A stretch of DNA of 45,561 bases, taken from the NCBI RefSeq assembly GCF_009905545.1, contig NZ_JAAALB010000046.1, positions 1 to 45,561 of the forward strand, in the 5' to 3' direction. The notes beneath the pieces are model-generated. The model was not told the DNA's origin and did no database searches. It was given only the letters and a program-made list of their open reading frames with translations. Every line of letters begins with the position of its first letter. Positions within the stretch are counted from its first letter, which is position 1. The stretch comes from Cellulophaga sp. BC115SP (GTDB taxonomy: Bacteria > Bacteroidota > Bacteroidia > Cytophagales > Spirosomataceae). This document shows positions 1 to 45,561 of this stretch, piece after piece. Made by a program: the position numbers and the translations under genes.

Positions 1-302
1 AAAACTTATAGCTTTATAGCCATGCTTTTTGATTTTTATATTTTGAACTTTTGGGTGATAATGAATTCCTAAACTTCTACATAACCCGTATGCTATGCTT
101 ACGCACGCAATTAATTTTTTGAGCTTAGTAATTGATTGTAAATGTGTACTTTCCAAGTTAAATCCTCGTCCTTTAAACGACTGAGAAACAGTTTCTATCG
201 TCCAGCGTTTTCGATAAAGTTGTCCCATAAATTCAGCGTTTACGGTTCCTATTAAAAACAACAAATGATACAACACTTGTAATTTCTTTGCTGAGCCGTT
301 GG
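1..302 (-). pseudogene. IS4-type transposase, C-terminal remnant
   Basis: The minus strand stays open from about 302 to the window edge and encodes about 100 residues. It contains LYRKRWTIETVSQSFKGRGF, an exact Y-x2-R-x3-E-x6-K signature of IS4-family DDE transposases, where the E is the third catalytic acid. This is followed by a typical C-terminal stretch (ESTHLQSITKLKKLIACVSI). The first two catalytic aspartates and the whole N-terminal part are missing. A stop (TGA) lies just upstream of the open stretch, and the ATG at 307 after the leader hairpin runs in another frame and stops after 24 codons. The copy is therefore internally deleted and dead. The true end lies beyond the left edge. 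Confident about the family, less so about the exact deletion point. Confidence 0.8.
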
Positions 303-304
303 TT

Positions 305-357
305 CATAGGAAGTGATGTGTTTTTAAAGTTTGGTCGCTACAAAAATCTCACTTCCT
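305..357 (-). mobile_element. leader hairpin of the broken IS4-type element
   Basis: On the minus strand AGGAAGTGA (357-349) and TCACTTCCT (316-308) form a perfect 9-bp inverted repeat that ends one base before an ATG (307-305). The purine-rich arm could act as, or compete with, a ribosome-binding site. The same arrangement, with a related loop (TTTTGT...CGAC...AAAC), is seen at 45468-45523 at the other end of the window. Inference: it is the preserved 5' leader of the insertion element whose body was deleted. Confidence 0.5.
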
Positions 358-377
358 TTTATTTTTAACAATTTTAG

Positions 378-440
378 CTGGGTCGAGTACCCATTACCTT
401 TAATTATATTAATAAAGTTGATACAGTCTTAGTTAGATAG
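378..440 (+). pseudogene. tail of a degraded paralogue of the next gene
   Basis: Reading toward the stop TAG at 438-440, this stretch ends in FNYINKVDTVLVR. The intact gene at 504-896 ends in FNRDVDTVSVR. The DNA also matches (GATACAGT, GTTAGATAGA). An in-frame stop at 375-377 closes it upstream. It looks like the last roughly 20 codons of a tandem copy of the same gene, cut off on its left near the transposon remnant. The match is short, so chance cannot be fully excluded. Confidence 0.5.
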
Positions 441-503
441 ACCCTTCACATAAAAATATGTTTTTTACTTCGGTAATGGTAAGTAAACAGAGTCTTATGT
501 TAA

Positions 504-896
504 ATGAAAAATAAAAATTTAATTTTCCCAACCTTAGGGTTTGTAGGAATATTGATCTTTAAATTTGTAATAGAGCCAATAGCTATAAAGTCTGCAAACG
601 ATACATTTATTAATGACTCCTATTTGTACCTACTTATTTCAAAGCCAAATGAAGATGAAGGAGACAAAGGGACTTATACATATCAATGTTTAGATTTAGA
701 CAAAAAATCACATTGGTATAAAAAAAGATTCGATCCCGAAATAAGTGGTAGAAAATTATATAATGCAGTAATAGTAGGAGATACCATCCAGAAGGACAAA
801 GGGTCACCATTTATATTGCTTAAAAGAAAGAAATTAATATTAAACATACCTGCTGATGACTTTAATAGAGATGTAGATACAGTTTCGGTTAGATAG
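504..896 (+). CDS. small membrane-anchored protein of unknown function
   Basis: A 130-residue protein I cannot assign to a family. Residues 7-27 are hydrophobic (LIFPTLGFVGILIFKFVIEP) and would act as a signal anchor. The rest is polar, with lysine- and aspartate-rich stretches, and probably lies outside the cytoplasm. The ATG at 504 is preceded by another ATG at 497 in a frame that stops quickly, so 504 is the preferred start. It stands alone between a transposon remnant and a repeat cluster. The tail of a diverged copy lies about 60 bases upstream, so the family seems to occur in tandem. Small proteins in tandem arrays are often immunity or surface proteins, but nothing here shows which. 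Confidence 0.55.
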   Translation: MKNKNLIFPTLGFVGILIFKFVIEPIAIKSANDTFINDSYLYLLISKPNEDEGDKGTYTYQCLDLDKKSHWYKKRFDPEISGRKLYNAVIVGDTIQKDKGSPFILLKRKKLILNIPADDFNRDVDTVSVR

Positions 897-1090
897 ATAC
901 TGTAATGAAAGCCAGTACTAGCTGGGGGGAAGCTTACAATTCTATTGCTGGAATCGAGGATAAAATCCTTAGAAAATTTGAGTGCTGGCTTGGAAGCCAG
1001 CACTAGTGGGCAGGACAATACACTCGGAAATTTATCAGCACCGTAGGTGCGACAGTTTGGTAGCAAAGATTTAATAAGAGAGAATTAAAA

Positions 1091-1143
1091 AGCGCCGTAG
1101 GTGCGACAGAATATGGTTTGTTTTCTGTCGCACCTATGGCGCT
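1091..1143. repeat. 21-bp inverted repeat of the GCGCCGTAGGTGCGACAG family
   Basis: Arms AGCGCCGTAGGTGCGACAG(AA) and its reverse complement pair over 21 bases with one mismatch, around an 11-base centre. A single-armed copy is at about 1040-1058 and a decayed one near 1430-1450. Function unknown; not followed by a T-tract on either strand. Confidence 0.8.
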
Positions 1144-1318
1144 TAAATGATTATAATTCATAACGATAATACTACCAAACTTTCGCTTCTGTGTCGCTTC
1201 ATCAATATAAATTTATCCTAGTAAACTATTTTCAAATGATTTAATTTTTTGAAATTAGGATAGAATCCTTAGAAAATTTGAGTACTGGCTAGGAAGCCAG
1301 CACTAGCGAGGATAGATT

Positions 1319-1406
1319 ACTAGTTCAAGACTTCGTCTTGAACTCATTTTTTTATACAGTTTGAAACTGAAGCAAAAGTTAGTCCGAGACTAAGTCTCGA
1401 ACTAGT
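1319..1406. repeat. 88-bp MITE-like element, copy 1
   Basis: The element starts with ACTAGTTCAAGAC and ends with GTCTCGAACTAGT, which are terminal inverted repeats matching 12 of 13. Each end is also a palindrome by itself (AGTTCAAGAC-TTC-GTCTTGAACT, and AGTCCGAGACT with AGTCTCGAACT). The middle is a T-run followed by CAGTTTGAAACTG. A second full copy lies at 7339-7426 and a right-truncated one at 21247-21305. No coding capacity. Confidence 0.8.
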
Positions 1407-1614
1407 CAATAATGCAATCTTATTTTGTTTATCTGTCGTACCTTGGCGCTTTATCAATATAAATCCATCCTTGAGATTTATATGCAAATGATTCAACTTT
1501 GTGAAATTAGGATAGAATCCTTAGAAAATTGAGTACTGGCTTGGAAGCCAGCACTAGCGGGAATCCTTAGAAAATGTGAGTGCTAAGTTGGAAACAAATG
1601 ATTGCAGCGGAAAA

Positions 1615-3189
1615 CTATTCAATCAATTTATTCACTTTTTCAACAAGCTTATCTATTCTACCAAGTATGAAATTATCAAAATCCAAATCTAATGATGTTG
1701 CAGGGCATAATGCACTTTCCAATATATCGTCAATGGATGTCACCGGTAAAAGGTCTTTATACAAATTTGGAGCTTTGTCTTTTATACGTTGATTATCCGC
1801 GTTATTTAAAAAACAAAAGTTAGCTAAACAGTTTATTTTTTTTCGATCAACCCCTAATCTCTCCAAATATTTTTTCGGAAATATATGATGAAATTCATTT
1901 CTATTTACTGTTTTTAATACATCTCCTAATCTAACATTAGCTCCGGAAATAAATGACTTTGGATTGCTATTTGCCAACATTAATACAAAAGTTTTAGTAT
2001 TTACAGTTCCAACATTAAAAATACTTTCAGAAAAATATTGTCTATCTATTATGCAACTAAACTCAGCAATCAAGGTATTTTCATCTCCTGCGAGAGCTTT
2101 CATTAGTGAAATATCTGTTTTATGCCTATCTTGAATAGCGGAATTATAACGTCTTGCAAAGTTTGACTTCCAAAACCATTTAATTAGCTGCTTTCTTTGA
2201 ATATCATTGTAAGCCTTTCCACTTACTCTATCAGTAGCAAAAAATGTAGATAGAGACACAATCATTGATGGATACGGCAGCCAATCCAGTGATTCAACTT
2301 TTAATTGGTCTTTTAAAAATTCAATTGCACCTTTTATCCCACTTCTAATCCTTTCGAAATTAGCTCTAACTTCCTCTCCTGTTAAACTCATTATTACCGC
2401 AGGTGAAGTTTCACCACGAATTATTCCACTACAACATTTCAATTGCAAATCTTTATCTTGAGCTAAATTACCGAATCCATACGGTTTCAGTTCTTCAGCT
2501 AATTCAGAAAACTCCTCCTGTAAATCAAAGTTAGCACTCCAACTCCATGCAGTCAAAAGTTGATATGTGTTTAATGGTGTACCTGCTCTGTTTATTCTCT
2601 CAAACACAATTGCGATGCTTTCTTTACTATCTGTTTCAAATTCTTGTGCAGGTAACGAATACTCTTGAAACCTTTGCTGAACTCTCAAAATTATATCTCT
2701 TCTTGCTTGGTCAAGCTTACTTACTTCTCCGTAAAACTTTCCTGCATCAAAAATCACAGACATTGGAAAATGCTGATTTTCAACTACTTCAAAATTTGAT
2801 AGGGCTACAAACTTACTTTCTTGTATATCATCGCTTGCGTCAAAATCAAAATAAATATCAAGCCATTCATAATTATTTGAAGGTAATAGCTCGGTTTGAA
2901 AGACACTAAACAATGATGTTAGTCTTTGTTGTCCATCTAAGACATAATACACAGGATGCTCTTTTCTTGGATCAGGAATTGTAAAATTGCCCAACTCTTT
3001 CTCCGATTCAAGTCTTGTACTTGTTTTCCATAAAAAAACTGTCCCAATTGGGAAATTCTTATAAATACTATCTAAAAGAAAACTAACTTGTTGTGGTGTC
3101 CATACCCAATCTCTTTGAAACGCAGGTATTCTAATTTCTCCAGAAATTACTCTGTCAATTACCCTTCTTATTGTTAATGATTCTGCCAT
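1615..3189 (-). CDS. DUF262/HNH protein, GmrSD-like nuclease candidate
   Basis: A 524-residue protein with an N-terminal DUF262 (GmrSD N-terminal) domain. It shows IPAFQRDWVW at 21-30, LLDSIYKNFPIGTVFLWK at 38-55 and the nucleotide-binding DGQQR motif at 85-89. The C-terminal part has an HNH-type core: HHIFP at 434-438, then an asparagine-rich NCLANFCFLNN segment and NQRIKDKAP. In characterised relatives (GmrSD, BrxU, SspE) DUF262 binds or hydrolyses nucleotides and the HNH part cuts DNA, often modified phage DNA. Here both halves are in one chain. No methylase or other defence gene is adjacent; neighbours are repeats, a transposon remnant and dnaK. A role in phage defence is inferred from the family only. 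It starts at ATG 3189 and has its own short upstream region. Confidence 0.8.
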   Translation of the reverse strand: MAESLTIRRVIDRVISGEIRIPAFQRDWVWTPQQVSFLLDSIYKNFPIGTVFLWKTSTRLESEKELGNFTIPDPRKEHPVYYVLDGQQRLTSLFSVFQTELLPSNNYEWLDIYFDFDASDDIQESKFVALSNFEVVENQHFPMSVIFDAGKFYGEVSKLDQARRDIILRVQQRFQEYSLPAQEFETDSKESIAIVFERINRAGTPLNTYQLLTAWSWSANFDLQEEFSELAEELKPYGFGNLAQDKDLQLKCCSGIIRGETSPAVIMSLTGEEVRANFERIRSGIKGAIEFLKDQLKVESLDWLPYPSMIVSLSTFFATDRVSGKAYNDIQRKQLIKWFWKSNFARRYNSAIQDRHKTDISLMKALAGDENTLIAEFSCIIDRQYFSESIFNVGTVNTKTFVLMLANSNPKSFISGANVRLGDVLKTVNRNEFHHIFPKKYLERLGVDRKKINCLANFCFLNNADNQRIKDKAPNLYKDLLPVTSIDDILESALCPATSLDLDFDNFILGRIDKLVEKVNKLIE

Positions 3190-3280
3190 TATACTTTAAC
3201 TGTTATTGAACGAACATATTCTTATCCAAAAACTCATCTTTTATAAACCCAATCTACTCAATTATGTAGATTTTTCACAA

Positions 3281-3349
3281 AAAAAGTGCTACAAAATCTC
3301 CTTTCAAAAAACTGAAAGATTCCCGAAGGGAGATTCTATAGCACTTTAA
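3281..3349 (-). terminator. terminator of dnaK
   Basis: Read on the minus strand downstream of dnaK, AAAGTGCTA pairs with TAGCACTTT and AATCTCC with GGAGATT. A small CTTTCA/TGAAAG hairpin sits in the loop, and a run of seven T follows. This fits an intrinsic terminator. A separate small GTCGG-TTA-CCGAC hairpin lies next to the stop codon. Confidence 0.75.
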
Positions 3350-3389
3350 TTTATATTTAGCCAGAGGCTAAGGGTCGGTTACCGACTTC

Positions 3390-5294
3390 TTATTTCACTT
3401 CTTCAAATGGAACGTCTTCTGCTTGTGAAGAACCACCACCTGCATTAGCTGATTGACCTGCATCGCCAGTTGGTTGAGCTGCGTCACCACCTTGAGCGTA
3501 CATTTCTTGAGATGCTGCCATCCAAGCGTTGTTCAATTTTTCTAATGAAGCATCGATAGAAGCAATATCACGTGAAGCGTGTGCTGTACGTAATTCTGCC
3601 AAAGCACCTTCAATTGCAGTTTTGTTACCTTCTGAAAGTTTTTCACCGTACTCTTTCAATTGTTTTTCTGTTTGGAAAATCAATGAGTCTGCTTGGTTAA
3701 CTTTCTCGATTTTTTCTTTTTCTGCTTTATCTGCTGCCTCGTTTGCTTTCGCTTCTTGACGCATTCTTTCGATTTCTGCATCTGTCAAACCGCTTGATGC
3801 TTCGATACGGATATTGTTTTCTTTACCTGTACCTTTATCTTTCGCTGATACATGCAAGATACCGTTGGCATCGATATCGAAAATTACTTCGATTTGAGGA
3901 ACACCACGTGGTGCTGGTGGAATACCGTCTAAGTGGAAACGACCTAATGAACGGTTGTTAGCTGCCATTGGACGCTCACCTTGTAAGATATTCAATTCCA
4001 CAGATGGCTGGCTATCAGATGCCGTTGAGAATACCTCAGACTTACGAGTTGGGATTGTAGTGTTTGCTTCAATCAATTTAGTGAACACGCCACCCATAGT
4101 CTCGATACCTAATGACAAAGGAATAACGTCTAGCAACAATACATCTTTTACTTCACCTGTCAATACACCACCTTGTACTGCTGCACCGATTGCTACTGCT
4201 TCGTCAGGGTTAACGCCTTTAGATGCTTTCTTACCCCAGAATTTCTCTACTTCTTCAACTACACGTGGGATACGAGTCGAACCACCTACCAAGATAACTT
4301 CATCGATATCAGAGTTGCTGTAGCCAGAGTTTTTCATAGCACGACGGCAAGGCTCCAACATTCTTTGAATCAAAGTATCAGCCAATTGCTCAAATTTAGC
4401 ACGTGACAATGAACGTACTAAGTGCTTAGGCATACCATTTACTGGGAAGATATATGGCAAGTTGATTTCTGTAGATGCTCCAGACGACAACTCGATTTTA
4501 GCTTTTTCAGCTGCTTCTTTCAAACGTTGCAATGCCATTGGGTCTTGACGCAAATCAACACCTTCGTCATTTTTAAATTCGTCTGCCAACCAGTTGATGA
4601 TTACTTGGTCGAAGTCATCACCACCTAAGTGAGTATCACCGTCGGTTGATTTTACTTCGAATACACCGTCACCTAATTCCAAAATTGAAATATCGAAAGT
4701 ACCACCACCAAGGTCAAATACTGCGATTTTCATATCTTTACCACCTTTGTCCAAACCGTAAGCCAAAGCAGCAGCAGTTGGTTCGTTGATGATACGTTTT
4801 ACTTCCAAACCAGCGATTGCACCAGCTTCTTTTGTAGCCTGACGCTCAGCATCGTTGAAGTATGCAGGAACTGTAATAACCGCTTCAGTAACAGTTTGAC
4901 CTAAATAATCTTCAGCAGTTTGCTTCATTTTAGTCAAAATCTGCGCTGAGATTTCTTGAGGCGTATATAAACGGTCACCGATACGTACACGTGGCGTATC
5001 GTTTGAACCTTGTTCTACTGTGTAAGCAATTGTTTTAAGCTCGCTACCTACTTCAGAATAGCGCTTACCCATAAAACGTTTGATAGATGAAATTGTGTTT
5101 GTTGGATTTGTAATTGCCTGACGTTTTGCTGGATCTCCTACTTTACGTTCTCCGTTTCCGTTATCCAAAAATGCTACGATTGAAGGTGTAGTACGACGAC
5201 CTTCTGAGTTGGCGATTACGACTGGCTCGTTACCTTCCATAACTGCAACACAAGAGTTGGTTGTGCCTAAGTCAATACCGATAATTTTTCCCAT
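3390..5294 (-). CDS. dnaK: molecular chaperone DnaK (Hsp70)
   Basis: A 634-residue cytosolic Hsp70 that folds and refolds proteins through an ATP cycle with DnaJ and GrpE. The ATPase domain begins with [16 protein letters not shown] at 5-20 and contains the phosphate loop [10 protein letters not shown] and the connect motif [10 protein letters not shown]. The substrate domain follows ([17 protein letters not shown], then [15 protein letters not shown]). The C-terminal lid ends in a glycine- and alanine-rich linker and the acidic tail EDVPFEEVK, the usual bacterial DnaK end. Length is normal. It stands alone, with no grpE or dnaJ beside it, and has its own terminator. No CIRCE element was seen upstream. 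Confidence 0.98.
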
Positions 5295-5410
5295 TGCTAG
5301 AGTGAATTAATTATTGTTAAATATCTTGTTTTCTTTTTAGGTCAAATGTTAAGATTGGTTTATTCCACCGTTCGGACTGTGCCTTTCATATCTTTTTTTC
5401 ATCTGACGAC

Positions 5411-5438
5411 GTAAAGTATTTAACAATCTTAATGCCAA
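5411..5438 (-). promoter_or_regulatory. possible dnaK promoter
   Basis: On the minus strand TTG (5438-5436) is followed after 17 bases by TACTTTAC (5418-5411). This is a partial match to the Bacteroidota TTTG/TAnnTTTG pattern and lies about 115 bases upstream of the dnaK start. Weak evidence. Confidence 0.3.
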
Positions 5439-5724
5439 CCGAAAATTTAGTTAATTTTGCTGACAATCTGTCAGTATGCCAAAATAGCCCATTTTTAATG
5501 TCTGACAAAAGATTAGGCACTATGACAGGAATGGCAGATTCTTCGGAGTGATGAGTTTTGAGTTTTGAGTAGGTTTAAAAAAATTCTGATTTGGGATTGC
5601 TGATTTCGGAGATAAAGAAAAATACCTTTGTTTTTACAAAAAGAAGAAGATTGCACTTCCGATATCTGAAATAAATGGTTTTTATAATCCTTTGTGCAAT
5701 ACAAATTTGGGATAGCTGTTTAAC

Positions 5725-5789
5725 GATGTAGACGCAACCCTTGCGGTTGCCATTCCAAATGTAGCAACCGCAAGGGTTGCGTCTACATC
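5725..5789. repeat. 26-bp perfect palindrome in the dnaK upstream region
   Basis: Arms 5725-5750 and 5764-5789 are perfect reverse complements over 26 bases around a 13-base loop. The arm begins GATGTAGACGCAACCC. It belongs to the loose family of GTAGAGACG or GACGCAA palindromes also seen at 7262, 10114, 32234 and 45331. It lies between divergent genes, where no terminator is expected. The 974 bases at 5295-6268 hold this, the next palindrome, a 42-bp repeat at 6186 and no convincing gene. Confidence 0.9.
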
Positions 5790-5865
5790 CTCAAAAACAA
5801 AAAAGACACTCAAAGTGTATTTAATGAAATGTAGTTTTAGAACTAAAAGCTTGAAAGAATAATGA

Positions 5866-5905
5866 TTTTTTTTAGTCGGTGAATAAATTCACCGACTAAA
5901 AAAAA
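5866..5905. repeat. 19-bp perfect palindrome with A/T flanks
   Basis: Eight T then AGTCGGTGAAT, two A, and the exact reverse complement ending in eight A. Such T-stem-A hairpins can stop transcription from either side, but the neighbouring genes diverge from here. It may be a bidirectional insulator or the end of a small unannotated transcript. Confidence 0.8.
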
Positions 5906-6185
5906 CGAATACGCCACTTTTTAAATAACAAATACACAAATAACATGTAACACATATAAAGACCGTTAAGTAGAATTCCACCTACTATATACTTTTGCGA
6001 AAAATAGATTTCATCGTATTTATGCTCAAATTATTATTAGTGTTAGCTTGAATATTCATTATAGCTGGAAAATATATCTATAAACTGTTTATATTCTTCT
6101 GATTGTAATTTTATACAGATAACTGAGTAATCGTGCAAAAAAATATTTAATCAATTGAAAATGTAAGATATTGATAATTAAAATT

Positions 6186-6227
6186 TTACATTCACAATTC
6201 ATAACTCACAATTCAGCACTAATACTT
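6186..6227 (+). repeat. 42-bp interspersed repeat, copy 1
   Basis: TTACATTCACAATTC, ACTCACAATTCA and TAATACTT occur in the same order and spacing, inverted, at 29785-29826 (37 of 42 bases identical). Shorter relatives are at 28363-28384 and about 44130-44151. This copy lies 41 bases before the dehydrogenase start. Confidence 0.75.
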
Positions 6228-6268
6228 GATATACTGTTAACATTTTACTTCCATTAACTTATCTCGAA

Positions 6269-7213
6269 ATGAAAATTTATATCCACACTTTACTCAACGA
6301 TGCTGAAAAGCAATTATTAATCAACGCTTTACCTCCAGAAAAAGGTTATCAACTCAGTTTTGGTGATACGCTATTACCCGAAAATCGTAAAGAGACATTC
6401 TTGGAGGCAAGCGTATGCATGGGTAATGTACCCTTAGACTGGGCAGAGGAAAGCACAAAACTACAATGGCTACAGCTGCATTCTGCTGGCTTGGACCCCT
6501 ATCAGCAATTATCACATAGTCGTTTCCCAATCACTCATCTCAAAGGTTTTTTTGGTCAGTCAGTGGCCGAAACTGCAGTAGCTGGTATCATGGCAGTATA
6601 TCGTGGTATCGACCGATTGTCTGTGCTACAACCGCAAAAACAGTGGGTGGGTGGTAGTATTCGCCCTTCTTTACATTTATTATTCAGAAAAAAGGTCGGA
6701 ATTTTAGGCAATGGAGCGATTGGTCAAACAGTAGCAAAAATCTTAAATGGTTTTGACTGTGATATTAAAATCTTTTCAAGAACTGCCATCGAAGGACAAG
6801 TTTGGTCTTGGTCGGACATTGGAGCTTATTTGCCTGAATTAGATATTTTAGTCGCCTGTTTGCCAGAAACTACCGAAACAATCGGTTTGATAGATGAAGC
6901 TTTTCTAAATCAAATGAAAAAGGAAGCGTTGTTTGTCAACGTAGGTCGTGGCTCGGCAGTGAACGAACCAGTATTAATTGAAAAGTTACAAGCTGGCGCC
7001 ATCGCAGGGGCAGTGTTAGATGTTACAGCGGTAGAGCCACTTCCTCTAAATCATGTCTTATGGAGTATGCCAAACGTGCTTTTGACACAACACTCATCAG
7101 GGGGCTGGGCAGAAGAAAACGCCGATAAAGTCAAGGTATTTTTAAAAAATCTGAAAAGATTCGAAAATAATGAACCCTTAGAAAATATCGCAGATTTGGC
7201 GAAAGGATACTAG
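6269..7213 (+). CDS. D-2-hydroxyacid dehydrogenase
   Basis: A 314-residue cytosolic NAD(P)-dependent enzyme of the D-isomer-specific 2-hydroxyacid dehydrogenase family, which reduces 2-keto acids to D-2-hydroxy acids or the reverse. The Rossmann motif GNGAIG is at 147-152. The catalytic triad is visible: R227 in NVGRGSAVNE, E256 in DVTAVEPLP and H275 in LLTQHSSGG. The N-terminal substrate domain is diverged, as in GhrA-like and phosphoglycerate-dehydrogenase-like members, so the substrate cannot be read from sequence. It stands alone, divergent from dnaK and convergent with the next gene. Confidence 0.88.
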   Translation: MKIYIHTLLNDAEKQLLINALPPEKGYQLSFGDTLLPENRKETFLEASVCMGNVPLDWAEESTKLQWLQLHSAGLDPYQQLSHSRFPITHLKGFFGQSVAETAVAGIMAVYRGIDRLSVLQPQKQWVGGSIRPSLHLLFRKKVGILGNGAIGQTVAKILNGFDCDIKIFSRTAIEGQVWSWSDIGAYLPELDILVACLPETTETIGLIDEAFLNQMKKEALFVNVGRGSAVNEPVLIEKLQAGAIAGAVLDVTAVEPLPLNHVLWSMPNVLLTQHSSGGWAEENADKVKVFLKNLKRFENNEPLENIADLAKGY

Positions 7214-7224
7214 GGAGTGATGAG

Positions 7225-7254
7225 TTTGGAGTGCGGAGTTATCCGCATTCCAAA
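7225..7254. terminator. hairpin after the dehydrogenase gene
   Basis: TTTGGAGTGCGGA and TCCGCATTCCAAA pair over 13 bases with one G-T pair around GTTA, 11 bases after the stop. It lies between convergent genes. No long T-run follows, so termination is likely but not certain. Confidence 0.5.
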
Positions 7255-7261
7255 CCCTGTA

Positions 7262-7283
7262 GAGACGTAATATTTTACGTCTC
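7262..7283. repeat. GAGACG palindrome
   Basis: GAGACGTAA-TATT-TTACGTCTC is a perfect 9-bp stem preceded by GTA. It is a small member of the GTAGAGACG palindrome family scattered between genes here. Confidence 0.7.
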
Positions 7284-7338
7284 CAAACCTCATAGCTAAC
7301 ACCCAATCAATTACAAATTGTGTAGAAATATCTAAATT

Positions 7339-7426
7339 ACTAGTTCAAGACTTAGTCTTGGACTTATTTTTTTAAGCAGTTTATAAACTGTAGAAAATGC
7401 TAGTCCGAGACAAAGTCTCGAACTAG
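7339..7426. repeat. 88-bp MITE-like element, copy 2
   Basis: Same ends, length and internal layout as the element at 1319-1406 (ACTAGTTCAAGAC ... GTCTCGAACTAG), with scattered substitutions in the middle. It lies in the 228-base gap between two convergent genes, so insertion there would be harmless. Confidence 0.8.
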
Positions 7427-7441
7427 GTATTGAAATCAACA

Positions 7442-8398
7442 TCATATTCCTAATTTGGACATCAATTTTGCTCCCATGCTGTTTTTGTTAGAAATATATC
7501 GCACACTCGCACCAATATATGGCGCAGTGCCAGGATGATACGTTTGTAGATTTTCAACCGCTGAATTAAAGATTTTGTCCTGTCTGAAAGTAACTATTCC
7601 ACCTTCTAATGAAAAATTGAATACCTTCAGTACATGTGCATTGGCTGAAACTGTAAACTTTACTTGCTGATAATTTTCCTTTCGAGCTAGCTTTTCTCCT
7701 GTACCCAACTCCTGAAAACCTCCGCTATAGCCTCCTAAAGCAATATTTCCTCCCAAATTAAACCATTCTGTTATTTTACGAGTACCAGTCACTTGGAAAG
7801 GCAAAATCCCAGAAATACGCCAATCTTCATTAATCCGTTTGTTGAAACCAAAAATCGGAATAATTTTAAATTTTTGATTGAACACCACCGCTGTGCCGTA
7901 CATAATTTGGGTGTTTAGCCCCAAAACTCGTACACGAGCTGCACCTCCCCATAAAAAAGGTTGGGGCGAAAAAAATGTCTCATTAGATTCCGTGATGCCT
8001 AATCCACCTCCGTATAACCAAAATTTGTCTCGCAAACTTGCCTTCAATTGGAAAACTCCAGCCGAAAGAGTTTTATAACCGCCTGACGGAGTTTCTTTTC
8101 CAGAAATAGTGGGGTTTATCTGACTTAAATTTGCGACTAAAAAGGTATGCTTCGCCTGAATATCAAACTTTTTTCCAAAACCAATACCTACGTTAAAATC
8201 CGTAGAAAGTGGCACAAAACCAAGTGTTGAGGTTCGAGTAAGTCCAAAGTCTTTTCCATCGCCCATATTAGCTGACGGAATTGCTTCGGTTTTGATCGTA
8301 ATATTAGGGTAAAATATTTGAGAGATTGAGTTGTTTTGGGCTTGGGCATATAATCCTAGCGCCATAAGAGAAATTGTAAAGCTGAATCTTTTGAACAT
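7442..8398 (-). CDS. DUF6268-type outer-membrane beta-barrel protein
   Basis: The preferred start is the ATG at 8398, which gives 318 residues and a clean signal peptide (MFKRFSFTISLMALGLYAQA, cut before QNNS). The longer frame from 8461 would put 21 polar residues before it. The mature part alternates aromatic and small residues in many short strands (FGLTRTSTLGFVPL, VRVLGLNTQIMYGTAV, WFNLGGNIALGG), as expected of an outer-membrane barrel. The pattern resembles the DUF6268 family. No function is known. It stands alone and converges with the dehydrogenase. Confidence 0.7.
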   Translation of the reverse strand: MFKRFSFTISLMALGLYAQAQNNSISQIFYPNITIKTEAIPSANMGDGKDFGLTRTSTLGFVPLSTDFNVGIGFGKKFDIQAKHTFLVANLSQINPTISGKETPSGGYKTLSAGVFQLKASLRDKFWLYGGGLGITESNETFFSPQPFLWGGAARVRVLGLNTQIMYGTAVVFNQKFKIIPIFGFNKRINEDWRISGILPFQVTGTRKITEWFNLGGNIALGGYSGGFQELGTGEKLARKENYQQVKFTVSANAHVLKVFNFSLEGGIVTFRQDKIFNSAVENLQTYHPGTAPYIGASVRYISNKNSMGAKLMSKLGI

Positions 8399-8531
8399 AT
8401 TATCAAAGGTTATATGCGGTTTTAACGAAAATACACCAAAAATAGTATGATAGTGATGCAACCCCTACTCGCACTGCTACGTCTATACGAGTATCTCATA
8501 AATCTATTCATTTACTAAATATCTTCTTATC

Positions 8532-8981
8532 ATGAAAATCATTACTTACACCCTAGTCCTGTTGGCGAGTATTGCCTTATTTAGTTCTTGCAACCACTTC
8601 TCCAAATGCGAAGGTTATGCTTGTGTCTCTCCTCCCCCAATTCCTAGGTTTTCTATTTTTAATGCTTCTGGAAAAAACATTACAGATTCTACTAGTTTTT
8701 ATATTCGAAGCGCTGGCGATGACACCAAGTATAAAGGTACTGTGGTAGCCACGCCTACAGCAGTTATTTACTGGGATATATTATTTACCAAAGCTGGCAA
8801 TGGTGTCAAAGATTTTGAGCTGTATATTAATGATACCAAGTTAGGAAACCTCCTCTATGAAACCTCGGTGGTAAAATCAGAATGCTGTTCTAATTCGGTG
8901 ATTAAAACCTTGAATTTCAATGGCAATTCTATATTGGCTTCTCAAAATCAATTTGGCGTTTACGAATTGAAATTAAAATGA
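8532..8981 (+). CDS. small predicted lipoprotein
   Basis: 149 residues with a lipoprotein signal: hydrophobic TYTLVLLASIALFSS followed by a cysteine at about residue 20, giving the lipobox LFSSC. The mature part has three more cysteines (CEGYAC and an ECCSN pair region) and a beta-rich composition. I do not recognise the family. It is divergent from the DUF6268 gene (133 bases between starts), so the two may share a control region. Location would be the periplasmic face of the inner or outer membrane. Confidence 0.6.
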   Translation: MKIITYTLVLLASIALFSSCNHFSKCEGYACVSPPPIPRFSIFNASGKNITDSTSFYIRSAGDDTKYKGTVVATPTAVIYWDILFTKAGNGVKDFELYINDTKLGNLLYETSVVKSECCSNSVIKTLNFNGNSILASQNQFGVYELKLK

Positions 8982-9158
8982 TTCAAAGATTTTTTTAGCT
9001 TTTCAAAAGAACTTTTTCGAATATTCAAAGGGATAAGAATAGGAAGTAATTCAAGCACTTATTTTTGTGTGATTGGGTAAACTTAACTTCAAATTTACCA
9101 CTGCTTGAAGCGATAATTTGGTTCAAGCCATCACAATTCATACTTATTTTTATCCCTT

Positions 9159-9974
9159 ATGAAATATAAAATGTTGGTATTGGACATGGACGACACTTTG
9201 TTGACCGATGACCACCGTATCTCAGAAAAGAATAAATCTGCCATAGCTCAAGCACAAGAAGCAGGCGTAAAAGTGGTTTTAGCCTCTGGTAGACCCACTC
9301 CTGCCATGTTGAGCTACGCCAAAGAACTAGGCTTGCATCAAAATAACTCTTATATCTTGGCTTACAATGGAGCCGTGATATTGGATATGACCACAGAAGA
9401 GGTACTTTTTGAACAAAGTATTAGCAAAGAAGATATCCATGCCTTGTATGATTTTAGCCAAGAAAACGGCGTGCATATCATTACGTATTTAGATGGAAAT
9501 ATTATTGCCTCCTCAGAATCGCCTTATATCGATATTGAAACCCATATTACTGGAATGCCTCTTATCAAAGTGGATGATTTTAAAAAGGCGGTAGACCGTG
9601 ATTCTGTAAAATGTATTATGCTTGATGAGCCAGAGCGTTTGGTTGAAGTGATGGCAAAACTCAAGGCGCAGGTAAATCACAAAAGTATTACTACGTCGAA
9701 ACCTTTCTTCTTAGAAATCATGCAATTGGGTATCGACAAAGCTGCGAGTTTGGATAGATTAGCTCAAAAATTAGGTATTTCATCCGACGAAATTATTGCT
9801 GTTGGGAATGCGAGCAACGACCTATCGATGATTCAATACGCTGGTTTGGGTGTTTGGGTCGACAATGTGGAAGATGCCCTACGTCATCATGCAGATGTCG
9901 TTGTTGCTTCGAATAATGAAGATGGTGTTGCCGAGGTAATTGAAAGATTTATTTTGGAAGAAACATTGGTGTAA
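9159..9974 (+). CDS. Cof-type HAD-IIB phosphatase
   Basis: 271 residues, the usual length for cytosolic Cof/YidA-like sugar-phosphate and nucleotide phosphatases. All HAD motifs are present: motif I DMDDTLL near residue 9 (nucleophile D and acid D), motif II ASGRP near 42-46, a lysine in KPFFLEIM plus GIDKAASL (motif III), and motif IV GNASNDLSMI, the GDxxND-like metal site with N for the first D. The type IIB cap fills the middle. Substrate cannot be inferred. It is a single-gene unit. Confidence 0.92.
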   Translation: MKYKMLVLDMDDTLLTDDHRISEKNKSAIAQAQEAGVKVVLASGRPTPAMLSYAKELGLHQNNSYILAYNGAVILDMTTEEVLFEQSISKEDIHALYDFSQENGVHIITYLDGNIIASSESPYIDIETHITGMPLIKVDDFKKAVDRDSVKCIMLDEPERLVEVMAKLKAQVNHKSITTSKPFFLEIMQLGIDKAASLDRLAQKLGISSDEIIAVGNASNDLSMIQYAGLGVWVDNVEDALRHHADVVVASNNEDGVAEVIERFILEETLV

Positions 9975-10005
9975 ATAAGATTTATTCTAACAAATGTTCA
10001 TCAAA

Positions 10006-10158
10006 AAAATGAGTCAGTCCGAGTTTTTAGGATTGGGATCATTCTCCAAGTTTTTATCAAATATGAGTCATCCCTAATTTAGTGATTTAGCGAGTGATTA
10101 TGTAAAAATTTGTATTCCACCTCTTAAGACGCAATCATTGCGTCTTAAGAGGTGGAAT
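10006..10158. repeat. composite repeat, module order C-A-B
   Basis: Three modules shared with 45270-45455. C is GAGTCAGTCCGAGTTTTTAG through CTCCAAGTTTTTATCAAA (10010-10056). A is TTTAGTGATTTAGCGAGTGA (about 10078-10099). B is a perfect palindrome at 10114-10158 with 22-base arms around one base (arm ATTCCACCTCTTAAGACGC). At 45 kb the order is A-B-C. Apart from these modules, 9975-10395 has no gene; TCACTCA/TGAGTGA-type short repeats continue to about 10380. Confidence 0.75.
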
Positions 10159-10395
10159 TCTGAAAAATAATATCGAAGCTGTTTAAACTTGGTTATTTTG
10201 AGGAAAAAAAGATGCTTGTATTAAGGCTTAACAGGTATTCAGTGTTACAATTTAACTAGATGTCCAGCTATTGACTGAAGATTCCTATTAGTGGATGAAT
10301 TTATTCACTCGTGACAAAAAGATAAAATACAATTTTTATAATAATCACTCATTCACTCAATCTCAATTCACTCAATTAGGAATGCCCCATGCTTC

Positions 10396-12525
10396 CTATG
10401 GCATTTTTTTGAAGCCTTCCCATTTCACCTTCCATTGTCCGTTAGTAGGAAATGAGGTTTTACCTGTGGGTAAATCGTCTCTGCTACACATCATGGCTAT
10501 CGTGGCTAGCAAACCGCCATTTCCTGGCAAATACAAGCGCAAACGTTCGTCTTGAAAGTTGTGACCATTTGGCAAATAGGTATTGGTTCTGATATTCATC
10601 ATCAAGCCATCAACCGCTTTTTCTGGACGTCCTAGTCGTGCGGCAGTCATAGCGACCATCGGAAAATCCCAGCCCCATGTATCATGCCATTGCCATACAT
10701 CCCAAACCTTGTCGAAAGTTCGTTGCATCGTTGACATATCGACCATTGGTGTTGGTGGAAGCATACCCAAAGCTCCCAAAACTGATGGGTGGTCTGTCAA
10801 AAACTTGGGATTAGTATAAGAATCCTGAGCCGATTCTGTAGCTAGATATACACCATCTTTTACTGGCAGTTTTGATAAATTTTGAAGGATTTTATCATAC
10901 TTTTCATTAGGTTTCAAGCCCATGGCTTTGCGCCAATCTTGCGCAACTTTCAATGCCCAATGCCAATACACTAATTCGTAGGTAGGATTGAAAGTTTCTT
11001 CTGGATTAAATCGTTCTTGCGCTGGAATAAGCCCTTTGCCAAGGATATAGCGCTTGTTTTCTTCATCCCAATGCGGGTAAGATGCCATGAAATCTGCGGT
11101 GGCAAATACCAACTTACTGTATTTTTGCAAGGTAGCCTTGGTTGGTTTTTGACGACGAACCAGCTCTGCAAAATAGATAAAATGAGGTTGTTGCCAAATC
11201 AAAAATGCTCCTACAGAAGAGGGTGATTCTTCCCCTGCTGGATCAGTCATTTTTTGCCATCTTGCACCTTCGTAGCCCTGTCGTTTGGCTATGCCAACGG
11301 CATTAGGATATACTTTTGCATACCAATCCAAGCTTTTTTCTAGTAAATCAACTCTTCCCCATAAGGCAAAATGTATTCCGTGCCACCAGTGCATTTCGAG
11401 GTGAGGTTTTCCATACCATGAGTTATACGTCAAACCTGTTTCTTGAGGAGGCTGTTCGTTGGCACATTGTATTTTTGTGAGATACTGAGAAAGTACAATT
11501 CTTCTTTCCAATTCTTTTGCACGGACATCTGTACTTCCTTCAAAGTCAATGGCGCCACCACTGTTCCAGAAGTTTTTCCAAGCTAACAAATTACGTTGAT
11601 TGATTGCTGAAAAGTTGCTTGTAGTTACAGGATTTTTTTCTGAAAAATTAGCCGAAAATTCCCACGAACCATCTTCAATTTTTGGTGTCAGAATAAACTC
11701 ATGAGTCTTATTTTGGATGATAGTACCCTTTTTACTCCAGTCAAATCTAACGAAATATTGGTCTGCATCTAACTGATGCTTGATAATCGCTGATTGAGTT
11801 TGAGAAGAAACAATGGCAGACTGATGCTGGTCTGGATTTTTGTAGTTAGTGCCGCTATCCAAAAATTGATTACTTGGAAATGGAAATTTCAAGAAAACCT
11901 GAATTTGCCCTGTTTTCAATAAATTTGATTGAATATTTACTGAAACAACATCTTGATTAGGGTCGCAAATAGTCACTACCGTTACGGGCTGACTTTCCAA
12001 AGAAAAACGACTGGTGATTTGTCCTGTGTATGGATTTAATTGCTGGTTTTGAACGACAATATCCGTGATTTGGGCAGTACTGCCGTCTTTTTTCTTGAAA
12101 ATAAATCCAAGATTTCCAAGTTGTAAGCGATGTGGATTTTCTCTATAATAATCGATAGCTTCTTTACTTTTAGCATTTTTTGCACCTTGCACGCTATAAG
12201 TAACCTTTCGTCCATTGAGATTATATTCCTTTAATGTTTCCTCAAATTTGACATTTTCTTTATTTGGAAAAGAATGCCAACCCCAAACAGATTGCGTCCC
12301 GAGCGGTACACCGTTGGTATAATAATTGGGAAAACTCTGAAGACCTGTAGCGTCGACAGTAAAGGCAAATCGACCATTTCCGACTGATAGTGAGGCTAAT
12401 GTGTCAAATGAAGCAACAGAAACCGTGTGTCGTTCGACAACAGCTTTGCGATTGATTTTCTGTGCATAAGAAGAGAGGTAAGTCATTCCTAGTAAACCTA
12501 GGAGTAATAATTGTTTTTTCATCAT
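10396..12525 (-). CDS. secreted six-hairpin-type glycoside hydrolase
   Basis: 709 residues with a Sec signal peptide (KKQLLLLGLLGMTYLSSYAQ). The N-terminal half is beta-rich and starts with a glycosidase-like SVGNGRFAFTVDATGLQSF. The second half has helix-rich blocks typical of (alpha/alpha)6 barrels, such as HLEMHWWHGIHFALWGRVDL, SPSSVGAFLIWQQPH and HDTWGWDFPMVAMTAARLG near 614-632, then a C-terminal GHNFQDERLRLYLPGNGG. The layout resembles GH65/GH95-type families, but I cannot place it in one. It would act in the periplasm or outside the cell on an oligosaccharide. It is separated from the MFS gene behind it by a long inverted repeat and may belong functionally to the carbohydrate genes further right. 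Confidence 0.65.
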   Translation of the reverse strand: MMKKQLLLLGLLGMTYLSSYAQKINRKAVVERHTVSVASFDTLASLSVGNGRFAFTVDATGLQSFPNYYTNGVPLGTQSVWGWHSFPNKENVKFEETLKEYNLNGRKVTYSVQGAKNAKSKEAIDYYRENPHRLQLGNLGFIFKKKDGSTAQITDIVVQNQQLNPYTGQITSRFSLESQPVTVVTICDPNQDVVSVNIQSNLLKTGQIQVFLKFPFPSNQFLDSGTNYKNPDQHQSAIVSSQTQSAIIKHQLDADQYFVRFDWSKKGTIIQNKTHEFILTPKIEDGSWEFSANFSEKNPVTTSNFSAINQRNLLAWKNFWNSGGAIDFEGSTDVRAKELERRIVLSQYLTKIQCANEQPPQETGLTYNSWYGKPHLEMHWWHGIHFALWGRVDLLEKSLDWYAKVYPNAVGIAKRQGYEGARWQKMTDPAGEESPSSVGAFLIWQQPHFIYFAELVRRQKPTKATLQKYSKLVFATADFMASYPHWDEENKRYILGKGLIPAQERFNPEETFNPTYELVYWHWALKVAQDWRKAMGLKPNEKYDKILQNLSKLPVKDGVYLATESAQDSYTNPKFLTDHPSVLGALGMLPPTPMVDMSTMQRTFDKVWDVWQWHDTWGWDFPMVAMTAARLGRPEKAVDGLMMNIRTNTYLPNGHNFQDERLRLYLPGNGGLLATIAMMCSRDDLPTGKTSFPTNGQWKVKWEGFKKMP

Positions 12526-12580
12526 CCTTCAATATTAGATCTAGTTTTTCTCAAAAGAGCGTTTTACTAGATTTATACTG

Positions 12581-12682
12581 AAAGAGGGGTTAGGGGTGAG
12601 GGGGAGTTAAAAGATAATCTTAATAGAAAATATCGCCGAATGCCAATAGCTGATAGCCTAAACCCTAACCCCTGACCCCTCA
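12581..12682. repeat. long G/C-rich inverted repeat between genes
   Basis: GAGGGGTTAGGGGTGAGGG near 12584 pairs with CCCTAACCCCTGACCCCTC near 12663, matching 17 of 19 with about 60 bases between. It lies between the end of the MFS gene and the start of the glycosidase, both minus-strand, so it could end the TetR-MFS transcript. No T-run follows. Confidence 0.55.
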
Positions 12683-12686
12683 TAAC

Positions 12687-13910
12687 CTATTTCGCTTCCT
12701 TATTTTTGACAAAATTATCAACCCATTTCATCAAAATAACAGAAATAATCATACTTGCGATTACGGTATATCCCAACCAATCATAGCGTTCTAAATGCCC
12801 ATCTGGAGCTTTTACAACAATTGCACCTGCCAACAAGGAAGCCAAGCCACCCGAAATTTGCTGAATAGATGAGTTAACACTCATAAAAGCGCCCCTATCT
12901 TCAAGGTTTGGCACCGAAGTCATTAAGGCAGAAGCCGAAATCATACGAGAAGAAATCCCTGCGAACATAATCACATTGATAACCATAATGATTTGTAGGG
13001 GAGTTGTTCCAAGATTACAGAAAATACCCACTAATAATGAGCTGATTAATGAGCCAATGACAAACATATTGTATTTGCCAAAACGGTCGCTTAACTTACC
13101 AATCATTGGGCCGAAAAATAGTGCTGCAACGCCAGTAACTGCATATAATACAGGGAGTTGTTCGAGCGTAAGTCCTAGGTTTTTTGTGCTAAATGCACTA
13201 CCAAATGGCATTAACATAAAGCCGCCTGTCGCTAGTAAAACGGTACTTGAAAAGGCTCTTAAATAATTAGGTTTTGATACCGTATGGAATAGGTGTACAA
13301 AAGGGTTGCCATCTTTTTGATAAGCTAAATGTTGTGTTAGAGGCTGCATTTTTAGCAAAATAATAATACCAACTAGAACGCCTACCATCACAATCATCCA
13401 AAAAGGAGCATGCCAATCAAACATATTAGCAAGTTGCAATCCAATAGGCAAACCTAATACCTGACTCGCCGCAAATGACATTTGCACAAATCCCATAACA
13501 CGCCCACGAACTTCAGGTTTGAAAATATCAGAGATAACGGCAACCGATACGGAGCCAATTACACCGCCAAAAATACCTGTAAAAATACGAGCAGTCATCA
13601 ATAACTCATACGTTGGAGCCATCGCACAAAAGGCAGTACCAATTAAAAAGCCAACGTAGAAAAATAAAAGAAACTTTTTACGGTCAAACTTATCGGCAAA
13701 ACCCGCTGCTAACAACCCTGAAGCACCAGCGCTAAAGGCATAGGCCGAAACCACCAAACCAAATTGTTGAGGAGTAATATGAAGTTCTGGCATGAGGATA
13801 GCACCTAAAGGAGATAATACCATAAAGTCCAGAACGACAGTGAATTGAATAAAAGATAAAACCGCTATCATAAATTTTTGATAGGGTGTAAAGATTTGTG
13901 TTTGTTCCAT
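12687..13910 (-). CDS. MFS transporter, drug-efflux-like
   Basis: 407 residues with about 12 hydrophobic segments. Loop 2-3 carries the MFS signature GFADKFDRKKF and the central loop a second copy (GKLSDRFGKYNM). TM1 has the aspartate-containing VVLDFMVLSPLGAIL typical of proton-driven DHA-type efflux and arabinose-efflux-like permeases. It is inner-membrane. It follows the TetR gene by 29 bases on the same strand, so the two form an operon in which the repressor probably controls its own pump. Substrate unknown. Confidence 0.88.
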   Translation of the reverse strand: MEQTQIFTPYQKFMIAVLSFIQFTVVLDFMVLSPLGAILMPELHITPQQFGLVVSAYAFSAGASGLLAAGFADKFDRKKFLLFFYVGFLIGTAFCAMAPTYELLMTARIFTGIFGGVIGSVSVAVISDIFKPEVRGRVMGFVQMSFAASQVLGLPIGLQLANMFDWHAPFWMIVMVGVLVGIIILLKMQPLTQHLAYQKDGNPFVHLFHTVSKPNYLRAFSSTVLLATGGFMLMPFGSAFSTKNLGLTLEQLPVLYAVTGVAALFFGPMIGKLSDRFGKYNMFVIGSLISSLLVGIFCNLGTTPLQIIMVINVIMFAGISSRMISASALMTSVPNLEDRGAFMSVNSSIQQISGGLASLLAGAIVVKAPDGHLERYDWLGYTVIASMIISVILMKWVDNFVKNKEAK

Positions 13911-13939
13911 GGAGATAGATAATTTTATAAAGAGAAATA

Positions 13940-14530
13940 TTAGGGTTTAAGAGATTTGATGACTTGATTAAAAGTCATTCGCATGATTTCCTCCGTAAGC
14001 ACGAATGGTTCGCCTGCCATATTATGACCATCTTGGGCAAAATGAATTAATTGATAGAGAGGAGCAAATGCCAATGTCCAGAAAACTTCTTTGGGTAAAG
14101 GGATTAATTCACCTTTTTCAATAGCTCTTTTCAAGAATTTGGTCATATTGTTTCTAAATTCTTGAAAGTACTCATCCCCAAGTTTTTTCTTGTAAGGTGA
14201 GTTTCTGAATTGCTCGATAAACGCGGCAGCTATTGGATTTTCAAGTACATATTTCGCACGATTTTTCCATTGCATCCATAGACCATCCTCAAAACTTGCT
14301 TCGTAATCAAATCCTTCAAAAGTAACCACATGAATCTTTAGACCGACTTCAATACCTAATTGTACAATTAGATCTTCCTTATTTTGGAAATAGATATACA
14401 ATGTAGCGGGAGAGACATTGGCAGCCTTGGCAAGTTTGTGCATACTAAAACCATTAAAGCCTTCTTCAACCAATAGCTCAAGGGCTTTTGTTCTGACCAA
14501 TTGTTCTTTTTGTTCATCTCTTAATCTCAT
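13940..14530 (-). CDS. TetR/AcrR-family regulator
   Basis: From the ATG at 14530 the protein has 196 residues and begins MRLRDEQKEQLVRTKALELL, the usual TetR N-terminus. The longer frame from 14578 adds 16 unlikely residues and would run through the operator. The helix-turn-helix is KLAKAANVSPATLYIYFQNKE near residues 29-49. The C-terminal domain would bind a ligand and dimerise. It is the first gene of a two-gene unit with the MFS pump and is divergent from the AraC gene. A palindrome just upstream of its start fits autorepression. Confidence 0.9.
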   Translation of the reverse strand: MRLRDEQKEQLVRTKALELLVEEGFNGFSMHKLAKAANVSPATLYIYFQNKEDLIVQLGIEVGLKIHVVTFEGFDYEASFEDGLWMQWKNRAKYVLENPIAAAFIEQFRNSPYKKKLGDEYFQEFRNNMTKFLKRAIEKGELIPLPKEVFWTLAFAPLYQLIHFAQDGHNMAGEPFVLTEEIMRMTFNQVIKSLKP

Positions 14531-14540
14531 AGTACAAATA

Positions 14541-14562
14541 TAAATGAACATTTGTTTATTTA
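14541..14562. promoter_or_regulatory. probable TetR operator
   Basis: TAAATGAACA-TT-TGTTTATTTA: two 10-base half sites with one mismatch, 11 bases upstream of the tetR start. On the minus strand its edge touches TATATTTG (14542-14535), an exact TAnnTTTG-type -7 element, so binding would block tetR-MFS transcription. Inferred from position and symmetry. Confidence 0.5.
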
Positions 14563-14711
14563 TAAATTTAAATGACAAATTTTCATATACATCCTAACAT
14601 CAGCTTCAAATTGCTCCCTTATTTTGATTAAAACCATTCCGTTCTAATAGATTTTTGTATTTTTCCTGCTCATTTTCATTTTATCGTAAATTCCTATTTA
14701 AATACATTTCT

Positions 14712-15803
14712 ATGATTCATTCTTTGGTTGCTGGATGCTTTACTATATTGGCGTTTATAGTTCTTATAAATCCTCCTGCACACAATACAAAAGCAAAATA
14801 TTGGTTTAGCGGATTTCTGCTATGTGTGGGTTTAGGCTTGGCAGAAAGAGATTTGTACCAACAAAATCCTGATTTTGTCGTTGTAAGTGAATGTAGTCGT
14901 TTCTTAATTGCCCCTTTTTTATACTTTAGCATTGTTTATTTCACCAAACCGAAATTCGTGTTTTCAATTTATAGTTCCCTTCATTTTATTCCATTTGTCA
15001 TCTTTAGTTTTTTTGCCATTGTCTTTTTGATTCAACATGAATATCCTCTTAGTTTGCCTAAGCCAATAAGTAGATACTTTGGTCTTTTTCTATCACTTTC
15101 TCTAAAGCTTCAGATTTTAATTTATTGGGTTTATTCCTTCTTGTTATTAAAAAAACATAGAAAAAATGTTCAGTTGTTTTCTACTGAAACGAACCAAGTA
15201 AATCTCAATTGGCTAATGAATTTGTTGTATATAATTTTAGTCATTATTGTGATAGCTATATTAAGTGTAGGATTTAGCCATTTGCTCATATTTCCTTATC
15301 TACCAATCATTTACTGTTTATGCTCAGGATTTATCGCTTACTATATTATTCCTCAGAAAGAAATCTATCCATTTCCAGAAACGGTTAAAACCGAAATTCA
15401 AGAAATTATTGAAGTTACATCGTCCAAAAAAAGCCCGATAGCCCGTTTAAGTGAAGCTGAAATGGCATTTTTGAAAACGAAGTTGGAGTTAATAATGGAG
15501 CAAGATAAACCGTATCTCCAAAGTGATATTAACTTATTCCAACTAGCCGAATACCTTAATATTTCTACCCATGACCTATCTTTTTTACTCAATACAGGGT
15601 TATCCATCAATTTCAATGATTATATCAATAATTATAGAATCAATGAAGCTAAAAGGCTTTTGAAATCTCCTAAACATACCCATTTAAGTATTGAAGGTAT
15701 TGGCTATGAATCGGGATTTAGTTCGAAATCATCGTTTTTTACTAGCTTCAAAAAGATTGTTGGGTTATCTCCTTTAGCATTCAAGAAAGTTGATATGCCA
15801 TAA
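14712..15803 (+). CDS. AraC-family regulator with membrane N-terminus
   Basis: 363 residues from the ATG at 14712; the longer frame from 14655 adds an improbable leader. The first about 225 residues form some seven hydrophobic segments (MIHSLVAGCFTILAFIVLI onward), a sensor layout common in Bacteroidota AraC proteins. The C-terminal 100 residues are the DNA-binding domain: the first helix-turn-helix is LFQLAEYLNISTHDLSFLLN, then NFNDYINNYRINEAKRLL, then the second helix-turn-helix IEGIGYESGFSSKSSFFTSF and the closing KIVGLSPLAF. It may regulate the membrane protein gene 88 bases downstream or the divergent TetR-MFS unit. Confidence 0.9.
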   Translation: MIHSLVAGCFTILAFIVLINPPAHNTKAKYWFSGFLLCVGLGLAERDLYQQNPDFVVVSECSRFLIAPFLYFSIVYFTKPKFVFSIYSSLHFIPFVIFSFFAIVFLIQHEYPLSLPKPISRYFGLFLSLSLKLQILIYWVYSFLLLKKHRKNVQLFSTETNQVNLNWLMNLLYIILVIIVIAILSVGFSHLLIFPYLPIIYCLCSGFIAYYIIPQKEIYPFPETVKTEIQEIIEVTSSKKSPIARLSEAEMAFLKTKLELIMEQDKPYLQSDINLFQLAEYLNISTHDLSFLLNTGLSINFNDYINNYRINEAKRLLKSPKHTHLSIEGIGYESGFSSKSSFFTSFKKIVGLSPLAFKKVDMP

Positions 15804-15891
15804 AAGTTTGATTTTTTGGTTCAAATGGATAATTCTGAACTCTGAGTTGAGGTGTTGTCGATAGTTTTGACAAACTAAACTTTTAAAGAAT

Positions 15892-16935
15892 ATGCATTTT
15901 ATCCAAAAAATCATGCTATCTATTATTTCAGGATTGGTAGTAGCAAAAGTATTAAGTCGAATCGGACTAGCTTGTTTTAAATTTGTCCCATCTTCCATTA
16001 TCATTTCTATAAGCATTATTTTTCTACTTTTTTATGTATTTTATTTCATTAGAAAGGCTAAAAAAGAGTTGGACTTCGGTAAGCTTTATAAGCTCCAACT
16101 CGCTATGCTGTGTGGTGCCGTTGCCTTTGACTTGATTACTTTTGGTTGGCAAAAAATTTATCATCTACAATTTATTGTTCCTTTGGGTATGCTAGACTTG
16201 CCCTTTACAGAAATCGATGATGTTTCATTGATGTGGGCATTTTTTGGACATTCATATCCCTTCACCGTTACGATTGGTCTTCTCCAAATGCTGGGCTCGT
16301 TTTTACTACTTTTTTCCAAAACCAGACTTCTCGGTGTTTTTATGCTGTTACCCATTCTTGTGACTATTTTAAATATTGACATTTTCTATCATCTAGACAT
16401 GGGTGTAATTCTTCATGCCCTCATATTAATTATAGCATTGCTTTATTTGGGTTTTCAAGATTTTGAACAGCTACAAAATTTCTTTTTTAATCAAAAATTG
16501 AAAACATCTGATTTGCTAGAACTAAGACAGACTATCAAGACAGGGATTCGTGTGGGAATCCTATTTTTACCTTTGGTCTTCGTTTTATTGAGATTACCCA
16601 TCGATAAAAATCCACAGTTGACTGGGAAATATCAAGTGCAAAAAATCAAAATGAATGATGTGAATACAACAGCAAAATCACCTTATGATAGCACTTTAAC
16701 AAGAGTATATTTTGACATAGGAAATGATATTGTATTTGATTTTAATACAACAGAAAGAAGATATATAGGAACTTATCAATTGAAAAATAATCAGATAGAA
16801 GCCAAATGGCATTATCCTAGCAAGGACTTACCAATATTTAGAGGTAAAATTAGCTTAGCAAGTAATCAAATTCTACTGGTAGGAAAAATGGGAAAAGATT
16901 CATTAGAAATACACTTAAAACCTTTTAAACCTTAG
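15892..16935 (+). CDS. polytopic membrane protein, weakly DoxX-like
   Basis: 347 residues. Six or seven hydrophobic segments lie in the first 240 residues, followed by a soluble C-terminal part of about 110 residues rich in beta-type sequence (GKYQVQKIKMNDVN, RVYFDIGNDIVFDF). The segment FGHSYPFTVTIGLLQMLGSF followed by LLLFSKTRLLGVFMLLP resembles DoxX-like quinone-oxidoreductase-related membrane proteins, but the match is loose. The C-terminal part looks like a small lipocalin-like or stress-response barrel. It follows the AraC gene closely and may be its target. Confidence 0.55.
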   Translation: MHFIQKIMLSIISGLVVAKVLSRIGLACFKFVPSSIIISISIIFLLFYVFYFIRKAKKELDFGKLYKLQLAMLCGAVAFDLITFGWQKIYHLQFIVPLGMLDLPFTEIDDVSLMWAFFGHSYPFTVTIGLLQMLGSFLLLFSKTRLLGVFMLLPILVTILNIDIFYHLDMGVILHALILIIALLYLGFQDFEQLQNFFFNQKLKTSDLLELRQTIKTGIRVGILFLPLVFVLLRLPIDKNPQLTGKYQVQKIKMNDVNTTAKSPYDSTLTRVYFDIGNDIVFDFNTTERRYIGTYQLKNNQIEAKWHYPSKDLPIFRGKISLASNQILLVGKMGKDSLEIHLKPFKP

Positions 16936-16959
16936 GTGCATACTCCAGTTAGCATTTAA

Positions 16960-17011
16960 AAGCCCCCAAAACGTTGTTGAAAATCCATTTTCAACAATGT
17001 TTTGGGGGCTT
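16960..17011. terminator. strong hairpin after the membrane-protein gene
   Basis: Two 25-base arms (AAGCCCCCAAAAC... and its complement) with one mismatch and a two-base centre, 25 bases after the stop. The stem contains C5/G5. It is expected to end the AraC-membrane-protein transcript, although the T-run is short on both strands. Confidence 0.65.
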
Positions 17012-17136
17012 CATGAATAATTTTGCCCTCCGCTTCTTACAATTTTTCCCTTTCATATTAATATTTCGAGTAAAAAATTACGGCTTGCTGGCTTTCATGA
17101 TTAAAATCTCCCAAACATAATAATCCTATTTTAATC

Positions 17137-18534
17137 ATGAATGAAAAAAAAGACAATGGAATGAGTCGCAGAGGCTTTCTCGACCTATCCATTAAATCAA
17201 CCTTAGCAACTACTGCTGTCATTTCAGGCTTTCCGACAATTGTTCCCGCTTCTGTTTTTGGCAAAAATGCACCTAGCAATCGCATTACCATTGGTGCAAT
17301 CGGTACTGGTCGTATCTCACGTGGACATGATATGCCTGGGGTTTGGAAGTTTGATAATGCACAAATTATTGCCGTTTGTGATGTAGATAGCAACCGTGCT
17401 AAACTCGCCAAAGATTTGGTGGTTGATACCTATTCAAAGAAAAATGGAAAACCTTACGATGGTGTAAATGTTTACACTGATTATCGTGAATTGCTCAATA
17501 ACAAAGATATTGACGCTGTTTTGGTGAGTACGCCTGACCATTGGCATGCGCCAATCGTTATTAGTTCAGTGCGTGCAGGTAAAGATGTTTATATGCAAAA
17601 GCCTGCTTCCTTGACTATTGCAGAGGGTAGAGCCATGGCAGATGCCGTAAAACAAACCAAGAGAATTGTACAAGTAGGTAGCCAACAACGTTCGAGTTGG
17701 CAGTTTAGATACGCTGCCGAATTGGTAAGAAATGGCAGAATTGGCGAACTAAAAACCGTGTACGTTGGACTTCCTGGTGACCCAGGTGGAGAGGTGGAAC
17801 CTCAAATGCCAATTCCAGTAAATCTAAATTATGATATGTGGTTGGGCACAACGCCAGACGTTTATTATACCGAAAAACGTGTGCATCCACAGGTAGGTTT
17901 TGACCGTCCGGGTTGGTTGCGTTGTGAGCAGTTTGGGGCTGGGATGATTACAGGATGGGGTTCACACCATATTGACTGCGCACACTGGGCTATGAATATG
18001 GAGCATTCTGGACCTGTAGAAGTATGGGGACGGGCTGATTTTCCGAAAAGCGGTTTGTGGGATGTTCACGGTATTTTTAGAACTGAAGCCATGTATGCGA
18101 ATGGGGTGAAAATGGTAGTTACCAACGAAATCGCCAACGGTATTCGATTCGAGGGAACGGAAGGTTGGATTTTCGTCTCTCGTGGCGATGCCTCTGTAAC
18201 TGCTTCAGATCCTATTGCCAAACAACAAGCTGCTAAAGCAATCGATGCGAGTAATCCAAAAATTTTGGAATCGGTGATTGGTCCAAATGAGATCCATTTG
18301 ACAGAAAGTAAAGACCATCATGGCAACTGGTTGGAAAGTGTGATTTCAAGAAAAGACCCAATCGCTCCAGCTGAAATCGGTCACCGCTCATGTAGCGCTT
18401 GTTTGTTGCACCATGCAGCCATGAAACTCAAACGTCGTTTGTATTGGGATCCTAAAAAGGAGAAATTCCTTAACGACCCCGAGGCTAATACTTTATTGTC
18501 AAGACCTCAAAGAGCCGCTTACGCAGTGAGATAA
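17137..18534 (+). CDS. Gfo/Idh/MocA oxidoreductase, Tat-exported
   Basis: 465 residues. It begins with a twin-arginine signal (MSRRGFLDLSIKSTL, then an alanine-rich stretch to about residue 45), so it is exported folded with its nucleotide bound. The Rossmann start ITIGAIGTGRISRGHDMPG is at about 48-66, then VLVSTPDHWHAPIV and the family motif MQKPASLTIAEG, where K of EKP-like QKP is the conserved lysine. The C-terminal half has the substrate barrel (GWGSHHIDCAHWAM, with conserved histidines). Family members oxidise or isomerise sugars and inositols with NAD(P). It is first of three related genes in a row, ahead of a SusC/D locus, which suggests sugar modification in the periplasm. Confidence 0.88.
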   Translation: MNEKKDNGMSRRGFLDLSIKSTLATTAVISGFPTIVPASVFGKNAPSNRITIGAIGTGRISRGHDMPGVWKFDNAQIIAVCDVDSNRAKLAKDLVVDTYSKKNGKPYDGVNVYTDYRELLNNKDIDAVLVSTPDHWHAPIVISSVRAGKDVYMQKPASLTIAEGRAMADAVKQTKRIVQVGSQQRSSWQFRYAAELVRNGRIGELKTVYVGLPGDPGGEVEPQMPIPVNLNYDMWLGTTPDVYYTEKRVHPQVGFDRPGWLRCEQFGAGMITGWGSHHIDCAHWAMNMEHSGPVEVWGRADFPKSGLWDVHGIFRTEAMYANGVKMVVTNEIANGIRFEGTEGWIFVSRGDASVTASDPIAKQQAAKAIDASNPKILESVIGPNEIHLTESKDHHGNWLESVISRKDPIAPAEIGHRSCSACLLHHAAMKLKRRLYWDPKKEKFLNDPEANTLLSRPQRAAYAVR

Positions 18535-18548
18535 TGTAGGGACGCAGG

Positions 18549-18572
18549 GTTGCTGGAGATAACTCCAGCAAC
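18549..18572. repeat. intergenic hairpin
   Basis: GTTGCTGGAG-ATAA-CTCCAGCAAC, a perfect 10-bp stem inside a GTAGGGACGC...GGCGTAAT frame, in the 78 bases between two oxidoreductase genes. It could be an RNA processing or stabilising element in an operon transcript, or another of the GACG repeats. Confidence 0.65.
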
Positions 18573-18612
18573 GGCGTAATCACTGAAAAACATTTATATA
18601 AAATTCTCAAAG

Positions 18613-19971
18613 ATGAAAAAAAGATATTTGCTTGCCGCTTTTTTAATGGCTGGATTTTCTAAAACATTTGCGCAAAAAACAGAGCAGATCAAACTCATTA
18701 CCCTCGACCCGGGTCATTTTCACGCAGCTTTGGTGCAAAAAAATATGTTTCCCAATGTTAGTTCTGAGGTGAAAGTTTATGCACCGCAAGGGAAAGACCT
18801 TGATATGCATTTGGCTCGTATCAACGGCTATAATACCCGTGCCCAAAACCCTACTGCTTGGAAGGAAATTCTTTATACTTCACCAGATTTTTTTGAAAAA
18901 ATGGTTCAAGAAAAAGCGGGTAATGTGGTGGTAATGGCAGGAAATAACAAAAAGAAAACGGAGTATATCAAAAAAGCCATTGATGCAGGATTTAATGTTT
19001 TGGCGGATAAACCAATGGTAATCGACCCTCAAAACTTTGATATGTTGAAAGCCGCATTTGAGTCTGCCAAGAAACAGGGTGTGTTGCTATATGACATCAT
19101 GACTGAGCGCTCAGAGATTACCACGATGCTTCAAAGAGAGTTTTCGATGGATGCTTCGGTTTTTGGAACGCTACAGAAAGGAACGCCTGATAATCCTGCG
19201 GTAACTAAAGAAAGTGTTCACCATTTTTGGAAATATGTTTCTGGAAGTGTGCTCACTCGTCCAGCTTGGTTTATGGATGTGGCGCAGCAGGGTGAAGGTA
19301 TCGTGGATGTCAATACTCACTTGGTGGATTTGATTCAATGGGAATGTTTTCCTGAACAAATTATTGATTATAAAAAGGAAATTAAAGTGAATAGTGCCAA
19401 ACGTTGGGCGACCGATATGACTTTAGCCCAGTTTAAGGACATTACTCAACTCGAACAGTTTCCTGATTATTTGAAAAAAGATGTAAAAGGAGATGTATTA
19501 AAGGTTTATTCAAACGGCGAAATCAATTACACCATCAGAGGAGTACATGCCAAAGCTTCTGTAACATGGGCTTACAAAGCACCTGAGGGCGGTGGCGATA
19601 CGCATTACTCGATTATGAGAGGCACCAAATCAAATTTGGTGATTCGTCAGGGGGCTGAGCAAAAATATCAACCTGTTTTGTATATCGAGCCTGCGAAAAA
19701 TGTCCCTGATTTTGAACAAAAATTGACAAAAGCGGTCGAAAAAGTTGCTCAAAAATTCCCAGGAATCAGTATCCAAAAAAATGAGAAAGGATGGGAGCTT
19801 GTCATTCCAGATAAATACAAAGATGGTCATGAAGCCCATTTCGGTTTGGTAGCACAACGCTATATGCAATACTTAAAGGACGGTAAATTGCCTGTTTGGG
19901 AAGTACCTAATATGTTAGCTAAATATTATACAACTACAGAGGCGTTGAAACTTGCCCAAAAATCTAAATAA
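18613..19971 (+). CDS. secreted Gfo/Idh/MocA-like protein
   Basis: 452 residues with a Sec signal peptide (KKRYLLAAFLMAGFSKTFAQ). The N-terminal part is unusual for the family: it starts ITLDPGHFHAALVQKNMF instead of a canonical GxGxxG loop, so NAD binding may be altered. VVVMAGNNKKKTEYIKKAID, FNVLADKPMVID (conserved K of the DKP motif) and GEGIVDVNTHLVDLIQWECF follow. The C-terminal half matches the type called 'putative oxidoreductase C-terminal domain'. It lies 78 bases after one family member and 34 before another, so the three are probably co-transcribed and act on the same compound. Substrate unknown. Confidence 0.82.
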   Translation: MKKRYLLAAFLMAGFSKTFAQKTEQIKLITLDPGHFHAALVQKNMFPNVSSEVKVYAPQGKDLDMHLARINGYNTRAQNPTAWKEILYTSPDFFEKMVQEKAGNVVVMAGNNKKKTEYIKKAIDAGFNVLADKPMVIDPQNFDMLKAAFESAKKQGVLLYDIMTERSEITTMLQREFSMDASVFGTLQKGTPDNPAVTKESVHHFWKYVSGSVLTRPAWFMDVAQQGEGIVDVNTHLVDLIQWECFPEQIIDYKKEIKVNSAKRWATDMTLAQFKDITQLEQFPDYLKKDVKGDVLKVYSNGEINYTIRGVHAKASVTWAYKAPEGGGDTHYSIMRGTKSNLVIRQGAEQKYQPVLYIEPAKNVPDFEQKLTKAVEKVAQKFPGISIQKNEKGWELVIPDKYKDGHEAHFGLVAQRYMQYLKDGKLPVWEVPNMLAKYYTTTEALKLAQKSK

Positions 19972-20005
19972 TTTTAGTAAAAATCCCCTAATAAATATCA
20001 TAATC

Positions 20006-21133
20006 ATGCAGAATAATAGAAGAGAATTTATAAGAAATACATTCGGTACAGCCGCTGGGATTGTGCTCGCAAATCAGGTTGCCACTGCAACAAATCCCTC
20101 AAGTGCTGAACCAACTTTCGCAGAACCAAGAATCAAGTTTGCGGTGATTGGGATGAATCATGGGCATATATATGGTCAAGTGGAGGCAGTTATCCGTGGA
20201 GGAGGACAGTTGGTGGCTTTCTATGCCAAAGAGGCAGATTTGTTAGCCGCTTTTGCCAAACGCTATCCTAACGCTAAACAGGCAAGTTCCGAAGCTGAGA
20301 TTTTAAATGATAAGTCTATTCATTTGGTACTAAGCTCTGCAATTGCCAATGAGCGCGCACCTTTGGGGATTCGTGTCATGAAATCTGGGAAAGATTTTAT
20401 GTCTGATAAGCCAGGTATTACGACCCTTGAGCAATTAGCGGAAGTTCGCAAAGTACAGAAAGAAACCAAAAGGATTTATTCGATTTTGTTTAGCGAACGT
20501 TTGGAAAATAAGGCAACTGTAAAAGCTGGCGAATTAGTAAAAGCAGGTGCTATTGGTCGTGTGATTCAAACTATTGGTATGGGTCCACACCGTATTAGCT
20601 TGTCAACTCGCCCTGCGTGGTTCTTCAATAAAGAACAATTTGGTGGAATTCTTTGTGATATTGCTTCACACCAATTTGACCAATTTTTATTCTTTACAGG
20701 TTCGACAAAAGCCGAAATTGTAACCTCACAAGTTGGCAATGTAAACCATCCTCAGTATCCTAACTTCGAAGATTTTGGTGATGTTATGGTAAAAGGCGAT
20801 AAAGGAACAGGCTATGTTCGTGTAGACTGGTTTTCGCCAGATGGACTCAAAACTTGGGGTGATGGTCGCTTGACTATCCTAGGAACCGAAGGATATATTG
20901 AAATTCGTAAAAATATTGATATTGCTGGAAAAGAAGGTGGAAACCATTTGTTCTTGGTCAATAACAAAGAAACTGTACATATCGATTGCAACGATGTGGA
21001 ATTACCTTATGGTCGTCTTTTGGTAGACGATGTGGTGAATCGTACTGAAACTGCCATGTCACAAGAACACTGTTTCTTGACTTCTGAGCTTGCTATAAAA
21101 GCACAGAAATATGCTAAACAGTTGAGTATTTAG
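20006..21133 (+). CDS. Gfo/Idh/MocA oxidoreductase, Tat-type signal
   Basis: From the ATG at 20006 the protein has 375 residues and begins MQNNRREFIRNTFGTAAGIV, a twin-arginine-like export signal. The frame from 19952 overlaps the previous gene and hides the signal, so it is rejected. The Rossmann part begins IKFAVIGMNHGHIYGQVEAV; the usual GxGxxG is replaced by GMNHGH, as in some exported members. The conserved motif is FMSDKPGITT and the substrate part has GGILCDIASHQFDQFLFF. It is last of the three oxidoreductase genes and is followed by a clear terminator. Confidence 0.82.
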   Translation: MQNNRREFIRNTFGTAAGIVLANQVATATNPSSAEPTFAEPRIKFAVIGMNHGHIYGQVEAVIRGGGQLVAFYAKEADLLAAFAKRYPNAKQASSEAEILNDKSIHLVLSSAIANERAPLGIRVMKSGKDFMSDKPGITTLEQLAEVRKVQKETKRIYSILFSERLENKATVKAGELVKAGAIGRVIQTIGMGPHRISLSTRPAWFFNKEQFGGILCDIASHQFDQFLFFTGSTKAEIVTSQVGNVNHPQYPNFEDFGDVMVKGDKGTGYVRVDWFSPDGLKTWGDGRLTILGTEGYIEIRKNIDIAGKEGGNHLFLVNNKETVHIDCNDVELPYGRLLVDDVVNRTETAMSQEHCFLTSELAIKAQKYAKQLSI

Positions 21134-21151
21134 TTGAAATAATAAAGGTTC

Positions 21152-21209
21152 AAAGGCACAAAGTGGTTAAGGGTTTTGGATAAAAACTCAATCATTTTGT
21201 GCCTTTTTT
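21152..21209 (+). terminator. terminator of the oxidoreductase operon
   Basis: AAAGGCACAAAGTG pairs with CATTTTGTGCCTTT across 26 bases and runs into six T, 19 bases after the stop codon. The same AAAGGCACAAA core occurs as an inverted repeat at 39257-39349. The rest of 21134-21625 holds the truncated 88-bp element, a promoter and A/T-rich DNA, with no gene. Confidence 0.75.
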
Positions 21210-21246
21210 ATTGCTATTTACTTTGAGACTTGGATAAATAATAAAT

Positions 21247-21305
21247 ACCTAGTTCAAGACTAAGTCTTGGACTCATTTTTTAACAGTTTTGAAACTGACG
21301 CAATA
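21247..21305. repeat. 88-bp MITE-like element, truncated copy 3
   Basis: CTAGTTCAAGACTAAGTCTT through CAGTTTTGAAACTGACGCAA matches the left two thirds of the copies at 1319 and 7339. The right palindrome is lost. Confidence 0.7.
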
Positions 21306-21415
21306 ACTATTAAACTCAAGAATTAGTTATTGGGAAGTTTTCCAAATTATCAGCGTGTGTTACAATATTAAAGCTTAAAAAGTAAAATGTATTTTTCAAA
21401 GAATTAATAAAATAG

Positions 21416-21445
21416 TTTAAATATCGCTTCCTTGCCTTATCTTTG
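21416..21445 (+). promoter_or_regulatory. likely promoter of the sigma-factor gene
   Basis: TATCTTTG (21438-21445) is an exact match to the Bacteroidota -7 element TAnnTTTG, with TTTA 18 bases upstream as a partial -33 element (consensus TTTG). It lies about 180 bases before the sigma gene. It resembles the housekeeping consensus, so the sigma gene would be made constitutively and held by FecR. Confidence 0.5.
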
Positions 21446-21625
21446 TGGCAATTCCCTCCAAATCATTCTTTTGCTTCAAGAAAATACACCTTTTTTAAGG
21501 ATAAAATCACCTTCTTCTATTTAACTTGTGAAAAATGAAATATAAACTTTCAAAGAATATTTAAAATCAATTAGGGATTTTGCTGACTTGTTTGACTATA
21601 CAGTAATATACCCTGAATCGAATCT

Positions 21626-22180
21626 ATGAAATATAATAAGTTAACGGATGAACAATTGGTTAACCTCATTATCGAGGATAACAAGTATGCCTTTGAGGAG
21701 GTGTATCACCGTTATTGGTACAAGCTTTTTGGTGTAGCATATCACGAAATTGGAACTCGCGAAGAGGCCGAAGAACTCGTTCACGACTTATTCGAAAGCC
21801 TTTGGAATCGTCGGCATCAGCTCAACATCCGCATGTTGAGCGCCTATCTGGTTGTGTCCATCAAGCACCTGAGTACTAATTATATCAAGTCTCAAATTAC
21901 CAACCGCAAGTTTCAAGAGTATCTTATTTTCAACGAAATAAGACAATCTCATGCAACAGAGGAAGTAGTTCATTTCTCCGAACTATCCGACGCTGTGGAG
22001 GAGGCAATGAAAAAGCTTCCAGAAAAAACTTGTGAGGTGTTTAGGATGAGTCGTTTCGAAAATCAATCTGTGAAGGAGATTGCAGTTCAATTGAATTTGT
22101 CAGAAAAGGCTGTAGAATATCATATTACAAAATCCCTCAAATTGTTGAGAGAAAACCTAAAAGCATATCAGCAAACATAA
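21626..22180 (+). CDS. ECF RNA polymerase sigma factor, SusC/D-associated
   Basis: 184 residues, the normal size for the Bacteroidetes ECF family paired with FecR and SusC. Region 2 is FEEVYHRYWYKLFGVAYHEI followed by REEAEELVHDLFESLWNRR. Region 4 is AMKKLPEKTCEVFRMSRFEN followed by the helix-turn-helix SVKEIAVQLNLSEKAVEYHI. It is followed after 52 bases by the FecR gene. It would direct RNA polymerase to the susC promoter once released from FecR. Confidence 0.95.
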   Translation: MKYNKLTDEQLVNLIIEDNKYAFEEVYHRYWYKLFGVAYHEIGTREEAEELVHDLFESLWNRRHQLNIRMLSAYLVVSIKHLSTNYIKSQITNRKFQEYLIFNEIRQSHATEEVVHFSELSDAVEEAMKKLPEKTCEVFRMSRFENQSVKEIAVQLNLSEKAVEYHITKSLKLLRENLKAYQQT

Positions 22181-22232
22181 TCTAAATCTGTTTGGAAGAC
22201 ACCTAGTGTTATTTCATAAGCCATTTACTATC

Positions 22233-23228
22233 ATGAATCAATTTGAATTTGACCAATTACTCGAAAAATATCTGAACGGGGAATGCACCCCCGAGGAGAT
22301 TGCTTTTGTAGAGCAATGGTCTGAAAATATGCTTTCGATAGCCTCTGCTCCCCTGAGCGCTAGCGAACAACAAAACCTAGAAAAACAACTTTGGGAGCGT
22401 ATTCAGCAGTCTATCGGGATTAAACCTTTCAAGTGGAAAATCTGGGCTATGGCAGCGACCGTCCTGATTTGTGTCGGATTGGCACTGAAGTGGTATGCTT
22501 GGCAAGATAGTCCAGAACAGCTTATACGTCAGTCGATTGCAACTAGCAATTGGGGGGTGATTGACTTAACAAACCATTCTTCGACCGTACAAAAGGTTAC
22601 GCTTGAGGACGGTAGTGTGGTGCAACTCAATCCTAATAGTACGATTTCATATCCTGAACATTTCGGACAAAAAACAAGGACTGTTTATCTGAAAGGAGAG
22701 GCTTTTTTCAACATCAAACGAAATCCAGCGAAACCTTTTGTAGTACACACAGGCGATTTGGTTACTGAAGTGCTTGGAACAAGTTTTACCATTAAGTCCT
22801 ACGAAAATTCCAAATCTATTGAGGTATTGGTTCGTACGGGGAAAGTATCGGTTTATGAACGAAAAAATGTAGAAAAACAAAAACGCAATGGGGTCATTTT
22901 AACACCTAATCAAAAAGTAGTTTTTGTGAAAGATTCTCGAAAAATCATTCCAAGCTTAGTTGAAGAGCCTGTGGTGATTGTTCCACCTGTGCAATTGACA
23001 CAATTTATTTTTGAAGAAACGCCCTTAGCTCAGGTGCTGCAACACCTAAAGCAAGCCTACATGATAGATTTTGAGGTAGAGAGCGACGCATTTGAGAATT
23101 GTGTTTTTACAGGCGACCTCAACGAACTGCCACTTCATACCCAACTCGACCTTGTTTGTAAAGCCGTAAATGCTAATTACGAACAAAGAGGAACTGTCAT
23201 ATTTCTCTACGGTACGGGTTGTAAATAA
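22233..23228 (+). CDS. FecR-family anti-sigma factor
   Basis: 331 residues from the ATG at 22233; the frame from 22206 adds nine residues without support. The cytosolic N-terminus (about 70 residues, FEFDQLLEKYLNGECTPEEI) would bind the sigma factor. One membrane span lies near 70-88 (IWAMAATVLICVGLALKWY). The periplasmic part has the FecR domain (VTLEDGSVVQLNPNSTISYP, VYLKGEAFFNIKRNPAKPF, TEVLGTSFTIKSY) and a C-terminal DUF4974 domain (FEETPLAQVLQHLKQAYMID). It sits between the sigma gene and SusC, the standard trans-envelope signalling order. Confidence 0.95.
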   Translation: MNQFEFDQLLEKYLNGECTPEEIAFVEQWSENMLSIASAPLSASEQQNLEKQLWERIQQSIGIKPFKWKIWAMAATVLICVGLALKWYAWQDSPEQLIRQSIATSNWGVIDLTNHSSTVQKVTLEDGSVVQLNPNSTISYPEHFGQKTRTVYLKGEAFFNIKRNPAKPFVVHTGDLVTEVLGTSFTIKSYENSKSIEVLVRTGKVSVYERKNVEKQKRNGVILTPNQKVVFVKDSRKIIPSLVEEPVVIVPPVQLTQFIFEETPLAQVLQHLKQAYMIDFEVESDAFENCVFTGDLNELPLHTQLDLVCKAVNANYEQRGTVIFLYGTGCK

Positions 23229-23234
23229 AGAAAA

Positions 23235-23320
23235 ACCGACAGTGCAATAACACTGTCGGTCGCATACCTTGTTCGAACTGCAATTCGAACCCACTGCAAT
23301 GGGTACCAAGGTGTGTTTTT
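23235..23320 (+). ncRNA. structured leader or attenuator upstream of susC
   Basis: Between fecR and susC the RNA can fold as a 10-bp hairpin (ACCGACAGTG-CAATAA-CACTGTCGGT, 23235-23260) followed by a three-way junction. P1 is CATACCTTG/CAAGGTGTG (23263-23271 with 23307-23315, one G-U). P2 is GTTCGAA-CTGCAA-TTCGAAC. P3 is CCCA-CTGCAA-TGGG. P2 and P3 carry the same CTGCAA loop, and P1 runs straight into five T. It could be a terminator/attenuator, an mRNA leader or a small RNA. It matches no riboswitch family known to me. Confidence 0.5.
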
Positions 23321-23350
23321 ATCCAGTCACAGTTAAAAACAATTAAAATT

Positions 23351-26300
23351 ATGAAAAAAAACGTACTATTTAAAAAGATTCTCTCCGAAGCAATGCGAAT
23401 CACTTTGACCCAGCTATTGCTGTCGTTTGTGTTTTGTGGGATTACCCTAGCAAACGATGCTTTTTCTCAAGAGGTACTCAACAAGAGTATTTCGCTGAAA
23501 CCAGAAACAATCACAGTTAAAAGAGCTTTAACGCAAATCGAAAGACTTGCAGATGTAAAATTTATTTATAGTCCAAATTTGATACAGTCAGAAAGGAAAG
23601 TAAACCTTTCTTTTGATAATAATCGTCTTTCGACAGTTCTTAACGATTTTTTAACTCCGTTAAATATTTCTTATGAAGTCGTTGGAAATAGAATCGTGCT
23701 TAGTAAAAAGGAATTAGAAGTTGTTCCGCAAGTGACTAACACGAAAGAACTCCCAAACGTAATAAACGCCGATATAAACGTAACAGGACAAGTAACTGAC
23801 GAAAAAGGTCAGCCATTGACTGGGGTATCGGTGTTGGTAAAAGGCAGCACAAGAGGAACAACATCGGATGCTAATGGTAATTTTAGAATTGCAGTACCAG
23901 ACAACGATGCAGTGTTGATTTTCTCATTTGTTGGCTATAAAAAACAAGAAGTAAGTGTAGCAGGAAGAAGCAAAATTATGCTTTCGTTACAACCTGAAAA
24001 CCAAAACTTAGAAGAGGTCGTAGTAGTAGGTTATGGTACTCAATCTCGTAAAAACTTGGTTTCTGCTGTAACGACCATTAAACCTGAAGAATTAAATAAA
24101 GGGGCTATTTCAGACGTAGGTCAATTATTACAAGGTAAAGTACCAGGTTTGAATATCACTCGTAGCGGTGACCCGAACCGTTCGGCGGCTATTATTTTAC
24201 GTGGTGCCTCTACGCTTCGTGATGGTGCTCAATCGCCTCTATTTGTGATTGATGGAGTGCCTGGAGCAGATATTTCTTTGATTGCTCCTGACGATATTGC
24301 TTCAATGGATGTATTAAAAGATGCGGCTGCCACTGCGATTTATGGTAACCGTGCATCAAATGGGGTAATTATGGTAACAACTAAGCGTGCAGGTAAAGGG
24401 CAAATGCAAGTTTCGTATGGTGCGTATATGGCAGTTGATAAAGTTTCGAATAAATACGAAATGATGGATGCCAATCAGTTAAAATCCTTCTTGGCAGCTA
24501 ATGGACAAGCTTTAACTCCTGCGGATGATCAAGGGGCAAATACCAATTGGCAAGATGCTGTACAACGCAAAGAGGCATTTTCTCAAAATCACAATTTGTC
24601 TTTCGGTGGAGGAACAGAGAGTACGGTTTATAATGCCAGTATCAACTATTTCAATCAACAGGGGATTCTTAAATCTTCTGGCTTAAGTCGTGTGGTAGCT
24701 CGTTTGTCAATTGAACAAAAAGCCATGAATGACAAGTTGAAGTTCGGTTTATCGGTAACAAACTCGATGAGTGATGCTGATTGGGTTCCTTACAGAAATA
24801 CTGTTCTTGCACAAATGTTGACATATTTGCCAACCGCGCCTATCAAAAATGCCGATGGAACGTGGTATGACAACTTTGCTAAAAGTAATTATTACAACCC
24901 AGTTTCATTGATTGAAAATGGTACTGAAAAATTGAAGTACAAAAGCCTAGTGGGTACATTCTTTACACAAGCTAAGTTACCATTCGGTTTGACGTATGAC
25001 TTAAAATTATCATATCAAAACTTCCAAACAAATTACGGAGCGTACTATAATAGTTATTATACCCAGTACTATAACAATATCCGTAGCACTCCAGAACCTC
25101 CTGGTAACCCATCTTTTATTACCTTGGTTGGAACGAATGGTTTTGCAACACGTAATGCTTATGAAAACCGTCAGAGTTTGTTAGAAACCTATTTGACTTG
25201 GGATAAACAATTGGGAGATCACTCTATCAACGCAGTGGTTGGGTATTCTTGGCAAGAAAGTATCAATGGCGATGGTTTTCAGTCAACAAGTACTAATTTT
25301 CCTGTGGACGCCGTAAGTTATAATAATTTAGGAATGGGTAACCCTTATGCAGTGGCGTCTTTTAGAGTGAATTATGGTGGTGATAATTATCAACAAATTC
25401 GTTTGATTTCTGATTTTGGACGTTTGAATTATAACTATAAAAACAAATACTTAGTCCAAGCATCTGTTCGTCGCGACGGTTCTTCTGTATTTGGAGCAAA
25501 CAAACGTTGGGGATATTTCCCATCAGTAGGTTTGGCTTGGAGAGTTGATAATGAGCCATTCATGGAAAATCAAAAGATTTTTGATGAATTAAAACTTCGT
25601 GTAAGTTACGGTGTAACAGGTAACTCATTAGGCTTTAGCCCATATACGACTAAATTAATTTATGGTAATGTTGGTACATTCTACTACAATGGAAGCCAAC
25701 AGTCAGCTATTGGGGCATTGCAAAATGAAAACCCAGATTTAGGTTGGGAAAAAACTGCTACTTCAAATATTGGGGTTGACTTTGCCGTGGCAAAAGGTCG
25801 TGTAAGTGGTACGTTGGAGGTTTATGACAAGACCACCTCAGACTTGATTTGGACGTACCCAGTAAGTACTGTACTTTATCCAAACGGTTCTTTGACGGCA
25901 AACGTAGGTAAAATGAGCAACAAAGGTGCAGAATTGACATTGAATTTTAGTGCGATAAAAACTAAAAACTTTTCTTGGAATACAACCTTGAACTTGGCTC
26001 ATAACCGTAATAAAATCGAAAGTCTTTCAAACTCAACTTTGAAAACAGACTCAGTGAAAATTGTTCAACCAGATGGTGGTGGGCAAACAGGTGAAACTGT
26101 TCAGGTAATTGTTGCTGGTATGCCAATCGGACAATTCTATACGTACGAATACGCAGGAAAAGACGCAAACGGTGTTTCTCAATATTACAAAGCGAATGGA
26201 GAGTTGACTACTCGTCCTGAGATTGGTAAAGACTACCGTATGTTGGGTAATGCGCAGCCAAAATTGTTGTTAGGTTGGACAAACTCATTTACCTACAAAA

Positions 26301-26707
26301 ACTTCGACTTAAATGTATTCTTCCGTTCGGTGCTTGGAAACAAAATCATGAATGTAACCCGCGCAGATTTGTATAGACCAAGTACTGCTCGATTTACAAA
26401 CATTCCTGTAGAGGTGGCAAGTGAATCTGCGGCAGATTATAACTCATACCGTTACTCATCAAGATTCATTGAAGATGGTTCATATCTACGTTTAGATAAT
26501 GCAACGTTGGCTTACACTTTCAAAAATTTAGGTAAAAATTTCAAAAGAGTACGTGTTTATACCTCTGTAAACAACCTTTTTGTAATTACCAGTTACAAAG
26601 GTATCGACCCAGAAATCAACCAAGGTGGCCTTGCACCAGGGGTAGACGCCAACAACTTCTATCCAAAAACTAGAACCTTTTTGTTTGGGGTAAATGCGTC
26701 TTTTTAA
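23351..26707 (+). CDS. SusC/RagA-type TonB-dependent transporter with STN domain
   Basis: 1118 residues. It has an extended signal sequence, then an STN domain (about 45-115: NKSISLKPETITVKRALTQI) that talks to FecR. A carboxypeptidase-regulatory-like domain follows (about 143-213: VTGQVTDEKGQPLTGVSVLV), then the SusC signature EEVVVVGYGTQSRKNLVSAV, the plug (VDGVPGADISLIAPDDIAS, MDVLKDAAATAIYGNRASNG) and a 22-strand-type barrel ending in a terminal F (FLFGVNASF). It imports oligosaccharides with its SusD lid using TonB energy. STN plus adjacent sigma and FecR genes means substrate binding should induce its own locus. Confidence 0.97.
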   Translation: MKKNVLFKKILSEAMRITLTQLLLSFVFCGITLANDAFSQEVLNKSISLKPETITVKRALTQIERLADVKFIYSPNLIQSERKVNLSFDNNRLSTVLNDFLTPLNISYEVVGNRIVLSKKELEVVPQVTNTKELPNVINADINVTGQVTDEKGQPLTGVSVLVKGSTRGTTSDANGNFRIAVPDNDAVLIFSFVGYKKQEVSVAGRSKIMLSLQPENQNLEEVVVVGYGTQSRKNLVSAVTTIKPEELNKGAISDVGQLLQGKVPGLNITRSGDPNRSAAIILRGASTLRDGAQSPLFVIDGVPGADISLIAPDDIASMDVLKDAAATAIYGNRASNGVIMVTTKRAGKGQMQVSYGAYMAVDKVSNKYEMMDANQLKSFLAANGQALTPADDQGANTNWQDAVQRKEAFSQNHNLSFGGGTESTVYNASINYFNQQGILKSSGLSRVVARLSIEQKAMNDKLKFGLSVTNSMSDADWVPYRNTVLAQMLTYLPTAPIKNADGTWYDNFAKSNYYNPVSLIENGTEKLKYKSLVGTFFTQAKLPFGLTYDLKLSYQNFQTNYGAYYNSYYTQYYNNIRSTPEPPGNPSFITLVGTNGFATRNAYENRQSLLETYLTWDKQLGDHSINAVVGYSWQESINGDGFQSTSTNFPVDAVSYNNLGMGNPYAVASFRVNYGGDNYQQIRLISDFGRLNYNYKNKYLVQASVRRDGSSVFGANKRWGYFPSVGLAWRVDNEPFMENQKIFDELKLRVSYGVTGNSLGFSPYTTKLIYGNVGTFYYNGSQQSAIGALQNENPDLGWEKTATSNIGVDFAVAKGRVSGTLEVYDKTTSDLIWTYPVSTVLYPNGSLTANVGKMSNKGAELTLNFSAIKTKNFSWNTTLNLAHNRNKIESLSNSTLKTDSVKIVQPDGGGQTGETVQVIVAGMPIGQFYTYEYAGKDANGVSQYYKANGELTTRPEIGKDYRMLGNAQPKLLLGWTNSFTYKNFDLNVFFRSVLGNKIMNVTRADLYRPSTARFTNIPVEVASESAADYNSYRYSSRFIEDGSYLRLDNATLAYTFKNLGKNFKRVRVYTSVNNLFVITSYKGIDPEINQGGLAPGVDANNFYPKTRTFLFGVNASF

Positions 26708-26778
26708 TTTACCACTGAAAGATTTCTTGAAAAATGGTCATACATAGAGTTTTAGACTCAATTCAAATATTGAAAACA

Positions 26779-28362
26779 ATGAAAAGATATTTTAATATAT
26801 TCCTACTATTTTTTGGTGCTATCGGGCTGTATTCCTGCCATGATTTGGACGTGCCAGTAACAACACAACTTACTCCCGACGTATTTCCTCAAACTCCAGC
26901 ACAATTTGTTCAAGCTGCAGGACCTACGTATAATAGTTTCCGCCAAAGTTTTGCTGTTGAATATTGGTTTCTTCAGTCATTGAGCACAGATGAGGCTATT
27001 TTACCTGCCCGTGGAGGTAACTGGTACGACGGTGGACGTTACGAACAACACCACAAACACACATGGAATCGTGATAACGCCCATGTTCAAGGGACTTGGA
27101 ATTGGCTGACGTCTACAATCTCAATCAGTAATCAAAACATTTATTTGATTTCTAAAGCACCAGAATCAGATGCGAAAAAAACGTCTATTGCTGAACTACG
27201 TTCTATGCGTGCGTTATGCTATTTTATGATGATGGATTTATGGGGTAATGTGCCAGTAACTACTCAATTTGGAGATACTACCACGGCTCGTACCACAGCT
27301 CGTGCTGACGTTTTTAAGTTTATTGAGAAAGAGCTGAATGAAAGTATCCCAAATCTAAGTGAAGTAGTTGGACAAGAAACTTACGGTCGTCCTACGAAAT
27401 TTACTGCTTATGCCATTTTAGCAAAAATGTATCTGAATGCTGAAGTTTACACTGGTACTGCACGTTGGAATGATGCTATCGCAGCATGTGATAAAATTAT
27501 CAGTTCAGGTAAGTTTGCTTTAGAATCTGACTACAGAAAGATGTTCTTTATCAACAACGGACCACAAATCAAGGAGTTTATCTATGCAATACCTTATGAC
27601 GCTTCTGCGCCAAATGGTTATATGTTTTATGCTCGCTATGCTCTCCCAAGATCTTTGCGTGCCAAATATAGTTTGCCATTTACGCCTAGTTCGGCATGTA
27701 GTACTTTACCCGAATTTTATGCTTATTTCAATGATTCAAAAGATCTAAGAAATCAACAGTGGATTACGGGTAAACAGTTTGACTACAAGGGTAATCCTGT
27801 AATGGTGAGTACAACCAAGCAAGGTTATGATGAAGATTATAAAGGTGCAGACGCCTCGGTAGCGCTAACCTATCAGGTAGATATTACGCCAAATGTTGTG
27901 ATTAAAAATGCAGCTAGTTTTGATTTAGGAAATGACGAAAAAGCTTGGAATATGGGATATCGTAACAATAAGTTTTATTGCGATTCTACTTCAGCTACTC
28001 GTAACCAAAATAATGACGTACCTATTTTCCGTTATGCCGACGTATTGTTGATGAAAGCAGAAGCTATCTTGAGAGGCGGAACTGCTACAAACGGGCAAAC
28101 TGCCTTGGGTTTAGTAAATGAATTGCGTTCAAAACGTACTACTTCGCCAGCGTGGACCACGGTAACATTACAAACCTTGTACGAAGAACGTTCTCGTGAG
28201 TTTACATGGGAAACTTGGCATAGAAATGATATGATTCGTTATGGAAAATACGAAGACAAATGGGGCGTAAAAACTGATAACGATGTACGAAAAAGATTAT
28301 TCCCTATACCAACAAATGCGTTGCAGGTTAACCGACTATTAACGCAAAACCCAGGATACTAG
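26779..28362 (+). CDS. RagB/SusD-family glycan-binding lipoprotein
   Basis: 527 residues from the ATG at 26779. The upstream in-frame start at 26734 is rejected because the signal begins here: MKRYFNIFLLFFGAIGLYSC gives the lipobox with the acylated cysteine. SusD features include the N-terminal DLDVPVTTQLTPDVF, helical repeats (AELRSMRALCYFMMMDLWGN, the canonical R-A-YY motif), YAILAKMYLNAEVYTG, and the C-terminal RYADVLLMKAEAILRGG and LYEERSREFTWETWHR. It forms the lid over SusC on the cell surface. It starts 71 bases after susC, in the same transcript. Ligand unknown. Confidence 0.96.
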   Translation: MKRYFNIFLLFFGAIGLYSCHDLDVPVTTQLTPDVFPQTPAQFVQAAGPTYNSFRQSFAVEYWFLQSLSTDEAILPARGGNWYDGGRYEQHHKHTWNRDNAHVQGTWNWLTSTISISNQNIYLISKAPESDAKKTSIAELRSMRALCYFMMMDLWGNVPVTTQFGDTTTARTTARADVFKFIEKELNESIPNLSEVVGQETYGRPTKFTAYAILAKMYLNAEVYTGTARWNDAIAACDKIISSGKFALESDYRKMFFINNGPQIKEFIYAIPYDASAPNGYMFYARYALPRSLRAKYSLPFTPSSACSTLPEFYAYFNDSKDLRNQQWITGKQFDYKGNPVMVSTTKQGYDEDYKGADASVALTYQVDITPNVVIKNAASFDLGNDEKAWNMGYRNNKFYCDSTSATRNQNNDVPIFRYADVLLMKAEAILRGGTATNGQTALGLVNELRSKRTTSPAWTTVTLQTLYEERSREFTWETWHRNDMIRYGKYEDKWGVKTDNDVRKRLFPIPTNALQVNRLLTQNPGY

Positions 28363-28384
28363 GTATTAATGTAAAATTGTGAGT
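28363..28384 (-). repeat. short copy of the 42-bp interspersed repeat
   Basis: GTATTAATGTAAAATTGTGA overlaps the end of susD by one or two bases and matches the GTATTAATGTTGAATTGTGA arm of the copy at 29785-29826. The sequence behind it (GATTTAGGATTTCTGATTTC, about 28406) also has a near copy at about 5588. Confidence 0.5.
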
Positions 28385-28530
28385 CGTTACTGGAATTGTA
28401 ATGTCGGATTTAGGATTTCTGATTTCGGAACAATTGAATTAATAGGATTAACTAAGTCAGGTAATATATCCGACATCCACAGTCACAAACGGTTAACTCT
28501 CAATTCTACAATAAAACTTTACAAAATTTT

Positions 28531-28563
28531 CACATTGCCAAAGCCAAAAACTTTGGCAATGTG
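28531..28563 (+). terminator. hairpin after susD
   Basis: CACATTGCCAAAG-CCAAAAA-CTTTGGCAATGTG: a perfect 13-bp stem in the susD to acetyltransferase gap. No T-run follows, so it may be a terminator or an operon processing site that lowers expression of the genes behind SusC/D. No gene is supported in 28363-28654. Confidence 0.6.
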
Positions 28564-28654
28564 TGTAAATAGGGGTTGCGAGGTTTGATTGAGTAGATTT
28601 TAAAGAAAACTGTTTTTAACAGTATGGAATAATACTTTGATAAATCCCTTCTTT

Positions 28655-29779
28655 ATGCAAAAAAAACGACTTGATTCATTAGATGCTTTGCGTGGGTTTG
28701 ATATGTTCTTTATTATTGGTGGCGAAGCATTTATTCACACATGGGCAACGTATTCTAATTGGCCACCCATCGTTTGGATGTCCTCACAATTACACCATAG
28801 TGATTGGAATAGACTCACTTTTTATGATTGTATATTCCCTCTATTTATCTTCATTGCTGGGTTTTCGATGCCATTAAGTTTTGAAAGTCAAATTCAAAAA
28901 CTGACGCAACTTTCACATCCTAATCCCCAATCAAAAATCTTATTTCATCTGCTAAAAAGAACGCTAATACTTATTTTATTGGGTGTTGTGGTAAATGGCT
29001 TTTTTAAGTTTCAAGGATATGAAAATACACGTATCGCCAGCGTATTAGGACGTATTGCATTGGCGTGCTTAGGTGCAGGAGTTTTGGTGCTTTACACCTC
29101 AGTTCGAACACAGATCATTGCTTTTGTGTCGATATTGGTGGGCTATTTTTTACTGGTAAGATTTTACCCTGTTCCAGGTTTTGGCGTATTTGATTTTACC
29201 AAAGAAGGAAATGTGACAGCGTATTTTGACCGACTTTTTTTACCAGGGAAATTGCATCGTAAAGTGTATGATCCAGAAGGAATTCTTTCCACGATTCCTG
29301 CTATATGCAATGCCTTGATGGGTGCATTTACGGCACGTTTTTTATTGAAAAATCCTCTAAAATTAGATTCTAATAGACTTTTAGGAGCAATGTTTTTTAT
29401 TGGAGGAGGATTAATTGTAGCGGCTGAATTATGGGCATTGATATTCCCAATCAATAAAATAGTTTGGACATCCTCTTTCGTTTTGATAACAGGAGGTATC
29501 AGTATATGGTTTTTGACATTCTTCTATTGGTTTGTCGATGTAATGGGTTTCAAAAAGGTCGTTCAACCCTTTATTTGGATTGGTACTAACTCCATTACGA
29601 TATATTTGGCGGTGCATAATATCATCAATTTTGAGTCTACGGCGCATTATTTTTTAGATGGAATGCTACAAAATTCTACGATTGATGCACAAAACTTCGG
29701 AATTGCTTCAGGTGTATTATGTTTGCAATTAGCTGGATTGTATTTTTTATATAGAAATAAATTATTCTTAAAAATATAG
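28655..29779 (+). CDS. HGSNAT-like membrane acetyltransferase (DUF5009)
   Basis: 374 residues from the ATG at 28655; the TTG at 28637 is less likely. About ten hydrophobic segments. The N-terminal block RLDSLDALRGFDMFFIIGGE and the segment LHHSDWNRLTFYDCIFPLFI match lysosomal heparan-alpha-glucosaminide N-acetyltransferase (HGSNAT) in spacing and key residues. H48 in HHSDW falls where the HGSNAT active-site histidine lies. HGSNAT moves an acetyl group from cytosolic acetyl-CoA across the membrane to a terminal alpha-glucosamine. The gene precedes GH89, the partner enzyme in that pathway. The same role here, in the inner membrane acting on the periplasmic side, is an inference; some DUF5009 proteins may acetylate other sugars. 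Confidence 0.8.
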   Translation: MQKKRLDSLDALRGFDMFFIIGGEAFIHTWATYSNWPPIVWMSSQLHHSDWNRLTFYDCIFPLFIFIAGFSMPLSFESQIQKLTQLSHPNPQSKILFHLLKRTLILILLGVVVNGFFKFQGYENTRIASVLGRIALACLGAGVLVLYTSVRTQIIAFVSILVGYFLLVRFYPVPGFGVFDFTKEGNVTAYFDRLFLPGKLHRKVYDPEGILSTIPAICNALMGAFTARFLLKNPLKLDSNRLLGAMFFIGGGLIVAAELWALIFPINKIVWTSSFVLITGGISIWFLTFFYWFVDVMGFKKVVQPFIWIGTNSITIYLAVHNIINFESTAHYFLDGMLQNSTIDAQNFGIASGVLCLQLAGLYFLYRNKLFLKI

Positions 29780-29784
29780 GTCAT

Positions 29785-29826
29785 AAGTATTAATGTTGAA
29801 TTGTGAGTGGAGAATTGTGAATGTAA
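29785..29826 (-). repeat. 42-bp interspersed repeat, copy 2
   Basis: The reverse complement matches 6186-6227 at 37 of 42 positions with no gaps. It starts 6 bases after the acetyltransferase stop. The remaining bases to 30011 are A/T-rich with no gene. Confidence 0.75.
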
Positions 29827-30011
29827 TATTCTCATTATTGAAGCTATTTAAACTTTTCAAAAAACAGATTTTATGGAGTAGTAAAGATTAGACAAATAGT
29901 CAAGCTGAGGTGAAGTTTTGCTATAAATTTTTGATTATGAGCACCTTCAAATAACGAATATACTATTAACTACTAACGTCTTCTTAATTACCCAATTTTA
30001 ATTAACATAAC

Positions 30012-32210
30012 ATGAAAAGAGTATCTCTAACGTTGTTGGTAAGCTTGTTTTGTATTTTTCAATTATCGGCGCAAATCGATTTAGGAGAATCCAAAGCATT
30101 AATTAAACGAATTATTCCAACCAGAGCCAGTGCCTTTGAAGTCGGTTATCTTCCACAAGAAAACGGGAAAGATGTTTTTGAAATCAGTTCAAAAAAAGGC
30201 AAAATTATCCTTAAAGGAAGCACTGGGGTAAGTATTGCTTCGGCATTTAATTACTATCTGAATGAATATTGTCACTGCCAAATTACTTGGAATGGTTCAA
30301 ACTTGGCATTACCTAAGGTACTGCCAGTCCTCAAAACTCCTGTAAAAAAGAACTCAGATTTTCTTTACAGATATTATCTCAATTACTGTACATTCAATTA
30401 CAGTATGTCATGGTGGGATTGGAAACGTTGGGAAAAGGAAATTGACTGGATGGCACTTCATGGTATTAATATGCCTTTGGCGATTACGGGTGAAGAATAC
30501 ACTTGGTATGAAGTTTATAAGGAAATGGGCTTTAGCGATGATGATTTGAAAGGCTTTTTCTCAGGACCTGCGTATTTTTCATGGTTTTGGATGGGAAATC
30601 TTGACGGCTGGGGTGGACCACTTCCTTTAAGCTGGATGAAAAGTCATCATGAATTACAAAAGAAAATTATTAAAAGAGAACGTGCATTGGGAATGAAACC
30701 CGTTTTGCCAGCCTTCACAGGTCACGTACCAGAGGCTTTTAAAAAGTATTTTCCGAAAGCTAAACTCAAAGCGACTAACTGGACAAATGGTTTTGCTGAT
30801 ACCTATATTCTAGATGCTGAAGATCCGCTATTTGCTGAGTTAGGTAAAAAGTTCTTGCAAAAGCAAACGAAAATGTTTGGTACAGACCATTTTTACTCAG
30901 CTGACACTTTCAACGAAAACGAACCTCCATCGGATGAACCTGCATTTTTATCAAAACTGAGTGCTAAAGTCTATGAAGGTATGCAACAAGCCGACCCCAA
31001 AGCGGTTTGGGTAATGCAAGCATGGTTGTTTTATTCGGATCGAAAATTCTGGAAAGAGCCACAGGTAAAAGCTCTTTTGGAGGCAGTACCAAACGATAAA
31101 ATGTTGTTGCTGGACTTGGCAACGGAAATTGAACCCGTTTGGAAACGTACGCAAGCCTATTATGGTAAACCTTGGGTTTGGAATATGTTGCATAATTTTG
31201 GAGGCAACGTCAATCTCTTTGGACGAATTGAAGGTGTAGCCAACGGACCTGTTCAAGCACTGAATGACCCTAACAAAGGAAATTTACAAGGCTTGGGTTT
31301 GACAATGGAGGCGATTGAGCAAAATCCAGTGCTTTATGCTTTGACAATGCGTCATGCTTGGGATAGCTCGCCATTGGACTTGGACAAGTGGTTGGATGGC
31401 TATATCCGTAATCGTTATGGAAAAGTGACGCCAGAAAACCGTGAAGTTTGGCAAATTCTCAAAAAAACTGCCTACAACGGAACAACAATTCGTGATGGTG
31501 CTGAGTCTATTTTGACAGGTCGACCAACCTTTGATTCGACGACTGTTTGGACAAGAACTAAATTGAATTATCCTCCCAAAGAGTTATTGCCAGCATGGCA
31601 ATTGATGGTGAAGTCTATCGCAGTAAATGGAAGTAAAGAGGGTTTTCAGTATGATTTAGTCGATATTTCAAGACAGGTACTGGCAAATTATGCCTTGCCT
31701 TTGCAGAAAAAATGGGTGACAGCGTATCGTAAAAATGATTGGGAAAGCTTTCAAAAATATACGAAAGAATATCTGATATTGATGGATGATATGGACGAAT
31801 TATTGGGAACTCGTCAGGATTTTTTACTAGGTAAATGGATCAAAGAAGCGCGTGCTTGTGGCTTTACACCTGCTGAAAAAGACTTGTACGAACAAAATGC
31901 CAGAGACCTAATAACACTTTGGGGAGATGCCAATTCGCCGTTACACGAATATTCAAATCGTCAATGGAATGGTTTAATGAAGGATTTCTATAAAGTTCGT
32001 TGGGAGAAATTCTTTGATGCCTTGACTACTGCTCATCAAAAAGGAGAAAAATATCAGCATGAGGCCTTCGAAAAGGAAATCAAGCAATGGGAATGGTCAT
32101 GGGTAACCTCACATAAGGATTTTATGGCAACACCAAAGGGCAATCCAAATCAGATAGCCCAAAAGCTGTTTGATAAATATTATGTAAAAATCCAGCAGGC
32201 TTACGAATAA
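30012..32210 (+). CDS. GH89 alpha-N-acetylglucosaminidase (NAGLU-like)
   Basis: 732 residues with a Sec signal peptide (KRVSLTLLVSLFCIFQLSAQ). The order of domains is that of NAGLU: a small N-terminal domain, the catalytic barrel beginning YRYYLNYCTFNYSMSWWDWK with the hallmark WMALHGINMPLAITGEE, then FTGHVPEAF, and a helical C-terminal domain. The two catalytic glutamates by comparison with human NAGLU are E302 in SADTFNENEPPSDEP and E433 in GLTMEAIEQNPVLY. It removes terminal alpha-linked GlcNAc from glycans such as heparan fragments or alpha-GlcNAc-capped mucin chains. It acts in the periplasm or at the cell surface and is flanked by the HGSNAT-like gene and GH92. Confidence 0.95.
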   Translation: MKRVSLTLLVSLFCIFQLSAQIDLGESKALIKRIIPTRASAFEVGYLPQENGKDVFEISSKKGKIILKGSTGVSIASAFNYYLNEYCHCQITWNGSNLALPKVLPVLKTPVKKNSDFLYRYYLNYCTFNYSMSWWDWKRWEKEIDWMALHGINMPLAITGEEYTWYEVYKEMGFSDDDLKGFFSGPAYFSWFWMGNLDGWGGPLPLSWMKSHHELQKKIIKRERALGMKPVLPAFTGHVPEAFKKYFPKAKLKATNWTNGFADTYILDAEDPLFAELGKKFLQKQTKMFGTDHFYSADTFNENEPPSDEPAFLSKLSAKVYEGMQQADPKAVWVMQAWLFYSDRKFWKEPQVKALLEAVPNDKMLLLDLATEIEPVWKRTQAYYGKPWVWNMLHNFGGNVNLFGRIEGVANGPVQALNDPNKGNLQGLGLTMEAIEQNPVLYALTMRHAWDSSPLDLDKWLDGYIRNRYGKVTPENREVWQILKKTAYNGTTIRDGAESILTGRPTFDSTTVWTRTKLNYPPKELLPAWQLMVKSIAVNGSKEGFQYDLVDISRQVLANYALPLQKKWVTAYRKNDWESFQKYTKEYLILMDDMDELLGTRQDFLLGKWIKEARACGFTPAEKDLYEQNARDLITLWGDANSPLHEYSNRQWNGLMKDFYKVRWEKFFDALTTAHQKGEKYQHEAFEKEIKQWEWSWVTSHKDFMATPKGNPNQIAQKLFDKYYVKIQQAYE

Positions 32211-32233
32211 TTACCATTTTCCCTTAAATCACA

Positions 32234-32259
32234 TAGAGACGTTGCTTGCAACGTCTCTA
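32234..32259. repeat. GAGACG palindrome between GH89 and GH92
   Basis: TAGAGACGTTGC-TT-GCAACGTCTCTA, a perfect 12-bp inverted repeat, fills the centre of the 65-base gap and ends 16 bases before the GH92 start. It belongs to the GTAGAGACG family. In the mRNA it would form a stable hairpin next to the GH92 translation start. Confidence 0.8.
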
Positions 32260-32275
32260 CTAATTTAATTCTATT

Positions 32276-34498
32276 GTGAAAAAAATCTTACTTATCTTAT
32301 TACTATCGACGTCCCTTTTTGCACAGAAAAAACCGCTTGATTATGTCAATCCATTGATTGGATCGGCACCTAGTACTACGCCAAGTGCCAAAAAACATAG
32401 CGAGGCTGGTTCTGAATTAAAAGGACAAGTAGTTCCTATGATTGGTGTTCCACAAGGATTAACCACTTGGACACCTCAAACAAGAGCTACTGAACAAAAA
32501 TGTATTCCACCATATTACTATAACGATGGAAAAATTCAAGGATTTCGTGCAAGTCATTGGATGAATGGAAGTTGTGTGCAAGATTATGGCACAATGACGC
32601 TTATGCCTCAAGTGGGAAAAGTCGAAATTAACCCCGAAAAAAGAGCAGAAGCTTACTCACGAAAAACTGAAATTGTACGTCCAGATTTGTATCAGGTAGA
32701 TTTACAAAATTCTGGAATCAACGTTGCCATGACAGCACTTTGCAGAAGTGGATTTTTTAAAATTAAATATCCTAATCAGCAGGAGAACTATCTTATTATC
32801 GAGCCAAATTCCGACGAAGGTGTTGGGTTCGTACAAATTTTTCCAGAAAGAAAAGAAATAGTAGGTTATAACCCCGTACACCGAATTTATCAAGGTTGGG
32901 GACAACCTGCAGGATTCAGCGGCTATTTTGTCCTACAATTTGACTCCGATATTTCAGATTTTGGAACATGGCTCAAAAATGAAATAACCCCTAAACAGAC
33001 TATCGCTCAAGGAAAAGCCGTAGGAGAAAATGTGGGAGCTTATGTTAGATTTGCGTCCAAAGTTGTAAACGTTCGAATAGGTACTTCATTTACAAGTATT
33101 GAAGGAGCTCGTAAAAATTTAAAGGCAGAAATTTCGCATTGGAATTTTGATTTAGTCAAACAAAGTGCTGCTAACCAGTGGAATATGGCGCTTGGTAAAA
33201 TTCAGGTAAAAGGTTCTGATAATGACAAAACGCTATTTTACTCAGCGCTTTATCATGCCAAGCTGACACCAAGAGTTTTCTCAGATTTTGATGGAAAATA
33301 TCCTCAATTTGCAGGTGGCAAAACCATAGAAACAGCCAAAGGATTTACCTATTATGAAGATTACAATCTCTGGGATACTTATCGTGCAGTTCACCCACTT
33401 CATACGATTTTAGAGCCAAAACGCACCGCCGATATGATGCAATCATTGATTGTAAAAGCAGAGCAAGGCGGTTGGTTACCTATTTTTCCGTGTTGGAATC
33501 AGTACACGGCTGCCATGATTGGCGACCATGCGATTTCAGTTATTGGCGATGCGTATATCAAAGGTATCAAAGGTTTTGACATCGAAAAAGGCTATCAGTA
33601 TATGCGCAAAAATGCCTTCGAACCTAACCCAGATGCCAAGAGTTATGAGCAAGGACAAGGACGTAGAGCTTTATCAAGCTATCTCAAATACCATTATATT
33701 CCCCTAGAAGATTCTGTTTGGCAAGCATTCCATAAGCGAGAGCAGGTTTCGCGTACGCTAGAATATGCCTACGACGATTTTGTATTGGGAAAAGTAGCGG
33801 AAAAATTAGGAAAAAAAGCTGATGCTGAAATACTTGCACAACGTGCGCAAAACTACAAGAATGTCATTGACCCGCAAACAGGATGGGCAAGAGGAAGATA
33901 TGCGGATGGTTCTTGGATTGCCCAATTTGATCCTTTTGCACAGCGTTCGAGTTTTATTACAGAAGGTTCTCCTGCTCAATACACATTCTATGTGCCGCAA
34001 GATATTCAAGGATTAATCGCTCAAGTAGGAGGGAAAGAGCGATTTATTCAAAAGTTAGATACCCTTTTTGAACAGGGATATTATTGGCATGGCAACGAAC
34101 CCAATAATCAGATTGCGTATTTGTATCCTTATGCAGGTCAGGCGGAAAAAACTCAAAAATGGCTTCGCAAAATTATTAGGGAAGAATACGATACCAGTCC
34201 TGGAGGAATGAGCGGAAACGAAGATGGTGGTCAAATGTCATCTTGGCTAGTGTTTAGTATGATGGGCTTTTACCCAGTTTGCCCAGGGAATCCTAGCTAC
34301 ACTTTAGGAAGTCCTATGTTTGATGAAGTAAAAATTCAGACACCTTCGGGTAAGTATTTTACCATAAAAACATATAACCAATCGGACAATCATCCAATGA
34401 TTGATAGAATGAAATTAAATGGTAAGCCCTTTTCAGCTATTGAAATTACACATCAAGAATTGTTAAAAGGCGGTCTTTTAGAAGTTTGGATGAAATAA
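32276..34498 (+). CDS. GH92 alpha-mannosidase
   Basis: 740 residues starting at GTG 32276, the only start that gives a clean signal peptide (KKILLILLLSTSLFA). The N-terminal beta-sandwich opens with the family hallmark DYVNPLIGS, followed by FRASHWMNGSCVQDYGTMTL. The (alpha/alpha)6 domain has YYEDYNLWDTYRAVHPLHTI, then the acid glutamate E608 in GNEPNNQIAYLYPYAG and the base region E649-D650 in GNEDGGQMSSWLVFSMMGFY. GH92 enzymes are calcium-dependent, inverting exo-alpha-mannosidases acting on alpha-1,2 and other mannosyl links of N-glycans or fungal mannan. Together with GH89 it points to a eukaryote-type glycan as substrate. Confidence 0.95.
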   Translation: MKKILLILLLSTSLFAQKKPLDYVNPLIGSAPSTTPSAKKHSEAGSELKGQVVPMIGVPQGLTTWTPQTRATEQKCIPPYYYNDGKIQGFRASHWMNGSCVQDYGTMTLMPQVGKVEINPEKRAEAYSRKTEIVRPDLYQVDLQNSGINVAMTALCRSGFFKIKYPNQQENYLIIEPNSDEGVGFVQIFPERKEIVGYNPVHRIYQGWGQPAGFSGYFVLQFDSDISDFGTWLKNEITPKQTIAQGKAVGENVGAYVRFASKVVNVRIGTSFTSIEGARKNLKAEISHWNFDLVKQSAANQWNMALGKIQVKGSDNDKTLFYSALYHAKLTPRVFSDFDGKYPQFAGGKTIETAKGFTYYEDYNLWDTYRAVHPLHTILEPKRTADMMQSLIVKAEQGGWLPIFPCWNQYTAAMIGDHAISVIGDAYIKGIKGFDIEKGYQYMRKNAFEPNPDAKSYEQGQGRRALSSYLKYHYIPLEDSVWQAFHKREQVSRTLEYAYDDFVLGKVAEKLGKKADAEILAQRAQNYKNVIDPQTGWARGRYADGSWIAQFDPFAQRSSFITEGSPAQYTFYVPQDIQGLIAQVGGKERFIQKLDTLFEQGYYWHGNEPNNQIAYLYPYAGQAEKTQKWLRKIIREEYDTSPGGMSGNEDGGQMSSWLVFSMMGFYPVCPGNPSYTLGSPMFDEVKIQTPSGKYFTIKTYNQSDNHPMIDRMKLNGKPFSAIEITHQELLKGGLLEVWMK

Positions 34499-34569
34499 AA
34501 CCCTAAGAGTATGTTTGAAATTTTATTCGGTATTTGTAGAAGAAACAACATTTCCTATCGACACTCCTT

Positions 34570-34597
34570 ACTTTTCTTGTCTTGACACAAGAAAAGT
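34570..34597. repeat. intergenic palindrome ACTTTTCTTGT
   Basis: ACTTTTCTTGT-CTTGAC-ACAAGAAAAGT, a perfect 11-bp stem, followed by AACAAAAGAAAGTCAAGAAA. I have seen this general motif as a dispersed intergenic sequence in Bacteroidota. The open frames here are not convincing genes. The 341-base gap 34499-34839 holds this and the next terminator only. Confidence 0.65.
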
Positions 34598-34707
34598 AAC
34601 AAAAGAAAGTCAAGAAATCCTAAACTCGCCTGCGGCTCAAACAATAGGATTTCAGAAAATAAATACAGGCTTTTTTATTTTAATGAATTTAAACATGCTC
34701 TAAATTT

Positions 34708-34761
34708 TGGCTAGAGTGTGAGCTGGTTTACTTAAAAACTTTACGCTCTAGCCATATTTTT
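34708..34761 (+). terminator. terminator after GH92
   Basis: TGGCTAGAGTGT pairs with ACGCTCTAGCCA (one G-T) and is followed by TATTTTT. A good intrinsic terminator separating the carbohydrate genes from the exosortase pair. Confidence 0.75.
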
Positions 34762-34839
34762 CATGCTAAAATTTTTATTTTGAATTTGCTTCTCTATCTT
34801 CACGACATAAAATTTATGATGTTTTAAAGTAAATAGTTC

Positions 34840-35361
34840 GTGAAAAGTAAATATTCTACCTTGTTCGTACTAGGAACACTGTTTCTGTGCGCCAAAACTT
34901 TCTACAAATACGCCAAAATTCCGCAACTTCTCTGGCTTGTCAAACCTGTTGCTTTTTGGATTTCTTCGATTACTAATACTTCAATGTATTGGGATGATTC
35001 AGCTGGCTATGTTTTTCCTAGTTTAGGTATTTGTATTGAAAAATCCTGTTCGGGTTTCAATTTTTTGCTGATATGTTCTGCAATGTTATCCTATTTAATT
35101 TTGCAGAATAATAAACAAATTTCTCCAAAATATGCCTTATCAATATTGCTGATTTCATATCTGAGTACGATTGTCAGCAACACTGCACGAATTTGTTTTT
35201 CCATTTTATTAAGTCAAGCATTTCCTCAGAATTGGATAGTACATCATTCTTTTGTTCATCAAGGAGTTGGGGTTCTCACCAATTTATTTTTTCTCATTTT
35301 CACGTATTTAGTTTTTCAATACCTATTCAAAACAAGTCTACAACATGAAAAGTCTTCTTAA
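34840..35361 (+). CDS. xrtK: exosortase K
   Basis: 173 residues from GTG 34840, right after a stop in frame. This is an integral membrane cysteine protease/transpeptidase of the exosortase/archaeosortase family, with about five spans. The catalytic set is visible: C70 in EKSCSGFNFLLIC, R117 in SNTARICFSILL and H140 in SFVHQGVGVLTN. The short length and EKSCSGFNF core fit the XrtK subfamily. Exosortases recognise C-terminal sorting tails and cleave or transfer the protein. The next gene overlaps it by 17 bases and encodes a protein with the matching MSEP tail, so the pair is one translation-coupled unit. Confidence 0.92.
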   Translation: MKSKYSTLFVLGTLFLCAKTFYKYAKIPQLLWLVKPVAFWISSITNTSMYWDDSAGYVFPSLGICIEKSCSGFNFLLICSAMLSYLILQNNKQISPKYALSILLISYLSTIVSNTARICFSILLSQAFPQNWIVHHSFVHQGVGVLTNLFFLIFTYLVFQYLFKTSLQHEKSS

Positions 35362-38131
35362 ACCCTTTTGGATTATCCTATCCAACACGCTGCCTCTTTC
35401 GGTACTACTTTTTTTACTCTTTATTGAATGGCAAACAATTCATACACTCTTGCGGGAGGACACCCAAAAGTACTGGTTTATAGTAGCTGGTATCGTGTTA
35501 GGATTGCTTGTAATACAAAGTATTTATGCTATAAGGCTCATTATACTTCGAAAAACTATACCGCTGGTCTACGGAGTGATAACCTTGATTGTACATTTAT
35601 TATGCTTAATTATTTATGTGACCTACAGTGATGAAATTGTACCAAGGGAAGTACCCGCATGGATGATTGATGGTAATAAATACGTCTACATATTCACGTT
35701 TATGATGCCAAGTTTGCTTTATGCCATGATTGTACTAATCCTTGAATCTACTCCCGATGTATCCAAGGTTAGTTTTTCTAAAAATCTTGCACTTTCGTTG
35801 GCAATTCCGATTGGGTTTTATTTTTTCTTTTTCATGATGGGCTCCGTCTATCATCCAAATCAAATATCTGATTATTTAGAGATTTTCCTCTGGATTTTGA
35901 TAGTTGGTGTTATGGTTAGCTTTTTTTATTTTGCTACAAGGGCGCTTTATATTTTAATATTCATTAAAAGTCTACTCAAAAAGATACCAGCCATTTTATG
36001 GAAAATTATCATTGCATTGATCTTTCCAATTCTTGGGTTAGGTCTGTACGCTACTTTGATGCCTATAGGAGGAATTTTCGGCGACTTCTCAAACAAATGG
36101 TTTTTTATTTTGGCCATTATCAATGGTATTATTGTTTGTGTACCGAGAAGTCTTAACCCTACAATTAACCTCTGTCTGTGGATATTAAGAGCAAGTACCT
36201 TTAGTTTTACCTGCTATTTCTTTTTGGTATTTTTGCCGTATACACCCCTTTCTTTTATTTTGCTTTTTACGGTAGTTTTTGGCGTGTTAATGCTTACACC
36301 AAGTGCACTTTTTATAGTTCACAGTGCGGAATTGTATCAAGACTTTCAGGATTTAAAGCAAAGTTTTAACGCTTACTATTTGATAATTAGTGGGTTATTG
36401 TCATTTGCGTTCATTCCCACTATAATTATTATTGATTTTTGGAATGCCAGAAACGATTTACACACAACGCTCGAGTACGTTTACAGCCCCAATTATGAAA
36501 AAGAGCCTCAAACGACTTCGGTGAATCTTAAAAAACTATTGAAATATGTAAAATCCACCAAGCAGAGCCGCCCCGCTACTTTTAGCTGGACTCCTTATAT
36601 TGATACTTTTTATTCATGGATGGTATTGGATAATTTGAGTTTGTCCAATCGAAAAATTAGTGATTTAGAACAAATCTATCTTGGGAAAGCCTCACAAATT
36701 CTTGTAGAAACCACCCCCAATCAAATTGCAGGTCTGCAAGATATTAGAACTGAGAGTATGTATGATAGTAGCACTCAAACTTGGAAATCTTGGGTACATT
36801 TAGCTATCAGGAATGGTAAAAATCAAAATGCTGAATATCATGAAAAATTCAATCTGCCAGTAGGGACATTTGTCACCAATTATTATTTAGATATTGCAGG
36901 CAAAAGAGAATTGGGAATTTTGGCGGAGAAGAAAACAGCAAAATGGGTGTATCGAAATATCGTAAATGAAAGCATAGTAAAAGACCCTGGTTTATTGTAT
37001 TTTTCTGATGAGAATAAAGTTGAATTGCATGTGTATCCTTTTGCGCCAAACGAATTAAGAACTACTGGTTTTCAGTTGATTCACAGAGAGCCTATTGAGC
37101 TAATAATCGGAAACAAAATAGCCAAATTAGGAGCAGATAAACACCCTAATGTAATACAGAATACGCCACATTTTATCTTTATACCCAATAAGGAAAAAGC
37201 AAAATTATCTGAATCCTATCGGAAACCCTATTTTCATTTTATTTTGGATGTTGCCCATGGAAACTCCTTTCAGAGATATACATATCAATTACAAAAGTTA
37301 AAGAAAGATTACCCTGCTTATTTCCCAAAAGCCAAGATAAGCTTGGTTAATTCTTATGTTAAAACTGTCGATTATACAGATAATTGGATGGATGAATTAT
37401 CGGAAGACGGTATAGCAGGTGGCTTTTTTCTAGAAAGGGGAATTCAACAAATTGCTTATCAAGAGACAAAAAATCAATCTAGTTTTTACCCGATTATAGT
37501 CGTACTAAGTGATTCGATCGCTAATGGTGTATTTCCTGAGAATAAATTATCACATTGGTGTTTTGCTTTTCCAGAAGGAGCTAATTTTCTATTGTTAGAC
37601 AGTCAGAATATACTCACTAATCACACTTTAGAAAACCCAATAAAGGGATATTCAGCAAAATTAGATTCTATTTTGTATCCTAAAAAAGTGCGTCTATTCG
37701 TATCAGAAGGGAAGAAGTATTTTCTTGCAGATGATGATAAAACAACTGTTATCTTCAAGTCGAATGCTTTAGAGGAGCCACTTACGTTTTCGAAAGAATC
37801 ATGGCAGTCAGGTATGTTGTTAGAAAGCCAGAGAAGACAACTTTTGCTGCATCCCGAACAACAGGAAAAATATTGGCGAACTTTAGTGAAAAATAGTTTT
37901 GAGAGCAATATCCTTAGTGAATACACCTCGTACATAGCACTTGAAAACGAAGCACAAAAAGCAGTTTTGAAGAGAAAACAACGTGAAGTTTTGAATGCGA
38001 ATTCCAATCTTGACTTGGTACAAGATTTGGAGCGCATGAGTGAACCTGAACTTTGGTTTATGATCGCTATAGTAGGTTTATTGGGAGTTTATCGCGAGCG
38101 AAAAAGAATTGTCTCCCGATTTTTCTCTTGA
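35345..38131 (+). CDS. MSEP-CTERM sorting-domain membrane protein
   Basis: 928 residues. The first about 380 form roughly ten membrane spans (WIILSNTLPLSVLLFLLFIE onward). A soluble region follows with a VIT-like domain at about 485-590 (LPVGTFVTNYYLDIAGKREL at 504-523, DPGLLYF at 547). A VWA-like region comes next, beginning FHFILDVAHGNS near 630; D635 is kept but the DxSxS metal motif is broken. The last 31 residues are the sorting tail: MSEP at 898-901, a hydrophobic stretch (LWFMIAIVGLLGVY), then RERKR. This is the target of the exosortase K encoded just before it. The biological role is unknown. Confidence 0.9.
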   Translation: MKSLLKPFWIILSNTLPLSVLLFLLFIEWQTIHTLLREDTQKYWFIVAGIVLGLLVIQSIYAIRLIILRKTIPLVYGVITLIVHLLCLIIYVTYSDEIVPREVPAWMIDGNKYVYIFTFMMPSLLYAMIVLILESTPDVSKVSFSKNLALSLAIPIGFYFFFFMMGSVYHPNQISDYLEIFLWILIVGVMVSFFYFATRALYILIFIKSLLKKIPAILWKIIIALIFPILGLGLYATLMPIGGIFGDFSNKWFFILAIINGIIVCVPRSLNPTINLCLWILRASTFSFTCYFFLVFLPYTPLSFILLFTVVFGVLMLTPSALFIVHSAELYQDFQDLKQSFNAYYLIISGLLSFAFIPTIIIIDFWNARNDLHTTLEYVYSPNYEKEPQTTSVNLKKLLKYVKSTKQSRPATFSWTPYIDTFYSWMVLDNLSLSNRKISDLEQIYLGKASQILVETTPNQIAGLQDIRTESMYDSSTQTWKSWVHLAIRNGKNQNAEYHEKFNLPVGTFVTNYYLDIAGKRELGILAEKKTAKWVYRNIVNESIVKDPGLLYFSDENKVELHVYPFAPNELRTTGFQLIHREPIELIIGNKIAKLGADKHPNVIQNTPHFIFIPNKEKAKLSESYRKPYFHFILDVAHGNSFQRYTYQLQKLKKDYPAYFPKAKISLVNSYVKTVDYTDNWMDELSEDGIAGGFFLERGIQQIAYQETKNQSSFYPIIVVLSDSIANGVFPENKLSHWCFAFPEGANFLLLDSQNILTNHTLENPIKGYSAKLDSILYPKKVRLFVSEGKKYFLADDDKTTVIFKSNALEEPLTFSKESWQSGMLLESQRRQLLLHPEQQEKYWRTLVKNSFESNILSEYTSYIALENEAQKAVLKRKQREVLNANSNLDLVQDLERMSEPELWFMIAIVGLLGVYRERKRIVSRFFS

Positions 38132-38190
38132 TTTTTTCTGCTTAAGGTAGCAAGCAAAATAAAAATTATTTTATTCGCTTTAAGCTCTAG

Positions 38191-38281
38191 GCTTTATGCA
38201 GTAGGCTAAAAGTTAAATCGTATTTCTCATGAAGTAATAGAAACTTTTTTGCCTATTGCCCTACAGCTTACTGCATAAAGC
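38191..38281. repeat. 17-bp inverted repeat between convergent genes
   Basis: GCTTTATGCAGTAGGCT (38191-38207) and AGCTTACTGCATAAAGC (38265-38281) match 16 of 17 around 57 bases. With the next hairpin it separates two convergent transcripts. Confidence 0.65.
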
Positions 38282-38312
38282 GTATTAATGCAACTTTATT
38301 TTGCATTAATAC
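38282..38312. terminator. hairpin between MSEP-CTERM and MoxR genes
   Basis: GTATTAATGCA and TGCATTAATAC pair perfectly, with one more A-T, around CTTTATT. It lies 19 bases from the MoxR stop and probably ends the cox transcript. Confidence 0.6.
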
Positions 38313-38330
38313 TTAAGAATTTAAACATAA

Positions 38331-39230
38331 CTAGATAGAGTCTACTTTTGAATATACACCCGTTTTATCCAGTAACTCACTAAGTGATAACTGAATCGAG
38401 CGAATGTCTTTCCAGTCTTTTAGGATAACTCCTAGTGTAGATTCAATGATGTTTTTGTCCAAAGCAGAAAAATGTAACGTTGCCAAGGCGGTTGCCCAGT
38501 CCAAGGTTTCGGCAATTCCTGGAGTTTTTTCTAGCTTTTGAGCTCTTAAAATCTGCATAAAGCTACAGATTTGTTGGGCAAGTTTGGCATCAATATTAGG
38601 TAAATGATTTCTGACAATCATTAACTCTTTTTCAAAATCGGGATAATCAATCCACAGATATAAACAACGTCGTCGCAAGGCCTCTGAAAGCTCTCGAACA
38701 CGGTTTCCCGTTACAATTACTTGTGGAATGGAAGTGGCTTTGATGGTTCCAATTTCAGGAATGGTAATTTGCCAATCAGATAATACCTCCAACAGAAAAC
38801 TTTCAAATTCTTCATCAGCTCGGTCAACTTCGTCAATTAAAAGCACACATTTTTGTGGTGACTGAATGGCTTGAAGTAAGGGACGTTTTAGTAAAAACTT
38901 TTCATCGAATAGCCCCTTTTCTTTTTCTTCTAGGCTGATTCCTGATTCCTCTGTAGCCTTCAAATGTAATAGTTGTCGTTGATAATTCCATTCATACAGA
39001 GCTTGTGAGGCGTCCAAACCTTCATAACATTGCAATCGAATCAGCTCAGTTGCCAATATCTGCGTCATGACTTTTGCAATCTCAGTTTTTCCAACCCCAG
39101 CTGGACCTTCAATGAGTAATGGTTTTTGAAGTTTGAGCGATAAAAACAACGCCATTTCAATTGAATGGTCGGTAATATATCCTCTTTCAAATAACAAGCC
39201 TCGTATAGATTCAAGCGTGATTTCTGACAT
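38331..39230 (-). CDS. MoxR-type AAA+ ATPase (CoxD-like)
   Basis: 299 residues from ATG 39230; the longer frame to 39332 encodes an unlikely hydrophobic leader. Walker A is GPAGVGKTEIAKVM, Walker B VLLIDEVDRADEEFESFLLE, sensor and arginine-finger region IPQVIVTGNRVRELSEALRRR. In carbon-monoxide-dehydrogenase and related operons CoxD, with the VWA protein CoxE, helps build the Mo-Cu or Mo centre. Here it is last in the cox-like operon, 134 bases after the FAD subunit gene. No coxE follows; the next gene is convergent and unrelated in origin. Confidence 0.9.
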   Translation of the reverse strand: MSEITLESIRGLLFERGYITDHSIEMALFLSLKLQKPLLIEGPAGVGKTEIAKVMTQILATELIRLQCYEGLDASQALYEWNYQRQLLHLKATEESGISLEEKEKGLFDEKFLLKRPLLQAIQSPQKCVLLIDEVDRADEEFESFLLEVLSDWQITIPEIGTIKATSIPQVIVTGNRVRELSEALRRRCLYLWIDYPDFEKELMIVRNHLPNIDAKLAQQICSFMQILRAQKLEKTPGIAETLDWATALATLHFSALDKNIIESTLGVILKDWKDIRSIQLSLSELLDKTGVYSKVDSI

Positions 39231-39256
39231 AGTTTTCTTGTTGTAGTATAAAGAGA

Positions 39257-39349
39257 CAAAGGCACAAAATGAAATACTGAAATAAGAATGCCAGCAAAAA
39301 ATAATCAATAAACTACCGTATTCCCAACTCAAATCACTTTGTGCCTTTG
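39257..39349. repeat. AAAGGCACAAA inverted repeat upstream of moxR
   Basis: CAAAGGCACAAA (39257-39268) and TTTGTGCCTTTG (39338-39349) are perfect inverted copies 69 bases apart. The same core forms the terminator at 21152-21209. It fills the unusually long gap between the FAD subunit and MoxR genes. Confidence 0.7.
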
Positions 39350-39364
39350 CTCCTCTGTGCCTGT

Positions 39365-40189
39365 TTAACTAACTTCCACTAAAGCCCTTCTAGCATAAAC
39401 CTTGGCCAAATGTTTACGATAATCCTCAGAGGCATAGTGGTCTGACATAATACTTACCCCTTCAGCGGCTTTAGAAGCAGCTTCTTCTGCTGAGGCGCCT
39501 GAACTTGAAGCACTTTCGACAGCTTCGTCTCTAAAAGCATAATCGGATACACCTGCAAAAGCAACTCTGGTAGCTCCAGAAGGCTCTTTTACTGCGGCAC
39601 AGCCAACAATAGCAAAGCGAGAAGCTGGTTGGACAAATTTCTGATAAGTTGACTTTGTTCCTTCAGGAGGAATAGGAATTCTGATTTGAGTAATAATATC
39701 AGACTCTTCGAGTATGGTAGAGAAAAATCCTGTGAAGAAATCCTGAGCAGCTACAGTTTTAGTGCCGTCAGCACCTTGAATGACAATGCTGGCATCTGCT
39801 GCCAATAACAACGCTGGCCAATCGGCAGAAGGATCGGCGTGAGCTATACTTCCACCAATAGTTCCTTTGTTACGAACTTGCACATCACCAATAGCACTGG
39901 CTCCTTTAGCCAAAAAAGAGAGGGTATTGTGTACATCAGCAGAGGTGGCTATTTCATGATGCGTATTGGCTGCTCCAATAACCAAGGTTCCGTCCTCGAT
40001 AGCAATGCCTTTTAGCGACTCGATTCGGGTAACATCTACTAAAGTTTCTGGTGCATTGAGACGCAATTTTAGCGCTGGAACTAAGCTATGTCCTCCTCCA
40101 AGTACTTTAGCATAGCTTCCATTTTGTAATATTTCGATGGCTTCTTCCACGGAAGATGCTCGTTTATAATCAAATGAATGAGGTATCAT
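39365..40189 (-). CDS. FAD-binding subunit of a molybdenum hydroxylase (CoxM-like)
   Basis: 274 residues from ATG 40189. The longer frame overlaps the large-subunit gene and is rejected. FAD-binding motifs are AKVLGGGHSLVPALKLRLN near 31-49 and the second-loop GASAIGDVQVRNKGTIGGSI followed by AHADPSADWPA. The C-terminal CO_deh_flav_C domain follows. It passes electrons from the iron-sulfur subunit to the acceptor. It is fourth of five genes in the operon, 62 bases after the large subunit. An unusually serine/alanine-rich stretch (VESASSSGASAEEAASKAAE) precedes the C-terminus. Confidence 0.93.
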   Translation of the reverse strand: MIPHSFDYKRASSVEEAIEILQNGSYAKVLGGGHSLVPALKLRLNAPETLVDVTRIESLKGIAIEDGTLVIGAANTHHEIATSADVHNTLSFLAKGASAIGDVQVRNKGTIGGSIAHADPSADWPALLLAADASIVIQGADGTKTVAAQDFFTGFFSTILEESDIITQIRIPIPPEGTKSTYQKFVQPASRFAIVGCAAVKEPSGATRVAFAGVSDYAFRDEAVESASSSGASAEEAASKAAEGVSIMSDHYASEDYRKHLAKVYARRALVEVS

Positions 40190-40251
40190 TTTGGTGAAAT
40201 TTTGATGGTTGATTTTCCAGAAAATAAAATGTTTCCAGAAATAGGAACGCT

Positions 40252-42636
40252 TTAACTGTTCATCGCACGCCAAACTCGTTCTGGCGTTGTTGGCATAAGA
40301 ATATCCTTCACGTGTCCAAAGCCTCCACTCCAGAGTGCATCCAATACAGCATTTACAACTGCTGGGGTCGAACCAATACAACCTGCCTCACCAGCGCCTT
40401 TTACGCCAAGTGGGTTGTGTGGACAAGGTGTTTCAGTGCGATCAAGTTCAAACATTGGTAAATCGTCGGCTCTTGGCATACAATAATCCATGTACGAACC
40501 GTTTATGAGCTGTCCATTTTCATCGAAGATTGCTCCTTCTAATAATGCCTGACCGATACCTTGCGCCAAACCACCATGAATTTGTCCATCTACAATCATT
40601 GGATTAATGACATTACCAACGTCATCAACTGCTATAAAGCGTTTCAGACTTACTTTACCTGTTTCTTTATCTACTTCTACCACAGCTATATGACAGCCAT
40701 AAGGATAGGTAAAATTGGCTGGATCGTAAAAACTAGAGAAGTCTAAACCTGGTTCTAATCCTGCTGGATAATTGTGAGGAACATAAGCAGTAAGTGCAAC
40801 ATCACCAAAAGCTACGGATTTATCAGTTCCATTTACGGTGTATTTCCCATCTGCAAACGTAAGGTCATCCACATTCGCTTCGAGCTTATGGGCGGCGATT
40901 TTTGCCCCTTTTTCAATGATTTTTTCTAAGCTTTTTACAATAGCACTACCACCAACTGCCAAAGAACGAGAACCATAAGTACCCATACCGAAAGCTACAG
41001 TTTCGGTGTCTCCATGATGAATTTCGACATCCTCCAAAGGAATACCGAGCTTGTCGGCTACCACTTGAGCAAAGGTGGTCTCATGTCCTTGACCATGTGA
41101 GTGTGCACCTGTGTACACACTCACTTTACCTGTGGGCTGCACACGAACTTGCCCGACTTCGTATAAGCCTGCTCGAGCACCTAACGCACCAACTACCGCC
41201 GAAGGTGCAATACCACAAGCCTCAATGTAAGTTGAAAAACCTACCCCCAATAGTTTATTAGATTGAGCTGCTTCAGCTTGTGCTTTTCTGAATTCTTCAT
41301 AGCCAAGCATAGCAACGCCTCTTCTCAATACTTCATGGTAATTACCTGAATCGTATTGTAAGGCTACTTGCGTTTGATAACCGGGCTGGTTTACCCCATC
41401 AAAAGGAGGAATAAAGTTTTTCAAACGTAGTTCCACTGGATCTACACCCATTTCATGTGCTGCCAAATCCATGAGACGCTCCAACAAATAGGTAGCTTCT
41501 GGACGACCCGCACCACGGTAAGCATCTACAGCATTGGTATGCGTAAAGGCACAAGTCATATCCAAATGAATTTTAGGAGTGGTGTACAAACCTTGCAAAA
41601 GAGTACCATGCAAATAGGTTGGTACAGCAGGAGCAAAGGTCGAAAGATAGGCACCAAGGTTCGCAAATGTTTTGATACGAAGTGCTGTAACATTCCCATC
41701 TTTATCAAAACCCATTTCGGCATGAGTTACATGGTCACGACCATGGGCATCTGTAATAAATGCTTCCGAGCGCTCAGAAGTCCATTTTACAGGTCTTTCA
41801 ATTTGTTTTGAACACCATGTAACCAAGGCTTCTTCGGTGTAGTGGAATATTTTTGACCCAAATCCACCACCGACATCTGGACCCACTACACGTACTTTAT
41901 GTTCTGGAATTCCCAACACAAAAGCACACATCAATAAGCGAATCAAATGAGGGTTTTGTGTACTGGTATAAAGCGTATATCTGTCTGAAGAAGGCTCATA
42001 AAGCCCAATCGCCGAGCGTGGTTCGATAGGATTTGGCACCATCCGCTGATTGACAAATTCCAATGAAGTCACATGATGTGAGTTGGCGATGGCCTCATCA
42101 ACTTCAGCTTTGGGGTTGCCTATTTCCCAGTCAAATGCAATATTATTAGGTGCTGATTCATGCACTAAGGGTGCTCCGTCTTTTACAGCATCAGCGGGAT
42201 TGACTACAGCATCAAAAACCTCATAATCTATTTCTACTAACTCAGCAGCATCGGCGGCAATTTCTTTGGATTCAGCAATAACTACTGCCACCGCATCGCC
42301 TACGTGCTTTACAGTACTTCCTGTTCCAACCAATAAGGGGTGAGGAGGTTCTTTCATAATGTCTCCATTTTTGAAATTGACCTGCCAACCTGCTGGTACG
42401 CCATTGATGCCAGATTGGGCTATGTCATCGCCTGTAAACACTGCTACAACTCCCTCGGCTGTGAGCGCCTGACTGATGTCTATACTCTTGATTTTGGCGT
42501 GGGCATACGGACTGCGGATGATATATGCGTAGGTTTGTCCCGGCAAAATCATATCATCGGTATATTTGCCTTTGCCTGTAATAAAACGCTTGTCTTCAAC
42601 ACGTTTTACGGCTTTACCAATATATTTATTACTCAT
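40252..42636 (-). CDS. molybdopterin large subunit, CoxL form II-type
   Basis: 794 residues of the xanthine dehydrogenase/aldehyde oxidase family. It starts IGKAVKRVEDKRFITGKGKY; the Moco-binding GGGFGSKIF and DAYRGAGRPEATY follow, then GQGHETTFAQV and the catalytic glutamate E750 in GVKGAGEAGCIGS. The loop AYRGAGR at 372-378 is the form II signature. True CO dehydrogenase has AYxCSFR with the copper-binding cysteine, so this enzyme is not expected to oxidise CO. It probably hydroxylates an aldehyde or heterocycle in the cytoplasm as part of an L2M2S2 complex with its neighbours. Real substrate unknown. Confidence 0.94.
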   Translation of the reverse strand: MSNKYIGKAVKRVEDKRFITGKGKYTDDMILPGQTYAYIIRSPYAHAKIKSIDISQALTAEGVVAVFTGDDIAQSGINGVPAGWQVNFKNGDIMKEPPHPLLVGTGSTVKHVGDAVAVVIAESKEIAADAAELVEIDYEVFDAVVNPADAVKDGAPLVHESAPNNIAFDWEIGNPKAEVDEAIANSHHVTSLEFVNQRMVPNPIEPRSAIGLYEPSSDRYTLYTSTQNPHLIRLLMCAFVLGIPEHKVRVVGPDVGGGFGSKIFHYTEEALVTWCSKQIERPVKWTSERSEAFITDAHGRDHVTHAEMGFDKDGNVTALRIKTFANLGAYLSTFAPAVPTYLHGTLLQGLYTTPKIHLDMTCAFTHTNAVDAYRGAGRPEATYLLERLMDLAAHEMGVDPVELRLKNFIPPFDGVNQPGYQTQVALQYDSGNYHEVLRRGVAMLGYEEFRKAQAEAAQSNKLLGVGFSTYIEACGIAPSAVVGALGARAGLYEVGQVRVQPTGKVSVYTGAHSHGQGHETTFAQVVADKLGIPLEDVEIHHGDTETVAFGMGTYGSRSLAVGGSAIVKSLEKIIEKGAKIAAHKLEANVDDLTFADGKYTVNGTDKSVAFGDVALTAYVPHNYPAGLEPGLDFSSFYDPANFTYPYGCHIAVVEVDKETGKVSLKRFIAVDDVGNVINPMIVDGQIHGGLAQGIGQALLEGAIFDENGQLINGSYMDYCMPRADDLPMFELDRTETPCPHNPLGVKGAGEAGCIGSTPAVVNAVLDALWSGGFGHVKDILMPTTPERVWRAMNS

Positions 42637-42678
42637 GATTTCTGAATGAATGTTAAGAATGATTAATCGGTGATACGT

Positions 42679-43161
42679 TTAGGCGCTTACTTCGTTACCC
42701 ATTTTCTCGGCAGCATATTGCACTGCTTTTACGATATTGTGATAACCAGTGCATCGGCAAAAATTACCTTCTAAACCATGGCGAATTTCCGATTCGCTGG
42801 GACATGGATTTTTAGCCAATAAATCTGCCGCAGTCATAATCATTCCTGGCGTACAAAAACCGCATTGTAAACCATGACATTCTTTAAATCCTTCTTGCAA
42901 AGGGTGTAGTTCTGCTCCTTGAGCCAAACCTTCAATCGTTGTAATCGAACTTCCGTCGGCTTGAACAGCTAGCATGGTACAAGATTTTACAGCAATACCA
43001 TCGACATGAATCGTGCAGGCGCCACAACTACTGGTATCACAGCCAATGTGCGTGCCTGTCAATCGAAGAGTATCTCGCAAGAAGTGTACAAGAAGGGTGC
43101 GAGGCTCCACTTCTCGGACATAATCCTTACCGTTTACATTTACTGAAATTTTAATTTCCAT
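42679..43161 (-). CDS. 2Fe-2S subunit of a molybdenum hydroxylase (CoxS-like)
   Basis: 160 residues, the normal size. The N-terminal plant-ferredoxin-type cluster is bound by [16 protein letters not shown] and the later cysteine of VKSC. The C-terminal four-helix cluster domain has [14 protein letters not shown] and [15 protein letters not shown]. All eight cysteines are present. It moves electrons from the molybdenum centre to FAD. It lies between the CoxG-like gene (60 bases) and the large subunit (42 bases). Confidence 0.96.
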
Positions 43162-43221
43162 TTTCGATAGTTGTTATTTAAAGGTTTGTATTTGTTTGAT
43201 TATGAAGAGTATAAGTCTATT

Positions 43222-43662
43222 TTAGGAGACAATTTCTTCTTCGAAATTGCTAAAAAACTGCTTCGTCAATGTGTTGGCGACACCGCTCAGTACTCGTTGA
43301 CCTGTGCGAGCCAACAAGCCAGATAGTTTAGCATCTCCATCAAAGCTGATTTCCGTTTGCTGAGCGTCCACTGATACTAAATTGATTTTGATGGAGGCAT
43401 CTGCATTGCCGATTTTACTATTTTGACTAACATTGAGCGTAAAAGTTGATGGTTCTATAATGTCAGATAAGGTAAGACCACCAGAGAATTTGCCACTCAC
43501 AGGACCCAATTTGATTTCAGAAATAGCTTCAAATTGGTTTTCGCCAGTTTTTTCAAGTCTCGAAACTCCTGGGACAATCTTGGCAAGGATGTCGGTATCC
43601 ATCAGCATTTGCCAGACTTTCTCAATGGGAGCAGCCAAAGTATGTGAACCTGTTAATTGCAT
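43222..43662 (-). CDS. CoxG-like SRPBCC protein
   Basis: 146 residues of the carbon monoxide dehydrogenase subunit G family. The START/SRPBCC fold is indicated by GSHTLAAPIEKVWQMLMDTD at the start, IVPGVSRLEKTGENQFEAIS, and LARTGQRVLSGVANTLTKQF at the end. CoxG is thought to help membrane attachment or assembly of the hydroxylase. It is the first gene of the cox-like operon. About 490 bases separate it from the divergent xdhC gene, which is the likely place for control of both. Confidence 0.92.
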   Translation of the reverse strand: MQLTGSHTLAAPIEKVWQMLMDTDILAKIVPGVSRLEKTGENQFEAISEIKLGPVSGKFSGGLTLSDIIEPSTFTLNVSQNSKIGNADASIKINLVSVDAQQTEISFDGDAKLSGLLARTGQRVLSGVANTLTKQFFSNFEEEIVS

Positions 43663-43928
43663 ATTTTCGTTAAGTTAAATTGATAAAGAGTGACAAAAAT
43701 CATCTATAATTCAATTGTATTTTTCTAATTTAATATTAAGGAATTACCAAATGTTAATTAGTTTTTGACAATTTTAAATTGAATTATTTCTCTATTTTAT
43801 AAAACATTTTTTATCTTTCAAAGTAAAACTTGTATTTAATCAAGTTCTTATAAAATAGTACAATTTTTAGAGTTTTTTGTCTTGAAAAAATATAATAAAT
43901 TTTATTCCTAGGCTAAAAATTTAACAAT

Positions 43929-44090
43929 ATGATTCATGCTTTTTTACCGACTTTTAGGTTTACGATGAAAATTATTGAATCACATGTCCTTCAGGCAAGA
44001 AATATTGTTAGTAGAAGTAAAATAGATGTTGGTCGAAAAAAGAGGTTGGCTTGGAATAAAAATGAGGAGGTATATGTTGAGATTTCGTAA
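43929..44090 (+). CDS. possible small protein in the cox-xdhC gap
   Basis: An open frame of 53 codons (start MIHAFLPTFRFTMKIIESHV; an inner ATG at 43965 would give 41). It is lysine-, arginine- and valine-rich with no signal or membrane span and no family I know. It is close to the only structure in an otherwise very A/T-rich 488-base gap (43663-44151). It may be chance; the frame ends 61 bases before xdhC. Confidence 0.2.
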   Translation: MIHAFLPTFRFTMKIIESHVLQARNIVSRSKIDVGRKKRLAWNKNEEVYVEIS

Positions 44091-44151
44091 AATTGTTAAA
44101 TGAGTACGATAGGTTAGAAAACTACCAAATATTAATATTGAATTTTGAGTT

Positions 44152-45264
44152 ATGAAAGAGATAAAGGCGATAATTGACGCATATCAGAAGATAGATTTTG
44201 AAACACACTCTGCTGCCTTGGCTACAGTCGTGCGTGTAGAAGGTTCTTCGTACAGACGAGCAGGAGCACGCATGTTGGTGAGTGATTCAGGAGAGTGGAT
44301 TGGAGGTATTAGTGGGGGGTGCTTGGAAGGAGATGCGCTCAAAAGAGCTCGTTTGGCAATGGCTCAAGGTAAGGCCACCATTGTAACATACGATACCACC
44401 GACGATGACCCGTATCAAATTGGAGTCGGTTTGGGCTGTAATGGCATTATTGATGTCCTACTAACGCCCATTGATCCAAAGGATGACAATAATCCTGTCG
44501 CTATTTTGTCGGATATTATTGATAAACGTGTTCCAACGGTAGTCATAACGGTTACTGCTACAGATATACCTGAGCAATTACCGCTGGGTAGTGTTTATAA
44601 GTACGGAAACGGTCAATTTGCCACTGATTTCCCCCTAAGCGAAATTCAGGAAGAAGTTACCAAAGCAGCAGATGGGGCTTTGTTTTCGGAAAAATCAAGC
44701 TCATATCATTTTACGCTAGATAGTGGTGAAGAAGTAAGCATTTTCGTAGAAGTGATTTTGCCTGCGACTCATATTTTGATTTATGGAGGCAATTATGATA
44801 TATATCCAATGGTACAATTAAGCAAAGAGGTAGGTTGGAAAGTTTCTGTAATTTGTAACCCTCTAAAAGTGCACAAAAGGCTATTTGATTGGGCCGATAA
44901 CGTTATTGCTAAGGAAGACGCAGATACTGTTCAAATTGATGCCTACACCGTTGCAATTTTGATGGCGCATGATTACGAAACAGATTTCAAGAATATGCGT
45001 GCGCTCATTCAGACTCCAATCAAATATATCGGAATGCTTGGACCCAAAAAAAGAACCGATAAAATGTTTACTAAAATGGAGGAGGAGGGAAACCCCGTAG
45101 CATTCCAAGATTTGGAGAGAATTGCTACACCTGTAGGATTAGACATTGGAGCAAATACGCCTGAGGAAATTGCCATATCAATCATAGCCGAAATTCGTGC
45201 CATGTTTGCTGGTCGTTCGGGACAACGTTTGAGACTAAGAGATAAGCCAATTTACGAGAGCTAG
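44152..45264 (+). CDS. XdhC/CoxI-family molybdenum-cofactor maturation protein
   Basis: 370 residues. The N-terminal XdhC_CoxI domain has ATVVRVEGSSYRRAGARMLV, the glycine-rich GGISGGCLEGDALKRA and GLGCNGIIDVLL. The C-terminal XdhC Rossmann domain has HILIYGGNYDIYPMVQLSKE, YIGMLGPKKRTD and PVGLDIGANTPEEIAISIIA. XdhC binds molybdenum cofactor and promotes its sulfuration before insertion into the large subunit. It is divergent from the cox-like operon it presumably serves. The partial 42-bp repeat relative at 44130-44151 runs up to its start codon. Confidence 0.94.
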   Translation: MKEIKAIIDAYQKIDFETHSAALATVVRVEGSSYRRAGARMLVSDSGEWIGGISGGCLEGDALKRARLAMAQGKATIVTYDTTDDDPYQIGVGLGCNGIIDVLLTPIDPKDDNNPVAILSDIIDKRVPTVVITVTATDIPEQLPLGSVYKYGNGQFATDFPLSEIQEEVTKAADGALFSEKSSSYHFTLDSGEEVSIFVEVILPATHILIYGGNYDIYPMVQLSKEVGWKVSVICNPLKVHKRLFDWADNVIAKEDADTVQIDAYTVAILMAHDYETDFKNMRALIQTPIKYIGMLGPKKRTDKMFTKMEEEGNPVAFQDLERIATPVGLDIGANTPEEIAISIIAEIRAMFAGRSGQRLRLRDKPIYES

Positions 45265-45269
45265 CTGCT

Positions 45270-45455
45270 ATTATTTAGTGATTGAGCGGTTGAGTGATTG
45301 AGTGATTTTTTTAAATTGGAGGCTAGTGGTAGAAACGCAAAGATTGCGTCTTTCAGAATGGTAACATCAAACATGAGTCATCCCGAGTTTTTAGGATTAG
45401 GATTATGCTCCAAATTTTTATCAAAAACATGAGTCATCCCGAATTTTTCGGGAGA
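45270..45455. repeat. composite repeat, module order A-B-C
   Basis: Same three modules as at 10006-10158 in another order. A is TTTAGTGATTGAGCGGTTGA with tandem GAGTGATT (45275-45306). B is a decayed AAACGCAA-AGA-TTGCGTCT palindrome (about 45334-45352). C is CATGAGTCATCCCGAGTTTT through CTCCAAATTTTTATCAAAAA (45372-45427). A second CATGAGTCATCC then leads into the hairpin TCCCGAA-TTT-TTCGGGA. No gene here. Confidence 0.75.
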
Positions 45456-45467
45456 ACTTTTAAAAAC

Positions 45468-45523
45468 GAAACCTCCTTGTTTATTTTGTGAATCACGACA
45501 AACACAAACAAACAGGAGGTTTC
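45468..45523 (+). promoter_or_regulatory. hairpin that would hide a Shine-Dalgarno site
   Basis: GAAACCTCCT (45468-45477) pairs with AGGAGGTTTC (45514-45523), with four more pairs after a one-base bulge and a 27-base loop. The right arm contains a strong AGGAGG six bases before the ATG at 45525. Strong SD sites are rare in this phylum. Layout and loop resemble the leader of the transposase remnant at 305-357. Hidden initiation sites of this kind are known from IS10 and IS50, where they block translation of read-through transcripts. Confidence 0.6.
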
Positions 45524-45524
45524 T

Positions 45525-45561
45525 ATGCATAAAGCATTTCTACAAAATAATGACATAAAAT
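45525..45561 (+). CDS. start of a gene cut by the window edge, probably a transposase
   Basis: Only 12 codons are visible (MHKAFLQNNDIK), so no family can be read. The preceding SD-sequestering hairpin and the repeats in front, together with the similar leader of the IS4-type remnant at the left end, suggest the transposase of a related insertion sequence. This is inference from context only. Confidence 0.35.
   Translation, partial: MHKAFLQNNDIK

Follow-up and report, generated by a model that had tools for sequence, protein, structure and literature searches.

The transmembrane acetylation of periplasmic glucosamine is an idea already known from work on NagX (SO_3504 family), for which Price et al. 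2022 proposed, on the basis of fitness data, that cytosolic acetyl-CoA acts on periplasmic glucosamine (PMC9007349). The second close system is the human lysosomal pair HGSNAT and NAGLU. Among GH89 enzymes of Bacteroides, Bt3590 acts on terminal GlcNAc-a1,4-GlcA and is missing a Trp loop thought to direct CpGH89 toward GlcNAc-Gal (PMC8225759). With respect to plant GIPC sphingolipids, microbial attack is exemplified by a Botrytis phospholipase C that yields inositol phosphate glycans; this is a fungal lipid-cleaving step, and the available part of that report describes no glycan breakdown locus such as the one considered here (PMC11496612). No bacterial route for the breakdown of the GIPC headgroup glycan is described among the matches listed in open-licence PubMed Central.

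Our window, i.e., the whole stretch of DNA analysed (45,561 nucleotides), comes from a bacterium close to Flectobacillus, since its GH89 is 98% identical and its DNA 92.5% identical to those of Flectobacillus longus. A SusC/SusD pair adjoins glycoside hydrolase genes (Table 1), as in a polysaccharide utilisation locus, and the locus resembles those of Bacteroidota in its ECF/FecR regulators, its hydrolases with signal-like N-termini and its operon-like order; what sets it apart from the usual ones is a membrane acetyltransferase, joined in relatives by an inositol oxygenase and a phosphatase. The sequence-only reading had placed a membrane protein, a GH89 and a GH92 mannosidase in this order behind SusC/SusD, and the open reading frames, their position and the GH92 identity were all borne out. 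Both the catalytic and the N domain of GH92 are present and match GH92 proteins of the PDB (best E 5.6e-117). Oxidoreductase 1 resembles glycoside 3-dehydrogenase/inositol dehydrogenase (NF058561, 122 bits; TIGR04380, 89 bits; both below cut-offs), and oxidoreductase 3 matches PDB 3u3x (E 1.2e-117), an entry named merely oxidoreductase. Scans of the window for promoters and terminators gave counts no different from shuffles (44 vs 45.2 and 12 vs 11.0, respectively).

Table 1. Position and annotation of the genes of the window locus.
Feature	Position	Strand	Models and remarks
Gfo/Idh/MocA oxidoreductase 1	17137..18534	+	PF01408, PF19051
Gfo/Idh/MocA oxidoreductase 2	18613..19971	+	PF16490, PF01408
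Gfo/Idh/MocA oxidoreductase 3	19952..21133	+	PF22725, PF01408
ECF sigma factor	21626..22180	+	TIGR02985
FecR-type anti-sigma factor	22206..23228	+	PF04773, PF16344
SusC outer-membrane transporter	23351..26707	+	TIGR04056, 778 bits
SusD glycan-binding lipoprotein	26734..28362	+	PF07980, PF14322; Cys after signal-like N-terminus
NagX/HGSNAT-like transmembrane acetyltransferase, 374 aa	28655..29779	+	alternative TTG start 28637
GH89 alpha-N-acetylglucosaminidase (predicted), signal-like N-terminus	30012..32210	+	PF05089/PF12972/PF12971
GH92 alpha-mannosidase (predicted)	32276..34498	+	PF07971 566 bits, PF17678

The membrane protein had been labelled DUF5009, an identity that we dropped: PF16401 does not match it even at E = 10, a negative obtained with HMMER filters that discard most weak matches, and the nearest model is instead NCBIfam NF046061 (NagX; 314.5 bits, E 9.8e-94), aligned over its full length (model positions 1-369 of 369). 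A true DUF5009 gene was found at another locus, L068, two genes from GH89. Unlike NagX of the SO_3504 family, whose length and histidine it shares, the window protein stays below the curated equivalog cut-off of 480 bits, a score that no NF046061 match exceeds in any of the 296 phylum genomes. Human HGSNAT (PDB) is matched by sequence (phmmer E 1.5e-14), and when an AlphaFold model of the NagX-like protein (pTM 0.85) was submitted to Foldseek, the top 15 matches were all HGSNAT (E 5.7e-12 to 1.5e-9), with TM scores of 0.72-0.76 against the human protein. The claim of an HGSNAT-type histidine holds: H48, the second H of HHSDW (numbering from ATG 28655), pairs with residue 297 of the HGSNAT PDB chain, is kept as His in 18/18 aligned NagX, and sits between core helices one and two, as in HGSNAT. 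The DxxR motif (D10, R13) is invariant among these 18 sequences, and the DPEG motif reads D206-P-E208-G in the window NagX. While histidine, fold, DxxR and DPEG thus agree with HGSNAT, the acetyl-CoA-binding N258 does not, being Glu (E24) in all 18 rows with an identical spacing of +11 from the DxxR Arg; the N-terminal luminal beta domain of HGSNAT is absent as well, the model starting at the first core helix. Judged by nearest model, motifs and predicted fold, the protein is best described as a putative acetyltransferase of the NagX/HGSNAT kind. It would be very surprising if it were a MurT-like transporter, or an acyltransferase with another acceptor, whose adjacency to GH89 serves export or import; TfMurT, a putative MurNAc transporter, is a distant relative of NagX (PMC9007349) and E24 stands in place of N258, but fold and catalytic motifs are those of HGSNAT and transport is already covered by SusC and, in 25/58 NagX loci from the best 80 of at least 542 GH89 relatives, by an SSF symporter.

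The GH89 carries three NAGLU Pfam domains (98-495 bits) and matches 4xwh, an alpha-N-acetylglucosaminidase (E 1.8e-170); the two NAGLU glutamates noted beforehand, E302 and E433, are both present and invariant in 25/25 aligned GH89. The conserved neighbourhood of acetyltransferase and GH89 on which the sequence-only reading depended was found for the NagX kind. In 296 phylum genomes, NagX lies within 3 kb of 8/25 GH89 genes and within 35 kb of 14/25, whereas 0.09 and 0.8 are expected under the random placement that these numbers presuppose, so that the pairing exceeds chance. In 150 family genomes (both samples being drawn from larger groups), NagX adjoins 15/17 GH89 genes, with at most 1170 bases between matched stretches. 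We also retrieved the best 80 of at least 542 confirmed GH89 relatives, a selection that leans toward kin of the window GH89: counted on stop-to-stop frames, NagX occurs in 58 of these 80 loci, in 57 of the 58 within 3 kb of GH89 and on the same strand, while none was in the fetched stretch of the remaining 22, six of which are short. In the GH89 tree, enzymes were scored as linked if a NagX lies no more than 35 kb away, and L068, with its true DUF5009, was scored as unlinked; NagX-linked enzymes spread over several lineages and force at least three changes; the NagX tree (35 rows, of which L043_309 is an unrelated ORF and the source of most 34/35 figures) contains two NagX-type clades paired with GH89. 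These data support the view that an HGSNAT-like acetyltransferase has been kept beside GH89 in several GH89 lineages. The natural reading is that acetylation from cytosolic acetyl-CoA would precede cleavage by GH89. The window protein differs from NagX of the SO_3504 family in its place among GH89/GH92 and SusC/SusD instead of a chitin/Nag operon, and in its acceptor, which is likely to be the terminal alpha-GlcN of a glycan.

One could argue that NagX acetylates free glucosamine for uptake, as proposed for Shewanella and others, that GH89, limited to already acetylated glycans, and further enzymes supply sugars to the periplasm, and that the proximity of NagX and GH89 reflects loose pathway clustering. 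Genetic data from five bacteria tie NagX to the use of glucosamine (PMC9007349), NagX is not in view at 22 of the best 80 of at least 542 GH89 relatives, and NagX-family matches are widespread (114/296 phylum genomes vs 19/296 with GH89). We nevertheless consider this explanation unlikely, for the NagX copies closest to that of the window are precisely those that adjoin GH89: all 15/15 above 350 bits do so in the 150 family genomes, the next NagX scoring 305 bits, and the 12 window-type NagX, each with GH89 within 35 kb, form one supported clade (99/97). Besides, GH89 would not be expected to yield free glucosamine. The NagX control loci (n=11) are a weak control for GH89, 8 coming from genomes in which no GH89 was found.

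The identity of the enzyme families with the lysosomal pair raises the question of heparan sulfate or heparosan degradation, a setting that the sequence-only reading implied, and GlcNAc-a1,4-GlcA, the linkage cut by Bt3590 (PMC8225759), is also found in GIPC. A bacterial copy of the lysosomal step is, in our opinion, highly improbable, and we dropped it: in a screen covering PL8, GH88 and sulfatase with one reference each (PL12 and PL13 lay outside it), these genes occur in 0/80, 0/80 and 1/80 of the best 80 of at least 542 loci, while GH89 loci that do hold an SGSH-like sulfatase or PL8/GH88 (L062, L069 and L070) have no nearby NagX. Since such genes are missing around the pair, its substrate is probably other than heparan sulfate; MIOX (myo-inositol oxygenase) and GH92 would likewise have no expected role on heparan. 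As a guide to GH89 specificity the Trp loop gives no consistent signal, since it is present in the GH89 clade of the window, unlike Bt3590, and absent in the clade of genus g13, both clades being NagX-linked; its presence in the window clade would argue against a simple heparosan-like aglycone preference.

Plant GIPC are built as Ara-Gal-Man-GlcN/GlcNAc-GlcA-inositol-P-ceramide, the glucosamine occurring both free and acetylated. In barley, HexN appears in the notation of 77/102 GIPC species (25 A, 35 B, 11 C, 6 D), HexNAc in that of the other 25/102 (PMC12201980). The gene content of the related loci recalls this structure. Among the 58 NagX loci from the best 80 of at least 542 GH89 relatives, GH92 occurs in 34, GH28 in 28, the SSF symporter in 25 and a purple-acid-phosphatase-like phosphoesterase in 18, and MIOX is found in 29 (not in view at the other 29) vs 1/22 of the loci without NagX (Fisher 8e-5). 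NagX, MIOX, GH28 and GH92 stand all together in 15 of the best 80, the outer-sugar enzymes are rare in the NagX loci (GH51 4/58, GH2 3/58, GH95 4/58), and UxuA occurs in 0/58 vs 3/22. In the phylum sample, GH89 and MIOX (19 and 23 carriers) co-occur in 12/296 genomes (p 7e-11). A full cassette, MIOX-SusC-SusD-MPE-NagX-GH89-GH28-GH92, is seen in L063 and L065, and a longer one in L075/76, L136/137 and L138/139 (GH89-SusC-SusD-GH92-GH92-u204-MPE2-regulator-MIOX-GH2-NagX-SSF-GH28-GH28-GH51-GH95). The GH28 of L063 lies at 6687-8204, and laboratory strains such as Pedobacter suwonensis DSM 18130 (L192) and Mucilaginibacter sp. OK283 (L182) also have a complete cassette. Gene labels were assigned by phmmer against single reference proteins (at least 60 bits), so that members are missed and labels are no proof of orthology; for the recurring unlabelled clusters, one member each was scanned.

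Because GH28, the phosphatase-like enzyme, SSF, MIOX and, in a minority, GH51/GH2 match the parts of a GIPC headgroup, we propose, with somewhat more confidence than doubt, that this polysaccharide-utilisation-type system serves the use of inositol-linked glycans, of which plant GIPC headgroups are the likeliest. SusC/SusD would bring the glycan in and GH92 would strip mannose, exposing alpha-glucosamine on glucuronic acid; NagX would then acetylate these glucosamine ends and enable GH89 to release GlcNAc. In relatives, GH28 might split glucuronic acid from inositol, the purple-acid-phosphatase-like enzyme take off phosphate, and the SSF symporter, MIOX and uronate enzymes complete the breakdown. 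No gene assigned to cleavage of the ceramide-phosphate bond was found in this analysis; a PF01663 phosphodiesterase at L178 is a first candidate for a GIPC phospholipase tied to such loci. It also seems fairly probable that Bacteroidota such as Pedobacter, Mucilaginibacter and Chitinophaga hold dedicated loci for GIPC headgroups, full cassettes offering an enzyme per residue and an HGSNAT-like acetyltransferase that masks the GlcN amine for GH89. If true, genes could be named for bacterial GIPC headgroup breakdown, NagX would gain a glycan acceptor, the HGSNAT-NAGLU logic would extend beyond animals to several lineages of GH89, and the lysosomal two-step would be applied to a plant membrane lipid; enzymes for sequencing GIPC glycans would become available, and what becomes of plant sphingolipids in soil could be tested directly.

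Fungal GIPC include some in which the sugar attached to inositol is GlcN. A doubtful but possible alternative is that the substrate is another Man-GlcN-inositol glycan, i.e., GPI anchors or GIPC with GlcN directly on inositol, which do exist (PMC6151786), from which GH92 would strip mannose before NagX acetylates and GH89 frees inositol. The window cassette of NagX, GH89 and GH92 requires no uronidase, MIOX fits such glycans equally, and 30/58 NagX loci (best 80 of at least 542) show no GH28; yet the GH28 of 28/58, together with the GH51, GH2 and GH43 genes of a few loci, points to arabinose, galactose and a uronic acid, and the window SusC belongs with the SusC clade of loci holding GH28 and MIOX. 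It is 64% identical to SusC of L063, and among the 296 genomes, with only the two best candidates scored per genome, 11/11 SusC above 1100 bits sit in loci with GH89-NagX or MIOX-GH28-GH92.

Several observations speak against the plant GIPC reading, namely the GH89 relatives with no NagX in view (22 of the best 80 of at least 542) and the NagX loci with no MIOX in view (29/58), the rarity of outer-sugar enzymes, the lack of a gene assigned to the ceramide-phosphate bond, the E24 of NagX, the Trp loop in the GH89 clade of the window, a congener locus (L248) with NagX-GH89-GH92 and no SusC/SusD, and the window itself, where no ORF of at least 100 aa matches the GH28, phosphatase or MIOX references at 1e-5. 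Elsewhere in the same genome, a MIOX of a weaker-scoring group (270 bits) lies beside a lyase on contig C166, and a phosphatase ortholog (62% identity) lies among uronate genes on contig C67. The best GH28 of the genome, which adjoins rhamnosidases, was set aside as a cassette counterpart, being distant (33% identity). Finally, oxidoreductases 1 and 2 are kept with NagX-GH89-GH92 in L248, where the site of oxidoreductase 3 is occupied by a gene labelled Gfo/Idh on a weak match (27 bits against oxidoreductase 1).

The membrane acetyltransferase-like, GH89 and GH92 genes reported behind SusC/SusD are indeed present, as are the residues named for them, H48 in the membrane protein and E302 and E433 in GH89. 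The sequence-only reading took the first of these proteins for a DUF5009 acetyltransferase that re-acetylates glucosamine ends for GH89, as HGSNAT does for NAGLU in human lysosomes; this interpretation is partly supported and is extended here, its strongest part being the conserved NagX-GH89 pair. The DUF5009 label had to be dropped, as the 374-aa polytopic protein gave no match to that family even at E = 10. It aligns over the whole length of the NagX model (314.5 bits, short of the 480 that the equivalog cut-off asks for) and, in sequence, to human HGSNAT. The N-termini of GH89 and GH92 look like signal sequences and that of SusD resembles a lipoprotein's, so that both hydrolases would be in the periplasm together with the active side of NagX. 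A 2022 paper proposed, using fitness data of five bacteria, that NagX acetylates periplasmic glucosamine across the membrane (PMC9007349), and a 2025 paper judged DUF5009 proteins to be HGSNAT orthologs (PMC12423673). Neither the NagX-GH89 pair nor a bacterial locus for glycans of GIPC (a plant sphingolipid) was the subject of any paper among the matches listed from open-licence PubMed Central.

The AlphaFold model, built from an alignment of 18 NagX (pLDDT 84, pTM 0.85), points to a HGSNAT-like fold: its 15 best PDB matches are all human HGSNAT (E 5.7e-12 to 1.5e-9, TM 0.72-0.76), followed by GWT1 (1e-3). D10xxR13, H48 and D206-P-E208-G are invariant in the 18 aligned rows. At the position of HGSNAT N258, which holds the acetyl group according to the available part of PMC11357348, all 18 NagX have a glutamate (E24, placed by its spacing from the Arg of DxxR), and a second HGSNAT-like clade (loci L066 and L067) keeps Asn; judging from this alignment, the acidic residue is a putative clade-wide active-site difference of NagX.

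The co-occurrence with GH89 anticipated for DUF5009 was found for NagX. Of 296 genomes drawn from the phylum, 19 have GH89 and 114 have NagX (E up to 1e-10), and NagX lies within 3 kb of 8 of the 25 GH89 genes and within 35 kb of 14, against 0.09 and 0.8 expected from random placement. Within the window's family (150 genomes), 17 GH89 genes were found in 12 genomes and 15 have NagX within 1170 bases; these are exactly the 15 family NagX scoring above 350 bits to the window protein (the next reaches 305), and in one of the two exceptions (genome G348) the gene next to GH89 is more weakly similar to NagX (98 bits). Among the best 80 of at least 542 confirmed GH89 relatives, 58 have NagX within the stretch that was fetched, in 57 cases on the same strand and no more than 3 kb away; six of the 22 without it are short stretches. 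A weak control comes from eleven loci in which NagX stands apart from GH89 (L059, L060, L130, L142-L148, L150): they contain neither MIOX (myo-inositol oxygenase) nor GH28; one has GH92 and GH2, another a NagB-like gene, and they tell little about GH89, which is absent from the genomes of eight of them. The window-type NagX with linked GH89 group in a single clade (12 rows, support 99/97), with GH89 22-31 kb off in six rows, and the GH89-linked proteins of L066 and L067 fall in the separate HGSNAT-like clade. On the GH89 tree, linkage (NagX within 35 kb, 14/25 genes) needs 4 changes, at least 3 of them forced by supported branches, and none of 500 shuffles was as low; the linkage is thus concentrated on the tree, but was gained or lost several times. 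In one relative, GH89 has as neighbours a calcineurin-like phosphoesterase and a true DUF5009 protein (254 bits to PF16401); this may be a third way of pairing an acetyltransferase with GH89.

Features of the window and of related loci (L, loci; G, genomes; C, contigs; MPE, metallophosphoesterase; SSF, symporter; g13, one genus)
Feature	Position	Strand	Gene order or remark
Gfo/Idh/MocA oxidoreductases (three)	17137-21133		ahead of sigma factor
Main locus	21626-34498	+	ECF sigma, FecR, SusC, SusD, NagX, GH89, GH92
Inverted repeat	28531-28563		SusD-NagX gap
NagX	28655-29779	+	
NagX codon 24 (E24)	28724-28726	+	counted from ATG 28655
GH89	30012-32210	+	
Palindromic stretch	32211-32275		between GH89 and GH92
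GH92	32276-34498	+	
Repeat-like stretch	34499-34839		after GH92
Exosortase K, MSEP-CTERM protein	34840-38131		right after locus
Second locus of window genome (L058)	G000:C124:60000-79999		FecR, SusC, SusD and GH89-NagX; pair order reversed
DUF5009, phosphoesterase	L068:6737-9597		adjoin GH89
u608	L113:15034-16860		
u204	L075:14201-14815		
Cassette	L063, L065		MIOX-SusC-SusD-metallophosphoesterase-NagX-GH89-GH28-GH92
Cassette	L064		ECF-FecR-SusC-SusD-GH89-NagX-GH28-MIOX-UxuA
Cassette (g13)	L075/76, L136/137, L138/139 (three pairs of adjoining stretches)		GH89-SusC-SusD-GH92-GH92-u204-MPE2-regulator-MIOX-GH2-NagX-SSF-GH28-GH28-GH51-GH95
Cassette	G033		MIOX-SusC-SusD-u608-SSF-GH28-GH92; NagX-GH89 elsewhere in genome

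The decisive evidence on the substrate is the gene content of the relatives' loci. MIOX is rare (23 of 296 genomes over the cut-off), and 12 of these carriers also belong to the 19 genomes with GH89 (p 7e-11). In the 58 NagX-positive versus the 22 NagX-negative loci of the same best 80 of at least 542 relatives, MIOX was found in 29 versus 1 (p 8e-5), GH28 in 28 versus 3, GH92 in 34 versus 4, SSF in 25 versus 1, phosphoesterase in 18 versus 1 and UxuA in 0 versus 3; outer-sugar enzymes are rare (GH51 4 versus 1, GH2 3 versus 1, GH95 4 versus 2). With one reference each, PL8 and GH88 were found in none of these 80 loci and a sulfatase in one. Elsewhere, GH89 stands with PL8 and GH88 (L062) or with a SGSH-like sulfatase (L069, L070), NagX not being nearby; these are perhaps glycosaminoglycan or mucin loci. 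The nearest PDB matches are inositol oxygenase for MIOX (1.9e-79), purple acid phosphatase for the phosphoesterase (1.6e-38) and exo-poly-alpha-D-galacturonosidase for GH28 (2.5e-24). Other g13 loci lack a labelled GH95, some having a NagB-PIG-L fusion or a ROK-family kinase. Three NagX-GH89-GH28-GH92-GH92 loci without a purple-acid-phosphatase-like label (L177, L178, L181) have in common a protein of roughly 552 aa, which in L178 is a type I phosphodiesterase (PF01663). Among 57 NagX loci, a 335-aa protein recurs in 24 (LacI-type in L213), an alpha-galactosidase-like protein in 6 (scanned in L216) and GH43 in 4 (scanned in L211).

Residue by residue, this gene set would map on the GIPC headgroup (Ara-Gal-Man-GlcN/GlcNAc-GlcA-inositol-P-ceramide), which is well supported as the substrate for full cassettes and, through kinship only, proposed for the window; we favour it with moderate confidence, slightly reduced by the rarity of outer-sugar enzymes among the 58 loci and by the small number of SusC candidates scored. 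GH51 (and GH43) would remove arabinose, GH2 galactose and GH92 mannose, exposing an alpha-GlcN end that NagX, via H48, would acetylate across the membrane before GH89 releases GlcNAc. Known GH28 enzymes act on galacturonic acid; here GH28 would remove glucuronic acid from inositol, the phosphatase would follow, and SSF and MIOX would then turn inositol into glucuronate for UxuA. The G033 layout is what a Man-GlcA-inositol glycan would need. Acetylation is required for complete heparan sulfate breakdown (available part of PMC11357348), and would likewise be needed before bacterial GH89. In barley, HexN is the form written for 77 of 102 GIPC species (series A 25, series B 35, series C 11, series D 6) and HexNAc for the other 25 (PMC12201980, in part), and a Botrytis phospholipase C frees the GIPC glycan from ceramide (PMC11496612, in part). 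The recurring cassette proteins u608 and u204, with no match in a Pfam scan, may be glycan-binding or lipid-cleaving.

The SusC proteins of the window and of L063 share 64% identity. With two candidates scored per genome (296 genomes), all 11 SusC above 1100 bits, including two of the window genome, are from loci that contain GH89-NagX or MIOX-GH28-GH92; seven more score 749-928 bits (two in such loci, five elsewhere), and the next 609. None of the window's ORFs of at least 100 aa matches the references for GH28, phosphatase or MIOX at 1e-5. In the same genome, MIOX lies on contig C166, a phosphatase ortholog (62%) on C67 beside UxuA, a PfkB gene and a mannitol-dehydrogenase-family gene that we guess to be fructuronate reductase, and GH28 occurs only as distant copies, the best one beside rhamnosidases. 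In F. longus the two GH89-NagX loci share a contig and are separated by some 35 kb. The Gfo/Idh/MocA genes probably belong to the pathway, since in a congener (L248) three such genes, two clearly those of window 17137-19971, run directly into NagX-GH89-GH92 without SusC/SusD; one window protein has matches below the cut-offs to models of glycoside 3-dehydrogenase and of inositol 2-dehydrogenase.

Around the locus, the 15-pair inverted repeat is terminator-like only on the minus strand, and such sites are equally common in shuffles; the palindromic and the longer repeat-like stretches were judged by eye. Exosortase K (TIGR04287, 100.7 bits) and the MSEP-CTERM protein after it (TIGR04286, 732 bits) form, from their model matches, a predicted dedicated sorting pair.
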